Of a stretch of DNA of 64,000 nucleotides, positions 1 through 64,000 are shown piece by piece. The position numbers were made by a program, and so were the translations under genes. The notes beneath the pieces are model-generated. The model ran no database searches. It saw nothing but the letters and a program-made list of their open reading frames with translations, and was not told the DNA's origin. The first letter of the stretch is position 1; the number at the start of each line of letters is the position of its first letter. Source of the stretch: Wenzhouxiangella marina (lineage in GTDB: Bacteria; Pseudomonadota; Gammaproteobacteria; Xanthomonadales; Wenzhouxiangellaceae); NCBI RefSeq assembly GCF_001187785.1, contig NZ_CP012154.1, positions 2,474,501 to 2,538,500 on the forward strand. The letters run 5' to 3'.

Positions 1-2
1 TC

Positions 3-2387
3 CAGCGCCAGGACGAAGACCAGATCGCCGTCGTCTCGGCCATGGCCGGCGTCACCAACGAGCTGATCGCCCTGACCCATGGCGCCGCCCGGCGCGAGCC
101 CGGCTGGAGCGAGCGCCTCGACGTCCTCGAACTCAAGCACCTCGACACGGCCGCAGCCCTGACGGGGTCGCACCCCGCCGGCGACGCGGTCGCCAAGTCC
201 CTACGCAGCCGCTTCGGTCACCTGCGCCAGCTCCTCGACAGCCTCGGCCTGATGGGTTCGGCGCCGGCCGAAGCGGTGGAACTGATTTCCGGTCTCGGCG
301 AGGTCTTCTCCGCCGAACTGCTCAGCGCCCGCCTGGCCGCGCTGGACGAGCCCGCGGTCTTCATCGATGCCCGCGATATCCTCCGCGTCCGGCCCACGGC
401 CCTGATGGTGGCGATCAACTGGAACGAGAGCGAGGCCCGGCTGCAGGCGTTCCGTCAGGCCAACCCCTCGCGCCGCTACGTCGCCACCGGCTTCATCTGC
501 CGCCGCGAGGATGGTCGCATCTCGACCCTCGGCCGGAACGGCTCGGACTATTCGGCCAGCATCTTCGGCCGCCTCTTCGAGGCCGCAGAGATTCACATCT
601 GGACCAACGTCGACGGCCTGCTCTCGGCCGACCCCGGCAGCGTGCCCGAGGCCTTCCTCCTCGATCGCCTCTCCTACCGGGAAGCCTTCGAGCTGGCCTA
701 CTTCGGCGCCCGCGTGATCCACCCGCAGGCGCTGTCGCCAGCGCTCGAGAAGGACATCCCGGTCTTCGTGCGCAACACCTTCAACCCGGCTTGTCCCGGC
801 ACGCGCATCGACCGCGACGGCCAGTCCGAGCCGCCGGTGAAGGGCTTGTCCGGGATGGCCGACATGGCCCTGGTCACGATCGAGGGCGCCGGCATGATCG
901 GCGTACCCGGCACCGCCGAGCGCGTGTTCTCGGCCCTGCACGCGGCCGAGATTTCCGTGGCGATGATTTCCCAGAGCTCCTCGGAGCACTCGATCTGCCT
1001 GGCCGTGCCCGGCGCAGATGCCGAGCGCGCCACGGCCGAACTCGAGGACGTGTTCGAGCGCGAACTGCGCCACGGTCAGATCCAGCGCGTCTTCGTGCTG
1101 CCGGGCATTCGCCTGCTCGCCATCGTCGGCGACGGCATGACCGGCACGCCCGGCGTGGCCGCCCGCCTGTTCGCCTCCCTGGCCCGGGCCGGCGTCAACG
1201 TCCGCGCCATTGCCCAGGGCGCCTCCGAGCGAAACATTTCCGTGGCCGTCGACGAGGTCGACGCCGAGCGCGCCCTGCGCGCGGTCCACGCCGGCTTCTA
1301 CCTGTCCGAGCAAACCGTGGCCATCGGCCTGATCGGCCCGGGGAACGTCGGCCGGGTACTCCTGGAACAGCTGAAAGAAGCGGCCCAGCGCCTGCACGGC
1401 GAGGCCAATCTGGACCTGCGCCTGCTCGGCGTGGCAGGCTCGAAACGGATGCAGCGCTTCGATGAGCGCCAGGCCCTGGACACGCTCACGCTCCCCCTCG
1501 ATGAACAGGCGGAGGCCCTGGACCTGGACGCCTTCACGGACCACATCGACAACCACCACCTGCCGCACTCGATCCTGATCGACTGCACCGCCTCCGACGC
1601 CATCGCCGAGCGCTACGCCGGCTGGCTGGCGCGCGGCATCCACGTCATCACGCCCAACAAGCACGCCGGCAGCGGCCCCATCGAGCGCTACCGCGCGATC
1701 CGCCGGGCCAGCCAGGGCGGCAGCGCCCGCTGGCGCTACGACGCCACCGTCGGCGCCGGGCTGCCCGTGATCCAGACCCTGCGCGATCTGATCGATACCG
1801 GTGATCGAATCCGTCGCATCGACGGCATCTTCTCCGGCACCCTGGCCTATCTTTTCAATCGCTATTCGGCGGGCATGTCCTTCGCCGAGCTCGTCGGCGA
1901 GGCACGGGAGGCGGGCTACACGGAGCCCGACCCCCGCGATGATCTCTCGGGCATGGACGTGGCCCGCAAGCTGGTGATCCTGGCCCGCGAAATGGGCCTG
2001 GAGCTGGGGCTCGATCAGGTCCGGATCGAATCCCTGGCGCCGGCCGAGCTCGACGGCTGCAGCATCGACGAGTTCCTCGCCGGCCTGGCCGACCACGACG
2101 AGGTCATGGCCCGGCGCCTGGCCGAGGCCGAGTCCAGGGGCGAGGTGCTTCGCTTCGTCGCGGGCCTGAGCGCCGATGGGCAGGCGGAAGTCGCCCTGAA
2201 GTCTCTGCCGGGCGACCACCCCTTCGCCAGCCTGGCCCTGACCGACAACGTCGTCGCTTTCACCACCGATCGCTACTGCGACAACCCGCTGATCGTGCAG
2301 GGTCCGGGCGCCGGTCCGGCGGTGACCGCCGCCGGCGTGTTCGCCGACCTGCTGCGCGTCGCCAGCCACCTGGGGGCGAGGCTGTGA
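3..2387 (+). CDS. thrA: Bifunctional aspartokinase / homoserine dehydrogenase I, 5' end outside window
   Basis: Catalyses the first and third steps from aspartate to threonine: phosphorylation of aspartate and NAD(P)H reduction of aspartate semialdehyde. The frame is open to the window edge, so the N-terminal KFGG region lies outside; 794 residues are visible against about 820 in E. coli ThrA. The internal ATG at 42 lies inside the conserved [10 protein letters not shown] stretch and is not the start. In order I see the kinase motif [10 protein letters not shown], two ACT regulatory domains ([15 protein letters not shown] and [15 protein letters not shown]), a Rossmann GPGNVG at the start of the dehydrogenase, the VGAGLPVI motif, and the signature [16 protein letters not shown] containing the catalytic lysine. 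The two ACT domains suggest threonine feedback, as in the family. The stop overlaps the thrB start (GTGA), so the two are translationally coupled. Confidence 0.97.
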
Positions 2388-3313
2388 GCCGATCGCAGGC
2401 CACGGCCTTCGCACCGGCCAGCGTCGGCAACGTCGGCGTCGGCTTCGACCTGCTCGGGCACGTGATCGACGGGCCGGGCGACACGGTGACCGCGTTCAGG
2501 ATCGAAGAACCCATCGTGCGCATCGATTCGATCGAAGGCGTGATCGTCGACCTGCCGCGCGAGGCGGATCGGAACACCGCCGGGCGCGCGGTGCAAGCCC
2601 TGCTGGAGCACGCCGGGGTCGACTTCGGCATCGCGCTCCGGATCGAAAAAGGGATTCCTCTGGGCTCGGGACTCGGTGGCTCCGCCGCTTCGGCCACGGC
2701 CGCACTGGTGGCCGCCAATGCCCTGCTGCCGAAACCGCTGGAGATCGGAGCCCTCTACCCCTTTGCCCTGGCCGGTGAATCGGTGGCCAGCGGCTCGGCC
2801 CACGGCGACAACGTCGGACCCCAACTCCTCGGCGGCCTGGTCCTTGCTACCCTCGAACGGCTGATCCCGATTCCCGTGCCCCAGGGCTTGTGGGCCTGCG
2901 TCGTCCACCCGGACCACGTGGTGGAAACCCGTCTGGCCCGCGAGACCCTCGCCGAGCCCTACCCGATCGGCACCGTGGTCGCTCAGAACGCCCTGCTGGC
3001 GCAGTTCCTGGCCGGCTGCTACCGCAAGGACCTCGACCTGATCCGAGCCGGCCTGGGCGACGTGCTGGTCGAACCTCGCCGTGCAAGCCTGATCCCGGGT
3101 TTTGCCGAGGTCAAGCAGGCTGCCCTGGATTCCGGCGCCCTGGGCGCGTCGATATCCGGCGCCGGCCCCAGCGCCTTCGGCTGGTTCGACGACCGCGCGG
3201 CCGCCGATGCCGCCCGCCAGGCCATGATCGCCGCCTTCGCGGAAGCGGGACTGAGCGCCGAGGGCTGGGTCAGTGCGGTGGATGCACCCGGCGCTCGACT
3301 GATCGAAGACTGA
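2384..3313 (+). CDS. thrB: Homoserine kinase
   Basis: Phosphorylates L-homoserine with ATP, the fourth step of threonine synthesis, in the cytoplasm. The 309-residue product has the GHMP-kinase layout: N-terminal [14 protein letters not shown], the ATP loop [12 protein letters not shown] around residues 90-101, and the C-terminal glycine-rich motif [12 protein letters not shown]. The GTG start is chosen because it forms a 4-base overlap with the thrA stop, is preceded by a purine-rich GGGGGCGAGG, and gives the full family length. thrC is not next in line as it is in enterobacteria; it lies at 11030. Confidence 0.97.
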
Positions 3314-3329
3314 AGGCCCGAGCGTCAGT

Positions 3330-4088
3330 TCAGTCGTCCGAGCTGCCGCCCTTCAGAAGAAACACGACATAGACGGTGGCCTGCGCTTCCAGGGCGTCGG
3401 GCTCGAACATCGGCGGTGCGGCTTCCATTCGACTGCTGGTGGTGTAGATCCCATCACCCCCACCGGCCATCGAGGACGAGGCGAAGCTCCGGGACGGGAC
3501 CAGCAAGCGCGCCTCGACCTGGCGCAGATCGAACTCGGTGATCGAATGCAGCGAGCCCAGCTCGGCCCCGCCGCGCTCGGCCAGGCGTTCCGCCCGGGCA
3601 CGCGCATCATCGATGGCCGCCAGCTGGGCCGCGTCCTTGGCCGCCTCGGGGTCGCGAACGGTGAAACGCGCGCTCAAGGATTCCACGACGTCGGCGCGGA
3701 CGATGTCGGCGTAGTCGAGGTGGTAGGTCTCCATGTTCGAAAGCTGGATCTCGACCTCGCGGCTGACCCGGTAGCCGACGAACACGTTCTCACCGTTCCG
3801 ATACTCGTACTGTCGATCGACGGTCGGCATCGAGGCGCGCAGGTCCTCGCGCTCGACGCCGAGGGAGCGGGCCAGCTCGACCAGTTCGGCGGAGCGATCC
3901 TCGACCTGCTGCGAGGCCACCACGACCTGGGGATCCGTGGCGCTGATGCGACCGGACAGCACCAGCAGCTCGGGCACGAGCGGCACCCGCGCACTGCCCT
4001 GGACATAGACGTGCGGCACCGAAGGGAGATTGCCCTGGGCCATCAGGGGCGAGGCAAGCAGCAACAAGGAGAGAGCAAGAAGGCGCAT
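3330..4088 (-). CDS. SIMPL-domain (DUF541) exported protein
   Basis: A 252-residue exported protein of the SIMPL/DUF541 family (relatives include E. coli YggE); the family is linked to stress defence, but its molecular role is poorly defined. The start at 4088 gives a clean signal peptide (MRLLALSLLLLASPLMAQG); the reading frame continues about 50 codons further upstream without a plausible leader. The mature part shows the family pattern: a VQGSARVPLVPELLVLSGRI strand, the AVDDARARAERLAE-type helix (here AAIDDARARAERLAER), and a C-terminal AQATVYVVFLL strand. It converges on thrB (16 bases apart) and is divergent from copA, so the 100 bases at 4089-4189 probably hold both promoters. A periplasmic role is inferred from the signal peptide. 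Confidence 0.85.
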   Translation of the reverse strand: MRLLALSLLLLASPLMAQGNLPSVPHVYVQGSARVPLVPELLVLSGRISATDPQVVVASQQVEDRSAELVELARSLGVEREDLRASMPTVDRQYEYRNGENVFVGYRVSREVEIQLSNMETYHLDYADIVRADVVESLSARFTVRDPEAAKDAAQLAAIDDARARAERLAERGGAELGSLHSITEFDLRQVEARLLVPSRSFASSSMAGGGDGIYTTSSRMEAAPPMFEPDALEAQATVYVVFLLKGGSSDD

Positions 4089-4129
4089 GGGAGACTCCGA
4101 ATTCGGGCCGTCGGGCCAGGTGAACAGGC

Positions 4130-4151
4130 CTTGAATGATACGCTTCTCAAG
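4130..4151. promoter_or_regulatory. Palindrome in the copA upstream region, candidate operator
   Basis: CTTGA, 12 bases, then TCAAG forms a 22-base interrupted palindrome about 40 bases upstream of the copA start. Long-spaced dyads of this kind are typical of MerR-type metal regulators such as CueR. The arms do not match the usual CueR ACCTTCC box and I cannot place clear -35 and -10 elements around it. No copper-responsive regulator gene is in the window, so this is a weak call. Confidence 0.3.
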
Positions 4152-4189
4152 AACGGGGGCCGCGCCGCACACCATCTTTCGAGGTCGCC

Positions 4190-6481
<2,292 letters not shown>

Positions 6482-6601
6482 CACGTCACCAGAGACGCCT
6501 GAGAACAGCCATGCTCGGCCGATATGGCTTCTGGCACTGGCCCGGGGGCAGGCGGACTGGCAGACTCGAAGCCGATTCCAACAACCATCCGGGAGACCAT
6601 C

Positions 6602-7291
6602 GTGCCCACGCCCAACGGATTTCATCAGGCTCTGCTGGCTCTGCTGGTAGTCAGCGTCGCCACCGCCTGCCAGTACGGCGAGCCGCCGATCCAGGACACC
6701 CGCGAACTGAGCATCGAGGTGCCCGAGGGGGCGGCCCTGAGCATCGATGCCGGCGCCGGCTTCCTGATCATCGAAGGCAGCGACACGACGCGCCAGGTGT
6801 CGGTCAGCGCCGATGTCCGCCAACACACGGCCAACGACGACTACCGCCTGGAATTGAGCATCGACGAGGCCGGGCAGATTCAGCTCGTGGCCCACGGAGG
6901 CGATGGCTGGAACAATGACCGCCTCGATCTTCGCCTCCAGGTTCCCCGCTCCCTGACGATCGAGATCGAGGACGGTTCGGGCTCGATCCAGATCCGCAAC
7001 CTGGCCGCCGCCCTGAGCATCGACGACGGCTCGGGCAGCATCGACGTCAGCCAGGTCAGCGGCGACGTCCGCATCGTCGACGGTTCGGGCAGTATCCGGA
7101 TCGATCAGGTCGATGGCCAGGTCGACATCGACGACGGCTCGGGCAGCATCGATGTCAGCCAGGTCAGCGGCAAGGTCACGGTCAGCGACGGCAGCGGCAG
7201 CATCAACGTCGACGGCGCCGGCGATTTCGAGCTGCTCGATGACGGCAGCGGCAGCGTGAACCTGAACAAGATCCGCTCCGCAGGCGACTGA
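6602..7291 (+). CDS. Putative lipoprotein with DGSGSI repeats (DUF4097-like beta-helix)
   Basis: A 229-residue product. I chose the GTG at 6602 because it follows GGGAGA and begins a short lipoprotein leader ending VATAC; an in-frame ATG at 6524 would add 26 non-signal residues. Residue +2 is Gln, predicting the outer membrane. The C-terminal half holds six copies of a DGSGS motif, most of them 18 residues apart, alternating with ISVSQVSG-like strands. This resembles the DUF4097 family of right-handed beta-helix proteins often called putative adhesins. The regular Asp/Ser/Gly turns could bind calcium, but that is inference. Its function is unknown. It follows copA by 120 bases on the same strand. 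Confidence 0.75.
   Translation: MPTPNGFHQALLALLVVSVATACQYGEPPIQDTRELSIEVPEGAALSIDAGAGFLIIEGSDTTRQVSVSADVRQHTANDDYRLELSIDEAGQIQLVAHGGDGWNNDRLDLRLQVPRSLTIEIEDGSGSIQIRNLAAALSIDDGSGSIDVSQVSGDVRIVDGSGSIRIDQVDGQVDIDDGSGSIDVSQVSGKVTVSDGSGSINVDGAGDFELLDDGSGSVNLNKIRSAGD
7018..7171 (+). repeat. Tandem 108-base duplication inside the DGSGSI lipoprotein gene
   Basis: The block beginning at 7018 and the block beginning at 7126 are nearly identical over about 46 bases and both encode an IDDGSGSIDVSQVSG stretch. The period is 108 bases, or 36 residues, which is two 18-residue beta-helix coils. It indicates recent internal duplication of coil pairs. Confidence 0.8.
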
Positions 7292-7339
7292 AGCGACGAG
7301 GCCTTGCGTTCATGATCCAGCCCTTCGCAGAATAGGCCC

Positions 7340-7951
7340 ATGATCGACGCCCTGTCCGACATCGGCACCCTGTCCGCCCTGCTCGCCGGCATCAGCCTGA
7401 GCGCGGCGGCGGGCCTGCGCGTCTTCATTCCGATCCTGGCCCTCGGCCTGGCCGCGCGCAGCGGCGTCCTCGAGCTCGGCGCGCAGTTCCAGTGGATGGC
7501 CTCGGACCCGGTCCTGCTGGTGGTCGGGGTGGCGGCTCTTTTCGAGACCGGCGCCTACTACATCCCCTGGGTCGACAACCTCCTCGATCTGCTGGCCACG
7601 CCGGCCGCCCTCGGCGGCGGCACGGTGATCGTGTCCTCCCTGCTGCCGGAGATGGAGCCGGCCGCGCAATGGACCACGGCCGCCCTGCTTGGCGGGGGCT
7701 CGGCGGGCATCGTGCAGGCCGCGACGGTCGCCGCCCGCGGTGTGTCCACGGCCACCAGCGGCGGCCTCGGCAACTTCCTCATCGCCAGCGTCGAGGCCAT
7801 CGGCAGCGTGATCGCCGTGATACTCGCCCTGCTGATTCCCATCGCCTTCGGCCTGCTGGTCATCGTTGGCCTGATCGCCCTGCTCGTCTGGGTGCTCAGG
7901 CGGCTCCTGCGGCGCTCAGCCCGCGAGCCTTCGGCCGCGCCCCCGGGCTGA
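7340..7951 (+). CDS. DUF4126 family membrane protein
   Basis: A 203-residue integral membrane protein. The N-terminal GISLSAAAGLRVFIPILALG, the central YYIPWVDNLLDLLATPAA and the following GGGTVI are hallmarks of the DUF4126 family, which has no assigned function. I see about five hydrophobic segments, the last (about residues 155-190) long enough for a double crossing, followed by an arginine-rich tail (RRLLRRSAR) that should remain in the cytoplasm. The start ATG at 7340 is the first in frame and sits 48 bases after the preceding lipoprotein gene; the two may be co-transcribed. Confidence 0.85.
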   Translation: MIDALSDIGTLSALLAGISLSAAAGLRVFIPILALGLAARSGVLELGAQFQWMASDPVLLVVGVAALFETGAYYIPWVDNLLDLLATPAALGGGTVIVSSLLPEMEPAAQWTTAALLGGGSAGIVQAATVAARGVSTATSGGLGNFLIASVEAIGSVIAVILALLIPIAFGLLVIVGLIALLVWVLRRLLRRSAREPSAAPPG

Positions 7952-7966
7952 GCCCCGCTCGAGGCC

Positions 7967-8581
7967 TCAGGGCGCCGGCTTGCGCCCGGTGATCATCGCC
8001 CGGACCAGGTTCTCGCCGTGCAGGCGGCTGGACACGAAGACGCCGAGCACGTGCAGCACCACCAGGCCAAGCATCACGTTGACCATGACTTCGTGTGCCT
8101 CTTCCCAGAAGTGCTCGTCGGCTGCCCAGAGCGTGGTCGCCGTCGCGTGCTCCGCCTCCGCGACCCAGGCCGCCAGGGGGCCGGCCTGTTCTTCCAGCGC
8201 GTAGAGTATGAGGCCCGAGAAGGTCAGACCCAGCATGCAGGCGAGCAACAGCACGATCATGACGCCACCGGCCGGGTTGTGACCGACATAACGCCTGGCC
8301 GCACCGCGAGCCAGATCGCGCAGATAGGCCAGCACCACCGCCGGCGAGCGCAGGAAATCACTGAAGCGCGCGTGGCGGGTGCCGACAAGGCCCCAGACGA
8401 TCCGGAACAGCACGATCGCGATCAGGCTGTAGCCGATCCACACGTGCAGCGAGAGCCATTCGTCTTCCATCACGTAGTTGGTGAAGAAGCCGACCACCAG
8501 CAGCCAGTGACCGATCCGGACGATCGGATCCCAGACACGCTGTTCGCCGTTGGCCTCGATGGAGTCCCTTGCCTTGTTCAT
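7967..8581 (-). CDS. Cytochrome b561-type membrane protein (di-haem cytochrome b)
   Basis: A 204-residue four-helix cytochrome b of the prokaryotic b561 / Ni-Fe hydrogenase b-subunit type, which passes electrons between the quinone pool and a partner. Candidate haem ligands are H25 (RIGHW), H46 (SLHVWIGY), H163 (EAHEV) and H177 (VLHVLG), lying in the first, second and last membrane segments as in the family. The pattern VWDPxVRxxHW at the N-terminus is typical. There is no hydrogenase or cytochrome c partner nearby, so the electron donor cannot be named. It is divergent from the LuxR-type gene at 8710, with 128 bases between them. Confidence 0.9.
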   Translation of the reverse strand: MNKARDSIEANGEQRVWDPIVRIGHWLLVVGFFTNYVMEDEWLSLHVWIGYSLIAIVLFRIVWGLVGTRHARFSDFLRSPAVVLAYLRDLARGAARRYVGHNPAGGVMIVLLLACMLGLTFSGLILYALEEQAGPLAAWVAEAEHATATTLWAADEHFWEEAHEVMVNVMLGLVVLHVLGVFVSSRLHGENLVRAMITGRKPAP

Positions 8582-8709
8582 CGCATGACACCTTGCGTTT
8601 GACCTGCTGCCATGGTGACGAAATGTTCCGGGCGGTAGAATCCGGCAGATGACATAGCGGACCCAGCCCGCTGGTCATGCGCCCCTGGACCCACTGAACG
8701 AGCCTGCCT

Positions 8710-9273
8710 ATGTCGAATGACAGTCAAGTCCCCGGACGCGCCGGCCTGTTCCTGGTGATCTTCGGCCTGATCGCCATCCTCATCGCCTGGGACCTGGTCG
8801 CCGATCATGCCCAGGGCGTCGATCACCTGCACGTTGCCATCGAGCTGGCCCTGCTGATCCTGAGCGCGACCATGTTCGCCCACGTCCTGCGCCAGGTCCT
8901 GCGCAGCCGGCGCAAGCTTCGCGTATTGAACCAACGGCTGGACTCGGCTCAAGCCGAATCGCAGCGCTGGCGCGCGTCCTACCAGGGCACGCTCCAGGGC
9001 CTGAGTACTGCGATCCAGGCGCAGTTCGGGAGCTGGCAGTTGAGTCCGGCGGAATCCGAAATCGCCCTGCTGCTGCTCAAGGGACTGAGCCTGAAGGAGA
9101 TCGCCGCCCTGCGCGAGACCGGCGAGCGCACGGTGCGCGAGCAGGCACGCGCGGTCTACCGCAAGGCCGGCCTGGCCGGTCGCTCTGAACTGTCCGCGTT
9201 CTTTCTGGAAGACCTGCTGCTGCCCCGCGCCGATCAGAGCCGGAGCAAGGACCCTTCACACCCCGCCGACTGA
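8710..9273 (+). CDS. Membrane-anchored LuxR-type transcription regulator
   Basis: A 187-residue protein with two N-terminal membrane segments (residues about 12-32 and 42-62), a basic helical linker (RSRRKLRVLNQRL) and a C-terminal LuxR/GerE helix-turn-helix (about 112-170) containing LSPAESEIALLLLKG and SLKEIAALRETGERTVREQA. It has no receiver domain, so a signal is presumably sensed in or near the membrane. Such short membrane LuxR proteins occur in gammaproteobacteria, but their targets are mostly unknown. It is divergent from the cytochrome b gene, which makes that gene a candidate target; this is inference. Confidence 0.8.
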   Translation: MSNDSQVPGRAGLFLVIFGLIAILIAWDLVADHAQGVDHLHVAIELALLILSATMFAHVLRQVLRSRRKLRVLNQRLDSAQAESQRWRASYQGTLQGLSTAIQAQFGSWQLSPAESEIALLLLKGLSLKEIAALRETGERTVREQARAVYRKAGLAGRSELSAFFLEDLLLPRADQSRSKDPSHPAD

Positions 9274-9286
9274 GCAGGGCAGGACT

Positions 9287-10144
9287 TCAGGGCGGGCAGG
9301 CCTCGCCCGCCGCCGTCCACCAGGCCATGGCGCGCCGGTAGGCCTCGGGGGCGGAGGAGGCGTGGTAGTGGCCCTCCAGCCATTCGAGTTCGAGCGCGAG
9401 ATGATCCGAGCCCCGAGTCTGCCAGGCGGCCAGCCAGTCAGCCAGGGGCTGGCTCAGGGACGCCATTTCTTCCGACGAACGGGTGATCATCAGGGGCACG
9501 GCCGACGCCGCCTCGGCGGGCTCGAGTTCGATGAAGTAGTCGAGGTTCCGGTGCAGGGCCGGGTTGATGGACAGGTAGGCCGAGAACAGCTCGGGCCGAG
9601 TCAGGGCCGTGAGCAGGGTGAACTGCCCGCCCAGGGACTGACCGACGACAAGACTGCGATCGGCGTCGACGCGAAACTTCCCTTCGATCTCCGGCAGCAG
9701 CTCCTCGGCCAGGAAGTCCTGATAGGCGAAGGCACCGCCGTAGTACTCGGGCTCCGGCGCCGGCGCCGTGTAGTCCGTCGAGCGCAGGTTGCCGTTGGCG
9801 TAGCCGAGGCCGCCGTAGGAGATGCCCACCATGACCACCGGCGGCGCCTGCTCGTCGATCTCCAGCATCAGCTGGTAGGGGCTCAGCATCGGAAAGAGAA
9901 TGCCGCCGTCGAGGAGGTAGACCACGGGCCAGTCGCAGGCGCGCGCCTGGTAGTCCTGCGGCAGGCGCACATAGACATGGAAATCACGCCCGAGGGTGGC
10001 CGAGCTGATCGTGAACTGCTCGATCGGCCCCATGCCGAACAATCGCTCCAACGATTCATCTGGCGATGGCGTGCTGGCGCAGGCGGTCAACAGAGCGAAC
10101 AGCAGGCCGCTGAGTATCCAGCGACCGGGTTTCGAAAACGTCAT
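9287..10144 (-). CDS. Esterase-family alpha/beta hydrolase, lipoprotein
   Basis: A 285-residue serine hydrolase of the putative esterase (Esterase D-like, COG2819-type) family. The chosen start at 10144 gives a leader ending LLTAC, a lipobox with Ala at +2, so the enzyme is probably anchored in the outer membrane facing the periplasm. The nucleophile elbow is VVGQSLGGQ, the early strand is WPVVYLLDGG, and the likely catalytic His is in EGHYHASS near the C-terminus. Relatives cleave siderophore or acyl-glutathione-type esters; nothing nearby tells which substrate applies here. Upstream in-frame starts at 10177 and 10282 would place extra residues before the signal peptide. Confidence 0.82.
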   Translation of the reverse strand: MTFSKPGRWILSGLLFALLTACASTPSPDESLERLFGMGPIEQFTISSATLGRDFHVYVRLPQDYQARACDWPVVYLLDGGILFPMLSPYQLMLEIDEQAPPVVMVGISYGGLGYANGNLRSTDYTAPAPEPEYYGGAFAYQDFLAEELLPEIEGKFRVDADRSLVVGQSLGGQFTLLTALTRPELFSAYLSINPALHRNLDYFIELEPAEAASAVPLMITRSSEEMASLSQPLADWLAAWQTRGSDHLALELEWLEGHYHASSAPEAYRRAMAWWTAAGEACPP

Positions 10145-10214
10145 GGCGGGTCGCCTGATCAGGGTCGAGGCCAGCATTGTCCCGCGGGCCTCGATCCGGC
10201 GCAAACGGTTCGGT

Positions 10215-10799
10215 TCAGGCCGCGGCGCGCACCCCGGACCGCGCCTCGGGCACTTCGACCAGACGGCCGCTCTTGCAGTCATAGATGTAGCCGTGGATGG
10301 GGAGGTCTGCGGGCACCAGCGGGCTCGAGCGGATGCGCTGGACGTCTTCGATCACGCTTCGAGCGTTGTCCTTGAAGCTCAGCCAGTTGATGTAGCGTCC
10401 TTCCGTCGACCCGCCGCCGGTGCCGGGATCCTGCCAGCCCTGCTCGCTCAGGCTCGCCGTTTCCAGGCTGCTGGCGAGCAGCTCGGCCATGGTGTCGTTG
10501 TCGAACAGTTCCATACCGCAGTCCGTGTGATGGATCACGAACCACTCGCGCGTGCCCAGCAGCTTGTAGGAAATCACCAGGGATCGGATCGCGTCGTCGC
10601 TGGCGCGGCCGCCGGCATTACGGATCACGTGGGCATCGCCCTCGGCCAGGCCGGCGTACTTGGCCGGGTCGAGGCGCGCGTCCATGCAGGTCAGGATGGC
10701 GAAGCGCCGGGCCGGCGGCAGGGGCAGTTCGGACTTGTCGCCGAACTCGGCGGCGTAGGCCGCATTGGCGGCGAGGACTTCATCGAGGATCTGGCTCAT
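10215..10799 (-). CDS. Beta-class carbonic anhydrase
   Basis: Interconverts CO2 and bicarbonate. The 194-residue protein carries the beta-class zinc site: C38 and the D40/R42 dyad in CMDARLD, then H91 and C94 in HHTDCGM, with spacing like the short mycobacterial Rv1284-type enzymes. [17 protein letters not shown] is the conserved helix after the first zinc ligand. I took the start at MSQIL (10799), after GGAG-containing sequence on the minus strand, instead of a longer frame that begins 16 codons upstream. The gene lies 70 bases upstream of the esterase on the same strand, and is divergent from thrC. Confidence 0.92.
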
Positions 10800-10867
10800 C
10801 GGGGGCTCCGTGTAGTCATGGCTTCGGGATCGCGGCAAGACATCCACCGCAGACTGACAGGCAAGAC

Positions 10868-10896
10868 TAGACGACCGCTATCACGGCCGGTAGAAC
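10868..10896 (+). promoter_or_regulatory. Candidate sigma-70 promoter for thrC
   Basis: TAGACG and TAGAAC, each matching four of six consensus bases, are separated by exactly 17 bases. They lie in the 230-base gap between the carbonic anhydrase and thrC genes. Transcription would begin near 10903, giving a leader of about 125 bases before the preferred thrC start. I see no obvious attenuator peptide in that leader. Confidence 0.35.
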
Positions 10897-11029
10897 GCTT
10901 CGGACTTTGCTTATGCCGAAGCCCCAGGGAATACAGGGCGAGCCCGAGGGCCGCAACCGGACCCGCTTGGCAGGCCAGGCATTTGCGTCGACAATGGCCT
11001 TCAAGCCGAACATCGATCGTCTCAAGCCC

Positions 11030-12328
11030 ATGCTCTACCCCAGCACCCGAGGACACTGCCCGCCCGTCCGCCTCGATGAGGCCCTGCGCGCCGGACTCGC
11101 CCCCGATGGCGGTCTGTATGTACCCGAGCGCATTCCCGGCCTGGAGGCGGCAACGGGCATTCCCGGGCCGGACCTTTCGGCCACGGCAGAACGCGTTCTG
11201 GCGCCGTTCTTTGCCGACAGCTCGCTCGCCGAGGATCTGCCCCGGATCACCCGCGAGGCCCTCGACCTGCCCTTGCCGATCGTCGAATTCAATCCGGGCA
11301 AGAGCTGGATGCTGGAGTTGTTCCATGGTCCGACGGCGGCGTTCAAGGATTTCGCGGCACGCTTCCTCGCCGCCTGTCTGAGCCGATTGAGAGCAGAACA
11401 CGAGCCGGTGCAGACCGTCCTTGTCGCCACCTCCGGCGACACGGGCGGCGCCGTGGCCGCCGCCTTCCACCGCCGACCCGGCTTCCGGGTCGTGATCCTC
11501 TACCCCGACGGCAAGGTGTCGGCGCGCCAGGCGCACCAGCTCGGCGCCTTCGGCGACAACGTGCACTGCTTTCGGGTGCAGGGCAACTTCGACGACTGCC
11601 AGCGCCTGGTCAAGCGCGCCCTGAACACGCCCGAGCTGGCCTCGGCCCTGGCCCTGACCTCGGCCAATTCGATCTCCATCGGCCGCCTCCTGCCCCAGAT
11701 CAGCTACTACGCTCACAGCGTCAGCCAGCTGTCGGCGCAGATCGCTCAGAAGGTCAACCTCATCATCCCCACGGGCAACCTGGGCAACGCCCTCGGCGCG
11801 GTGCTGGCACGGGCCATGGGCATTCCGATCGGCGAGATCCGCCTGGCCACGAATGCCAATCGCACCCTGCCCGACTATTTCGGTGGCGAGGACTATCGCG
11901 GCCGGCCCGGCATCGCCACCCTGGCCAATGCCATGGACGTCGGCGACCCGTCCAACTTCGAGCGCCTGGCCTGGCTGTACCGCGAGGCGGACCTGCGCGA
12001 CAGCGGCATCCACGCCGGAAGCGTGACTGACGAGCAGATCCGCCGCGCGATCCGGCGAGCCTGGAACGAGCAGGGCCTGATGGTCTGCCCGCACACGGCC
12101 TGCGCCCTGGAACTGCTCAGACAGCAGCGAGAAGTCGGCGACGATCGACCGTGGATGGTCGCGGCCACGGCGCACGCGGCCAAGTTCGAGAACGTCGTCG
12201 AGCCCCTGATCGAGCAGACCATCGAAGCGCCGCCGGCCCTGGCGGCGCTGCTCGAACGTCCAAGCCATGCGGAGGACCTGGAGCCGGACGAGGACGCGCT
12301 GGCCACGCGCCTGCGCGCGCTCGCCTGA
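11030..12328 (+). CDS. thrC: Threonine synthase
   Basis: Converts O-phosphohomoserine to threonine using pyridoxal phosphate. The 432-residue product has the N-terminal STRG motif, the PLP lysine in HGPTAAFKDFAARF, the phosphate-binding SGDTGGAV loop, SANSISIGRLLPQ, and the TGNLGNALG loop. I preferred the ATG at 11030 (MLYPSTRG) because family members start a few residues before STRG; in-frame ATGs at 10994 and 10907 would add extra residues without a better ribosome site. It completes the pathway begun by thrA-thrB but is separated from them by nine unrelated genes on both strands, so it must have its own promoter. Confidence 0.95.
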   Translation: MLYPSTRGHCPPVRLDEALRAGLAPDGGLYVPERIPGLEAATGIPGPDLSATAERVLAPFFADSSLAEDLPRITREALDLPLPIVEFNPGKSWMLELFHGPTAAFKDFAARFLAACLSRLRAEHEPVQTVLVATSGDTGGAVAAAFHRRPGFRVVILYPDGKVSARQAHQLGAFGDNVHCFRVQGNFDDCQRLVKRALNTPELASALALTSANSISIGRLLPQISYYAHSVSQLSAQIAQKVNLIIPTGNLGNALGAVLARAMGIPIGEIRLATNANRTLPDYFGGEDYRGRPGIATLANAMDVGDPSNFERLAWLYREADLRDSGIHAGSVTDEQIRRAIRRAWNEQGLMVCPHTACALELLRQQREVGDDRPWMVAATAHAAKFENVVEPLIEQTIEAPPALAALLERPSHAEDLEPDEDALATRLRALA

Positions 12329-12356
12329 TGGGCGGCGGGCTGAGAACAGAGGTCGA

Positions 12357-13433
12357 TCAGAACTCGAAGCGATCGAGGAAGATCTCGTCGAAGGGGTTGA
12401 CCGGGCTTCGGACGCAGTCGTAGGTTTCACCGATCCGTGGGCCCGTGTCGAGCACCTCGAAATCCCCCACCTGCACCCCCAGCAGCGACTGGGAATCGAC
12501 GTTCAGCTCGGCCCAGCTCGTTTCGCTGTGACGATCGCTGGCGAAGGTCAGCGCGATGTTGCCCCCATCGGCCAGGACGATGCCGTAGCGCTGCATGGTC
12601 CGCAGGATCACCTGCTCGGCCGGATTGTAGGCGCTCATGTCGAAGTCCGCTTTCAGGCGCAGGCGCGCCCCATAGGGCACGCTGCCCGACGGCCCCGAGG
12701 GACCACCCGCATGACTGGCGGGGCGCACGTAGAGACGGCCCGCCACGCCGCCCAGGGAGGCATCGCTGGCCATCCGACTGTTCGGCAGGATGAAACGGAT
12801 CGCGTGGCCGAGGTCCGAGCCCGGATCGTCCAGCCGCGCCGCGACCGCATCGGGGTGCACGAGCAGAGGCGCGATGGGAAAGCCGGCGGCATCGGCGCTG
12901 GTGCAGTGCTCACCCCGCCCCTCGGGCGGGTAGACCACGTCGAGGTTCCACACCGCCAGGCACTGGGCGCTCAGCACGCCCTGATCGAGATTGCCGGCGA
13001 AGACCTCGTAGAGCAGGCTGCCCTGCCGGATCAGCAGGTGGCAGTCGCCACCCGAACAGCTCAGGCCCGTCTGACCCTCGAAAGCGGCGTCCGGCGGCAC
13101 GGGCACGGGTGTGCCGATCGGTTCGCAATCCGGCAGGTAATACAGCGACGCCGCTGTCACCGGATAGCTCGGTGCGGTGGTATCGGCGTCGGGGTAGTAG
13201 TGGATCGAGAAATCGATCTGGAAGCGATCACTATTGCCCCAACCGCCCAGTCCGGCCAGCGTGGAGAGCATGCTGGCCGACTGGGGATGGATCGGCGCGG
13301 CGGAGATGTCCTCGTGCCAGACCGCCCCCTGGGGAAACCGTGGCGGTTCCGTGGCCATGGCCTGCACGGCCAGAAGTGCCGGGAGCAAACCGCCCAGCGC
13401 GATCCGAACCGCCTTTGCCTGTGTCCGCCGCAT
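12357..13433 (-). CDS. Secreted protein of unknown function with IFLDRFEF tail
   Basis: A 358-residue protein with a signal peptide (basic MRRTQAKAVR, hydrophobic core, cleavage near VQAMA). The body has several cysteines (C-E-P-I, LSCSGGDCHL, SAQC, GEHC) and a C-terminal stretch, PYGARLRLKADFD to MQRYGIVLADGG, that resembles a family of uncharacterised secreted proteins from actinobacteria and proteobacteria; I recall this pattern but cannot name an activity. The middle HLLIRQ...LYEVF and GFPIAPLLV also fit that family. The protein ends NPFDEIFLDRFEF, the same short tail found on three other exported proteins in this window. It converges on thrC (28 bases apart). Confidence 0.75.
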   Translation of the reverse strand: MRRTQAKAVRIALGGLLPALLAVQAMATEPPRFPQGAVWHEDISAAPIHPQSASMLSTLAGLGGWGNSDRFQIDFSIHYYPDADTTAPSYPVTAASLYYLPDCEPIGTPVPVPPDAAFEGQTGLSCSGGDCHLLIRQGSLLYEVFAGNLDQGVLSAQCLAVWNLDVVYPPEGRGEHCTSADAAGFPIAPLLVHPDAVAARLDDPGSDLGHAIRFILPNSRMASDASLGGVAGRLYVRPASHAGGPSGPSGSVPYGARLRLKADFDMSAYNPAEQVILRTMQRYGIVLADGGNIALTFASDRHSETSWAELNVDSQSLLGVQVGDFEVLDTGPRIGETYDCVRSPVNPFDEIFLDRFEF

Positions 13434-13468
13434 GCTTGCTCCGGGGTGGCCTGGCACCAGAGCTCATG

Positions 13469-14407
13469 CTACTCCACCACCGGCCCTTCGATCCAGTCGG
13501 CGATCAACGGCAGCAGCGCCTCATGCAGCGGCAGCGAGGGATCCGTGTAGCTGGGCAGCTGCGCCGGCAAGGCCCCTTCGACGGCCTTGAGCACGTGGTT
13601 CATGCCGTCGATCCACTCGGCGCGGTCCGCATGGGCGGCCAGAGCGTCGAAATCCGCCCGACCGACCTGGATGTCGCTGCTGCCGCCGATGACCAGCAGC
13701 GGCACGTCGAGCCCGGCCGCCAGCGCTGCCGGATCGATCGCCAGCCACTCGATCAGGTAGGGCTGGATCGAGGGCCGGAACAGGGCCTGCAGCAGCGGCG
13801 AGACCTCGTCGACGCGCTGCCCGGATTCCAGCGAGGACAGGACACGCTCGAACTCGACGCCGATCTCGCCGGGTCGACGACCCTCGGTCTGCTCACGCAG
13901 GATCACGCCCGCGGGCCGCCCGGCCCCGGCCAGACTGATGACGCTGGCCACCTCGGAACGCATGGCGGCGGCCTTGGCGAACAGGGCACCTTCGCTATGG
14001 CCCAGGAGATGAATGCGAAGCTGGGCGTTGCGCGCATGCAGCCAGTCGACCCAGGCCCGCAGGTCCTCGACGTAGACCGAGGGCCGAATCTCCGCCTCGC
14101 TGAGCGACGTTCGGCTCTCGCCGGCAAAACGCTTGTCGATGGCCAGCACGGCGATGCCTTCGGCCACCAGGCCCCGGGCCAACAAGCGCAGGCTGTCGTT
14201 CTGCATGCCGGGCTGATTGCCGTGTCGATCCGTCGGCCCGCTGCCGGCGTGCAGAATCACCGCCTGTCCAGCACCTTCGGGCCAGTAGAGACTGCCGTAC
14301 AGCTCGGCGTCGGGACGATCGAGCACCACGGCCTCGGCGGGACGATCGGCCAGCGCCGCGGCGCAGTTCAGGAGCAGCAGGGCGGAAAGGATTCTGTACA
14401 TGAGCAT
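13469..14407 (-). CDS. Secreted alpha/beta hydrolase
   Basis: A 312-residue hydrolase with a signal peptide (LSALLLLNCAAALA). The fold motifs are an N-terminal AVILHAGSGPTDRHGN, a VLAIDKRFAGES turn, the nucleophile elbow LLGHSEGALFA, an acid strand VPLLVIGGSSDIQV, and the probable catalytic His in GMNHVLKAV. The oxyanion region GSGPTDR is typical of periplasmic DUF-type dienelactone-hydrolase relatives that act on esters or peptides; the substrate is unknown. The first ATG at 14407 and a second at 14401 are equally plausible. It lies 35 bases upstream of the preceding secreted protein on the same strand, so the two may form an operon. Confidence 0.85.
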   Translation of the reverse strand: MLMYRILSALLLLNCAAALADRPAEAVVLDRPDAELYGSLYWPEGAGQAVILHAGSGPTDRHGNQPGMQNDSLRLLARGLVAEGIAVLAIDKRFAGESRTSLSEAEIRPSVYVEDLRAWVDWLHARNAQLRIHLLGHSEGALFAKAAAMRSEVASVISLAGAGRPAGVILREQTEGRRPGEIGVEFERVLSSLESGQRVDEVSPLLQALFRPSIQPYLIEWLAIDPAALAAGLDVPLLVIGGSSDIQVGRADFDALAAHADRAEWIDGMNHVLKAVEGALPAQLPSYTDPSLPLHEALLPLIADWIEGPVVE

Positions 14408-14447
14408 GTTCCTATCTGAAATATTGATTCGCTTTTTTATCTTGCGG

Positions 14448-14468
14448 CTTGAATTTTATTTATTCAAG
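14448..14468. promoter_or_regulatory. Perfect 7-7-7 palindrome, candidate operator
   Basis: CTTGAAT, a seven-base TTTATTT spacer, and ATTCAAG form a perfect inverted repeat in a strikingly AT-rich gap inside otherwise GC-rich DNA. It overlaps the -35 element and spacer of the promoter proposed for the DUF2089 gene and would suit a dimeric repressor. The DUF2089 protein, with its own helix-turn-helix, is the obvious candidate to bind it. Confidence 0.5.
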
Positions 14469-14477
14469 AGTTAATAT
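14449..14477 (+). promoter_or_regulatory. Candidate promoter for DUF2089 gene, possibly leaderless
   Basis: TTGAAT (14449-14454) and TAATAT (14472-14477) are spaced by 17 bases. Initiation seven or eight bases later falls at or just before the ATG at 14486. There is no Shine-Dalgarno sequence in front of that ATG, so a leaderless mRNA is possible. Confidence 0.45.
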
Positions 14478-14485
14478 TTTTCATC

Positions 14486-14758
14486 ATGAAACGCACACCA
14501 TCGAAATGCCCTTCCTGCGACAGCGAGCTGGCCGTCACCGAACTCCGCTGCCTCGACTGCCAGACCGCCGTCAGCGGCCACTATCGCCTGCCTCCCCTGC
14601 TACGACTCGACCCGTCGGATCAGGAATTCGTCGAGGCCTTCGTCCTGAGCTCCGGCAGCCTGAAGGCCATGGCCGGACAGCTGGGCGTCAGCTACCCGAC
14701 CGTTCGCAACCGCCTCAATGACATCATCGAGCAGATTCGGAAGGAGTCCGAGACATGA
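14486..14758 (+). CDS. DUF2089 family zinc-ribbon / helix-turn-helix protein
   Basis: A 90-residue protein. Residues 8-26 form a zinc ribbon (CPSC and CLDC pairs), and residues 44-88 hold LSSGSLKAMAGQLGVSYPTVRNRL, a helix-turn-helix close to sigma region 4. This is the DUF2089 layout; relatives are thought to be small transcription regulators. The gene overlaps the following membrane-protein gene by 4 bases (ATGA), a pairing that suggests one unit. The AT-rich upstream region and palindrome point to autoregulation, which is inference. Confidence 0.88.
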   Translation: MKRTPSKCPSCDSELAVTELRCLDCQTAVSGHYRLPPLLRLDPSDQEFVEAFVLSSGSLKAMAGQLGVSYPTVRNRLNDIIEQIRKESET

Positions 14759-15369
14759 AGACCTGGCTGTTCAAACCCTTCGAGAAGGTCGCCGGCGGCG
14801 CCTCGCTGGGACTGGGGTTGCTGATCATCGTATCGACCGCGCTCCTCGCCTGGAGCCGAAGCCTGCACACCGATGGCGTACTCGACCTGCATTTCGGTCC
14901 CGCCAGTCCGCTCTGGGTGCAATTGAGCCAGGGCCTGATCGCCTGGCTGAGCCTCAGCCTGGTCCTGTGGGCGGCCGGCCTCTGGCTGGGCCGCGGGGGA
15001 TTCCGCCCCATCGACCTGTTCGGTACCCAGGCCCTGGCGCGCTGGCCGATGCTGGTGGCCGTGGCCTACCTCTCGATCCCGCCGCTACGCGCGGAGATCG
15101 AGCGGCGCACCGTCGAACTGATGGCCGCCCTGCCCCAGCCCGGCGAGGGCATGGCCTCCACCGCCTACCTGGCCGACGCGCTCTGGCTGACCGCGCTCAG
15201 CGTCCCGATGCTCGTGATGATGGTCTGGATGCTCTGGCTGATGTACCACGGCTACGCCCTGGTCACGGACCAGAAGGGCCAACGTGCCTTCTTCGGCTTC
15301 TTCGGCGCGCTGGTGGTGGCCTCGATCCTCGCCAAGGCGCTGATCGCCGGGCTGATGTCGACGCTCTGA
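14755..15369 (+). CDS. Multi-pass membrane protein, Yip1-like
   Basis: A 204-residue protein with five hydrophobic segments (about residues 18-37, 56-80, 97-112, 140-168, 176-198). The motif RGGFRPIDLFGTQALARWP after the second helix is what I associate with Yip1-domain membrane proteins that follow DUF2089 genes. The start overlaps the DUF2089 stop, so translation is coupled. A role in sensing or in membrane homeostasis can be guessed from the pairing but is not shown by the sequence. Confidence 0.72.
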   Translation: MKTWLFKPFEKVAGGASLGLGLLIIVSTALLAWSRSLHTDGVLDLHFGPASPLWVQLSQGLIAWLSLSLVLWAAGLWLGRGGFRPIDLFGTQALARWPMLVAVAYLSIPPLRAEIERRTVELMAALPQPGEGMASTAYLADALWLTALSVPMLVMMVWMLWLMYHGYALVTDQKGQRAFFGFFGALVVASILAKALIAGLMSTL

Positions 15370-15390
15370 CTGGGCCTCGATCGAGGGGGA

Positions 15391-15966
15391 TCAGCCCACC
15401 GCCGGCACCCCGATCAGGATCGGGTGCAGCCAGAACGCGAAGGCAACGTACAGGCCGAGACCGCCGACGATGACGATCGGATCGTTGAAGCGCCCGGCCG
15501 GCAGCTGCGGCGAGCGGCTCGGCGTGGAACGACGCTTGATCGAGATCCGATCGACCACCGCCCAGGCCAGAAAACCGCCGAACAGCAGCACGTCGGCCAG
15601 CATTCCGTTGACCAGTAGATGCCCGAGCGCCCAGGCCTTGACCGCCACGAGCAGGGGATGCTTCAGCGCGCTCTGCACCCGACCCGGCAGGTGCGAGGCC
15701 AACAGCGCCGGAAAGACGATCAGCATCAGCAGCATGTTCATGTGGCGCAGGAAGGTCGGCGGCTGGTAGAGCACCACCGGCTCCATCCTGGCCTGCCCGT
15801 AGCCGATCACGATCAGGACCAGCCCGGCCAGGGCGAGCAGACTGTACAGGCCCTTGTAGGCGCCCTCTCCCATGGATCCGACCAGGCGGGCTCGGAGCGG
15901 CTCGGCGACGATGCGGATCGAATGGGTGCCGAGAAACAGGATCAGGCCGACGATCAGGATGGTCAT
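15391..15966 (-). CDS. NnrU family membrane protein
   Basis: A 191-residue membrane protein with six hydrophobic segments. The N-terminal LGTHSIRIVAEPLRARLVGSMGEGAYKGLYSL, the HMNMLLML helix, the HPLLVAVKAWALGHLLVNGM segment and the C-terminal LHPILIGV are all typical of NnrU. The family was found in nitric-oxide reduction clusters but also occurs in genomes with no denitrification genes; none are seen here. It is related to the NnrU/isoprenylcysteine methyltransferase-like membrane fold. It is convergent with the Yip1-like gene and divergent from hutU. Confidence 0.88.
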   Translation of the reverse strand: MTILIVGLILFLGTHSIRIVAEPLRARLVGSMGEGAYKGLYSLLALAGLVLIVIGYGQARMEPVVLYQPPTFLRHMNMLLMLIVFPALLASHLPGRVQSALKHPLLVAVKAWALGHLLVNGMLADVLLFGGFLAWAVVDRISIKRRSTPSRSPQLPAGRFNDPIVIVGGLGLYVAFAFWLHPILIGVPAVG

Positions 15967-16036
15967 TGGGAAACTCCTTGGGCTGGGGAACGAAACCTTC
16001 CAGGGCTTGAGTGTACGCGGCCCGGCGGGGCCTGGT

Positions 16037-16045
16037 TGCTATACT
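16037..16045 (+). promoter_or_regulatory. Candidate extended -10 promoter of hutU
   Basis: TGCTATACT matches the extended -10 form (TGn followed by a five-of-six TATAAT). Its start site would be near 16052, about 28 bases before the hutU ATG. No good -35 is visible at the expected distance, which is tolerated for extended -10 promoters. I do not see a HutC-type operator. Confidence 0.45.
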
Positions 16046-16079
16046 TGCCGGCTTGTCGACACGATCTTCGGGAGCCCCC

Positions 16080-17753
16080 ATGAGCCAAGCATCCCCCGCG
16101 CCCGCCAGCGCCCCCGTCATCCGCGCCCCGCACGGCAGCCAGCTCAGCTGCCAGGGCTGGCACCAGGAAGCGGCGCTGCGCATGCTGATGAACAATCTCG
16201 ATCCGGACGTGGCCGAGCGCCCGCAGGATCTGATCGTCTACGGCGGCACGGGCAAGGCCGCGCGAAACTGGGACTGCTACCACGCCATCGTCGCGACCCT
16301 GAAGCGGCTCAAGAACGACGAGACCCTGCTGATCCAGTCCGGCAAGCCGGTCGGCGTGGTTCGCACCCATGATGAGGCCCCCCGGGTCCTGATCGCCAAC
16401 TCCAACCTCGTTCCGCGCTGGGGCAACTGGGACGTGTTTCGCGATCTCGAAGACCGCGGCCTGACCATGTACGGGCAGATGACCGCCGGCTCCTGGATCT
16501 ACATCGGCTCCCAGGGCATCGTCCAGGGCACCTACGAGACCTTTGCGGAGCTGGCCCGCCAACACTTCGGCGGCTCCCTGGAAGGCAAGCTCACGGTCAC
16601 CGCCGGCCTCGGCGGGATGGGCGGTGCCCAGCCCCTGGCCGTGACCATGAACAACGGCAACTGCCTGGCCGTTGAAGTCGATGAATGGCGCATCGATCGC
16701 CGCGTCGAGACGGGCTACTGCGACGCCAAGGCGAAAAGCCTGGACGCAGCCCTCGATCTGATCGACCAGGCTTCGGGCCCGATCTCCGTCGGCCTGCTCG
16801 GTAACATCGCCGAGGTCCTGCCCGAGATGCTCGCACGCGGCATCATCCCGGATGCACTCACCGACCAGACCTCGGCGCACGACCTTCGCCAGGGCTACAT
16901 TCCCATGGGCTATTCCCTGGACGAGGCGGCCGCCCTGCGTGAGTCCGACCCGAAGACCTACGACGAGAAGGTCCTCGACTCCATGGTCGTGCACGTCGAG
17001 ACGATGCTCGAGATGCAGAAGCGCGGCGCGATCACCTTCGACTACGGCAACAACCTCCGCGGCCAGGTGGCCGACCACCGTGGCATGGCCAATGCCTTCG
17101 ACTTCCCCGGCTTCGTGCCCGCCTACATCCGGCCGCTGTTCTGCCGCGGCGCCGGCCCCTTCCGCTGGGCGGCCCTGTCGGGCAACCCGGCGGATATCGC
17201 GGCCACCGACCGGGCCATCCTCGAACTGTTCCCGGAAAAGGAGCACCTGCACCGCTGGATTCGTCAGGCCCAGGAGAAGATCCACTTCCAGGGCCTGCCG
17301 GCCCGCATCTGCTGGCTGGAGTACGGCGAGCGCGCCGAAGCCGGCGAGAAATTCAACTGGCTGGTCGAAAAGGGTAAGGTCGACGCGCCCATCGTGATCG
17401 GCCGCGACCATCTCGACTGCGGTTCCGTGGCCTCGCCGAATCGTGAAACCGAGGCCATGAAGGACGGCTCCGATGCGATCGCCGACTGGCCGATCCTCAA
17501 TGCCCTGGTCAATACGGCCTGCGGCGCCAGCTGGGTATCGGTCCACCATGGCGGCGGCGTCGGCATCGGCTACTCCCTGCACGCCGGCATGGTCAGCCTG
17601 GCCGACGGCACGAAGTCCGGCTACGAGCGTCTCGAACGCGTCCTGACCGCCGACCCGGGCATGGGCGTCTTCCGCCACGTCGACGCCGGCTATGACGAAG
17701 CCATCGAGACCGCGCGGGAACGGGGTGTCGACGTGCCGATGCTGCGAGGCTGA
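16080..17753 (+). CDS. hutU: Urocanate hydratase
   Basis: Adds water to urocanate to give imidazolone propionate, the second step of histidine breakdown, with tightly bound NAD+. The 557-residue length matches the family. Visible motifs are [13 protein letters not shown] near the N-terminus, the NAD-binding [12 protein letters not shown], the TDQTSAHD loop, and the active-site [15 protein letters not shown] with its conserved Cys. The ATG at 16080 follows GGGAGC and begins the normal short leader. Histidine ammonia-lyase and imidazolonepropionase lie 6 kb further on. The next gene, 43 bases downstream on the same strand, is a Card1-like nuclease, not a hut gene. Confidence 0.97.
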
Positions 17754-17796
17754 AGCCGACCCGCTCCGACACGAGGCCCGCTGTGAGCCGAAGACG

Positions 17797-18957
17797 TTGA
17801 ACCTGCTGCTGTTCCCCTCGGGGGATGCGCTGCATGATCTGGTGCTGCCCCTGCATCTTCGCCCCGAGCGGGTGTGGCTGCTGGCCACGCCCGAGCACGC
17901 CGACTCACAGGCGAGCCTCGGTCGCCTGCTGGGCGGGCACGGCCTGCCCAGCGAGAAACTGAGCCTGCCCGAATTCGACAACTGCACGGATCCGTCTGGC
18001 GCGCTGATCGAGCTGCTGGCGCCGGTGATCGAGGGCGAGCGGGATGCCCCTCTGATCCTGGCGCTGGGCGCCTCCGCCAGCCCCTGGGAACTGGTGGCCG
18101 AACAGGTCCTGGCCGGCCTGCTCGAGGAACGGGATCTGCGGGTCCTGGCCCTCACCGGCCAGGCGCGACGAATGGTCCAGCTTCGCCCGTCGCCGATCAC
18201 GCTCAGCGAAGTGCCCAGCCTGCTCGTGCCGGACGACTACCTCGGCGCCTGCGGGGCGACCTTGAGACGCGCTTCCAGCGACTCGACCGACTATGCCGAA
18301 AACGCCCATGAACGCCGCGAACTGAGCCTGGAAATGGCCCGACGCTGCGGTGAACTCGGCGGCTCCATCGGCGCACTCAACTACGTCGCCATCCGCGCCC
18401 TGGACCGCGAAACCGAAGCCCTGACCTACCCTCGCCAGCACCTGTCTCGCCAGCCCGGCCAGGCCCTGCGCGAGATGCTCGATGCCTTCCAGAGCGCGGG
18501 TCTGATCGACTACGATGGCCGTCGCGAGCTGGTGTTCCAGAGCACGGCCGCCTGCCGCTACCTCGCCGGCGGCTGGCTGGAAGAGTACGCCTGGCTGACC
18601 GCCAGCGAGCTCGAGGTCGAGCATCTCAGCGCCGGCCTGGAACTGACCTGGAACGGCGGTCGCGGCATGGAACCGCGCAACGAACTCGACCTGTTCGTGC
18701 TGCATCACAACCGGGCCCTGACGGTGGAATGCAAGACCGCCAACATGGGCCGCGGCGACACCACCGCCCGCATCCTCTACAAGCTCGACAGCATCGCCGA
18801 CCGTTTGAGCTCCCTGCCCGGCAATGCCGTGCTCCTCAGTGCACGCGAAGTGCCAGAGCTGATCGTCAAACGGGCCGACGCCCAGGGCATCGCCGTGCTC
18901 TCGGGTGGCCAGCTGCCACGGTTCCGGGACTGGCTTCGTCGGTGGATGAAGAACTAG
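17797..18957 (+). CDS. DUF1887 / Card1-like protein: CARF-type domain plus PD-(D/E)xK nuclease
   Basis: With the TTG start at 17797 the product has 386 residues, close to Vibrio cholerae VC1899 (DUF1887). The N-terminus (NLLLFPSG then LRPERVWLLATPEH) looks like the first strands of a CARF/Rossmann sensor domain; residues about 155-280 look helical and winged. The C-terminal nuclease shows NELDLFVLHHNRALTVECKT, with D298 and E311-x-K313 as candidate metal-binding and catalytic residues. In CRISPR type III systems, Card1/Can2 enzymes of this kind are switched on by cyclic oligoadenylate. No cas gene or CRISPR array is in view. An in-frame ATG at 17692 would overlap hutU by 62 bases and add a cysteine-rich extension; I consider it less likely. 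Confidence 0.75.
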   Translation: MNLLLFPSGDALHDLVLPLHLRPERVWLLATPEHADSQASLGRLLGGHGLPSEKLSLPEFDNCTDPSGALIELLAPVIEGERDAPLILALGASASPWELVAEQVLAGLLEERDLRVLALTGQARRMVQLRPSPITLSEVPSLLVPDDYLGACGATLRRASSDSTDYAENAHERRELSLEMARRCGELGGSIGALNYVAIRALDRETEALTYPRQHLSRQPGQALREMLDAFQSAGLIDYDGRRELVFQSTAACRYLAGGWLEEYAWLTASELEVEHLSAGLELTWNGGRGMEPRNELDLFVLHHNRALTVECKTANMGRGDTTARILYKLDSIADRLSSLPGNAVLLSAREVPELIVKRADAQGIAVLSGGQLPRFRDWLRRWMKN

Positions 18958-18996
18958 GGGACCTCTGAACAAGCCTGCTCTCGAAAACGGCTCATC

Positions 18997-21654
18997 TCAA
19001 GGCGCTCCACCGGTGACCCCCGATTCCTGCAGCAGCGCCCGCACCTGTCGGGTCCTCGAGTCGTCCTCACCGAAACGGTGCCGGCGAATCTCCAGCGCCT
19101 CATGCCACAGCGCAAGCGCCTGTTCGGGCCGGCCGACGGCCTGCTCGGCCTGCCCCAGAACCACGAGCGTATCGGCAAGCAGGGGGTGGTTTTCCGAATG
19201 GACCGCGCGGCGGATGGCCAAGGCCTCGGACAGCCAGTCCATGGCTGCTTCGAGCTCGCCGTTCATCAGTGTCGCTCGACCCAGGTGGTGCAGCGTATAG
19301 GCCAGCTGAGGATGAGCCTCGGGAAACAACTCGCGCTGCAGGGCCAGCGCCTCCCTCAACAAGGGCAGTGCCTCGCGGGGCGCACCCTGTTCGATCCGCA
19401 TCCAGCCGAGGTTGGACAGATTGCCCGCCACCTTGCTGTGCGCCGGGCCGAGGGCCTCGCGATTGATCGCCAGCGCTGCGTGGAACTGCGCCTCGGCACG
19501 GGTGAAGTCCGATTGCGCGGCCAGCGCCAGCGCCAGGTTGTTGTGGGTATTGGCCAGGGCAGGATGGGCCGCCCCGAAGGCCTCGGTCTGCTCGGCCAGG
19601 GCCTGTTCCAGCGCGATGATCGCCGCTTCGTGCTCGCCGCGGTCATAGAGCAAGGCGCCGAGGCGAACCCGCGTCTCGGCGGTCTGCGGATGGCGAGGAC
19701 CCAGAATGGACTCGTGGCGCTCGAGCACCTCCCGGAACAATCGCTCCGCCTCTTCGAGGTCGCCCTGGCGATAGCGCACCGAGGCCAGCGCATTGAGACC
19801 TCTGGCCGCCTGGGTCGAGGCCGCTCCGTAGGACGCGATCTGCAGGGCCAGGGCCTCGCGGTAGCTGGTCTCGGCCGCGTCGAAATCACCCCGCCCCCAG
19901 TGCAGACCACCCTGGCGGAACCAGGCCTCGATGGCCGCATCGCCAGCCCGGCCGGCCGGATCGAGGCCCGCCAGAGCGTGGGCGGCGGATGCCAGATCAT
20001 CCATCGCCTGGAAGGCCTCGGCCCGGATCACCCTGAGCTGATCGGCCTGCTCGAAGTCACCCGAAGCCAGCATGCGCTCACTCGAGCGCAGCACCTCGTC
20101 GAAGCGACCATCGACCAGGGCCAGGCGCAGCTTCAGCATCCGGACAGGAAACGCCGGCGCCGCCCCGCCGAGGGCCAGGGCCGCGTCGGTCAATTCCCGG
20201 GCCCGCGCATAGTCGCCGCGGTTGTAGAGGATTCCAGCCAGGGTCGTCAACAACTCGGCCTTCAGGGCCGGCTGATCCTCGAACTCCCGCTCGATCCGGC
20301 CGGCAGCATCGGCCAGCACCTGTTCGACGCTTCGCGGATCGCCCTGGTGCACTTCCGGGTCCGCCTCGACCAGCAGCTCGGCGAGAAACTCGGACAGGGA
20401 CGCCGCCCGCGCGGTCTGCTGCTGCTCGGCGGCCAGCGCATGAGTCAGGGCACGAGACTGGACCCAGAGGATCGTGCCAGCGGAAAGCATCAGCGCGAGA
20501 ACCGTGAAGCCGGCGCCCACGCCCCAGGGATGGCGCCCGATGAAGCGCTTGACTCGATAGGATCGGCTGGGCGGTCGGGCCTGCACGGGGAAGCCTTCCA
20601 GCGCCCGCTCGAGGTCCTCGCCCAGTTCGCGTGCATCGGCGTAGCGGCGCTCGGGATCGGCGTCCAGGGCGCGAGCGACGATCCAGTCCAGATCGCCCTT
20701 GAGGCGCCGGCGCAGGGCGGCATCGCCGGCCACCCGACTGACGCGCCGCGGAGGCTGACCGGTGACCCGGGCATGCGCCTGTTCGGCCGTACAACCCTCG
20801 ACCGCCCAGGGACGTTGCCCGACCAGCAATTCGTGGAGAATCACGCCGAGCGAGAAGGCATCGCTGCGGGTGTCGACGGGATCGCCCCTGAGCTGCTCCG
20901 GACTGGCGTACTCGAGGGTCAGGCGGCGCTCGAAGGCCCGGGTTCGTTGGTCCGTTGAATCGGGGTCGAGGAGGCGAGCGATGCCGAAATCGAGCAGCTT
21001 CGGCTCGCCGGCGTCGGTGACCAGGATATTGGCCGGCTTCAGATCCCGATGGACAATGAGCCGGCGATGCGCATGGTCGACGGCCGCGCAGATCTTTCGC
21101 ATCAGCTCCAGGCGCGATCGCACGCTGAGCTGACGGTCCTCCGCGAAGCGCATGAGCGCCTCACCGTCGACCCGCTCCATGACCAGATAGGGCTGGCCGT
21201 TCCCCAGCGTTCCACCGTCGAGCAGGCGTGCGATATTGGGATGATCGAGGCGAGCGAGAATCGCTCGCTCGCGCGCCAGGCGCTCCATCATCGCGGCATC
21301 GGGCAGCCCCAGGGCCAGGAGCTTGATGGCGACCCGCTGCTGATAGGCACCGTCGGCTCGTTCGGCCGACCAGACCTGCCCCATGCCACCTTCGCCGAGC
21401 AGGGAATCCAGTCGCCATGGCCCGATGCGGATCCCGGCCTGGATCTCGTTGCTCAACACGACCGGCCGGTCCAGCAGACTGTCGTCCTGGTCGTGCGCAC
21501 GCAGCAGCGCATCGATCTCGGCCGCCTGCTCCGGCGGCAAAGCCGCCAGTTCGGCCTTGCGTTCGGCCTGATCCAGGGCCACTATACGGTGGAAATGGGA
21601 CCAGAGCTCGTTCCAGCCCGGCGTGCCGCTCGACCCGCCGCTCGACGTGTTCAT
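18997..21654 (-). CDS. Membrane-spanning serine/threonine protein kinase with TPR repeats
   Basis: An 885-residue Hanks-type kinase. In order: a helical N-terminus (WNELWSHFHRIVALDQAER), glycine loop GEGGMG, ATP-binding Lys about 111, catalytic HRDLKPAN with Asp about 204, DFG at 222-224, SPE in the activation segment, a membrane helix at about 377-398, then some 450 residues of tetratricopeptide repeats (for example ALASVRYRQGDLEEAERLFREV). Here the TPR part should lie outside the cytoplasm. The kinase is divergent from an ECF sigma gene of the type usually found beside such kinases, which suggests that phosphorylation controls the sigma factor; that is inference. A second ATG at 21675 is possible; TATGAT at 21690-21685 is a candidate -10, which favours 21654. 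Confidence 0.9.
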   Translation of the reverse strand: MNTSSGGSSGTPGWNELWSHFHRIVALDQAERKAELAALPPEQAAEIDALLRAHDQDDSLLDRPVVLSNEIQAGIRIGPWRLDSLLGEGGMGQVWSAERADGAYQQRVAIKLLALGLPDAAMMERLARERAILARLDHPNIARLLDGGTLGNGQPYLVMERVDGEALMRFAEDRQLSVRSRLELMRKICAAVDHAHRRLIVHRDLKPANILVTDAGEPKLLDFGIARLLDPDSTDQRTRAFERRLTLEYASPEQLRGDPVDTRSDAFSLGVILHELLVGQRPWAVEGCTAEQAHARVTGQPPRRVSRVAGDAALRRRLKGDLDWIVARALDADPERRYADARELGEDLERALEGFPVQARPPSRSYRVKRFIGRHPWGVGAGFTVLALMLSAGTILWVQSRALTHALAAEQQQTARAASLSEFLAELLVEADPEVHQGDPRSVEQVLADAAGRIEREFEDQPALKAELLTTLAGILYNRGDYARARELTDAALALGGAAPAFPVRMLKLRLALVDGRFDEVLRSSERMLASGDFEQADQLRVIRAEAFQAMDDLASAAHALAGLDPAGRAGDAAIEAWFRQGGLHWGRGDFDAAETSYREALALQIASYGAASTQAARGLNALASVRYRQGDLEEAERLFREVLERHESILGPRHPQTAETRVRLGALLYDRGEHEAAIIALEQALAEQTEAFGAAHPALANTHNNLALALAAQSDFTRAEAQFHAALAINREALGPAHSKVAGNLSNLGWMRIEQGAPREALPLLREALALQRELFPEAHPQLAYTLHHLGRATLMNGELEAAMDWLSEALAIRRAVHSENHPLLADTLVVLGQAEQAVGRPEQALALWHEALEIRRHRFGEDDSRTRQVRALLQESGVTGGAP

Positions 21655-21684
21655 GGCGGATGGTTCCCGAATCATCTCGACTCG

Positions 21685-21690
21685 ATCATA
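21685..21690 (-). promoter_or_regulatory. Candidate -10 element of the kinase gene
   Basis: On the minus strand this reads TATGAT, five of six matches to the consensus. Transcription would start near 21678, leaving about 24 bases of leader before the ATG at 21654. It lies only 9 bases from the start codon of the divergent sigma-factor gene, so transcription of the two must interfere or be coordinated. Confidence 0.35.
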
Positions 21691-21698
21691 GTGAACGG

Positions 21699-22259
21699 AT
21701 GGGTAGCGTCACGCAACTGCTCGAAGAGCTCCGAGATCAACCGAGCGCCGCCAGCGAGAAGCTCCTTCCGCTGGTGTATGAGGACCTGCGCAAGCTGGCG
21801 CGATCCCGCCTCAGGAACGAGGCCGGCCTGATGACGCTACCGGCGACGGCCCTGGTCCATGAAGCCTATCTGCGCCTGATCGGCAGCAACGCTCCCGAAT
21901 GGGATCATCGCGGTCATTTCTTCGCCGCGGCCGCCGAGGCCATGCGGAGAGTGGCGGTGGACTATGCGCGCGCGGCGCGGACCCAGAAGCGCGGCGGGCA
22001 GCTGGCCAGAGTGGAACTCGACACCCTGAAGATGGGTTCCCCGGGCCTCGACTCCGACCTCGTCGATCTCGATGAAGCCCTGACCCAGCTCGAGTCCCTC
22101 GACCACAGCATGGCCCAGGTGGTGAAGCTGAAGTACTTCGCCGGCCTGAGCAACGAGGAAACCGCCCGTTCCCTCGGACTGTCCCCGCGCACCGTCAATC
22201 GCCACTGGACCGCGGCCCGCGCCTGGCTCAACCGCACCCTCGATGCCTCACCTGGCTAG
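21699..22259 (+). CDS. ECF-type RNA polymerase sigma factor (Sig-70_X6 / TIGR02999-like)
   Basis: A 186-residue sigma factor. Region 2 includes KLARSRLRNEAGLMTLPATALVHEAYLRLIG, followed by WDHRGHFFAAAAEAMRR, both hallmarks of the ECF group common in Xanthomonadaceae and Planctomycetes that travels with protein kinases. Region 4 is LSNEETARSLGLSPRTVNRHWTAA. The DYARAARTQKRGG linker is also typical. The ATG at 21699 is the only start that gives the family length; there is no strong Shine-Dalgarno. There is no anti-sigma gene; the divergent TPR kinase probably takes that role. Confidence 0.92.
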   Translation: MGSVTQLLEELRDQPSAASEKLLPLVYEDLRKLARSRLRNEAGLMTLPATALVHEAYLRLIGSNAPEWDHRGHFFAAAAEAMRRVAVDYARAARTQKRGGQLARVELDTLKMGSPGLDSDLVDLDEALTQLESLDHSMAQVVKLKYFAGLSNEETARSLGLSPRTVNRHWTAARAWLNRTLDASPG

Positions 22260-22289
22260 CCCGCAACATCCATGAATATGGCGGGCTAG
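22256..22289. terminator. Candidate bidirectional terminator hairpin
   Basis: CTAGCCCGC and GCGGGCTAG are perfect 9-base arms around a 16-base loop, located between the convergent sigma-factor and propeller-like genes. The left arm contains the sigma-gene TAG stop. A second short inverted repeat, CTAGT-AAGCC-ACTAG, follows at once. There is no T-run, so termination efficiency is uncertain. Confidence 0.5.
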
Positions 22290-22296
22290 TAAGCCA

Positions 22297-23637
22297 CTAG
22301 GGCACCTGCTGAAAGCGATTCTGGAAGATCACGCCGAAACTGCCCGGCGGCAGGTTCGCAAAGGCGTGGCGGAAGCCGTTGGTCTGCGGCCAGGGCGGAT
22401 TGATCGGATCGGCCATGAACACCGCGATGCCGTTGTCGCCCAGATGGGGCAGGATGCTGGTCCGGTCCGACGGGCTGTCGTTCCAGTGGCCCACATAGTG
22501 GATGGTGTAGGCGGAGAAGCTTCGATTGAACTCGATGAAATAGCTGTCGCTCGAGGCGGCATTGCCGTCACGCGGGTCGAGGTTCAGTGCCGTCTGGAAT
22601 CCGACCAGCTGGCCGCTGTCCGAGATCGTGGCGAAACGATTGGTCGAGTTGACCAGGCTCTGACCGGCCGAGTCCGGATCGCCGAAGCGGAGCTTCTGAC
22701 CACTGACCGTATCGACCACGTACAGATCCCGCTCGAAGGTCCCGTCCGGATTGAAGAACAGATTGACGTTGGTCGTGAAGGCGATGCGGTGGCCGCTGCA
22801 GGCGGAGGTCGGGGGACCATGGAGCCGGGTCGTGGCAATCGTGCCGACGTCTTCGGTCACCAGGAGATTGTTTCCGTCGATCACATTGGCGACAAAGATG
22901 TCAGGCCCGGGCGGGTCGTTCGGGACGACGCCCGTTGAAGTGGCGATGAAACTGATCAGGCCATTGCCGAGCGAGAAGTTGGCGCAGGCCAGAAAACCAC
23001 CGTTGTCATCGCTGCAGGCCTTGCGGGTCACCACGCCGCTGGCCGGCGGCGCGTCGGCCTGGTGCAGAAAGGCCCCGCCCTGCATTTCGGGCGTCAGATT
23101 GGTGGCCGCGGTCCGGAACAGGACCTGCTGACCCGTGCAGTCCATGGTGTACTCGACAATGCTCTGGTTGGCCGCCGTCGTTCGGTCGCCGGCCACGCTC
23201 ATGATCTCGGTGATGCCGAGCTCGCGATCCCGGCGATAGACCTGCTGCTGGCCGTTCGTGTTGATCGCCGGCGTGATGTCGGTGGCCGCGGTCCGGAACA
23301 GCACGTAGCGCCCGTCCGAGGAAATCACCCGGGAATGCGGGCTGTCATAGCCGACCACCGATGTCGCCGATGCCTGACCATCGGGCTGGACGCTGATCAG
23401 TTCGACCTCGTCGGTGACCAGGTCGTAGACGTAGACCTGCACCTGACCGGACGTGTCTTCCGGGATCAACTGGCGAGATTGCAGGACGGCGTAGCGACCG
23501 TTTCCGGACACGTCCACGACCTGGGCCCCGAAAGCGACCGGATTGCCCTGTGGATCGAGGCTGAGAATGCGAGTTGCCGACGCCGTTTGCAGGCAGGCGA
23601 GCAGCAGGCAGAACGACAGGGCTCTTGAAAGGACCAT
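22297..23637 (-). CDS. Secreted TolB/WD40-like beta-propeller protein with VIFQNRF tail
   Basis: A 446-residue exported protein. The signal peptide is SRALSFCLLLACLQTASA. The body has repeated blades typical of TolB/PD40 propellers, such as VVDVSGNGRYAVLQSR, ISSDGRYVLFRTAATD and VYVYDLVTDEVELIS, with two near-identical VLFRTAAT segments. Four cysteines occur in the middle. It ends VIFQNRFQQVP, matching the short tail of other secreted proteins here. The start at 23637 has a perfect GGAGG seven bases upstream; the frame remains open far upstream opposite hutH and hutI, but that is only an antisense artefact. It is divergent from hutH; no functional tie to histidine breakdown is evident. Confidence 0.82.
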   Translation of the reverse strand: MVLSRALSFCLLLACLQTASATRILSLDPQGNPVAFGAQVVDVSGNGRYAVLQSRQLIPEDTSGQVQVYVYDLVTDEVELISVQPDGQASATSVVGYDSPHSRVISSDGRYVLFRTAATDITPAINTNGQQQVYRRDRELGITEIMSVAGDRTTAANQSIVEYTMDCTGQQVLFRTAATNLTPEMQGGAFLHQADAPPASGVVTRKACSDDNGGFLACANFSLGNGLISFIATSTGVVPNDPPGPDIFVANVIDGNNLLVTEDVGTIATTRLHGPPTSACSGHRIAFTTNVNLFFNPDGTFERDLYVVDTVSGQKLRFGDPDSAGQSLVNSTNRFATISDSGQLVGFQTALNLDPRDGNAASSDSYFIEFNRSFSAYTIHYVGHWNDSPSDRTSILPHLGDNGIAVFMADPINPPWPQTNGFRHAFANLPPGSFGVIFQNRFQQVP

Positions 23638-23644
23638 TGACAAG

Positions 23645-23649
23645 CCTCC
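23645..23649 (-). promoter_or_regulatory. Ribosome binding site fixing the start of the propeller-like gene
   Basis: GGAGG on the minus strand, seven bases before the ATG at 23637. It decides the start in a frame that otherwise stays open for another 895 codons. Confidence 0.8.
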
Positions 23650-23751
23650 GAAGGCAGAAGGGGCACTAGCGGATAATGCGGCAACGGGTCGCAAACCATG
23701 CCATGCGGCGTCCGGGTCCACGCTGACAGGAACCGCCCGGGCGAATCGAAC

Positions 23752-23760
23752 TGCTACTAT
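23752..23760 (+). promoter_or_regulatory. Candidate extended -10 promoter of hutH-hutI
   Basis: TGCTACTAT has the same TGC extended -10 form as the element in front of hutU (TGCTATACT). It would start transcription near 23767, about 45 bases before the hutH ATG. No convincing -35 is seen. Confidence 0.35.
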
Positions 23761-23811
23761 TCTCCGCTGCCTTGGAAACCATCGGCTCGCCATGCAAGGA
23801 GCCAGGGAGTC

Positions 23812-25338
<1,527 letters not shown>

Positions 25339-25347
25339 ACCGCGAAG

Positions 25348-26583
25348 ATGAAGCGCCTGGACAACATCTCGACCCTGTACTGCCTGCCCGCCGATGGCGG
25401 TCAGGACGCGGTCGGCGCCATCGACGATGCCGCCCTGGTCTGGGAAGAAGGGACCATCCTCTATGCCGGTCCGGCCGCCACCCTTCCCCGGGAAATGAAC
25501 GCGGCCGAACGCCTCGATGCCGGCGGCCGCTGCGTGATCCCCGGCCTGATCGATTGCCACACGCACCTCTGCTTCGGCGGCTGGCGCGGCGACGAGTTCG
25601 CGATGCGCCTGGAAGGCGCCAGCTACCAGGACATCCAGGCCGCCGGCGGCGGCATCACCAGCACCGTCCGGAAGACCCGCGAGTCGAGCATGGACGCGCT
25701 GGTCGACAAGGCCGCGCTCGCCCTGAACGAGATGGCACGCCTGGGCGTGACCACGGTCGAGGCCAAATCGGGCTACGGACTGAACATCGACGACGAGATC
25801 AAGCAGCTCGAGGTCTATCGCGAGCTTGGCCAGCGCCAGCCCGTGGAACTGGTACCGACCTGTCTGGGCGCCCACCTGATCCCACCGGAATACCGTGAGC
25901 AGCGAGCCGACTACGTCGAGCTGCTCTGCGAGCGTCTGATCCCCGAGGTCGCCGAGCGCGGCCTGGCACGTTTCTGCGATGTGTTCATCGAGGAAGGCGC
26001 CTTCGATCTGCAGGAGGGCCGACGCATTCTGGGCGCTGCCCGGACACACGGCCTGGGCCTGAAGATCCACGCCGACCAGCTCTCCTCGGGCGGCGGGGCC
26101 GGACTGGCGGCCGAACTGGGCGCCGTCTCCGCCGAGCACCTGGAGTACGCCAGCGACGACGATATCGCCGCCATGGCCCGCGCCGGCACCGTCGCGGTCA
26201 GCCTGCCGCTGGCCTCGCTCTATCTGCGGGAAGCCTATCTGCCGGCCAGGAAGTGGATCGATGCGGGGGTCGACGTGGCCGTCGCCACCGACTTCAATCC
26301 GGGCTCGGCGCCGAGCTACCACCTGCCCCTGGCCCTGCTGCTGGCCTGCATCAACCAGGGCATGAGCCCTGCCGAGGTGCTACGCGCGGCGACGCGGATC
26401 GCCGCCCGGGCCGTGGGCCTCGAGGCCAGCCACGGCAGCCTGCAGGCCGGCTACCAGGCCGACATCGCCATCATCGACGCCCCCGACATCAATCACTGGC
26501 TCTACCACTTTCGCGCCAATGCCTGCGTGGCCACCATCAAGGGCGGCCGGATCATTCATGACTCGATGGGCCTAATGAGCTAG
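25348..26583 (+). CDS. hutI: Imidazolonepropionase
   Basis: Hydrolyses imidazolone propionate to formiminoglutamate, the third step of histidine breakdown. The 411-residue metal-dependent amidohydrolase has the HTHLCFGGWR metal motif, KSGYGLN, the HADQLS histidine and the ATDFNPGSAPSYHLP aspartate, in the usual order. It follows hutH closely. Its stop overlaps the stop of the convergent TRAP gene by four bases. The fourth-step enzymes (hutG or hutF/hutG) are not in this window. Confidence 0.97.
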   Translation: MKRLDNISTLYCLPADGGQDAVGAIDDAALVWEEGTILYAGPAATLPREMNAAERLDAGGRCVIPGLIDCHTHLCFGGWRGDEFAMRLEGASYQDIQAAGGGITSTVRKTRESSMDALVDKAALALNEMARLGVTTVEAKSGYGLNIDDEIKQLEVYRELGQRQPVELVPTCLGAHLIPPEYREQRADYVELLCERLIPEVAERGLARFCDVFIEEGAFDLQEGRRILGAARTHGLGLKIHADQLSSGGGAGLAAELGAVSAEHLEYASDDDIAAMARAGTVAVSLPLASLYLREAYLPARKWIDAGVDVAVATDFNPGSAPSYHLPLALLLACINQGMSPAEVLRAATRIAARAVGLEASHGSLQAGYQADIAIIDAPDINHWLYHFRANACVATIKGGRIIHDSMGLMS

Positions 26584-28670
26584 TCCCGGCGAGTCCGCCA
26601 GACCATGGCGACCAGTCCGGCCAGGCAGACCAGAGCCAGCCAGGGCGTGGACATGGGCCAGAGCAGACCGGCACCCAGCCCCAGCAGGGCCAGGCGAGCG
26701 GGAAGCGACAGCGGCCCTTCCAACCAGCCCTCGAGCACGCCGGCCAGGGCATACAAGCCGGCCAGCGCGAAGCCGGCCACGCTCAGGGCCTCCAGCCAGT
26801 CGCCACGGACCAGTGGCGTGTAGGCGAACAACAGGGGAATGAGGTAGAGCCCCTTGGCCAGCTTCCAGGCCGTCAGGCCGGTGGCCATCGGCCGTTCGCC
26901 GGCAATGCCGGCCGCCGTGAAGGCCGCCAGGGCCACCGGTGGGGTGACGTTGGAGTCCTGGCTGAACCAGAAGATGATCAGATGGGCCGCCAGCAGGCTG
27001 CCCGCCAGCAGAGCGGGATCGAGCAGGGCCTCGGCGGCCGTGCGCTGCAGGTCCGGCGTCATCGCCGCGACCAGGGACTGGGCCTGGTCCAGGGGCATCG
27101 GCTGACCCAGCCAGGCCTCGGCCGAAGGGCTGGCGAGCAGCACCGCCTCGCGGGCCAGTTCGCTGACCTGACCGGCCGCCAGGGCCTGGGCCAGATCGGC
27201 CTGCAGGATCAATGCATGCAGGGTGGGCGCGGACACGGCCGCCAGCACGATGTAGGCGGCCGTGACCGGCAGGCCCATGCCAAGGACCAGGGACGCCAGG
27301 GCGACCAGCGCCAGGGCGATCAACAGACTGGAGCCGGACCACTGGGCGATCATGATCGACAGGGTGTTGCCCAGGCCGGTGGTGGTGAGCACGTTGACGA
27401 TCAGGCCGACGGCGATCAGCAGCATGGCCGTGGCCATCATGTTGCGCGCGCCCATCGCCAGGGCTTCCAGGATGGCCAGCAGCCCCATCGGCCGGGGCGT
27501 CAGCCAGGAGGCGGCCACCACGGCCAGGATCGCCAGGCCGGCCGCGTAGACGGGCGTGAAGCCGGCGACCAGCAGACCGATGAGAACGGCCAGCGGCAGC
27601 AGCAGCGCCCAGCCCGCAGTCGTCTCACCAAGACCCTCCTTCTCGTCGAGCGGCGCCGGCACCAGACCCAGGCGGCGGGCCCGAATGCGGACCATGAAGG
27701 CCAGCGAGCAGAAATAAAGGATCGCCGGCAGCAGGGCCGCGCCGAGGATGCTCAGGTAACTCAGGCCGGTGAAGTTGGCCATCAGGAAGGCCCCGGCCCC
27801 CATCACCGGCGGCATCAGCTGCCCACCGGTCGAGGCGGCGGCCTCGATGCCGGCGGCGAAGCGCGGTGGAAAGCCGCTGCGCTTCATCAAGGGGATGGTG
27901 ATCACCCCGGTGGAGGCGGTGTTCGCGACGGCCGAACCGGTGATCGAGCCCATCAGCCCCGATGCGCCCACCGCCACCAGACCGGGACCGCCGGTCCAGC
28001 GTCCGGCCGCGCGATGCGCCAGGCCGAGAATGAGCTCGCCGGCGCCGGAACGCAGCAGAAAGGCACCGAAGAGCACGAACATGAAGACGTAGGACCAGGA
28101 AATCCTGGCGATCGTGCCGAACAGGCCTTCGGAGGTGAACACGGCCCTGAACAGCAGGGTGTCCAGACCCAGGCCCGGAAACGCGAAGACACCGCCCAGA
28201 TTCCGGCCGAGTCCGGCGGCGTAGGCCAGCAGCGCCAGGATCAGGATCGGAATCAGCCAGCCGGCCGCGCGCCGACCCAGCTCGATCGCCAGCCCCACGA
28301 TCAGGACGCAGGCCAGCCAGTCCAGCCAGCCGAAGACCAGGCCGCGCTCGTACAGCGGCGTCTCCAGGACCACGACAGCGACCGCGGCAAGCACCAGCAC
28401 CAGCCCGGCGGCCATCGACAGCCACCGACCGATCCGGCTTCGGGGCGGCGCCTGCAACCAGCCCAGAGCCAGCAGACCCAGGCTGGCAAAGTGAAACACG
28501 GCCACCTGGAGCTCCGGCAGCAGCCAGACGGTGTTCAGCAGCAGATGGGCCAGTGCGACGAGCGCCGCCCAGAGAAACAGCACGACCGAGCGCACCGGCT
28601 CCGCCTCGGAATGATGCGCCGGCTCGATCCGTCGCGCCGCCGCCTCCAGCGACTCAATCCAGCGGGCCAT
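26580..28670 (-). CDS. TRAP transporter fused permease, 4TM-12TM (TAXI type)
   Basis: The membrane part of a tripartite uptake system driven by an ion gradient. The 696-residue protein combines the small (DctQ-like) and large (DctM-like) subunits, with some 16-18 hydrophobic segments. Family motifs include SGLMGSITGSAVANTASTGVITIPLMKRSGFPPRFAAG and the following EAAASTGGQLMPPVMGAGAF, and a second half with GLGLPVTAAY-like MGLPVTAAYI and DSNVTPPVALAAFTAAGIA. This fused form always pairs with a TAXI binding protein, which is encoded just upstream and overlaps by 17 bases. Many TAXI systems take up glutamate or other acids; a link to the glutamate-yielding hut pathway next door is attractive but only inferred. 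Confidence 0.93.
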   Translation of the reverse strand: MARWIESLEAAARRIEPAHHSEAEPVRSVVLFLWAALVALAHLLLNTVWLLPELQVAVFHFASLGLLALGWLQAPPRSRIGRWLSMAAGLVLVLAAVAVVVLETPLYERGLVFGWLDWLACVLIVGLAIELGRRAAGWLIPILILALLAYAAGLGRNLGGVFAFPGLGLDTLLFRAVFTSEGLFGTIARISWSYVFMFVLFGAFLLRSGAGELILGLAHRAAGRWTGGPGLVAVGASGLMGSITGSAVANTASTGVITIPLMKRSGFPPRFAAGIEAAASTGGQLMPPVMGAGAFLMANFTGLSYLSILGAALLPAILYFCSLAFMVRIRARRLGLVPAPLDEKEGLGETTAGWALLLPLAVLIGLLVAGFTPVYAAGLAILAVVAASWLTPRPMGLLAILEALAMGARNMMATAMLLIAVGLIVNVLTTTGLGNTLSIMIAQWSGSSLLIALALVALASLVLGMGLPVTAAYIVLAAVSAPTLHALILQADLAQALAAGQVSELAREAVLLASPSAEAWLGQPMPLDQAQSLVAAMTPDLQRTAAEALLDPALLAGSLLAAHLIIFWFSQDSNVTPPVALAAFTAAGIAGERPMATGLTAWKLAKGLYLIPLLFAYTPLVRGDWLEALSVAGFALAGLYALAGVLEGWLEGPLSLPARLALLGLGAGLLWPMSTPWLALVCLAGLVAMVWRTRRD

Positions 28671-29724
28671 CGTCGACCTCCCGAGGCGATGGGATCAGGG
28701 CATCAGGAAGCTCCAGCCCCTGCTCGCGGTAGAAGCGAACGGCGCCGGGATGCAGAGGCACGGGCAACCCATCGGTGGCCGAAGGCAGCGTCATCGCCCG
28801 CGTGGCCGCGTGAAAGGCCTGCAGGAAATCCAGGTGCTCGTAGAGCATCACCAGCAGCTGATAGACGTGCTCCTCGGGCACGCTGGCCGTGGCCGCCAGG
28901 AAATTGACCTGCGCGATCGTCTGCACCGGCTCCTGCTGCCCCGGATAGGTCCCTGCGGCGATCGTGTAGGGACGCCACAGGCCGGGAATCCGCGCGTCGA
29001 TCAGGGCCCGCTCGGAAGCACTGACCGAGAGCAGGCGAGCCTGATCGCCGGCCGCGGCCAGGGCCCGGGTCACGGCCGCCACGGGCACCCCGGCGGGCGT
29101 GTTCATGCCATCGATGCGCTGGTTCTGGAAGGCGTCGGCGCTGGCGCCATAGCCCTGGTAGACCAGCTCGAAATCGCGGTCCGGATCCAGACCGAGCGCT
29201 TCCAGCAGGAAGCGATTCGAGCCTTCGGTCCCGGAATAGCGGGCGCCGATGGAGAATCGGAGCCCGGGTGTGGACGCGAGGTCGGAAAGACTGCCCTGCT
29301 CGGCCAGCTCCGCGCGAATCAGGAAATGCTCGACGTTGGGCCAGAGCGCGGTGACGCTGCGCAGCTCGGTGAACGGCGCCTGTGCCTCGAGGCGCCCGGA
29401 TCCGCGCCAGGCCCAGGCGCCGTAGAGCCCCTGAAGAATGGCGAAGCCGGCCTCCCCGCTTCTCAGCAGACGCAGATTCTCCTCCGAGCCGGCGCTGCTG
29501 ATCGCCGCCAGGGACACCCCTTCCCGGGGTTCCAGCACCTGCTTGCTGAGCGTCGCGATGGCCACGCCGACGGGATAGAAGGTGCCCCCCGTCGTGGCCG
29601 TGGCCAGGATGTAGGTCGAACGCTGCTCCTCGGGTGCGGGCACCAGACCGAACCAGAGGGTCAATAGAAGCAGGATCGCGGCCGTCAAGCCGCCGAGGAA
29701 TCTGGAGGGACGCTTGCGCTCCAC
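28654..29724 (-). CDS. TAXI-family TRAP transporter substrate-binding protein
   Basis: A 356-residue periplasmic binding protein for the fused TRAP permease. The N-terminus (RFLGGLTAAILLLLTLWFGLVP) could be an uncleaved membrane anchor. The TAXI signature is clear: ILATATTGGTFYPVGVAIATL, then SAGSEENLRLLRSGEAGFAI, and GARYSGTEGSNRFLLEALGL. The C-terminal HPGAVRFYREQGLELPD is standard. The gene overlaps the permease gene by 17 bases, showing coupling. Confidence 0.93.
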   Translation of the reverse strand: MERKRPSRFLGGLTAAILLLLTLWFGLVPAPEEQRSTYILATATTGGTFYPVGVAIATLSKQVLEPREGVSLAAISSAGSEENLRLLRSGEAGFAILQGLYGAWAWRGSGRLEAQAPFTELRSVTALWPNVEHFLIRAELAEQGSLSDLASTPGLRFSIGARYSGTEGSNRFLLEALGLDPDRDFELVYQGYGASADAFQNQRIDGMNTPAGVPVAAVTRALAAAGDQARLLSVSASERALIDARIPGLWRPYTIAAGTYPGQQEPVQTIAQVNFLAATASVPEEHVYQLLVMLYEHLDFLQAFHAATRAMTLPSATDGLPVPLHPGAVRFYREQGLELPDALIPSPREVDDGPLD

Positions 29725-29736
29725 CCGGCGGCCAGC

Positions 29737-30177
29737 TCAGTCGGCCGGGCGCAGGCGCGAGGTCTTGAGCTGCAGGTAGACCTGCGCCGTCTCGGGGCTG
29801 GCCTGCTGGCCCTCCTCGACCACCGAAAGGGTCGCGGTCTCGCCCTCGGGCACGCCGAGCATGGAATCGATCAGGGGCAGCCACTGGCCGTCCTCGAACA
29901 GGCTCAGGGTCACTTCGATCCACAGCGAATCGCTGGGCGAGAGCGGATCGTCGACGGGCCGGGCCTGGATTTCCATCCGCCAGCCACCTTCGCTGACCGT
30001 CTCGGGCAGCAGCAGGCCGGGCTCTGCCGCGGTGACCACCAGGACCGGCACGGTCTGCGCCTCGCCGTCGAGCCAGAGGCTGCTCTCGACCAGAAAGCGC
30101 TCGGGCGCCTGCGCCGCGGCCAGGCTGGCCGCAAGGCAGGCGCCGAGCAGGATCAGGCAGAACCGCCCGAAATGCAC
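29737..30177 (-). CDS. Small exported protein of unknown function
   Basis: A 146-residue protein with a clear signal peptide (FCLILLGACLAASLAAAQA). The mature part is acidic and predicted to be mostly beta strand (VPVLVVTAAEPGLLLPETV, LWIEVTLSLFEDG), like a small Ig-type or immunity-like sandwich, with no cysteine. I do not recognise a family. It sits between secF (4 bases upstream) and the TAXI gene (12 bases downstream), so all are probably on one message. Confidence 0.7.
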   Translation of the reverse strand: MHFGRFCLILLGACLAASLAAAQAPERFLVESSLWLDGEAQTVPVLVVTAAEPGLLLPETVSEGGWRMEIQARPVDDPLSPSDSLWIEVTLSLFEDGQWLPLIDSMLGVPEGETATLSVVEEGQQASPETAQVYLQLKTSRLRPAD

Positions 30178-30181
30178 GCGA

Positions 30182-31153
30182 TCAGGCGCCGCGGTTGCGG
30201 AAACGTTCCGGCAGGGCCTCGACCGTCGGCTCGTCGTCGGAAGGACGCTCGACCGGCATCAGGTCCTGCTTGGACACGCCCAGCAGGATGGCCGCCGAAC
30301 CGGCGATGTAGATCGACGAGTAGGTACCGACGATCACACCCACCAGCAGGGTGAAGGCGAAGGCATGGATGATCTCGCCGCCGAAGTAGAACAGCGCGAT
30401 CAGCACCAGCAGGGTGGTCAGCGAGGTCATGATCGTGCGGCCGAGCATCTGGTTGACCGACAGATTGCACAGCTCGCTCGGCGTGCCCTTGCGCTTGACG
30501 CGGAAGTTCTCACGGAGGCGGTCGTAGACGACGATCGTGTCGTTGAGGGAGTAACCGATCACCGCCAGCAGGGCCGCGACCACGGTCAGGTCGAAGCTGA
30601 CCTGCAGGATCGACAGCACTCCGACCACCACGAGCACGTCGTGCACCAGGGCCGCCACCGCGCCGACGGCGAAGCGCCACTGGAAGCGGAAGGAAATGTA
30701 GAGCAGGATGCCGAACAGGGCGTAGATCAGGGCCAGACCGCCCTGGTTGGCCAGCTCCTGGCCCACCTGCGGACCGACGAACTCGACCCGCCGCAGCTCC
30801 ACGCCCGTCTCACCCTCGCTCAGGGTTTCGAGGACACGGTTGCTCAGGCCCGCATCGGAGGTCTGCTCGGCCTCGGCCGGCACGCGAATGACGATATCGC
30901 GGGCGCTGCCGAAGGTCTGCACGGTGAAGTTCTCGAAGCCGGCGCCGTCGAGCTGGCCTCTGACCGCGGTCAGGTCCGGGGCTTCGGGATAGGTGACTTC
31001 CACCAGGGTGCCGCCGGTGAAGTCCAGGCCGAAGTTGATGCCGCGCACCGCCAGGGAGGCGATCGCCGCGATGATCAGCAGACCCGAGAAGACCAGGGCC
31101 AGGTTGCGCCGGCCCATGAAGTCGATGGTGGTATTGGATTTGATGAGTTCCAT
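30182..31153 (-). CDS. secF: Protein translocase subunit SecF
   Basis: Partner of SecD in the inner membrane; uses the proton gradient to pull exported proteins across the Sec channel. The 323-residue protein has the first helix before GINFGLDFTGGTLVEV, a periplasmic domain, and five C-terminal helices including GYSLNDTIVVYDRLREN and GRTIMTSLTTLLVLIALF. AAGGACC precedes the ATG. It follows secD after 10 bases. Confidence 0.97.
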   Translation of the reverse strand: MELIKSNTTIDFMGRRNLALVFSGLLIIAAIASLAVRGINFGLDFTGGTLVEVTYPEAPDLTAVRGQLDGAGFENFTVQTFGSARDIVIRVPAEAEQTSDAGLSNRVLETLSEGETGVELRRVEFVGPQVGQELANQGGLALIYALFGILLYISFRFQWRFAVGAVAALVHDVLVVVGVLSILQVSFDLTVVAALLAVIGYSLNDTIVVYDRLRENFRVKRKGTPSELCNLSVNQMLGRTIMTSLTTLLVLIALFYFGGEIIHAFAFTLLVGVIVGTYSSIYIAGSAAILLGVSKQDLMPVERPSDDEPTVEALPERFRNRGA

Positions 31154-31163
31154 GTCGGGTCCT

Positions 31164-33026
31164 TTAGATCGCCAGGGTCTTGATGCGCTTCTTGCGGCCG
31201 TAGAGCAGGTAGACCACGCCGCGGGTGCCCACGATGGCGGTGAACATCGAGGTCACGATGCCCAGGCTCAGGGTGACGGCAAAGCCCTTGATCGGGCCGG
31301 TGCCGAACATGAACAGGACGACGGCGGCGATCAGGGTGGTCACGTTGGCATCGGCAATCGTCGAGAAGGCCTTCTCGTAGCCGGCCCGGATGGCGGCCTG
31401 CGGCGAATTGCCGTTGCCGAGTTCCTCGCGGATGCGCTCGTAGATCAGCACGTTGGCGTCCACTGCCATACCGACGGTCAGCACGATCCCGGCGATCCCC
31501 GGCAGAGTGAGGGTGGCGCCGAGCAGGGACAGCAGCGCGACGATCAGCACCAGGTTGGCCGTCAGGGCGATGTTGGCGACCAGGCCGAAGACCTTGTAAT
31601 AGATGCCCATCAGCAGCAGCACCAGCACGAAACCGATGACGACCGAGTTGAAGCCCTGATCGATGTTGTCCTGACCCAGGCTCGGGCCAACGGTGCGCTC
31701 TTCGATGATCTGCATCGGGGCGGCCAGGGCCCCGGCGCGCAGCAGCATGGCCAGCTGACTGGCTTCCGTGGCCGACCCCAGGCCGGTGGTCTGGAAGCGG
31801 CCGCCGAAGGGTTCGCGGGTCACCGCCGCCGAGATCACTTCCTCGACGCGACGCGTGGTCGGCACTTCTTCGCCGTTCTCGTCGATGCGCGTGTCCGGAC
31901 GGTACTCGATGAAGACCACGGCCATGCGGTTGCCGACGTTGGCGGTGGTGTGCTCGAGCATGCGGCGGGCACCGACCGGGTCCAGGGTCACGACCACGTT
32001 CGGCTGGCCCGACTGCTGGTCGAAGCCGGCCTGGGCGTTGACCAGATTATCGCCGGTGGCGATCACGTCACGGGACAGCAGGATCGGCGCGCCGTTGCGC
32101 TCGAAGTACAGGCGCGACTGCGCCGGAATGCGGCCCGTGCGCTGCGCTTCAAAGGGGTCGTTCTGCTCGTCCACGCCGCGGTACTCGACCGTGGCCGTGG
32201 AGCCCAGCACCTGCTTGGCCCGCGCCGTGTCCTGCACGCCGGGCAGCTGGACCACGATGCGGTCGGCGCCCTGCTGCTGGATGATCGGCTCGGACACGCC
32301 GAGCTCGTTGACGCGGTTGCGCAGCGTGGTGATGTTCTGGCTGAGTGCGGTCTGCTGCAGCTCGACCAGGGCCTGCTCGTCGATGGAGGCGCGGATGCTG
32401 TAGTTTTCCGAACCTTCCGGACGCTCCAGCACCAGGCTGTCGAGTTCCGAATTGATCAGGGCAAAGGCCTGGTCCCGATCCTCGGCGCTGCGCAGTTCCA
32501 CGGCGACCTGGTTCCGATCCAGGCGGACCGAGCGATAGCGGATGCTCTCGTCGCGGAGGAGATTGCGAATGTCGGTGACGTAGCGCTCCAGCTGCTGCGT
32601 GCGCGCCTGATCCATGTCGACCTGCATCAGGAAGTGCACCCCGCCCTGCAGATCGAGGCCCAGCACCATCGGCGAAGCGCCCAGGGCCTGCAGCCAGGGC
32701 GGCGTCGACGGCGCCAGGTTCAGCGCGACCACGTAATCCTCACCCAGGGCATCGCGAAGCGCGTCGGCCGCGCGAGACTGCAGATCGACCGTATCGAGGC
32801 GAACGAGCAGACGCGCCGGCTCGAACTCGACCGGGCCGTACTCGATGCCGGCCGCGCCGAGGATCGTTTCAACCCGGCTCTGCATGTTGCGATCCAGCTC
32901 GAAGCCGCGGATCGAAGACACCTGGACGGCGGGATCATCACCGTACAGATTGGGAGCGGCATAGATCGCGCCGAGCACGAGCACGGCGATCAGCAGGGCG
33001 TATTTCCAGGGCGGGAATCGGTTCAT
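31164..33026 (-). CDS. secD: Protein translocase subunit SecD
   Basis: Works with SecF in late Sec translocation. The 620-residue protein starts with a membrane helix (WKYALLIAVLVLGAIYAAPNLYG), contains GLDLQGGVHFLMQVD, a large periplasmic head, and the C-terminal helices with GIAGIVLTVGMAVDANVLIYERIREEL. The length fits gammaproteobacterial SecD. It lies between yajC (52 bases away) and secF in the standard order. Confidence 0.97.
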   Translation of the reverse strand: MNRFPPWKYALLIAVLVLGAIYAAPNLYGDDPAVQVSSIRGFELDRNMQSRVETILGAAGIEYGPVEFEPARLLVRLDTVDLQSRAADALRDALGEDYVVALNLAPSTPPWLQALGASPMVLGLDLQGGVHFLMQVDMDQARTQQLERYVTDIRNLLRDESIRYRSVRLDRNQVAVELRSAEDRDQAFALINSELDSLVLERPEGSENYSIRASIDEQALVELQQTALSQNITTLRNRVNELGVSEPIIQQQGADRIVVQLPGVQDTARAKQVLGSTATVEYRGVDEQNDPFEAQRTGRIPAQSRLYFERNGAPILLSRDVIATGDNLVNAQAGFDQQSGQPNVVVTLDPVGARRMLEHTTANVGNRMAVVFIEYRPDTRIDENGEEVPTTRRVEEVISAAVTREPFGGRFQTTGLGSATEASQLAMLLRAGALAAPMQIIEERTVGPSLGQDNIDQGFNSVVIGFVLVLLLMGIYYKVFGLVANIALTANLVLIVALLSLLGATLTLPGIAGIVLTVGMAVDANVLIYERIREELGNGNSPQAAIRAGYEKAFSTIADANVTTLIAAVVLFMFGTGPIKGFAVTLSLGIVTSMFTAIVGTRGVVYLLYGRKKRIKTLAI

Positions 33027-33078
33027 GAAACGAACTCTTGGTTAGGTTGGAGCCAACGGTGAATGGACGCGGGACCGA

Positions 33079-33411
33079 TCAGCCGGCCGCGTCGATGGTG
33101 CCCTTGGGCACGACCTGAGCGACGGCGTGCTTCTGCACCTTGATCTCGACCGAATCGGCCAGCTTGACGGTGACGAAGCTGTCGCCCACGTGGGTGATCT
33201 TGCCGAGCATGCCGCCGGAGGTGATGATTTCGTCACCGGCCGACAGGGCCGACACCATCTCGCGATGCTGCTTGTTGCGCTTCATCTGCGGACGGATCAG
33301 CAGGAACCAGAAGATGACGACGATCAGGATGAGGGGAATCAGCGAGGCCAGCGTGCCGCCCTGGGGCGGAGCACCGTCCTGCGCCATTGCACTGGCGATC
33401 AGAAAATCCAT
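33079..33411 (-). CDS. yajC: Preprotein translocase subunit YajC
   Basis: A 110-residue single-helix membrane protein that associates with SecDF. It shows the usual helix (ASLIPLILIVVIFWFLLIRPQMKR) and the soluble part GDEIITSGGMLGKITHVGD. AAGGA is seven bases before the ATG. tgt and queA, often found upstream in gammaproteobacteria, are replaced here by the giant secreted-protein operon. Confidence 0.95.
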   Translation of the reverse strand: MDFLIASAMAQDGAPPQGGTLASLIPLILIVVIFWFLLIRPQMKRNKQHREMVSALSAGDEIITSGGMLGKITHVGDSFVTVKLADSVEIKVQKHAVAQVVPKGTIDAAG

Positions 33412-33515
33412 GACAGTTCCTTAAACGACTAGAGGCGTTCCAAAACGATGGGGCTCCCGTCCAGGCGACCCTACCGAAAGGACATGGGGTCGATGGCGGG
33501 AAATACAAACCGTGA

Positions 33516-33544
33516 ATTATCGCACAGGAAACGGAGGCGCTCCA
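33516..33544 (-). promoter_or_regulatory. Candidate promoter of yajC-secDF
   Basis: On the minus strand TGGAGC (33544-33539) and GATAAT (33521-33516) are separated by 17 bases. The -10 is good (five of six), the -35 is poor (three of six). Initiation near 33509 would leave a leader of about 100 bases. Confidence 0.35.
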
Positions 33545-33615
33545 AACGGCGATCAATGATGGTCAGCGCCCGGTCAAGGCGCCGCACGGCGGCAGGAAAG
33601 ACCGCCAGAGAGAGC

Positions 33616-33642
33616 GCCGGCCGCGGCGGTGCCGCGACCGGC
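33616..33642 (-). terminator. Hairpin terminator behind the giant secreted-protein operon
   Basis: Twelve-base arms with one mismatch (GCCGGTCGCGGC and GCCGCGGCCGGC on the minus strand) around a three-base loop begin nine bases after the stop at 33652. The downstream sequence is only moderately T-rich (CTCTCTC, CTTTCC). It should separate the giant operon from yajC. Confidence 0.6.
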
Positions 33643-33651
33643 TTGCAAGGA

Positions 33652-36600
33652 TCAATACTCCGGCGTGAACCGCGAGCGGAAGATCTGATCCACGAGACCC
33701 GAACGCAGGGTCAGGGTGTCGAGCCAGACGTCGACCGGCGCATCGACCGTCGCCCCGGTGGTGACGACGAACTCCACTCGGGCCGAAACCGAGCCCGCCG
33801 GCACCTGATTCAGACGAACCAGCAGCGGCTGCCAGACGCCCGCCGAGTGCGGGAACTGGTCTTCGATCTCGAGCGTATCCAGCATGCTGCCACCACAGGA
33901 CGCCGCATCGTGGAAGGTGGCCCGAGCCGTCACGGTCGGTGCGTCCCCGAAGGCCTGATTGGTCAGGACGAAGGCACCCAGTGCGTACTGATCGGTCAGA
34001 CCGTCCAGGCCCACGCACTGACTGAGGGTGTAGGTCGAGGCGGTGCCACTGCTGTGCTGAACTCGGGACGAACCTGAACTCAACAGACCGTTGCGGTCGG
34101 CCGCCGACCAGCGCAGCTCGCCGACACCGGTCGAGACGCTGCTGCTCCACTGACCCAGGGTGCTGTCCAGATTGGGGTTGGCCAGCAGATTGGTCGTACC
34201 GACCTCGAAGTCGAGCTGATAGTCACTGCCCTGCGTGCCATCGCCCTGCCCGTCGAGATAATTGTTGTCGAAATCCCGGATCGTCCCGCAGACCGCCAGG
34301 CGGTAGAAACCCTGGGGCAAGGCGTGGCTATCGGCCAGGCGCACCACCGCTCGTTTCTGCGCCGCCTGATAGCTCACCGAGGCGATCCCCAGATCACCGG
34401 CAACGGAGCAGCCATCCGGGCCCGGGTCTTCCGGACCGCTCAGGCTGAACAGCCGGTAGTTGGCCACGTTGTTGGCCGCCTCCGGATCCAGGCCGCCCGG
34501 ATCGGTGAACACGCCGCGCGAGAACTCCGGAATCAGCTGGGTGATCGACGCCTCGGTGGCCAGATCCACGCTCAAACCTCCGTACTCGGTGGCGTGCGAG
34601 GAATAGACCTCGACCACCTGCGGCGCTTCGGTCGGCAGCTCGTCCTCGGCAAAGGCGAAGAAGTGCACGTCGTCGAACCAGGCTTCCAGCGGGAAGGCGG
34701 CGCCGCCGGGGAAGTCGAGGTTCAGGGAGACCAGCGCAGAACCGGCCGAGCCCACCGCTCCGGGTGAGACCGAGGCACTCATCGGCCGCCAGGCATCGCC
34801 CGTGTCATTGAGCACGTCGTTGCTGACGAAGGCCTGGATCAGACCGGTGCAATCATCCGCCGAGTAGAAGGTCATCGAGGTGGTCGCTTCGACCGGATTC
34901 GGATCCCCGATGGGGTCACTGATCCGGACGCGCGACTGGACCGCATAGCCCTGGATCAGTCCCGTGGGCAACTGCACGCAGCGGGTCACCGCATAGCCGG
35001 TCGGAGCGGCGACGTCCGGAACGATCCGAACGGCGCCGGAGCGCGGCGCGGAACCCGCATCGCTCGTGGCATCGAGGGCGATGTAGGCCGGCTCGTTGAC
35101 GCTCCAGTTGTCGAAGGCCAGGGGCGAATCGAAGTTCGGATTCGGCGCCAGGTTGTCCCAGGCCACGCTGAAGCGGATGGAATAGGCATCACCGGCCACA
35201 CCATCGCCGTCGCCATCCAGGCCATTGCCGTTGAAATCCTGCAGGTCGGCACAGGCCGCCAGGGTGTAGTCCCCGGCCGGCAGACCGGTGGCCGAGACCA
35301 GATCGATCACGGCAAGGCGGTCTTCGCCGATGTACTCGACGCCGGCCATCAGTCCATCATCGGCCAGCGAACAGTCGACGAACTGCGGGCTCAGGAAGCC
35401 GTCGTAGAGGCGGTAATTGGCCAGATTCGAGGCCGAGGCATTCATCGGCTTGTCGAACTGCAGCATCAGCTGGGTCGTCGCGGTCACCAGCTCGCCACCT
35501 TCGACGATCACTCCACCGTCCGGTGCGGCCACCGCCGACGCGGAGAAGACCGTCGGAGCGGCCTGATCGCTGCCGATGGCAAACGGGCCGATGGTCCGGG
35601 ATTCGCCGACGTTGCCGGCCACGTCGATCGGACGGATATGGAAGTACCACAGACCGTCCGGCAGGACCTCGCTGTCGACTTCGACGGCCGTGTCCGGAAG
35701 GTTCAGGGTCTCATTGGGACCTTGCGTCGGGCTCTGATTGAACACGTAGCTGTAGCCCGCCAGACCACTGACCGCATCACCGGCGTCGATGGCCGCGGTC
35801 CAGGAAACACTGACGACGTTGTCCGGAATCGCCGGATCACCCGGGATATGGGTCGAACTGGCCAGGTCGCTCGGACCCGTCGGGGCCGTCGCATCGATCC
35901 AGTAAGGCCCGACGGACACCGTGTCCGAACAGTTGCCCGCGTTGTCGCAGGTGCGCAGATGGAACCAGTGCTGCATCGAGTCGACCAGGGCCGCGCTCGA
36001 GGCACTGTGGGGATCACTGCTCTGAACGACATCGATGGTGTCATCCGGTTGGGTGATCGAAAGCAGCGAGAACTCGATCGAGTAACCCTCGATGCCGGAG
36101 CCGGGGTTCAGGCCCGAGGGATCCAGGTCCTCGGCGCCGCTCCAGCTCATGTCGATGATCGGGCTGGAATTCCAGGTACCGATCTCATGGCTGGTCGAGA
36201 CCAGGGTCGGGTTGATCGGGGCCTGCAGATCACGGGCGAACACGGTCACGGCCTGATCGAAGCGGGCGGCCACGTAGATGTGGGCATTGTCCGGGCTGAC
36301 GGCCACGCCGCTGGCGCCCCACAGACCGATCACGCCACCGAGGTTGTTGCGCTTGACCTCCTCGTAGCTCAGCTGGCCGAAATCGGGCTCCGAGAGATCG
36401 GTCTGTCGGCGCAGCACGGTCAGCGTGCCGGGCTCGATCTCCGTGCCGTCCGAGGTCGAGACCACGTAGAGCAACTGGCCATCGGGGGACACGGTGACGC
36501 GCAGCGGCTCTTCCAGGCCCTCGATCCCCGGGCTGCTGGCCAGCACGGCCTGGAGGAAGGCCAGGTCACCGTTGCCCTGCCGCTGCAGAACGGCCAGGGA

Positions 36601-38547
36601 ATTGCTGTCGCGACCGGTCACGTAGAGCTGCTGTCCGCCCGGAGAGAGCGCCATGCTCGACGGGGCCTGGAAGCCACTGAAGCCACCCAGACCGCTGACC
36701 ACCCGATTGCGGTAGCTCAGACGGCCGTTGTCACCCAGGTTGCGGTTGAACACGGCGATGGCGTCATCGGACTGGCCCGCGACGTACACGCGGGCGTTGT
36801 TCGTGGACACGACGACCGACGAGGCATTGCCGATCCCCTCGACGGTGTTGCCCAGGGGATCCTGAGCGCCCCGCTCGAGGTCCTGACGGAACAGCAGTTC
36901 ACCGGTCAGGGGATCACGGCTGAAGACCAGCACGTGGCCGGGCGCGCCCGCCGTGGCCAGGTAGACGTTGTCGCCGTCCGGGCTCACCGCCACACCGCGA
37001 GGCTGGGTCAGGCCGGTGATCGGCGGCGCCAGCGACGGCTCGGGTTGATCCCCGTTGAACAGCACCTGGGTGACGGCCAGCCGCCCGAAGTCGGGGCTGC
37101 CGTCGTCATCGTCACGGGTGAAGGTGACCACGGCGCCGTCGGTCTGGGCCACGGCGTAGATGTGCTGGCCCGCATCGTCGAGCACCAGGTCGGCGAATCC
37201 GTTGATGCCTTCGATGGCCCGTCCGGACGCGATCAGGAAATCACTGACATTGACCACCTCCATGGCGGACAGGCTGCCCGTGGCTGGATCACGCGCGAAC
37301 ACGACCAGTTCGTCGGCCGTTCTCGAGGCGACGTAGACATGCGCACCGTCCGGGCTGGAAACGGCCACGCTGGCCGGATCGCTCATCCCCTGCACGTTGA
37401 CACCGTTCTGCTGCGACTCGACGAAGACCAGGGTCTGCTCGGAATCGACGATGATGCCCTGCCCCGAGCCATCGGCGATGGACGCCTGCACGGGGTTGGA
37501 CAGATTGACGAAGAAGTCGCGCTGATCGGCGCCACTCGGATTGGCCAGGATCGTGACCGGAATCTGGCGAGAGACCTGTCCTGCGGCGAACAGCAGCGTG
37601 CCGCTGTCGGCCACGTAGTCCTGGCCCGCGATCGCCGTGCCGTTGGCCGTCGTCCAGTCAACGCTGACCGGCTGGGTCCAGGCTTCGGACAGGCTGACGC
37701 GGAACACCGCCTGGGTCGTGTTGCCGACCGGCGGCTCGGATACGGTGATGTCTTCGATGGCCAGCTCGGGCACCGTGTTGTTGTCCAGGATGGTGGCGAT
37801 ACCGACCGGCTTCAGCAGTCCCACCTCAGCGCTCGGGTTGCTGAGATGAACCTCGAACTGCCGGTCGCCGTCCGGATCGTCGTTGCCGCAGATGGTCACG
37901 CCGACCACGGTTTCGAGGTTACCGGGAAGGATCGTTCCCGTACCGAAGTTCTGCAGGTAGTCGATACCGGGATCACAGCTGGAGCCTCCGATCGCCGCAT
38001 CGGGTCCACTGCCATCGGCCGTGGACCAGCTGAAGGTCGTGGTGCTCTCGAGGGCCTGCCCCAGGGTCACGGTAAAGACCACCAGGCTGGTTTCGCCTGC
38101 GTTGCCTTCGGGCACCTCGATGTCATCGATGCTCAGGGCCGCCAGACCCTGCAGGTACTCGGGGTCGAGGTCCAGGCGACGGGCCACGCCACGACCGCCG
38201 ATCTCGATCATCGCGATCAATTCATCGTCGAGATAGACCAGCGCCTCATCCCCTTCCCTGGCGGTTCCGGGGATGCGCGCACCCACCGAGTTCATCGGCA
38301 CGCGCAGGGCATAGCCGGAGCCAAGGGCCGCTTCCGTGCCGAGACGATAGCGAGCGATCGGGCCCGCGGTCCAGGCCGGCACGTGCAGGGTCAATTCACC
38401 GTCGGCCACCGGGTCGCCGAACCAGGTGATCTGGCCGTAAAGCAGATGGTCCGGCTCGGACAGTATGGCCTGAGCGCTCTGCACGGCCAGGGCCAGCAGC
38501 AGAGCGGCAAACAGGAATGGAAGACGTGTCACTGAGTTACGAACCAT
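33652..38547 (-). CDS. Secreted multidomain protein: two Calx-beta, one propeller, FN3-like, duplicated Ig/jelly-roll, IFRSRF tail
   Basis: A 1,631-residue exported protein with a signal peptide ending SAQA. I read: an N-terminal beta domain (to about 135); two Calx-beta domains (about 139-255 and 261-370, each with FxVSL and DY...GTLxF patterns); a seven-bladed YVTN-type propeller (about 371-774); two FN3-like domains (about 780-990); then two copies of an Ig-like plus jelly-roll pair (about 993-1309 and 1308-1620). Each pair has a DGDGDG- or DGQGDG-type turn (FNGNGLDGDGDGVAGD) that could bind calcium, followed by LAPNPNFD or LLANPNLD. The protein ends DQIFRSRFTPEY. Two bases separate it from the upstream 2,816-residue gene, so it is the last gene of the operon. 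Its function is unknown; an extracellular structural or adhesive role is inferred. Confidence 0.85.
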   Translation of the reverse strand: MVRNSVTRLPFLFAALLLALAVQSAQAILSEPDHLLYGQITWFGDPVADGELTLHVPAWTAGPIARYRLGTEAALGSGYALRVPMNSVGARIPGTAREGDEALVYLDDELIAMIEIGGRGVARRLDLDPEYLQGLAALSIDDIEVPEGNAGETSLVVFTVTLGQALESTTTFSWSTADGSGPDAAIGGSSCDPGIDYLQNFGTGTILPGNLETVVGVTICGNDDPDGDRQFEVHLSNPSAEVGLLKPVGIATILDNNTVPELAIEDITVSEPPVGNTTQAVFRVSLSEAWTQPVSVDWTTANGTAIAGQDYVADSGTLLFAAGQVSRQIPVTILANPSGADQRDFFVNLSNPVQASIADGSGQGIIVDSEQTLVFVESQQNGVNVQGMSDPASVAVSSPDGAHVYVASRTADELVVFARDPATGSLSAMEVVNVSDFLIASGRAIEGINGFADLVLDDAGQHIYAVAQTDGAVVTFTRDDDDGSPDFGRLAVTQVLFNGDQPEPSLAPPITGLTQPRGVAVSPDGDNVYLATAGAPGHVLVFSRDPLTGELLFRQDLERGAQDPLGNTVEGIGNASSVVVSTNNARVYVAGQSDDAIAVFNRNLGDNGRLSYRNRVVSGLGGFSGFQAPSSMALSPGGQQLYVTGRDSNSLAVLQRQGNGDLAFLQAVLASSPGIEGLEEPLRVTVSPDGQLLYVVSTSDGTEIEPGTLTVLRRQTDLSEPDFGQLSYEEVKRNNLGGVIGLWGASGVAVSPDNAHIYVAARFDQAVTVFARDLQAPINPTLVSTSHEIGTWNSSPIIDMSWSGAEDLDPSGLNPGSGIEGYSIEFSLLSITQPDDTIDVVQSSDPHSASSAALVDSMQHWFHLRTCDNAGNCSDTVSVGPYWIDATAPTGPSDLASSTHIPGDPAIPDNVVSVSWTAAIDAGDAVSGLAGYSYVFNQSPTQGPNETLNLPDTAVEVDSEVLPDGLWYFHIRPIDVAGNVGESRTIGPFAIGSDQAAPTVFSASAVAAPDGGVIVEGGELVTATTQLMLQFDKPMNASASNLANYRLYDGFLSPQFVDCSLADDGLMAGVEYIGEDRLAVIDLVSATGLPAGDYTLAACADLQDFNGNGLDGDGDGVAGDAYSIRFSVAWDNLAPNPNFDSPLAFDNWSVNEPAYIALDATSDAGSAPRSGAVRIVPDVAAPTGYAVTRCVQLPTGLIQGYAVQSRVRISDPIGDPNPVEATTSMTFYSADDCTGLIQAFVSNDVLNDTGDAWRPMSASVSPGAVGSAGSALVSLNLDFPGGAAFPLEAWFDDVHFFAFAEDELPTEAPQVVEVYSSHATEYGGLSVDLATEASITQLIPEFSRGVFTDPGGLDPEAANNVANYRLFSLSGPEDPGPDGCSVAGDLGIASVSYQAAQKRAVVRLADSHALPQGFYRLAVCGTIRDFDNNYLDGQGDGTQGSDYQLDFEVGTTNLLANPNLDSTLGQWSSSVSTGVGELRWSAADRNGLLSSGSSRVQHSSGTASTYTLSQCVGLDGLTDQYALGAFVLTNQAFGDAPTVTARATFHDAASCGGSMLDTLEIEDQFPHSAGVWQPLLVRLNQVPAGSVSARVEFVVTTGATVDAPVDVWLDTLTLRSGLVDQIFRSRFTPEY

Positions 38548-38549
38548 GA

Positions 38550-41500
38550 CTAGTTCCCCGAGTAGGAATAGGTTTCGAAGAAGACGCGAATATCGGACAC
38601 GCCTTCGCCATCACGTTCATCGGAATCCGGCAGCAATCGTCCGTCGATGAAGGTATCGAGCCCTTCATCCGGATCGGCCAGCAGGCCGCCCCCCGGGATG
38701 ATCAGGACCCATTCGCGGTTCCAGACCGATCGCCCGATGAGACGCGAGTCCGAGGTCACCTGAGCTGCGTCGAAGGGTTCCGTGAAGTGATAGGCACGGA
38801 ACTGCGAGTAGCGACGAACCTCGTTGAAGGCATCGGACAGGGAGTCCGCCAACGGGATCCAGTTGGCGCTGTCGAGATCCTGCGACCCGATCGGGAACGG
38901 CACGGGCAGCAGCTGGTCGATGACCTGCCATTCACGGATCCGGAAGTCGCCCGACGCCGGTGAACGAAGCACATCGGCGCCCACCGGGAACAGGTAGACC
39001 CGCGGTGTCTCGCTCAGCGGCAGACCAGCGTAGTCCCGGAACCAGGTGCCCACGGAGCGCACCTTGGTCGCGAACCGCGTCGGATCGTAGGTGCTGTCCC
39101 CCGGACCCAGCGGCCAGTGGAAGAAGTTCAGGCCGAAGCTGACCGTGGTCGGGAAACGGAACACCAGGCCCGGCAATGGACCCGCCGATTCCGGCTGCGG
39201 AGGTCGGGCGAAGCGCCTGAACTCCGGCAGGTTCCAGAGATTGTCGACCCTGGATTCCGACAGGATCCGACGCCACTGTTCATCGCCTTCATCCGTGTCC
39301 TCGATGCGGAAGAGCTCGCGTCGGAGAGAGAAGCGATTGGTCTCGACCTGCGGGTTGTTGAAGCCCAGCTGGCCCTTGAGCACGTCGAAGTTCTGACGCA
39401 TTCGGCCCATCGCATCGGCCAGGCCGTTGGAGCTCGGCACCGGCTCACCGTCGAGGATCTGGCCCAGGGAGCGCTCTCGGACGATGTCGGTCAGGAAGTT
39501 CTGACCCGCCTGCTGATCCGACCCGAGCAGATTGGTCTCGTAGTCGTAGGCCACCGCCGCCAGGAAGACATAGCGTGCCGCCATGTCGAAGGCCGCGCGA
39601 TACTTCTGCAGGGCATCGTTCCGGAAGATCCGGAAGGCCATGTCCTGATAGCGATATTCCTGCGTCGCGGCGGCGCCGGTCTTGCGGAACTGGATCAGCT
39701 GAGCCATCAGACGCTGGCCACGAGCCAGCTCTTCGAGGTAGCGACGATAGTGCTGCTCGATGGTCTCGATGCGTGAATACATCTCCATGCGCAGCAGCGG
39801 CTCGCGACGAAGCATCTCGTCGAACTGACCCTTGAGATTGAACACATCCAGACGCGAATCCAGGGTCTGCACTTCGAGTGCGGCCAGCTGGGAGACGTCG
39901 GCCTGTGCGGCAGCCACCCCATTGGCGGCGATCTCGAGCACCTCACCGATCCCGTCGGTGACCGCATTGGCCGCGATCCCGACTGCCTTGAGCGAACAGC
40001 GCCCGGCCGAGAACACGTCACCCCCGGCCGCCAGGCCCGCGATGGTGTTCTTCGGAATGCACTCCGAGCCCGCCTCGAGAAGACCACCGGCCAGGTTACC
40101 CGCCGCCTTGGTCAGCTTGGCGGTCTGGTTCAGGGTCTGGATGGCGATGTTCATGCCATTGAGGGTCCGGCGCTCGTTGTTGGCGATCGACAGCTGTTCC
40201 TCACGGACGGCGAAGGTCGCCGAGATCGTGTCGATCATGTCCTTGATGTCCTGACTCAGGTTCTGATACTCACGCAGCGCGCGCACCAGATCGAGGCGGG
40301 CGGAGAACATGTCGTGCAGGATGTTCTGCAAGGTGCCGGTGGCACGCCGCCGCCCGGTCCACTCGGGCGGTTTACCGAAGCTGAAGCCGAAGGCGGGCGA
40401 GTCGTAGGTCACGTACTCGACGTTGAGCACATCGTCGGCGCCGTCGGGCGTGTCACCCAGGGCGCAGCCACTGCTGAGCGGTGCCGACGGGCAGTCGATA
40501 TCCCAGAAGGCTGCTTCCTCCTGGAAGCCGAAGAAGTTCACCCCACCCTCCAGCGGTGAGTAGGTCGCCGTGAAGCGATCGAGGCGCACATCGCCCTCGA
40601 TGTCGAAGCCTTCCAGCAACTCGGCGTTCTGCCCCACCAGCTCCATCACGTCGACGTACATGTAGTGGTAGACATCCGGGCCGTTGTAACCGGTCGGGTA
40701 GATGCCACCGGGGCCGACATCGTCCGGATAGGGATAACCGAAGATCTCGATCAGGCGATTGTTGAAGTCGGTTTCCGTGGCTCGCGAGTTGACGAACTGC
40801 TCCTCCTCCGTGTCCTGATTGAAGCGCAGCATCCGGTTGATCTGGTTGGCGTAGTCCCAGGCCTTGACCGCGTTGTCCAGGGCCGTCTTGGCGCGCAGGT
40901 AGATCTGCTCGAAGTGGGTCTGGCCGGCGTTCGGTCCCGGACCCGGCTCGACGCGGGACGGATCGATGTCGAAGGGCACGACGTCGCGGGCCAGGCCGAG
41001 TGGGTTGAGGCCACGATCGGCACCATCGAGCTGGGCCTGGATGGCATCGAAGCTGGCCACGATCTCGTCGAGTTCATCGACCCGCGTACGATCCACCTTC
41101 TGGATGCCCAGATTGCCCGGATCCGTGTCTTCGTCCGGCAGGATGGCATTGGCCACGACCCAGTCGAAATAGGCCCCCTGCCCGGCCCGGCGGGCCCATT
41201 CGGACAGGCCCCAGGCACGCTCCTCGTCATCGTCCTTGTAACCCTGCCACTGGGCGTTGGGGTCCTCGACATAGAACTGGCGATAGGTCAGGTTGACGAT
41301 CTCGGCCCCGGTTCTCGCCTTGGCCGCCGCGACGGTGGCGAAACGCCGCTCGTCGAAGAAGTCGACCTGGATGGGCACACCCGCCACCGGCACGGCCTCG
41401 GCACGCGGCTCCCAGGTGAAGAAGGGATTGCGCAGCAGCTGGTAATGGGTCTTCAGGCCGGTCAGGTAATGGCCCCAGGCATCGCCGTGACCCTGCGGAT

Positions 41501-44500
41501 ACTGGATGCGCGCGTCGAACTCGTCGATCACCCCGTCGTTGTTGAAGTCGCTGATGCCGTAGTTCAGGGCATAGGCAACCTCGCCGTCGCCGGTGGTGAA
41601 ATTCCAGAACAGGCGGTTGTAGACCGGCGACGCGGAGGTCGTGGCCTGCGAGGTATCGCGGCCTCGAAGCAGGATCAGTTCCTCTTCGAGCACCGAGGCC
41701 AGCTGGTTCTGGAACGGGAAGATGGCCGGGGCCATGCTGGCGAACTCGCCGCTGGTCAACAGACCCACGGTCGGATCCTGGGCATCGGCGTAGGCCTCGT
41801 TGCCCAACAGGGCATAGAACTCGGAGATCCGGCTGGCGACGTTCAGGATCGCCGTGTTGGCCGGCCCGTAGTCCACCGGCGGCACGGCATTGACGGACAG
41901 ATCCAGAGCCCGCCGCATCACCGTCGTGTAGGCCTCGATCAGTCCGATCTGGTTGAGCACGGCAGGATTCGAGGTCAGCGGAATATCGCCTTCGTAACGC
42001 TCACCCAGCTGGGTCAGCATGCTGCTGAAGGTGTTGGTCGGCCCCGAATGGAAGTCCTGGACTCGCGCCTCGAAGGGATTGAGTCGTTCGATCACTCGCT
42101 TGACCCATCCCAGGGCCAGCTGGGCCCGCTGATCACGCGGCGTGCCGCCGGGCCCACCGGCCCAGAGGCTCCACTCGTTCTCGTTGTTGCAGGCCGACAG
42201 ACCGCGGTAGCGCGCCAGGTACCAGTTGTCCGACAGGGTCTGGATGTTGGCGCCTTCGACGACGATCTCGATCGCGCCCTGCGGGTCATCGACCGGGAAG
42301 CGCTGCCAGCCGTTGAGCTGACCCGTGTCCGGGTTGGGCAGCGGCTCGGGCGGCAGACCCGTCAGATCGGGCTGGAAGTACCACTCGAACTCCAGTTCGT
42401 CGGCTCGGCCACCGAAATCGCCCGAGTGCCTCAGGGTCACCTGCTCATCGAAGATGTTGTCCGGCGCGATGACGTTCAACTGCCCCTGATAGGAGCGGAA
42501 GATCTCCGCCGGCGCCGGCGGCAGGGGATCGACCAGGCAGTCCACGCGGATGATCTGGATGCTGACCGGGGCCGGACTGAGCGTCTGGTCGTTGTTGAAG
42601 GCCAGCGTGACCCAGCCGGTGCCGCGGGTGGCGCCCGCACTCAGGGCCGGCGTCACGCCGACGGCCTGGTAGGGCTCGAGAAATCCTTCCTCGTCCACGT
42701 CATTGGTCGGATCGTCATCGAAGTTGAACATGATGAACGGATCCTGGAAGGCCGCCAGCAGCTCGCCGCGGAAGGGATCACGCTCATCGGTACAGGTCCG
42801 CACGCCGGTCGACGGATTGGTCTGGCTGGCTTCACAGATCTTGCGGATGCCGTTCGGGTTGCGCGTCACCCGCAGCAAGGCCTCGATGGCCTCGGCCCAG
42901 CTGCACTCATCGTCCACGCTGGCACAGGTCTTGGTCATGTCCTCGGCGGCGTCGGGTGCGGAACCATCGAGCACCTTGAGCTGCTCGGCTTCGCGGAAGC
43001 TCATGATGTTGAGCAGGAGCATCGGCTCGCCGGCCAGGCTGTCATCGAACACGCCGGAGAAGATCAGGCGCTTGTTGATCGGGTCGTAGCGCAGACGCTC
43101 GCGAATCGAGACCGGCAGACTCAGCAGGCCATCCGAATCCCCGACCACGATCTGGTAGCCGGTCACCGGATCCAGCTGGGTGCCGAGGCCTTCCAGGGAA
43201 TCGAGAATGACGAAGCGCGGCGTCAGCGGATCGATCAGCTGCACGAGCGTGTCGTCCGGGCCCGCTCCACCCGGCGTCAGCGCCTCGGCTTCCCGGAATT
43301 CGTCGAAGACCACCTCGACGGCATCCTGCTGGAAGATATTCGGCAGGCCGCGCTTCTGTCTGAGCAGGGTTTCACCCGGGATCAGCTGCGGCGCTTCAGC
43401 CGGCCAGGTGAAGGTGTAGTCCACCTCGATCGGGTCCGTCGGCGATGCCGAACCGCCCTGATCGACCGGCAGGCGCGCCATCCAGGGAATGCACTGCCCT
43501 TCCAGCGCTTCCGGGAAGTCGTCATTGCTCGGATCGTAGACCATGCCCGGCTGCAACGGATACCAGAAGCGCATCGAGCCTTCACCGGCCGACTTGCTCC
43601 ACAGGCCGTTCTTGTAATCCTTGAAGAAGGGCGGCGGCGGCTGCGGATCGTTGGCGGCCTGACCGACGGCCAGGCTCTCCGAGCAGCCCGGAAGGATGGA
43701 CAGGGGGTAAGGCGGCTGCACCGCCGTGCCCGCCTCGCCACCGAACTGGAAGCCATCGAAGCCGGCGCCGGTCGCGGTGACGTAGAAGACACGATAGGCC
43801 CAGCGATCCAGGCCCTGGTTCCAGTACTTGATCAGAACATAGGGATCGGTCGCCGAGGTCAGGTCTCCCGGCAGATTGATCCCGAAATCGGCGCGCAGCG
43901 CGAACAGGGCGAGAATCCCCGATCCGGTGTTCGACGGTGCGAAGAAGGCATGCGTGGCGTTCGGGTTGTAACCCGGCAGGCTCGGCACCGGCTGCTGGTA
44001 GATGCGCAGTTCCGGATAGAGAATCGGGCTGAGCGGCTCCTGGCCGAGCACCTCGGCCCCGGTCTGGGAGGCCACGATGATGCGCTCCGGATCCAGCGGC
44101 CAGTCGGGCGCGTAGTTGATCGCTCGCTGCGGCCAGTAGATGCCCATCGCATTGCGGCGGTACCAGGCCACGGTCATGTCCTTGCCGGCATCGGCAAGGC
44201 GGTTCGGACGCACCTTGTTGACGGCGATGATGTGCCCGGTCCGGGCCTCTCGATCGTAGGAGGCTTCCGAGCCCACGCCATCGTAGAAAGCCGCTTCGTT
44301 CAGCACGTAGCCGGCTCGACCCGGCTGGTTGTGGAAGGCATCGATGATCGGCTCGCCGATGTCCCAGCGCACGTTCTGCGCATAGTCCGGCGACTGATTC
44401 GGTCGGAAGGTTCGGACCACCTCGATGGACAGCGGGAACTGGAAGGGATCGGTCGTCGTCCCCTCGACGTACATCAAGACGGTGAAGCCCGGCTCGCTGG

Positions 44501-47000
44501 CGGTCATCACACCGGCATTGACCACCGCCCCGCTGGACTGGGACTGGGGCGGGAAGTTGTTGACGTAGCGGAAGGCGCTGCCCGGCTCGTCGGTTTCCAC
44601 CGGCGCGCCGGCGATATGCACCTGGTAGCACTCCGAATCATCGGCCGCACTGCAGGCAACACCGGGCCAGGCGGTGCGCCCCACCGAGACGATGCGATTG
44701 CTGCTGCCCGGCGGGTCACCGGCGACCTTCCAGTGCACTTCGACCCCATCGATCGCATCCAGAGCGGTCAGCATGGCGGCATCGGCCCCCGTCGGGCGAG
44801 CCCAGAAGAACAGTCGCCCGATCGCATCGAGCACGAGCTCGCCGTCGATGTAGATGTCGGGAACGGCCGCCAGGTCCGAGGTGTCCGCGCTGGCGGGCGG
44901 CGGCACGATCTCCCCCACCAGCCAGGTCTGGACTTCGAACCAGACGCCCTGAAGATTGAGGTTGGCCACGAAGCCATTCCTGCCGGCCGAGGCGGTCAGG
45001 GTGGCTTCCTTGCCGAAGGTCAGGCTGTCGGAGAAATCACCACCGACGTAGAGATTGCTGAGCCCATCGGTACTCAGGGTCCGCATCTCGGCGTCGCCGG
45101 GGCCACCGGCCTTGCCGGGAACGCCGCCGCTGCCGTTGTAGCGATCACCACCGCTGACCCACTGGAAAGCCCCATTGGACAGGGCCGAACGTGCCACGAA
45201 GAGATCACGCTGTGCGGTTGCCTGGATCGTCCCGTCGGGATTGCCCGGCAGGAAGATCGCGGTGCCGGAGAAGTGGCCCGCGATGAACACCCCGTCGGCC
45301 GTGGCCACGAGATCCACCGCTTCGCCACCGGTGGCCGAGCGTCCCCAGATCCAGGTGCCGTCGCTTCCGGACAGACGCCCCGCGACGGCGCCGGGATTGA
45401 CGATATTGTCGGCGCTTCCCGCATCCGGGAGGACGACGTCCGCGCTGGCCTCGCCGGCCAGATAGGCATCACCCTCGGGGCCCACGGCGATCGAATTCAT
45501 CTTCAGATTGTCCGGCGCGCTGCGCAGCCAGGACCAGCTCGGACTGCCATCGGCCACATTGCCGACGCGGGCAACGAACTGACGCCTGGACGGCTCGAAG
45601 TCCTCGCTGTAGATGCGAAGCGCGCCCTCGAAGACTTCGACGTCATCGATGTAGAAGCCGTCCTCGCCCACTGCAGAACCTTCGCCCAGCACCCACTGGA
45701 ACTGCACGGAAGACTGGCCCACCAGGCCACTGAGATCGACCTCCACGGTGCGCATCTCCGGCCACCCGGGACTCGTGTTGCACCAGCCTTCACCACTGAC
45801 CGGGTTGGACTCGAGGCCGTTGCCCGCCCCGTTGTACCCCCCGGCCAGGAAGCTCGAGGCCGAGAAGCGGGTCCAGCTGGTACCGCCGTTGGTGCTGTAT
45901 TCGAGATAGGCCACGTCGTAACAGGACCCGGAAGGCAGGTCGAGGCGGAAGCGGTTCTGGAAGCTCAGACGAGGGTTCACCGAGGCGCTGAAATCGAACA
46001 CCTCGTCCAGGCGGAGTCGCTTGAGCGAAATTCCCGCGGTGTTCGGGACGTACATCGCCGAAACGCCGCGATTGTAGGGCGTGCTGATCAGCTGCCAATT
46101 GCCCTCCACCGCCGTGAAGTCCGCACCGCCCGGCGTGGTATCGGGCAGCGCAACGCCGCCGATGGTGATGGCGCCGCTGTGTTCGCCGATGACCAGTGCC
46201 CGACCATCGTCCGACACGTCCAGATCGAGAATCCGGGTGGCATTGCTGCCATTGGCATCGGCGTTGAAGGCCCAGCGCCAGCGACCATCGGAATCCATCG
46301 CGGCAAGAAAATGCTGATCCGGGTCGTTTCCGGAACTGCAGCCGCCGGCACCGATGGTCTGGTCGAAGGCCGGCTCGGAAAGACTGGCCGGCGTCAGGAG
46401 GCGCAGATTGCACTGGTAGTGTCCGGCGATGACGACCTGGGCCGGCGTTTGCGGGATCGTCGCCGGGTTGCCGGGGATGACGCCGATCCCGGTCACGAAA
46501 TCGGGCTTCGGACCGGTGGCCGATTTGGCCCAGACCCAGTCACCGTCGCTGTCGATCTTGGCGACGAAGATGTCTTCCGCCAGACCATTCGATGACAGTT
46601 CGAAGGGGCCGAAGTCCGCTTCACCGATGAAGGTCCCCGTGACGTACACGAAGCCGGCTTCATCGACCGCGATGCCCACCGCGCGGTCCGAGCGCGCGGA
46701 ACCCGCGCGCACCACCCACTGCAGATTGCCGGCCTGGTTGTAACGCGCCACGAAGGCGTCATCAGCGCCTCGGGCGGTAATGAAGGTCGAGCCTCCGAAG
46801 AGGGCTTCCCCGCTGAACCGTCCCGCGACATAGACGTTGCCGTTGGGGCCGACGGCCGAGGCTTCGACACGGTCGTTCAGGTCGCCGCCGGCCGCCGTCG
46901 GCCAGACGGCGCTTGCCGGCGCACTCGCGAGCAGCATGGCCAGGCCGATCAGGGTCGCGATGACCGCTGAGCCGGGCTTGATGGTCTGGTAGGTAGTCAT
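38550..47000 (-). CDS. Giant secreted protein with SBBP-type propeller, MAM-like insert and helical C-terminal region
   Basis: I chose the ATG at 47000: GAGG overlaps the previous stop and lies six bases before it, and it starts a good signal peptide (about 30 residues, ending ASAPASA). A GTG at 47012 and an ATG at 47006 are also possible. The 2,816-residue product starts with a seven-bladed propeller of SBBP type (DIFVAKIDSDGDWVWA), whose blade 4 is split by a MAM-like domain. After about residue 700 come beta-rich parts I do not recognise, an EF-hand-like loop DFNNDGVIDEFD (about 1816-1828), and from about 2,200 a long helical region (IETIEQHYRRYLEELARGQR, RNDALQKYRAAFDMAARYVF) followed by a beta part with TPRVYLFPVGADVLRSP. 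The end, VFFETYSYSGN, lacks the IFxxRF tail. Function unknown. Confidence 0.83.
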   Translation of the reverse strand: MTTYQTIKPGSAVIATLIGLAMLLASAPASAVWPTAAGGDLNDRVEASAVGPNGNVYVAGRFSGEALFGGSTFITARGADDAFVARYNQAGNLQWVVRAGSARSDRAVGIAVDEAGFVYVTGTFIGEADFGPFELSSNGLAEDIFVAKIDSDGDWVWAKSATGPKPDFVTGIGVIPGNPATIPQTPAQVVIAGHYQCNLRLLTPASLSEPAFDQTIGAGGCSSGNDPDQHFLAAMDSDGRWRWAFNADANGSNATRILDLDVSDDGRALVIGEHSGAITIGGVALPDTTPGGADFTAVEGNWQLISTPYNRGVSAMYVPNTAGISLKRLRLDEVFDFSASVNPRLSFQNRFRLDLPSGSCYDVAYLEYSTNGGTSWTRFSASSFLAGGYNGAGNGLESNPVSGEGWCNTSPGWPEMRTVEVDLSGLVGQSSVQFQWVLGEGSAVGEDGFYIDDVEVFEGALRIYSEDFEPSRRQFVARVGNVADGSPSWSWLRSAPDNLKMNSIAVGPEGDAYLAGEASADVVLPDAGSADNIVNPGAVAGRLSGSDGTWIWGRSATGGEAVDLVATADGVFIAGHFSGTAIFLPGNPDGTIQATAQRDLFVARSALSNGAFQWVSGGDRYNGSGGVPGKAGGPGDAEMRTLSTDGLSNLYVGGDFSDSLTFGKEATLTASAGRNGFVANLNLQGVWFEVQTWLVGEIVPPPASADTSDLAAVPDIYIDGELVLDAIGRLFFWARPTGADAAMLTALDAIDGVEVHWKVAGDPPGSSNRIVSVGRTAWPGVACSAADDSECYQVHIAGAPVETDEPGSAFRYVNNFPPQSQSSGAVVNAGVMTASEPGFTVLMYVEGTTTDPFQFPLSIEVVRTFRPNQSPDYAQNVRWDIGEPIIDAFHNQPGRAGYVLNEAAFYDGVGSEASYDREARTGHIIAVNKVRPNRLADAGKDMTVAWYRRNAMGIYWPQRAINYAPDWPLDPERIIVASQTGAEVLGQEPLSPILYPELRIYQQPVPSLPGYNPNATHAFFAPSNTGSGILALFALRADFGINLPGDLTSATDPYVLIKYWNQGLDRWAYRVFYVTATGAGFDGFQFGGEAGTAVQPPYPLSILPGCSESLAVGQAANDPQPPPPFFKDYKNGLWSKSAGEGSMRFWYPLQPGMVYDPSNDDFPEALEGQCIPWMARLPVDQGGSASPTDPIEVDYTFTWPAEAPQLIPGETLLRQKRGLPNIFQQDAVEVVFDEFREAEALTPGGAGPDDTLVQLIDPLTPRFVILDSLEGLGTQLDPVTGYQIVVGDSDGLLSLPVSIRERLRYDPINKRLIFSGVFDDSLAGEPMLLLNIMSFREAEQLKVLDGSAPDAAEDMTKTCASVDDECSWAEAIEALLRVTRNPNGIRKICEASQTNPSTGVRTCTDERDPFRGELLAAFQDPFIMFNFDDDPTNDVDEEGFLEPYQAVGVTPALSAGATRGTGWVTLAFNNDQTLSPAPVSIQIIRVDCLVDPLPPAPAEIFRSYQGQLNVIAPDNIFDEQVTLRHSGDFGGRADELEFEWYFQPDLTGLPPEPLPNPDTGQLNGWQRFPVDDPQGAIEIVVEGANIQTLSDNWYLARYRGLSACNNENEWSLWAGGPGGTPRDQRAQLALGWVKRVIERLNPFEARVQDFHSGPTNTFSSMLTQLGERYEGDIPLTSNPAVLNQIGLIEAYTTVMRRALDLSVNAVPPVDYGPANTAILNVASRISEFYALLGNEAYADAQDPTVGLLTSGEFASMAPAIFPFQNQLASVLEEELILLRGRDTSQATTSASPVYNRLFWNFTTGDGEVAYALNYGISDFNNDGVIDEFDARIQYPQGHGDAWGHYLTGLKTHYQLLRNPFFTWEPRAEAVPVAGVPIQVDFFDERRFATVAAAKARTGAEIVNLTYRQFYVEDPNAQWQGYKDDDEERAWGLSEWARRAGQGAYFDWVVANAILPDEDTDPGNLGIQKVDRTRVDELDEIVASFDAIQAQLDGADRGLNPLGLARDVVPFDIDPSRVEPGPGPNAGQTHFEQIYLRAKTALDNAVKAWDYANQINRMLRFNQDTEEEQFVNSRATETDFNNRLIEIFGYPYPDDVGPGGIYPTGYNGPDVYHYMYVDVMELVGQNAELLEGFDIEGDVRLDRFTATYSPLEGGVNFFGFQEEAAFWDIDCPSAPLSSGCALGDTPDGADDVLNVEYVTYDSPAFGFSFGKPPEWTGRRRATGTLQNILHDMFSARLDLVRALREYQNLSQDIKDMIDTISATFAVREEQLSIANNERRTLNGMNIAIQTLNQTAKLTKAAGNLAGGLLEAGSECIPKNTIAGLAAGGDVFSAGRCSLKAVGIAANAVTDGIGEVLEIAANGVAAAQADVSQLAALEVQTLDSRLDVFNLKGQFDEMLRREPLLRMEMYSRIETIEQHYRRYLEELARGQRLMAQLIQFRKTGAAATQEYRYQDMAFRIFRNDALQKYRAAFDMAARYVFLAAVAYDYETNLLGSDQQAGQNFLTDIVRERSLGQILDGEPVPSSNGLADAMGRMRQNFDVLKGQLGFNNPQVETNRFSLRRELFRIEDTDEGDEQWRRILSESRVDNLWNLPEFRRFARPPQPESAGPLPGLVFRFPTTVSFGLNFFHWPLGPGDSTYDPTRFATKVRSVGTWFRDYAGLPLSETPRVYLFPVGADVLRSPASGDFRIREWQVIDQLLPVPFPIGSQDLDSANWIPLADSLSDAFNEVRRYSQFRAYHFTEPFDAAQVTSDSRLIGRSVWNREWVLIIPGGGLLADPDEGLDTFIDGRLLPDSDERDGEGVSDIRVFFETYSYSGN
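45590..46122 (-). other. MAM-like domain interrupting blade 4 of the SBBP propeller
   Basis: About 178 residues from GNWQLIS to YSEDFEP. It holds VPNTAGISLKRL, CYDVAYLEYSTNGGTSW, NTSPGWPEMRTVEVDLSG and YIDDVEVFEG, like the jelly-roll module of MAM and immune-inhibitor-A-type proteins. The flanks GGADFTA and RRQFVARVG join to make a normal blade strand (compare EDIFVAKI in blade 2), so the domain is inserted in the blade. Confidence 0.7.
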
Positions 47001-47008
47001 GGCCATCC

Positions 47009-48763
47009 TCACTGGTTCAGCAGGGGTACGGTGGAAACACGGCGCATCCGGAAGGTGCCGGAGACGAAGACCGTCGATCGGTGCAGACCGGAGATCGACT
47101 CGCTGTAGGCGCCTGCCAGTTCCTCATCCCCGTACTCCGGCGGGTTGAGCTGCTCCGGATCGTTCAGGGAAAAGAAGAATTCGAATTCCCGCGTGACCTC
47201 GAAGGCTTCCTCACGGAAATTGAGGAACTGGGGATCGAGGTTGTCGTGGTCCGGGTGATAGCGGTGCAGGAACGGGTTGGTCGGGAACTCCGGATCGAGC
47301 ACGATCGAGCCGGTCAGCAGTCCGTTGGCCCCGAAGGCACCGGCCAGCTCGAGCTCGGGTCCCTCGAAGTCGAAGCCGGCCGTGCTGACCCGCAGCCCGA
47401 CCGGTTCCCCACCGCGAAGCACCGCCCCCGAGAAATTGGGAATCAGTTCCTCACGCGTGACCAGCACATTCCGTCCGGGCGTCTCCGTGATGAAGAAGCC
47501 CGGATTGTCAGGATCCGGGATCTCGGTCCCGTCCTGCCACATCTGGATCACTTCCTTGAGCATCCGTGTCGTTCCCGAGGCATCGACATGCATCAGCACG
47601 CGAAGATTGAATTCGCGCCCCACGGGCGTCGGCATCACCCCGCCCTGCTGGGCCTGGCTGACGGCATCGATGGAAATCACCCCCAACCACAGGCCCGCGT
47701 AACGAGGATCGGCGTTGCGCAGCTGCCCATCCTCGGAGCGACGCACGGTGGCGGTCGCCGTCTGCACGATGGGTTGAGAGACGGCTGCCGAGACTTCCAG
47801 CAATCGGCGGGCCCCGAAGCCATTGGTGATCTCGATGATGTGCGATGCATCGTTGGCCAGCAGATCGGCTCGACGCACCCCGAGGCGCAGGGTGATTGCC
47901 TCATCCACCGGCAAGGCCACCGTGTATTCCCTTGGCAGCACCGGCCAGAAAATGCTGCCGGTGGCATCGTCGACCTGCCGGACGGCCAGCGGCACCGGCA
48001 CGTCGGAATCGAGCTGTCGAAGCGTGATCTGATTGCCCAGACCGCTGGCATTGCGAAGGGTGAAACCGTCCCGGGCCAGGGTGCCACCGAAGTCGAGGCG
48101 CCCGTCGAATTCCAGCTCCACTTCCAGCGGGCCCTGATAGGTGGACCGCCCACGGGTAAAGACCCAGTAGGCCTCCCCGCTCTGGATGCGCTCGGAAAAC
48201 GGCTGGGCGATCTCGACCCACTCCCCGTTCTCGCTCAGGCGGAAGATGCTCTGGTCGGCGTGGGCCTCGGAACCCGCGAACCAGTTGGCAAAGGTCGGCG
48301 GATTGTCCGGGTCCACGGGGAAACCGGTGAACTGGAAATCATCGCTGCGCCAGCGCATGCGGCGAACCAGCGGCCGCCCCTCGATACGGAGTTCGACCGG
48401 CTGGCTGCCCAGCAGACGAACCAGGTAGGGCTGATTGGCGCTGATCGTGTAGAGATTGGTCAGGACGCTTTCGGGGCGCTCGGGCGGAAAGTAGCCATAC
48501 CAGCCATCGATCGTCAGCAGTTCCTCGTCCGGATCCTGGATGAAGGCGACCGGTTGATCGTCGGGCAGCCAGCGCCAGACGCTGGCCACGGGAATGCCGG
48601 CGAAGACCTGTTCGATGGAGTCGACCTCGGGCTGGACTTCGACGTAGATGGCATTCCAGCCCGGCTGAAGCTGGATGACCTGCTCGTAGGTCGAGGCCTT
48701 TGCGCCGAACATGAACAGCGCGCAGACCGTGAACAGAACGTATCGGATCGGGTTCGTCTTCAT
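47009..48763 (-). CDS. Secreted protein of unknown function, operon member
   Basis: A 584-residue protein; the start at 48763 has GGAGAA nine bases upstream and a signal peptide (YVLFTVCALFMFGAKA). It opens with IQLQPGWNAIYVEVQP, a pattern seen at the start of proteins that end in short beta domains, and shows further beta-rich stretches (AYWVFTRGRSTYQGPLEVEL, GIPVASVWRW, FRMRRVSTV). There are no cysteines in the mature part, and no C-terminal IFxxRF tail. I do not recognise a family. Its place between the PpiC lipoprotein (4 bases upstream) and the 2,816-residue protein suggests that it belongs to the same complex or its assembly path. Confidence 0.75.
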   Translation of the reverse strand: MKTNPIRYVLFTVCALFMFGAKASTYEQVIQLQPGWNAIYVEVQPEVDSIEQVFAGIPVASVWRWLPDDQPVAFIQDPDEELLTIDGWYGYFPPERPESVLTNLYTISANQPYLVRLLGSQPVELRIEGRPLVRRMRWRSDDFQFTGFPVDPDNPPTFANWFAGSEAHADQSIFRLSENGEWVEIAQPFSERIQSGEAYWVFTRGRSTYQGPLEVELEFDGRLDFGGTLARDGFTLRNASGLGNQITLRQLDSDVPVPLAVRQVDDATGSIFWPVLPREYTVALPVDEAITLRLGVRRADLLANDASHIIEITNGFGARRLLEVSAAVSQPIVQTATATVRRSEDGQLRNADPRYAGLWLGVISIDAVSQAQQGGVMPTPVGREFNLRVLMHVDASGTTRMLKEVIQMWQDGTEIPDPDNPGFFITETPGRNVLVTREELIPNFSGAVLRGGEPVGLRVSTAGFDFEGPELELAGAFGANGLLTGSIVLDPEFPTNPFLHRYHPDHDNLDPQFLNFREEAFEVTREFEFFFSLNDPEQLNPPEYGDEELAGAYSESISGLHRSTVFVSGTFRMRRVSTVPLLNQ

Positions 48764-48767
48764 TGAA

Positions 48768-49775
48768 TCAATTCTCCGCTGTGCCGGGGTCATCGTCGCC
48801 TTGAACTCCGCCTGGCAACGGCGGGGGACGACGTTCCTCGGGCGCAGCTTCACGCTCGGGAGGAATGGAAGGAGGAATCGGGACGGTGTCGAGCAGCTCG
48901 GCGTTGACATCGATCGTCACCTCGCCGCGAAGCTGTTCGAGAAGGCCGTTTTCAAGGTCTTCGGCCCGCTGCCGGGTCAAGCGATGGCGAATGCCCTCCC
49001 GGACCTGCGCCAGGGGCTGTTGACGGGCGGGATCGAGATCGACCAGGCGCACCAGCCAGTAGGCCTCCGGCGATTCGATCACCGGGCTGATCTCACCCGG
49101 TCGAGCAAGCGCGAAACCCGCATCGAGCACCGCCTCGGGCAGACGGTAGTGCGCCTGTTCGCGGTCGACCAACCAGCCGACCACCCCGCCCTGATAGCGG
49201 CTGCCACGGTCGTCCGAGTACTCGACGGCCACGGCCCCGAAATGGGCCACGTCGTCGGGCAGCTGTAGGGCCGCCTCGCGCGCCGCCTCGGCCTGTTCAC
49301 GCTGTGCCTGATCGGCCTCGGCGTCCGGACGCGCCGAGCGGCTCAGTCGGATGACCGCGATCTGGCGACGCTCCGGCCGGCCGAACTGATCGGCATTGGC
49401 CTCGTAGTAGCTCAGCACCTCGGCATCACTGATCGTCACCGAGGCCAGCGCCTCGTCCAGGCGCTTCTCGCGGAGACGCTGGATCAGCATGCGGTGATAC
49501 AGATCGCGAAACTCGGGCTCCTCGGGAATGCCCGCCCGCACGGCCGCATCGAGCTGCACCTGCTGATCGACCAGATAGTCCAGCAGTTCCTGCCGCTTCT
49601 CGGCCCGCTCGTAATAGCCGGGCCGGAGTGCCGCGCGACGCTCGAGCTCGTGCTGGTACTGGTCAAGGGTGATGACCGAATCACCGACACGGGCCAGCAC
49701 CTCGGGCTGCGGCGATTCACTGCTGCAGGCGGTCAGGGCGGCAGCAATCGACAGGCTGAGCATCAGGCGCTTCAT
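48768..49775 (-). CDS. PpiC/SurA-type peptidyl-prolyl isomerase lipoprotein
   Basis: A 335-residue folding factor. The leader ends LTAC with Ser at +2, predicting an outer-membrane lipoprotein facing the periplasm. An N-terminal helical chaperone part (EVLARVGDSVITLDQYQHEL, LLDYLVDQQVQLDAAVRAG) precedes a parvulin-type domain (about residues 135-255) containing YQGGVVGWLV and ARPGEISPVIESPEAYWLVRL, and a proline-rich acidic tail. This resembles SurA and the EpsD-type isomerases. The start overlaps the stop of the giant DUF11 gene by 4 bases and the 584-residue protein follows after 4 bases. It is therefore likely to serve the giant proteins of this operon; that is inference. Confidence 0.88.
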   Translation of the reverse strand: MKRLMLSLSIAAALTACSSESPQPEVLARVGDSVITLDQYQHELERRAALRPGYYERAEKRQELLDYLVDQQVQLDAAVRAGIPEEPEFRDLYHRMLIQRLREKRLDEALASVTISDAEVLSYYEANADQFGRPERRQIAVIRLSRSARPDAEADQAQREQAEAAREAALQLPDDVAHFGAVAVEYSDDRGSRYQGGVVGWLVDREQAHYRLPEAVLDAGFALARPGEISPVIESPEAYWLVRLVDLDPARQQPLAQVREGIRHRLTRQRAEDLENGLLEQLRGEVTIDVNAELLDTVPIPPSIPPEREAAPEERRPPPLPGGVQGDDDPGTAEN

Positions 49776-52700
49776 GCCTCGGGCTCCTCCTGACTGCTGG
49801 CCGGCGTCTCGAAGCGATCACTGAAGATCACGTCCAGATCCAGCACAGTGCTCGCCGAGGCTTCGTTGTTGCCCGGATCCGGATCCTCCGCACCCTGCAC
49901 GACCTGCACGGTCACCGTGTTGACCACGGTTTCCTGCGGGCCGGACGGCGTGGCCGGATCGATCTGGGCCTGTACGTCGATGATCAGACCGCTGGCCGGC
50001 GGCAACTGCAGGCTCAGATCGATGTCACCGACACCGCTGGCCTCGGGGCAGACCGCATCACCCACCGCGGTACAGGTCCAGCTGACGTTGATCAGTTCGG
50101 CCGGCATGAGGTCCACAAGCCGGGCTTCGATCGACCCGGACGGCCCGGCATTGTCGAGCACGATCTGATAGTTGACCGGATCACCCGGCAGGGCCGAGCC
50201 GAGGTCCACGGTCTTGCTGACCGACAGATCGGCCTCCGAGGACACGACGGCCACTTCGGCGCTGTCCTCGTTATTGGCAACGTCCGGGTCATTGACCTCG
50301 CTGCCGTTCAGGGTGGCCTGAGCTCCGTTGCTCAGCACCTGCGGCACCGCCAGGAACGGATCCACCTGCGCCTCGATCTCGAAACGCCAGCCACCACCAC
50401 TCGGCAGGGGGCCCGTCTCCATGATGTCGCCCATCCCGTTCGGACTCGGACAAACGGCGCCTCCGGAGGCTGTACAGGTCCACTGGGGATCGAGGAATTC
50501 CGGCGCGATGGAATCGACGATCGAGACCGAAGGCGCGTCACTCGGGCCGAGGTTGGTCACGTCGACGACGAACAGGGCCATCTCGCCGGCGGTCAACTGC
50601 AGCACATCGGCGAACTTGCCGACCACGATGTCGGCGACCGCGCTGACGGTGGCCGTGACGGTGCTGGAGTTGTTGTCTCCATCCGGATCGCTGGCATCGC
50701 CTGGCTCGGTGATCGTCGCCGTGTTGCTCAGCTGACCGAGGAAATCGCTGGCGATCTGGCCGTCGATGATGACCAGCAGACGCTCGCCGGCGACCACATC
50801 GACCGTTTCATCCAGGCTGCCCGTGCCCGAAGACGGGCACTGACTCTGGCCGGTCCCGACCGGAATGACCTGACAGGTCCAGTCCGAGGCCACGATGGAG
50901 GCCGGAAGGAGGTCTTCGAGCCGCGCCGCGAAGGCATGGCTGGGCCCGTCGTTGGTCACTTCGAGCACGAATCGAACCAGACCGCCACCGATCAGGGAAC
51001 TCGCCTCTCCATCGATCGTCTTGTCGACGCCGACATCGGTCACGACGGTGATCGGACCGGAATCCGTATCGCTCTGGTCCATCGGGGTCAGGGCGCCGGT
51101 GGCCGGCGGCTCGACGACCGTCGCGGTATTCTCCAGGATCCCGCGGGCGCCCGGATGGACCAGGGCCTCGACCTGATAGCTCAGGGAACCGCCCGCGGCC
51201 AGATCGACCGTGTCGAACAGTTCGTCGGCGAGACTGCTGTCCAGGCCACAGTAGCCTTCGGCCTGGCGGCGCAGGTTCAGCAGGGTCCCGGAGCCCTCTT
51301 CCGTCGTCAGCAGGACACTGCCTCCATCCGGCGCGATCGCCATCCGGCGTGGACCGGTCAGGCCGGCACCGTCCAGAACCTCGATTTCACGCAGCTCACC
51401 ACCCACCCAATCGCGGGCGAACACGACGATGTTCGAATCGTTCCGAGCGCCCACCAGGACGTTCTCGCCGTCGGGACTGACGGCCACCGAATTGGCGCCA
51501 TCGAGACCCTGGACGCCCTCGACGCCGTCGCGATACTGCTCGACGAAGCTGATCAGCCCGGTCTGCGGATCACGTGCGAACAAGGTCACCGAATCCTCCG
51601 ACAGGCTGGCCGCGTAGAGCTGGCGCCCCTTCGGACTGATGGCCAGGGACTGGACGAGGCCCAGGCCGACGACGCTGACGCCATTCTGGATCTGCCCGTT
51701 GGCCAGGCGCTGATCCCAGGCCAGATTGCCGGACTCGTCGCGACGGAAGATGCCGATGCTGTTGTTCTGCGTCGCGGCGGCATAGACGTAGGCGCCATCC
51801 GGACTGACGACCAGATCGCTGACGCCGTCCATCGCATTGACCGGCAGCCCGTTCAGGCCGCTGCCCCAGCTTTCCAGCCAGTTCAGTCGGCCGGTCACGG
51901 CCTGGCGGCCGAACACGGTCAGCGCGTTCGAGCTCCGTGCCGCGACGAACAGACGTTCGCCATCGGGCGCAAAGCGGATTCGCACCGGCTCGTCGAGATC
52001 GAAGACGGTCCCGGTCTGCCCTTCCGGCCCCTCGCCGTTGAACAGCGCTTCGACGAACACGAGGCTGCCGGCATCGGCATCCAGGGCGAACACCACCAGG
52101 GCATCGGCCTCGGCACTGGCCACCACGAGATGCGCCTGATCCGGACTGAAGGCCACATCGGCGGCGCCATCCAGGCCGATGACCGTGCCCACCTGGACAT
52201 CGTCCTCATCGAAGATCGGGTCGCCATCGCTGACCGCATCGACCGCGCTCAGGGCACCCGTGGACGGGTTCCGCTGATAGAGGATGACCGAGTCCCCGGC
52301 CTGACCGGTCGCGGCGGCCCAGAGTCCATCGGGGCTGAAGGACACCCCTCGGGCGGCCGCCAGCTCGGCTCCGCCGAAGCTCTGACTCGTGAACAGGTGG
52401 TCCTCACCACTGCAGACCCATTGCGCCGAACCCGACACCACACCCGGCGCCATCGGATTGGCGATCTCGCCCGGCAGCGCCGGCAGCGCATCGATGACAT
52501 CGACGCCCAACAGACTGCTGGGACCATGGTTGTTGATCACGATGTCCCAAACCACCGGCTCACCGGCCACGATCGGGTCGGTCTGCCGGGTCTTGATCAC
52601 CTCCAGGGCCGCCTCGGCGATGATGCCGATGCTCAGGCTGGCCACGTTGTTGCTCAGATCGGAATCCTCCCGAGCCAGCACCGGATCGATGCGGGCCTCG

Positions 52701-55700
52701 AGATCGACCGTGCCCCGGGCATTCGCCAGCACGCTGGTGCTGATGTCATAGAGCACTTCTCCACCGGCCTCGAGATCGACCTGGTCGAGCACCAGCACTT
52801 CCCCGGCACGACCGCAGATCGAGCCACCGAGCAGCTGCCAGACATCGACGTTGTCGAAGCCCGCACCGACGCTGTAGAGATGCCGGCCATCGCTCGATAC
52901 GCTCAGATGATGCCCCTGCCCCGGCGCGCTCGCTGCCGCACCATCGAAACGACCCAGGAACTGCAGATCGGCGCCTTCGAGGATGCGGAAGGCGGCCAGG
53001 CTTCGGCTGCCCTGCAGGTCATCGAGTCCGGACAGGTAGAGCTGCTGGCCATCGGCCGTCAGCACCAGCTCGGTCGCACCGACCAGACCGCCGATCGGCA
53101 GCGGCGGGACGCCCACGGCGTCTCCTTCGCGCAGAACACGGACCGGCAGGCTCTGTTCGGCCGAGGCGCGTTCGAACACGGCGATGGCCTGATCCAGGCC
53201 GCTCCGCCCGTAGGTGTACAGCCAGCGCTCGTCTTCGCTGAGCACCATGGAACGCACGCCCGAGAGCCCATCCACGATCAGGCTTTCTGCCCCGTTCTCG
53301 ATCACATCGCCCTGGACCAGGCTGCCCGCATAGCTGAGCTGACCGTTGCCGGCACGATCGAAGCGCACCAGCGCATCGGAGCCTGCGGAGGCGACCAGGA
53401 CCGTGGCATCGGCATCGGCCACCAGAAGATCGGCGGGGGCGTTCAGGTTTTCCACCCCAGCCTGACCGTCGCGCAGGAATTGCAGAAAGCTGAGTTCACC
53501 GGTACTGGCGTTGCGATCGAACACGGCGATGGCGTTGTCGAGCTGACCCGCCACATAGACCTGGGCCTCGGCCGAATCGAAGGCGAGGGCCACCGGGCCG
53601 CCCAGGCCATCGATGACACCGATGTTGTCACGCAGCACCTGGAGGAAGGTCAGCCGGCCCGTTGCCAGATCACGCTCGAAGACCGAAATCGCGTCGTCCT
53701 GATAGCCCAGAACGTAGAGGAAGCGGTCGTCCGAACTGACCGCCAGCTCGCGAGCGCCCGCCAGACCGTCGATCAGACGATCGCCGTCCGGGTCGGGCTC
53801 GATGCTGAGGTTCTCGATCAGCTGCTTGGGCGTCAGCTCACCGGTGAGGGTGTTGCGGTCATACACCGCCAGCACCGGCACGCTCGTGTCGCCGGTGACG
53901 TAGACATGACGACCATCGCGACTGATCGCGCTCGCTCGAGTGTCGGCCAGCACCTGGACCGGCGCCGGCTGCAGGGTCAGCGTACCCGGCTCACGATCCG
54001 CCTCGCAGACCCAGGCCGTCCGGCCCAGGGCCTCGGGCAGCCGATGCTCGACGCGGGCACCGGAGGCATCGCTCGGGCCGAGGTTGCGCACGCGCACCTG
54101 GTAGTCGAGATCGGCGCCCGCGACCAGGGCCGCGGGCAGGCCTTCGATCGAGACTTCCAGATTGCTGCTCGACCGAACGATGGTGTTGTCGTCCGTGGCC
54201 TCGGAGCTGGCAGGATCCAGATCCACCACACCGGCAGGCATGGTCGCCGATGCGCGGTTGACCACGAAGCCGGAGGCGTCGCTGCGCAGCTGTCCGGTGG
54301 CAAAGAAGCTCATCGTATCGCCCGCATCGAGGTCGACCAGCACATCGATGTTGCCGGTGCCCGTTCCCGGGCAGGAGCTTTCGGCGGAGCCGAAGGTACA
54401 GGTCCAGCTCACGGCATCGAAGTCGGCCGGGAAGATGTCGGTGACGCGTGCGTCGGCCACCCGGCTCGGTCCCTCATTGTGGATCTGGATGAGGTACTCC
54501 ACGGAAGCGCCGGGAACGGCACCACCGCCGCCCTGGATCACGGAGCCGGCGAAATCCATCAGACCGGACGACTCGTCCAGCGCCACGATGGCACCGGGCT
54601 CGCGGGATCCCGCATAGAAACGGTTGTCGCCAGGCAGGGCGAACAGGGCCGAGGCACCGACCAGACCGTCGACCACCACCGCCCCCCCGGGCGGGTTCTG
54701 GACTTCGCCTTCCTCGATCAGGCTGGAGAAGCTCAAAAGACCGGTGGCGGCATCGCGGCTCAGCAGGGCCACGGTGTTGTCCGTCGGCGAACTCGCTGCG
54801 ATGAAGGCCGCTCCGGCACCCACCGGCGTCAGATCGGACACTGCTGCCAGACCCTCGAAGCCGTTGCTGCCGTCGACCGCCGCTTCGAGGAAGCTCAGAC
54901 GACCGAAGTTGCTCTCCACCGCGCTGCTGACGCGGTCGAAGACGACCACCGCATTGTTCCCGGTGCCCGCCGCGTAGAGGAATTCACCGTCGGGCGACAC
55001 CAGGACCCGCGACACGTCCAGCAGCCCGACGACGTTGCCGAGGAGATTGCGACGGGACTGGATCCAGGTCAGACCACCGAATGCGCTTTCTTCCTCGTCG
55101 GCCTGGCGCCGGAAGGTCACCACGGCGTCACTGCCCTGGGCCGCCACATAGACATGGCGGCCATCCGGCGACATCGCCAGGTGAACCGGCGTCAGCAGAT
55201 CCTGCACGCCATCGGTGCCGTTCTGCACCGAGGCCTGCCAGCTCAACTCACCGAAGCCGGGCTCCCTTTCATCGTTCTGACGGCTGAACACGACCAGGGA
55301 ATTGGAATTGGCCGCGGCCACGTAGAGATGCCTTCCGTCGCTGTCCATGGCCATTGCCCTGGGCCCCGAAAGGCCGGAGACGCCGGCGTTGTTGTTGCGG
55401 TAGACCGCCAGCACCGACAGGCGCCCGGTGAAGGGTTCGCGCTCGAAGGCCACCAGGGCGCTATCGAGTGCCGAGCTGGCATAGACGTGACGACCATCGG
55501 GAGAGACGAGGACGTCATTCACGCCGTTGAGCTGAGACACGCCGTCTTCACCGCTGATCAGGGCTTCGACGAAGCGAAGCGGGTAGTCGCCGGTCGGCGA
55601 GCCGATCACCTCCTCGATCGCGAAGACGCCGATCCCGGGCTCGCCGGGTGCCGCCACGTACAGGTGGGAACCGAGCAGATCCGTGCCGTCAATCGCCGCC

Positions 55701-58700
55701 GCCCCGCTCAGGCCCCGGAACTCGGCCAGGCCGTCGGACTTGGTCACGACGAGATTGGCCGCGCGATCGAGGAAGCTCGCATCGGAGGCAGATTGGATCG
55801 TGGTGGTCCCGCCCTGCGTGAGGCTGACCTCGACCTCGTTGACCACGCAGTTCCGCTCGGGGTCGAGGGGCGCCGGGCAGACGGAGCCCAGGGTGCCCGC
55901 CGCGACCTCGACATCAAGGTCGATGATGATCTGACCCCCGGCCGCGATGTCGGCCAGCAGATCGACATCGCCGGTCCCTGCGTCGAGTTCGCAGCGCGAG
56001 AAGCCGGACAGTACGAAGCGGGTGATCGAATTGTCCAGCAGGGCCCCGGCCAGCAGTTCCGAGCCATTCGGACTCAGAGCCAGTGCCGACACGCCGGCCA
56101 GGCCGACTTCATCATCGCCATCCACGTAGCGGGTCCGGTAGCTGAGCCGGCCGGTCTCGCGGTCGCGGGCGAAGACGAGCAAGGCGTTGCGCCCGAAAGC
56201 GGAGAGATAGGCACTGCCACCGTCAGGGCTGATGAGCAGGTCGCGCGGACTGATCATCTCGCTGACGTCGCTGCGCTCGATGCGCTGCGCCACACCACTG
56301 AGCAGGCGCCCGAACTGCGCGCTGAGTGGATCGTTGTCGCGATTGAAGACGAGGATGCTCTCGTCATCGCGAGCCACGGCGTAGAGCTGCGCACCACCGG
56401 GGCCGAAGCGCAGCGCGGTCACACCCGCCAGGCCCGGCGTGGCTGGAGAAGAGCGCGTCTGGATCGGCGTCAGGCTGCCGTCGCCGTTGCGCTCGAACAC
56501 GGCGATCGACGCGGAATTGCTGCCCGCCGCATAGAGATGGTCGCCTTCCGGCCCCATGGTCAGATCGGACACCCCATCGAGCAGGACCGTGCCATCGGAC
56601 TGCAGGACCTGGGCCGGGGTCGGAACCAGATTGCCGGTGCCGACGATGCGATCGAAGACGTAGATGGCATTGCTGTTGGCCGCCGCCACGTAGACGTTCA
56701 GCCCATCGGCACTGACCACCACATCGGTGGGTTGGTCGAAGGCGGACAGACCGACCAGCCCATCGTCGATCGTCTGGACGATGCTCAGGGTCCCGAACGC
56801 CGGCGAACTGTCGTCGGTATTGACGTTGATCACCGAAATGCTGTTGTCGACCTGGCTGGCCAGATAGAGCTGGCTGCCCCCGAAGGCCGTCGCGATGGCG
56901 CGCGCGCCGCGCAAGCCGGAGACCGGATTGCCGGCACCATCGATCCCGCCCTCGACCAGGCTCAGGCCCGGCTCGGCGACCAGCTCACCGGAGACCGGAT
57001 CGATCGAGAAGACGGCCAGACCGTCACCCAGGACCCCGGCCACGTAGACCCGCTCGTCGAGAAGCGGATGCGGCGCCGGCGTCCACACGACCCCGGCGCT
57101 GCCGAGCAGACCCGCCTGATCGGTCATGGCTTCACTCAGGGTCTCCTGGCGATCGAGGAGGCCGGTGCCGACCGCCGTGCAGGTCCAAGCCGCCGAGGCC
57201 ACATCGAACTGCGAATTGGCCGACAGAAGATCGGTGATCCCGACGTTACGAGCATGGCTCGGTCCATCGTTGCCGATCGTGATCCGGTAGGACTGCTGTT
57301 CACCGGCCACGACGGACAGGCGGGAGTTGGTCTTCTCCACGACCAGGGCCGACGACGGGATCATCTCGGTGCTGTCCGAGGGGTCCGAGCTGTTGCCCGT
57401 GTTGTTGACGTCACTCGGGATGACCAGGGTCGCGAGGTTGTCCAGGAAACCCTCGGCGCCCGGATTGATCGTGCCCGTGATGGTGAAGCGCACGGTGCCA
57501 CCGGCGGCGATGAAGACCGGCTCGGACAGATTGCCACTGCCGGCCGCCGGGCAGCTGGAGCCGGAGCGACGCACGAAGGCCGTCACGCTCTGGCCACCAA
57601 GGGATGCGGCATAGATGTTCCGGCGCGCCCCGCGGGTCACCGCCAGGCCGTAGGGACGATCCAGGCCGATGACGCCACGCACCCCGAGCCGGCGCACTTC
57701 CAGGGGCGCCAGGCTGCCGAACAGCGCGCCGCCCGGACTGACGTTCCGGTCGAAGATCACCAGCGCATCGCCATCATCCGAGGCGACATAGACCCGGTCG
57801 TTGTCCGGATCGACGATGATGTCGCGCGGGCTGAGCAGGGCGTCGACGCCGTCCACGCCGTTGACGAGGCTCTGCTGGAAGCGGACCCGTCCCCGCAGAT
57901 CGGGCTGGGTCGGGTCGGTCAGGCGCTTCAGGACCGTGACCGCATCCGCATCCAGGGAGGTCACCAGCACGTGCTCGCTGCCCGCCACTTCACGGGACAC
58001 GGTGATGCCGGTCGGACTGGTCAGGACGGCGCCTTCCGTGCCGTCGAAGAAGCTCTGGCGATGCACCAGGGTATCGCCGACGCGGTCGAGCACGACCACG
58101 GCGTTGGACTGGCGTGCGGCCACGTAGAGCTGCTGGCCGTCGGTGGAAATCGCCAGCGCATTGGCGCCCAGCATCCCGATCACGCCATCGATGCCGTTGC
58201 GGGCCTCACCCACGAAGCTCAGGGTGCCGTTGAGCGCGTCGCGGGCGAAGATCGCCACGGCGTGGTCGAAGCGGCCGGCGACGTAGACATGCTCCCCACC
58301 GGGCGATATCTCGAGGGCCGCCGCGCCGGACAGACCGCTGATCGAGCCGCCGTTGGCGTAGCTGCCGATGAAACTCACGACCCCGGTGCCGGGATCCTGC
58401 CGGAAATGGGTGACCGCATTGGAGCGCTCGGCCGCCACGTAGATGTCGTTGTCGTAGACCTTGACGTCGAGCGCACCATCCAGACCCGTCACGCCGGCCT
58501 GATTGTTGCGCAGGACCTGGCGGAAGCGCAGATGACGACCCGGTTCGGTCGCGCCCGCATCCCGCTCCAGCACCACCAGGGCGCCTGACTGCGAGCTGGC
58601 AATCTGGCCGAAGGAGGCCGCGAAGACATAGAGCCCGTTCTCGCTGACCGCAGCAGCGCGTGCACCGAGCAAACCGGACGCCGTCGCGCCGAAGCCATCA

Positions 58701-61700
58701 TCTTCCCCATCGACCACGGCTTCGAGGAACCCGAAGGTCGGATCCGGCGCCCGCCGTGCGAACACGCCCAGCTGCCCGACGGAAGCCGCCGTGAACACCT
58801 GCTGACCGTCGCTGGACACGACGATGCCCTGCACGCCCTCGATGCCGCCTTCCACGGGCTGATCGGCCGGCGCACCGAGTTCGAGCTCCTGCATCGGTCG
58901 CAAGGTGCCGACGAAGGGCAGGCGGCGGAAGACCACCAGCCGGTCCACGGCCGCACCACTGACGATCAGATGCTCGCCATCCGGCGACACGGCCATGGCG
59001 GCCAGGCCAGCCAGGGAGTCGCCCGAAATCGGCGGGTCGATGCTGGCCGTCAGCGTGACCACCTCGGTCAGACCGAGCGCCCCGGTGTCCGCATCGCGGC
59101 CATAGACGCTGATCGACTCGTCGGCTGCACTGCCGACGTAGAGGGTCTGGCCGACGCCGTCCATGGTGGCCACATCGACCGTGGAGGGCAGCGCCACCAC
59201 GCTGTCGACTTCGAGATCACCATAGCCGAGCGCCGTGTCATCGTCATTGCGGGCCAGCACCGTGATCGTCGCACCACCGGAACCACCGGCCGCCGTATCG
59301 AGGAGCAGCGGCGTGCCCGGCGTGGCATCGTTGTACAGGCGGATGTCGTCGATCCACCAGCCCGGATTGCCGAGCCCGGTGCCCTCGCCCAGTCCGAAAC
59401 GGATCAGTACGCTCTCACCATCGGCCACCGCGCCGCTGAGATCGACTTCCACGTCGTTGAAGCTGCCGGTGGTCCAGCCCGGACTGTTCCGGCACCAGCC
59501 AGGCCGCCCGTTCAGCGGATTCTGTTCACCACCGTTCTGGTTCTCGGTGTAGCCGCCGGTCACGAAGACGCCGCCGGCATCGAGCACGTCCAGCCAGTTC
59601 TGGCCGCCATCGGTCGAGATCTCGAGCACGCCGGCGTCGTAGCAGGAGGTGGCCCAGTCGAGCGAATAGATGTGCTGGAAGCTCAGCCTGAGATCGGAGG
59701 CGTCGGCCACGTTGACGCCCTGTTCGAGCTGCAGCCACTTCAGGGCGATGCCCGGCGTGTTCGGCACGAAGTAGGAGCGCGTACCGACCGCGGCCCGCGT
59801 GTCGGTGGTCGACCAGTTGGGACCACTGAAGGCGGCCACCGGCCCGCGGCCCGTGACGTAGACGAAATCATCCTCGGGCGGAATGTCGACCGCCAGCGCC
59901 CCCCAGAGGGCGAAGGTCCCCTGCCCCAGCAGGGTCGGCGCGGAAATCCGGCCCTGGAAGCTCAGCACGCCCGTGCCCGGATCACGACGGAAGGTGGCCA
60001 CCGCGTGCTCCTCACGTGAGGCCACGTAGACGTGACTGCCATCCCGGCTGACCCGAACGGCCGTGGCCCCGCCGAGGCCAGATACGGGCGTGATCTGGTC
60101 ACCCGGCTGGTCGGAGCCGTTCAATCTGGCTTCCACGAAGCTCAGCTGTCCGAACTGCGGCGAACCGGCCAGGGCATCGCGACGGAAGACGACGACGGCA
60201 CCCGGAGACCCCGTCGCGACATAGATGTAGCGCTGATCCGGGCTCATGGCCATGCCGCGAGCATCGGCCAGGGCCTCCACCGTCAGGCCGGAATCGTCAT
60301 CGTCGTTGACCCCATCGACTTCAAGGTCGATCAGGGTCAATTCGCCGAAGTTCGGTCCCGGAATGATGTTTCTCTCATAGGCCGCCAGCGAGGCCGGCGA
60401 CGGCTCGGCACCCGGGGTGAACTCACCACCGGCACCCAGCATGTAGACGTGTCTGCCGTCTTCGGAGGTCAGAACGGCGACCGGCTCGACCAGGTCGGCG
60501 CCGAGCCCGTAGTGATTCTCGTAGCTCAGGTCCCCCGGCGTGGGGGTCGTCGCGTCGCAGGTCCAGGTCACGTTGTCCAGTTCGGGGGGCAGCAGATCCT
60601 GCACGATCACCGGCACGTCGTCCGGCCCCTCGCTCTGCAGGGTCACGATGAAGCTGACCTCTTCGCCAGGGGTCACGGAACTACCGGCCAGGATTTCCTT
60701 GCTGATATCCAGATCCGCCGTGGCCAGAAGTCGAACCAGCGCCGTGTCCGTATTGTTGGTCGGATCCGGGTCGGTCACCAGCGGGGGCACGCTGACGCTG
60801 GCTTCGTTCTCGACCGCCGCCGCACCGGGGTCGATCACGGGCACGAACATGGAGAACTGGGCCTCGGCTCCCGAGGCCAGGGCCATGGTCTGACTGATCG
60901 GCCCGCTCTGTCCAGTCAGATTCGTGGCCTGACAGGCGCCCAGGCCATAGCTGCAGCAGGACTGAGACAGGGCCTCACCGGCATCGGTGATCGTACACGA
61001 CCAGGACGAGGCCGCCGGATCGAAGACCAGGGGATCGAAGACGTCTTCCACCGTCAGACCGGCGGCCGCCGATGGACCGGAATTGCCCACGCGCACCCGG
61101 TACTCGATGACCGGCGTACCCGCCTGATCGGTCACACCGAGGCTCTCCTTGATCAGCCACAGATCGGTCTGGGCGTCGATGTTCACCGTGTGGGTGCTGC
61201 TCAGGTCCGCCGGATCGAAGGGAGAAATACCGGCCGGCATCGTCAACGTGGCGGTATTGCTCAGGCTGGCACCGGGCTCGGACGAGGGATGCAGGTCCCC
61301 GCGCAGCGTAAAGACCAGGCGCGAGTTGCTCGGCATGTCGACGCCGTGTCCGACGAGCGTTCCGGACGTCCAGCCGGTCGGCTGGATCTGACCGCACTGG
61401 CCCGGCGTGCCGTTGTGGGTGCAGCAGGCGTTGCCTTCGGCCTCGCACTGCCACTCGAAGCTCGTGCCGATGAATCCGGCGACATTGACACCGCCGAAGA
61501 CCGGCGGCTGGTCGCTGATCTCGAGGTCGACCAGGCCGCCGGGGCCGAGGTTCTCGATCTCGATGGTGTAGGCAAACTCGGTGCCCGGGATCGGGCGCTG
61601 GTCCGGCGCGGTCTTGGTCACGACCACTTCGGTGGCGTTGCGCACTTCGATCAGGGCGTTGTCGCTGATCGTGGCGCCATCCGCATCTTCCAGGGTCGCG

Positions 61701-64000
61701 ACGTTGTTCAGTTCGGTGATGCTCAGACCCGCATTCAGACCGGCATCGACCACCACGGTCAGTCGCTGGCCGGCCGGCACCGTGAGGGCGCGATCGACAA
61801 TATCACCGGTGTCCAGCTCGCCCGGACGGATCCCGTCGCACTGACCCGGTCCGGCCAGACGATAGGTGATCACCTTGCTTCGATCGGGCGCCACCACCCC
61901 ACTGACGTCCTGGGACGAAGCCGCCACATAGAGGGTTTCACCGGCGGAGTCGATCGCCAGGGCATTGGCCTGCATCGCATCGGCCAGCGGCTCGGAACGC
62001 TCGAACACCATGGCGCCGAGCTCATCCCGGGCAAAGCGGGACACGGCCTGATCGGTGGTCGCCGCCACGTAGAAGCTGTTGCCATCCGGTGCCACGACGA
62101 GGTCGGACACGCCATCGAGCAACCGAGCGGGCAGACTGGTGGCGCTGGTCGCCTCGAAGGTGCCCAGCAGGCCGGTGGCCGCGGTGAGGTCGAACACCAG
62201 CACTCGGCTGCCGCCACCCGCGTAGAGCTCATCGCCATCCGTGCCCACGGCCAGGGCCGCGAAGGGCACCGATTCGCCGCCGACCAGCGGCGCCGTCGAG
62301 GCCGTGGACAGCGGCGTCAGCGACCCGGTCGAGGCATTCACCGAAAACGCGACGATCGCATGGTCGTCCGGCGCCGCCGCGTAGAGATGGTTGCCGTTCG
62401 GAGACAGTGCAAGCCGCGTCACGCCACCCAGCAACACTGGATTGGCCGCCACCGCGTCGCGGCTGACGGTCGCCACTGCAGCGATCGCACCCGAGGCTGC
62501 GTCGAAGCTGTAGACGCGAATGCTGTCGGCGCCACTTTCGGCGACGTAGAGCACGTCACCTTGCGGATTGAAACGCAGGTCTTCGACCTCGTTGAGGTTG
62601 CTCGCCAGCGTGGTCGCCGTGCCCAGCGCTCCCGTGCTCGGGTTGATGGTCTGGCGCAGCAGTCGGCCGCTGCTGCCCTGCTCTGCCGTGACCAGCCAGG
62701 CGCCGCCGGGATGGACCGCCACGCTTCGGGGGGCCGTGGCATCCGTTGCGAAGGAGGCATAGGCCAACGCGCCGAAGGCGGCACTGCGAGCCGTGCTTCG
62801 ATCGAGCACTGCCACGGCATTGTCGAACTGGCCCGCCACGAACACGAACTCGCGGGACGGGCTGACCACCAGCTGCCGGCCTCCGCCGATGCCGGTCAAG
62901 GCCGCATCGTCGGAATCCAGTTCACTCAGGAAGAACGGCTGATTGGGGGATTCGCACTGCCAGCAAGGCACCGTCGCCGAGACCCCGCAGACATCCAGAC
63001 CGCCGCGCAGGTTGGCATCGAAGTCGTCACTCAGGAGCGCCCGGATATCACCGGTCAAGTCACTGGGACCGAAGTTGTCGATGGCGATCTCGTAGGTGAA
63101 GCTCTGGCCCGGCACCACGACCGCCTGGCTGGCGGTCTTGCTGATGGCCAGATCCCAGTCCGCCGCGATGGTCAGATCGAAGGGCGCATCGCTGTTGTTG
63201 GCGGCCGCGGGATCATGGGTGCTCGAGGACACGGTGGCGGTGCCGGATGCGATGTCGCCACTGGCCTGCCCCGGCGTGGGCGGGTTGCGGGGCAAGCGGG
63301 TGCTGACGGCGACGGATGCCGACGCGCCGGACGCCAGGCTGGCGCGCATGCACTCGAAGCTGCCCAGCAGCTGGTTGATCTGGCAGGTCCACCCGCTGCC
63401 ACTGACCGACTGCAGCAAGGAGCCTGCCGGAACGCTGTCGCTCAGGGTCACCGCCTGGGCCGTCGATGGGCCCGCATTGGCGATCGCCACGTTGTAGACG
63501 AAGACCGAGTCGGCATCCTGCGCGGCCACTGGTGCGGTCCGTGGCGTGACCGACAGGTCCGCGGACGGCTCCACGGTCACCTGCACCGCCCCACTGACAT
63601 TGTTGGCCGGCGTCGGCAGACTCTCGGCCGAGCTCACGGTGGCCTGGTTGCCGAGGGTGATGGCGGTTTCGACGGTCGGCGCGGTGATCTCGACGGTCAG
63701 CACCAGCGAGGTCGTGCCATTGTCCGGCGCCAGGCTCAGCGACGAGTTATAGCTGCAATCGAGCTGGCTGGAACTGGCCGGCGGCGTTGGATTCGCCGCG
63801 CAGCTCCAGTTGGGCGCGCCGGCCGTGATACTGATGCTGCCGAGCACGTTGGCGCGGTCGAAGACATCGCTGAGCTGGATGTTCGTTGCCGGCTGCGGGC
63901 CATGGTTCGTGATCGTGTAGGTGTAGCTGATCGGCTGGCCCGAATACGCGGTCGCGCTGCCCGCCGTCTTGGTGACGCGCAGATCGGCCTCGAGGAAGAC
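49772..64000 (-). CDS. Giant DUF11 / nested beta-propeller secreted protein, N-terminus outside window
   Basis: At least 4,742 residues; the frame is open across the window edge. The internal GTG at 63847 lies inside a DUF11 module and is not the start. I count at least 13 DUF11 modules, each with the LxVxK start, GPS turn, WxC motif, second Cys, GTG-type turn and NTATV strand. Seven modules are uninterrupted. Five are split between WxC and the second Cys by propellers of 371, 1,001, 395, 396 and 387 residues; one more (at about 55755-54175) is split after the VTKSDG strand. Each insert has exactly seven blades (the 1,001-residue one has 14 plus a MAM-like domain). The end is VIFSDRFETPASSQEEPEA. 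The stop overlaps the PpiC gene start. Presumably secreted or surface bound; function unknown. Confidence 0.9.
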   Translation of the reverse strand, partial: VFLEADLRVTKTAGSATAYSGQPISYTYTITNHGPQPATNIQLSDVFDRANVLGSISITAGAPNWSCAANPTPPASSSQLDCSYNSSLSLAPDNGTTSLVLTVEITAPTVETAITLGNQATVSSAESLPTPANNVSGAVQVTVEPSADLSVTPRTAPVAAQDADSVFVYNVAIANAGPSTAQAVTLSDSVPAGSLLQSVSGSGWTCQINQLLGSFECMRASLASGASASVAVSTRLPRNPPTPGQASGDIASGTATVSSSTHDPAAANNSDAPFDLTIAADWDLAISKTASQAVVVPGQSFTYEIAIDNFGPSDLTGDIRALLSDDFDANLRGGLDVCGVSATVPCWQCESPNQPFFLSELDSDDAALTGIGGGRQLVVSPSREFVFVAGQFDNAVAVLDRSTARSAAFGALAYASFATDATAPRSVAVHPGGAWLVTAEQGSSGRLLRQTINPSTGALGTATTLASNLNEVEDLRFNPQGDVLYVAESGADSIRVYSFDAASGAIAAVATVSRDAVAANPVLLGGVTRLALSPNGNHLYAAAPDDHAIVAFSVNASTGSLTPLSTASTAPLVGGESVPFAALAVGTDGDELYAGGGSRVLVFDLTAATGLLGTFEATSATSLPARLLDGVSDLVVAPDGNSFYVAATTDQAVSRFARDELGAMVFERSEPLADAMQANALAIDSAGETLYVAASSQDVSGVVAPDRSKVITYRLAGPGQCDGIRPGELDTGDIVDRALTVPAGQRLTVVVDAGLNAGLSITELNNVATLEDADGATISDNALIEVRNATEVVVTKTAPDQRPIPGTEFAYTIEIENLGPGGLVDLEISDQPPVFGGVNVAGFIGTSFEWQCEAEGNACCTHNGTPGQCGQIQPTGWTSGTLVGHGVDMPSNSRLVFTLRGDLHPSSEPGASLSNTATLTMPAGISPFDPADLSSTHTVNIDAQTDLWLIKESLGVTDQAGTPVIEYRVRVGNSGPSAAAGLTVEDVFDPLVFDPAASSWSCTITDAGEALSQSCCSYGLGACQATNLTGQSGPISQTMALASGAEAQFSMFVPVIDPGAAAVENEASVSVPPLVTDPDPTNNTDTALVRLLATADLDISKEILAGSSVTPGEEVSFIVTLQSEGPDDVPVIVQDLLPPELDNVTWTCDATTPTPGDLSYENHYGLGADLVEPVAVLTSEDGRHVYMLGAGGEFTPGAEPSPASLAAYERNIIPGPNFGELTLIDLEVDGVNDDDDSGLTVEALADARGMAMSPDQRYIYVATGSPGAVVVFRRDALAGSPQFGQLSFVEARLNGSDQPGDQITPVSGLGGATAVRVSRDGSHVYVASREEHAVATFRRDPGTGVLSFQGRISAPTLLGQGTFALWGALAVDIPPEDDFVYVTGRGPVAAFSGPNWSTTDTRAAVGTRSYFVPNTPGIALKWLQLEQGVNVADASDLRLSFQHIYSLDWATSCYDAGVLEISTDGGQNWLDVLDAGGVFVTGGYTENQNGGEQNPLNGRPGWCRNSPGWTTGSFNDVEVDLSGAVADGESVLIRFGLGEGTGLGNPGWWIDDIRLYNDATPGTPLLLDTAAGGSGGATITVLARNDDDTALGYGDLEVDSVVALPSTVDVATMDGVGQTLYVGSAADESISVYGRDADTGALGLTEVVTLTASIDPPISGDSLAGLAAMAVSPDGEHLIVSGAAVDRLVVFRRLPFVGTLRPMQELELGAPADQPVEGGIEGVQGIVVSSDGQQVFTAASVGQLGVFARRAPDPTFGFLEAVVDGEDDGFGATASGLLGARAAAVSENGLYVFAASFGQIASSQSGALVVLERDAGATEPGRHLRFRQVLRNNQAGVTGLDGALDVKVYDNDIYVAAERSNAVTHFRQDPGTGVVSFIGSYANGGSISGLSGAAALEISPGGEHVYVAGRFDHAVAIFARDALNGTLSFVGEARNGIDGVIGMLGANALAISTDGQQLYVAARQSNAVVVLDRVGDTLVHRQSFFDGTEGAVLTSPTGITVSREVAGSEHVLVTSLDADAVTVLKRLTDPTQPDLRGRVRFQQSLVNGVDGVDALLSPRDIIVDPDNDRVYVASDDGDALVIFDRNVSPGGALFGSLAPLEVRRLGVRGVIGLDRPYGLAVTRGARRNIYAASLGGQSVTAFVRRSGSSCPAAGSGNLSEPVFIAAGGTVRFTITGTINPGAEGFLDNLATLVIPSDVNNTGNSSDPSDSTEMIPSSALVVEKTNSRLSVVAGEQQSYRITIGNDGPSHARNVGITDLLSANSQFDVASAAWTCTAVGTGLLDRQETLSEAMTDQAGLLGSAGVVWTPAPHPLLDERVYVAGVLGDGLAVFSIDPVSGELVAEPGLSLVEGGIDGAGNPVSGLRGARAIATAFGGSQLYLASQVDNSISVINVNTDDSSPAFGTLSIVQTIDDGLVGLSAFDQPTDVVVSADGLNVYVAAANSNAIYVFDRIVGTGNLVPTPAQVLQSDGTVLLDGVSDLTMGPEGDHLYAAGSNSASIAVFERNGDGSLTPIQTRSSPATPGLAGVTALRFGPGGAQLYAVARDDESILVFNRDNDPLSAQFGRLLSGVAQRIERSDVSEMISPRDLLISPDGGSAYLSAFGRNALLVFARDRETGRLSYRTRYVDGDDEVGLAGVSALALSPNGSELLAGALLDNSITRFVLSGFSRCELDAGTGDVDLLADIAAGGQIIIDLDVEVAAGTLGSVCPAPLDPERNCVVNEVEVSLTQGGTTTIQSASDASFLDRAANLVVTKSDGLAEFRGLSGAAAIDGTDLLGSHLYVAAPGEPGIGVFAIEEVIGSPTGDYPLRFVEALISGEDGVSQLNGVNDVLVSPDGRHVYASSALDSALVAFEREPFTGRLSVLAVYRNNNAGVSGLSGPRAMAMDSDGRHLYVAAANSNSLVVFSRQNDEREPGFGELSWQASVQNGTDGVQDLLTPVHLAMSPDGRHVYVAAQGSDAVVTFRRQADEEESAFGGLTWIQSRRNLLGNVVGLLDVSRVLVSPDGEFLYAAGTGNNAVVVFDRVSSAVESNFGRLSFLEAAVDGSNGFEGLAAVSDLTPVGAGAAFIAASSPTDNTVALLSRDAATGLLSFSSLIEEGEVQNPPGGAVVVDGLVGASALFALPGDNRFYAGSREPGAIVALDESSGLMDFAGSVIQGGGGAVPGASVEYLIQIHNEGPSRVADARVTDIFPADFDAVSWTCTFGSAESSCPGTGTGNIDVLVDLDAGDTMSFFATGQLRSDASGFVVNRASATMPAGVVDLDPASSEATDDNTIVRSSSNLEVSIEGLPAALVAGADLDYQVRVRNLGPSDASGARVEHRLPEALGRTAWVCEADREPGTLTLQPAPVQVLADTRASAISRDGRHVYVTGDTSVPVLAVYDRNTLTGELTPKQLIENLSIEPDPDGDRLIDGLAGARELAVSSDDRFLYVLGYQDDAISVFERDLATGRLTFLQVLRDNIGVIDGLGGPVALAFDSAEAQVYVAGQLDNAIAVFDRNASTGELSFLQFLRDGQAGVENLNAPADLLVADADATVLVASAGSDALVRFDRAGNGQLSYAGSLVQGDVIENGAESLIVDGLSGVRSMVLSEDERWLYTYGRSGLDQAIAVFERASAEQSLPVRVLREGDAVGVPPLPIGGLVGATELVLTADGQQLYLSGLDDLQGSRSLAAFRILEGADLQFLGRFDGAAASAPGQGHHLSVSSDGRHLYSVGAGFDNVDVWQLLGGSICGRAGEVLVLDQVDLEAGGEVLYDISTSVLANARGTVDLEARIDPVLAREDSDLSNNVASLSIGIIAEAALEVIKTRQTDPIVAGEPVVWDIVINNHGPSSLLGVDVIDALPALPGEIANPMAPGVVSGSAQWVCSGEDHLFTSQSFGGAELAAARGVSFSPDGLWAAATGQAGDSVILYQRNPSTGALSAVDAVSDGDPIFDEDDVQVGTVIGLDGAADVAFSPDQAHLVVASAEADALVVFALDADAGSLVFVEALFNGEGPEGQTGTVFDLDEPVRIRFAPDGERLFVAARSSNALTVFGRQAVTGRLNWLESWGSGLNGLPVNAMDGVSDLVVSPDGAYVYAAATQNNSIGIFRRDESGNLAWDQRLANGQIQNGVSVVGLGLVQSLAISPKGRQLYAASLSEDSVTLFARDPQTGLISFVEQYRDGVEGVQGLDGANSVAVSPDGENVLVGARNDSNIVVFARDWVGGELREIEVLDGAGLTGPRRMAIAPDGGSVLLTTEEGSGTLLNLRRQAEGYCGLDSSLADELFDTVDLAAGGSLSYQVEALVHPGARGILENTATVVEPPATGALTPMDQSDTDSGPITVVTDVGVDKTIDGEASSLIGGGLVRFVLEVTNDGPSHAFAARLEDLLPASIVASDWTCQVIPVGTGQSQCPSSGTGSLDETVDVVAGERLLVIIDGQIASDFLGQLSNTATITEPGDASDPDGDNNSSTVTATVSAVADIVVGKFADVLQLTAGEMALFVVDVTNLGPSDAPSVSIVDSIAPEFLDPQWTCTASGGAVCPSPNGMGDIMETGPLPSGGGWRFEIEAQVDPFLAVPQVLSNGAQATLNGSEVNDPDVANNEDSAEVAVVSSEADLSVSKTVDLGSALPGDPVNYQIVLDNAGPSGSIEARLVDLMPAELINVSWTCTAVGDAVCPEASGVGDIDLSLQLPPASGLIIDVQAQIDPATPSGPQETVVNTVTVQVVQGAEDPDPGNNEASASTVLDLDVIFSDRFETPASSQEEPEA
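51251..52411 (-). repeat. Propeller F, inserted in the WVC loop of a DUF11 module
   Basis: 387 residues between WVC (52420-52412) and the second Cys (51250-51248), seven blades. The DUF11 module resumes with DTVDLAAGGSLSYQV and ENTATV. Confidence 0.8.
52817..54004 (-). repeat. Propeller E, inserted in the WVC loop of a DUF11 module
   Basis: 396 residues between WVC (54013-54005) and the second Cys (52816-52814), seven blades such as GGPVALAFDSAEAQVYVAG. The DUF11 module resumes with VLDQVDLEAGGEVLYDI. Confidence 0.8.
54525..55728 (-). repeat. Propeller D, inserted at a different DUF11 loop
   Basis: About 400 residues, seven blades, placed after the first strand (NLVVTKSDG) and before VPGASVEYLIQIHNEGPS of the same module. 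The WTC loop of this module is short (TFGSAESS), so only this site is occupied. Confidence 0.75.
55994..57178 (-). repeat. Propeller C, inserted in the WTC loop of a DUF11 module
   Basis: 395 residues between WTC (57187-57179) and the second Cys (55993-55991). Seven blades. The DUF11 module resumes with GTGDVDLLADIAAGG, then NEVEVSL. Confidence 0.8.
57554..60556 (-). repeat. Double propeller B (14 blades) in the WTC loop of a DUF11 module
   Basis: 1,001 residues between WTC (60565-60557) and the second Cys (57553-57551). Fourteen blades can be counted, twice seven. Blade 4 is interrupted by the MAM-like domain at 59275-59830. The DUF11 module resumes with PAAGSGNLSEPVFIAAGG. Confidence 0.8.
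59275..59830 (-). other. MAM-like domain inside blade 4 of propeller B
   Basis: About 185 residues from GPNWSTTD to GGSGGAT. It shares with the MAM-like domain at 45590-46122 the patterns VPNTxGIxLK, LRLSFQ, SCYDxxxLExSTxGG, SPGW, VEVDLSG and IDDI/V. Its flanks, FVYVTGRGPVAAF and ITVLARNDDD, join into an ordinary blade. Confidence 0.75.
61841..62953 (-). repeat. Propeller A, inserted in the WQC loop of a DUF11 module
   Basis: 371 residues between WQC (62962-62954) and the second Cys (61840-61838). Seven blades of the VSPxxxxVYVA...AVxxR type can be counted. The DUF11 module resumes after it with DTGDIVDRALTVPAGQ and NNVATL. Confidence 0.8.

Follow-up and report, generated by a model that had tools for sequence, protein, structure and literature searches.

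Pilus proteins of the RrgA/GBS104 type, known from Gram-positive bacteria, carry an adhesion insert of the vWA type, and the insert of GBS104 is itself a vWA domain. A nested seven-bladed propeller is known from prolyl oligopeptidase, in which it is inserted in the chain of another domain; there the host is an enzyme and the insertion is a single one. Large domains inserted in sandwich domains with isopeptide bonds were described for RrgA (CnaA-like), Spy0125 (CnaB-like) and GBS104-like_Ig (PMC12617251). The last of these (3TXA) is made of residues 137-211 and 587-717, with Lys188 before the gap and Asp597 and Asn692 after it, and the inserts which that report gives for isopeptide domains are vWFa, CnaB or TED domains (PMC12617251). 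The report also renamed DUF11 (PF01345) CLIPPER after the crystal structure 9IFR, a CnaA-like sandwich with an isopeptide bond between Lys715 and Asn806 and with Asp748 nearby; the Lys is in the first strand, the Asn in the penultimate strand and the Asp is catalytic. According to the same source, CLIPPER domains stand in tandem in the stalks of surface proteins and disulfides are also common in them, and work cited there indicates that CnaA-like domains partly unfold under tension (PMC12617251).

The window, i.e. the whole stretch of DNA analysed here, covers 64,000 nucleotides of Wenzhouxiangella marina (genome positions 2474501-2538500; the genome has 3,675,202 bases in a single contig). 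A minus-strand open frame at 49772-64000 continues past the edge of the window for a further ∼0.9 kb, up to an ATG at genome position 2539376. It encodes a giant protein of 5,034 aa, of which 4,742 codons lie within the window, and by eye its N-terminus resembles a signal peptide (...ALAALTGSVSAQ). Residues are numbered such that residue q corresponds to window position 64000-3(q-1). With profiles built from the giant protein itself we found 15 DUF11 N-halves and 15 C-halves; in addition to these 15 modules the protein has seven 7-bladed propellers. The features in the window are as follows.

49772-64000, minus strand: giant gene, the part in the window (open frame, translation).
63158-63997, minus strand: DUF11 modules 3 and 4, uninterrupted (self-built profiles).
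61622-63157, minus strand: DUF11 module 5, nested at the Cys loop (C349 at 62956, C721 at 61840; K288, D325, N766).
61841-62953, minus strand: propeller P1, seven blades, inside module 5; present in 4 of 24 aligned proteins.
60731-61639, minus strand: DUF11 modules 6 and 7, uninterrupted (cysteine positions, profiles).
57335-60733, minus strand: DUF11 module 8, nested at the Cys loop (C1148 at 60559, C2150 at 57553).
57554-60556, minus strand: tandem propellers P2 and P3 within module 8, together with 14 blades.
59315-59818, minus strand: jelly-roll-like domain within the fourth blade of P2, with NCBIfam matches to part of M36 peptidase models.
55760-57355, minus strand: DUF11 module 9, nested at the Cys loop (C2274 at 57181, C2670 at 55993).
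55994-57178, minus strand: propeller P4, seven blades, inside module 9.
54167-55759, minus strand: DUF11 module 10, nested at the A-B loop; K2754 before the propeller, D3188 and N3248 after it.
54530-55735, minus strand: propeller P5, seven blades, inside module 10.
52613-54169, minus strand: DUF11 module 11, nested at the Cys loop (C3332 at 54007, C3729 at 52816), without the isopeptide triad.
52817-54004, minus strand: propeller P6, seven blades, inside module 11.
51038-52615, minus strand: DUF11 module 12, nested at the Cys loop (C3863 at 52414, C4251 at 51250).
51251-52411, minus strand: propeller P7, seven blades, inside module 12.
49841-51046, minus strand: DUF11 modules 13-15, uninterrupted, then a C-terminal tail with IFSDRFE (cysteine positions, profiles).

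Very long open frames are also seen on the plus strand over the giant gene (50936-58588 and 60032-64000). We did not retain them as genes; they are most likely coding shadow, since it is the protein on the minus strand that relatives conserve.

The original prediction placed seven-bladed propellers inside DUF11 modules, always at the same disulfide loop. The observation is real and is partly confirmed, with corrections. The numbers of residues between the five pairs of cysteines (371, 1001, 395, 396 and 387) are exactly those claimed, and each module does resume after its insert, as DUF11 halves were found on both flanks of all five. The site is not always the disulfide loop, because module 10 holds a propeller after strand A while its own cysteines are uninterrupted. 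This sixth nested module (q2748-3278) was overlooked earlier; its insert, a seventh propeller (q2756-3157), is in the A-B loop in all 24 aligned proteins. The junctions read 'NLVVTKSDG', propeller, 'GGAVPGASVEYLIQIHNEGPS', and C3201 and C3210 are 8 residues apart. Uninterrupted cysteine pairs, said to be spaced by 7-11 residues, have a wider range (14, 10, 8, 11, 7 and 7 in modules 3, 4, 10, 13, 14 and 15); modules 6 and 7 contain several cysteines each.

The claim that every insert is a multiple of seven blades holds for counts made by eye at the motifs, with 7 blades in P1, 14 in P2+P3 and 7 each in P4, P5, P6 and P7, but automatic counts by HMM over the 24 proteins (two P7 being cut by contig ends) are inexact. 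The latter were 7, 7, 7 and 6 for P1 (four proteins); 14 in 16, 13 in 6 and 15 in 2 proteins for P2+P3; 8 in 22 and 7 in 2 for P4; 7 in 24 of 24 for P5; 6 in 13, 7 in 9, 8 in 1 and 5 in 1 for P6; and 7 in 11, 6 in 11 and 5 in 2 for P7. On inspection of four proteins, the eighth HMM match in P4 was a closing strand in three of them and the shortfall in P6 came from weak or merged blades. In the proteins inspected, the P4 insert starts with a match to the d-strand part of the blade profile in three of four (G015, G012, G087) and ends with a match to the first part of the profile in four of four; P6 of the same four proteins gave no separate closing-strand match to the blade profile. The 1,001-residue insert, made of two 7-bladed propellers, is longer because a non-propeller domain of ∼170 residues sits within blade 4 of the first, P2; the blade spacing at this domain is 241, while elsewhere in the seven propellers it is 47-75.

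We observed in the sequences the split modules, the blade numbers, the flanking cysteines, the split triad and the conservation of this plan in five families, each taken up below. The best explanation, and in our opinion a probable one, is that the gene encodes an exported, fibre-like giant in which six DUF11 modules are split by whole 7-bladed propellers.

The genes downstream of the giant gene are relevant to one alternative to this explanation.

48768-49775, minus strand: PpiC-type peptidyl-prolyl isomerase with a lipoprotein-like start (by eye).
47009-48910, minus strand: 633-aa protein.
38550-47012, minus strand: 2,820-aa protein with SBBP-type propeller repeats and a domain matching an M36 model.
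33652-38547, minus strand: 1,631-aa protein with Calx-beta and a lactonase-type propeller; the last gene of the cluster before yajC-secD-secF.

The PpiC gene overlaps the end of the giant gene by four bases, and the isomerase is possibly a dedicated foldase of the giant. The 633-aa protein had no Pfam or NCBIfam match. One M36 model of NCBIfam matches both the extra domain of P2 and the N-terminal, SBBP-propeller part of the 2,820-aa protein; a tblastn search with the latter also matched the giants of G036, G015 and G031a. It could be argued that the giant does not stand alone as a fibre and instead belongs to a large secreted complex together with its 633-, 2,820- and 1,631-aa neighbours, the propellers serving as assembly surfaces. 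In tblastn searches the PpiC homologue was downstream of the giant, and the 633-aa homologue next in line, in 21 of the 21 relatives with flanking sequence, which favours such a complex. Homologues of the 2,820- and 1,631-aa proteins were present in eight of the eight Wenzhouxiangellaceae relatives for which the downstream stretch was available; this also speaks for a complex, but the matches covered the whole length in three relatives only and were partial in five (from about residue 500; residues up to 772). We consider the complex a rather unlikely account, though the strongest of the alternatives.

Upstream of the giant gene we saw genes for a TPR kinase and an ECF sigma factor, then tgt and queA; tgt, queA, yajC, secD and secF are named by their sequences. 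The cluster (window 33079-49775) is located between tgt and yajC-secD-secF, parts of the protein export machinery; in G036 and G015, too, tgt is upstream of the giant and secD downstream of the cluster. The sigma factor and kinase genes between tgt and the giant gene (L012 5562-8848, minus strand) were seen in the window genome, and tblastn found no kinase or sigma homologue in any other fetched stretch, the upstream flanks there being mostly short.

The fibre-like giant would carry propellers of a well-known kind. Six pieces matched PF10282 with 74.8-122.6 bits against a cut-off of 21.7, and the best Foldseek matches of the propellers were 1ri6, 6nau and 1l0q, all 7-bladed. They are like the lactonase/YVTN propellers (PF10282; 1ri6, 6nau, 6igb, 1l0q) in fold, in the number of seven blades and in the YVTN-type repeats, but unlike them they are nested in another domain; the record title of 1l0q names tandem YVTN propeller and PKD domains. 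The propellers might then be lactonase-like enzymes spaced by DUF11 modules, making the giant an exported multi-enzyme array. The best sequence and fold matches do include gluconolactonases and 6-phosphogluconolactonases; however, the NCBIfam models of 6-phosphogluconolactonase score about a tenth of their cut-offs or less, and the same fold is found in a surface-layer protein (1l0q). We regard an enzyme array as improbable.

To examine the favoured reading, of single DUF11 domains split by propellers, we used ten proteins, which supplied 61 uninterrupted modules for an in-house profile and 54 nested modules to be searched with it. Modules nested at the Cys loop gave two matches, at profile positions ∼2-61 before the propeller and ∼61-130 after it. 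N-side matches that reach the break without overrun end at profile 57-64, the WxC motif being at 55-57, and C-side matches mostly begin at 54-65. The single match in module 10 begins at profile 16-18 after the propeller in 10 of 10 proteins. There were exceptions: two N-side matches of module 5 stop short at profile 37-38; four N-side matches overrun (module 9 of G015, module 11 of G004, module 12 of G004 and of G037); and four C-side matches start late, at 69, 69, 74 and 87, the last in a module 12. In module 5 the C-side matches start at 54-74; the cut module 12 of G031b shows an N-side match only.

Pfam's DUF11 model is less sensitive than the in-house profile and gives weak support for a domain in two parts. 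The PF01345 cut-off of 24.6 bits was exceeded in six of the seven DUF11 pieces of the giant gene; the piece with module 5 scored 24.1 bits, and 28.2 once its flanks were joined. With flanks joined, the match covers profile positions 1-110 in module 8, 2-107 in module 10, 3-114 in module 11 and 2-98 in module 12, and it is shorter in module 9 (only 2-85) and module 5 (only 1-35). A phmmer search with one uninterrupted module found no solved relative. The sequence evidence for one split domain thus appears strong for modules 8-12 and weaker for module 5. For the latter an empty site is the better support: six relatives from the same bacterial family lack a propeller in module 5, and there the profile matches the module in one continuous run.

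A structure prediction had been proposed as a check, and AlphaFold2 gave for the module 11 segment (17-row alignment; mean pLDDT 91.5, pTM 0.85) four sandwich strands before a 7-bladed propeller and four after it. The strands before the insert are 6-11 with 16-18, 22-31, 37-45 and 50-59 (Trp55 and Cys57 in the last), and those after Cys454 are 457-468, 473-482, 488-497 and 511-519. Within the insert there are 27 blade strands, preceded by a short one (66-68) and accompanied by an additional hairpin (291-300), which together we read as seven blades; the last blade of P6 is then made of three strands and strand 66-68 from the start of the insert, by our own grouping. For module 10 (5-row alignment; pLDDT 85.7, pTM 0.75) the model has strand 29-34 before the propeller, with a block pLDDT of only 70-71 for this strand A, then seven four-stranded blades and seven strands. 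Strands were grouped by us, and our reading that the flanks join comes from strand order together with pLDDT and pTM. Half-sandwiches are a prediction of the models on both sides of a propeller, and modules 10 and 11 are predicted to be the same fold split at two different loops, 1+7 versus 4+4, because the strand total is eight in both models.

An arrangement like beads on a string, in which complete DUF11 domains alternate with complete propellers and the split is an effect of alignment, could draw on the facts that the best Pfam DUF11 stretches before propellers are mostly N-halves and that the C-halves of modules 8 and 12, the only two tested alone, had no Pfam DUF11 match, but we rejected it as very improbable given that the in-house profile finds the missing half after Cys-loop propellers, starting near the point where the N-half stops, that the AlphaFold2 strand sets of modules 10 and 11 are those of half-sandwiches, and that module 5 is whole and uninterrupted in the six relatives.

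Rather than complete DUF11 domains on both sides of a propeller, we saw one profile shared between the flanks and model strands divided between them. The interpretation offered originally is accordingly supported in part: the propellers are closed domains held in one loop, with the Cys pair bracketing those of the Cys loop in every protein in which the module could be assessed; that this is a single constant loop did not hold.

Two kinds of cross-link can be predicted at the split modules. The Lys, Asp and Asn of each module were placed by motif, the assignment being ours. This KDN triad was seen in 12 of the 15 modules of the window protein (modules 1, 4 and 11 lack it) and is complete in 100 of 133 module instances from ten proteins. 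Lys and Asn were both present or both missing in 127 of these 133 instances (100 both, 27 neither, 6 mixed). Over 24 proteins and 11 modules, a count that omits modules 1, 2, 4 and 15, the two residues agree in 239 of 256 instances (196 both, 43 neither, 17 mixed), a weaker agreement than in the first ten proteins. In modules 5, 8, 9, 10 and 12 of the window protein the Lys is before the propeller and the Asn after it, the two being 478, 498, 494 and 488 residues apart in modules 5, 9, 10 and 12 and 1,087 in module 8.

Counted by nested module, the Cys pair and the complete triad were present in 4/4 and 4/4 proteins for module 5, in 24/24 and 10/24 for module 8 (triad missing in 14/24), in 24/24 and 24/24 for module 9, in 24/24 and 9/24 for module 11 (triad missing in 15/24) and in 22/22 and 21/22 for module 12 (two cut rows dropped); module 10 has no Cys pair around its insert and has the triad in 24/24. 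Thus all of the 122 assessable nested modules in the 24 proteins have a flanking Cys pair or a KDN triad, i.e. at least one predicted lock. No cysteine occurs within P4, P6 and P7 in 24 of 24 proteins (two P7 being cut), and P5 is free of cysteine in 23 and P2+P3 in 19 of the 24; as the propellers are mostly cysteine-free, the flanking cysteines have few other partners. We infer that both bonds, the disulfide and the Lys-Asn isopeptide, are formed and that they bridge the inserts at their base.

A search in the bacterial family gave some match in 19 of 43 genomes. To look further we used a junction profile (DUF11 N-half and first blade, 23 rows), counting a junction as full-length if the match extended from profile position 4 or earlier to 108 or later with E ≤ 1e-17. 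Full-length junctions were found in at least 28 of the 299 genomes of the order, in five families; among the matches listed we counted by eye 11 in family f1, 2 in f2, 3 in f5, 2 in f7 and 10 in f9. G091, from a further family, has a match to profile 1-112 with E 7e-15 and is outside these 28 or more; G030 has a partial junction match (profile 12-114). Outside the order no junction-spanning match was found in 369 genomes of the class and 398 of the phylum, the window genome excepted; these searches scored 11-12 candidates in each genome under a strict cut-off at 1e-15, so that absence outside the order is not proven.

We aligned 24 giant proteins, the one of the window included, ten from its family and fourteen others, which together represent five families of the order. 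G039, present as two fragments, was laid out for domains and left out of the alignments; three proteins are incomplete, as G031b and G048 run into contig ends and G015 loses 21 aa where the analysed stretch stops. Stop-to-stop open frames of the uncut giants are 4,400-5,065 aa long. The 24 proteins share a layout of 14 blades in module 8 and seven each in modules 9, 10 (A-B loop), 11 and 12, with HMM blade counts off by one or two in places; in G046 the N-half of module 12 was undetected. This layout recurs at identities to the window protein down to about 29%. Recurrence in 24 proteins suggests that it is more than chance, with the caution that these proteins are related by descent and the counts over them are therefore not independent events.

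P1 varies. Of the 24 proteins only G000, G031a, G036 and G015 have it, as has G039 outside the alignment. The extra domain in P2 is present in the same four proteins, while 20 of the 24 have no such domain and a blade of normal length at this place. Both forms of the giant gene, with and without P1, occur in one MAG (G031; L065 and L068). Most simply, the form seen in the window would be a later gain of P1 and of the extra P2 domain, because the other form is found in all five families and as the second gene in G031. Propellers, and a further domain inside one propeller, appear to have been added later to existing loops. The module 5 sites, full and empty, are natural material for domain-insertion studies.

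In a contrast set of six DUF11-only stretches, four contained arrays with no blades (G280, G271, G168, G409), and two (G207, G295) had no frame with the required three N-halves. L114 of G409, from the same class, is an 11,777-aa open frame with a long DUF11 array; no blades were seen in the 6,500 aa that were read. The contig L066 (3.3 kb), filed under a Planctomycetales MAG, carries a module 8 junction at 50% identity; it is probably misbinned, its isolate name indicating the same sample as a Wenzhouxiangella MAG. In a tblastn search of plasmids with module 11, one of 72,556 records had a match, partial, of propeller type and over 25% of the query.

With respect to described CLIPPER domains, the difference is that 6 of the 15 modules are split by whole propellers, with residues of the triad on both sides of the insert. 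As in RrgA and GBS104, a large domain appears to be nested in a CnaA-like domain with the Lys before and the Asn after it, module 10 being the example. Unlike in RrgA and GBS104, the inserts are propellers, a single protein has six modules that contain them, of which five use a different loop, one with a Cys pair, and the host is gammaproteobacterial. By this analogy the giant would work like a nested adhesin, yet it does not appear to be a member of the RrgA/GBS104 family, because its inserts are propellers and its relatives are gammaproteobacteria (NCBI places Wenzhouxiangellaceae in Gammaproteobacteria). The comparison with prolyl oligopeptidase is similar: the propeller is likewise nested, but here the host is a stalk module and the insertion is repeated. 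In the data of PMC13114784 insertions were consistently smaller than their hosts, whereas the inserts of ∼370-1,000 residues described here far exceed a host of ∼130 residues.

The original prediction knew of no described protein family with this plan. That stands for the repeated nesting of propellers in DUF11 modules, of which no description was found in the open-licence PMC literature searched; it does not stand for nesting in CnaA-like domains as such, which was already published. Within the literature searched, the repeated propeller nesting appears new, and known already is insertion into CnaA-like domains, as reported in PMC12617251.

How such a protein might work can be sketched from these features. 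The 15 DUF11 (CLIPPER, CnaA-like) sandwich modules would form a stalk, split five times at the D-E (WxC...C) loop and once at the A-B loop. A propeller that enters at the outer d strand and leaves after the c strand would have its ends adjacent, and with its ends side by side it can replace the tip of a hairpin; after that the half-modules may come together as a single sandwich. The insert would be short-circuited both by the Cys pair at its base and by the Lys-Asn bond that crosses the sandwich, and with the base so bridged tension along the stalk should bypass the propellers, which may stand out as side-mounted binding discs. Nesting between cross-link partners would in this way keep them out of the load path. 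The neighbouring PpiC lipoprotein may help to fold the giant after export, and the role could be attachment or that of a scaffold at the surface or in the matrix. The giant is most likely a surface fibre displaying propellers outside the load path, its function being deduced from this arrangement. We propose more tentatively a load-bypass fibre of a Gram-negative bacterium in which one or more predicted covalent bonds span every propeller, so that it would remain folded under pull.

If true, this would be a natural example of the same large domain nested repeatedly in covalently cross-linked stalk modules, with two kinds of cross-link able to substitute for each other, and it would give a testable rule for surface fibres that bear bulky binding domains under force. 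It would also be a caution for annotation, as DUF11-propeller proteins described as beads might in fact be nested.

Of the features of fibrillar adhesins, we saw the signal-peptide-like start (by eye) and the DUF11 array; no known sorting signal was identified in the giant protein. A motif like [IV]F.[DN].F[ED] was seen by eye near the C-terminus, in the last 45 residues, in 15 of 21 uncut giants, and from its sequence the IFSDRFE-type motif is a possible candidate for a sorting tag. G036 has IFRDRLE at its C-terminus, and five of the 21 uncut giants have no such motif in the last 45 residues. Variants of the motif include IFSDRFE, IFKDGFE and IFIDGFE, the copy of the window being located in 49772-49840.
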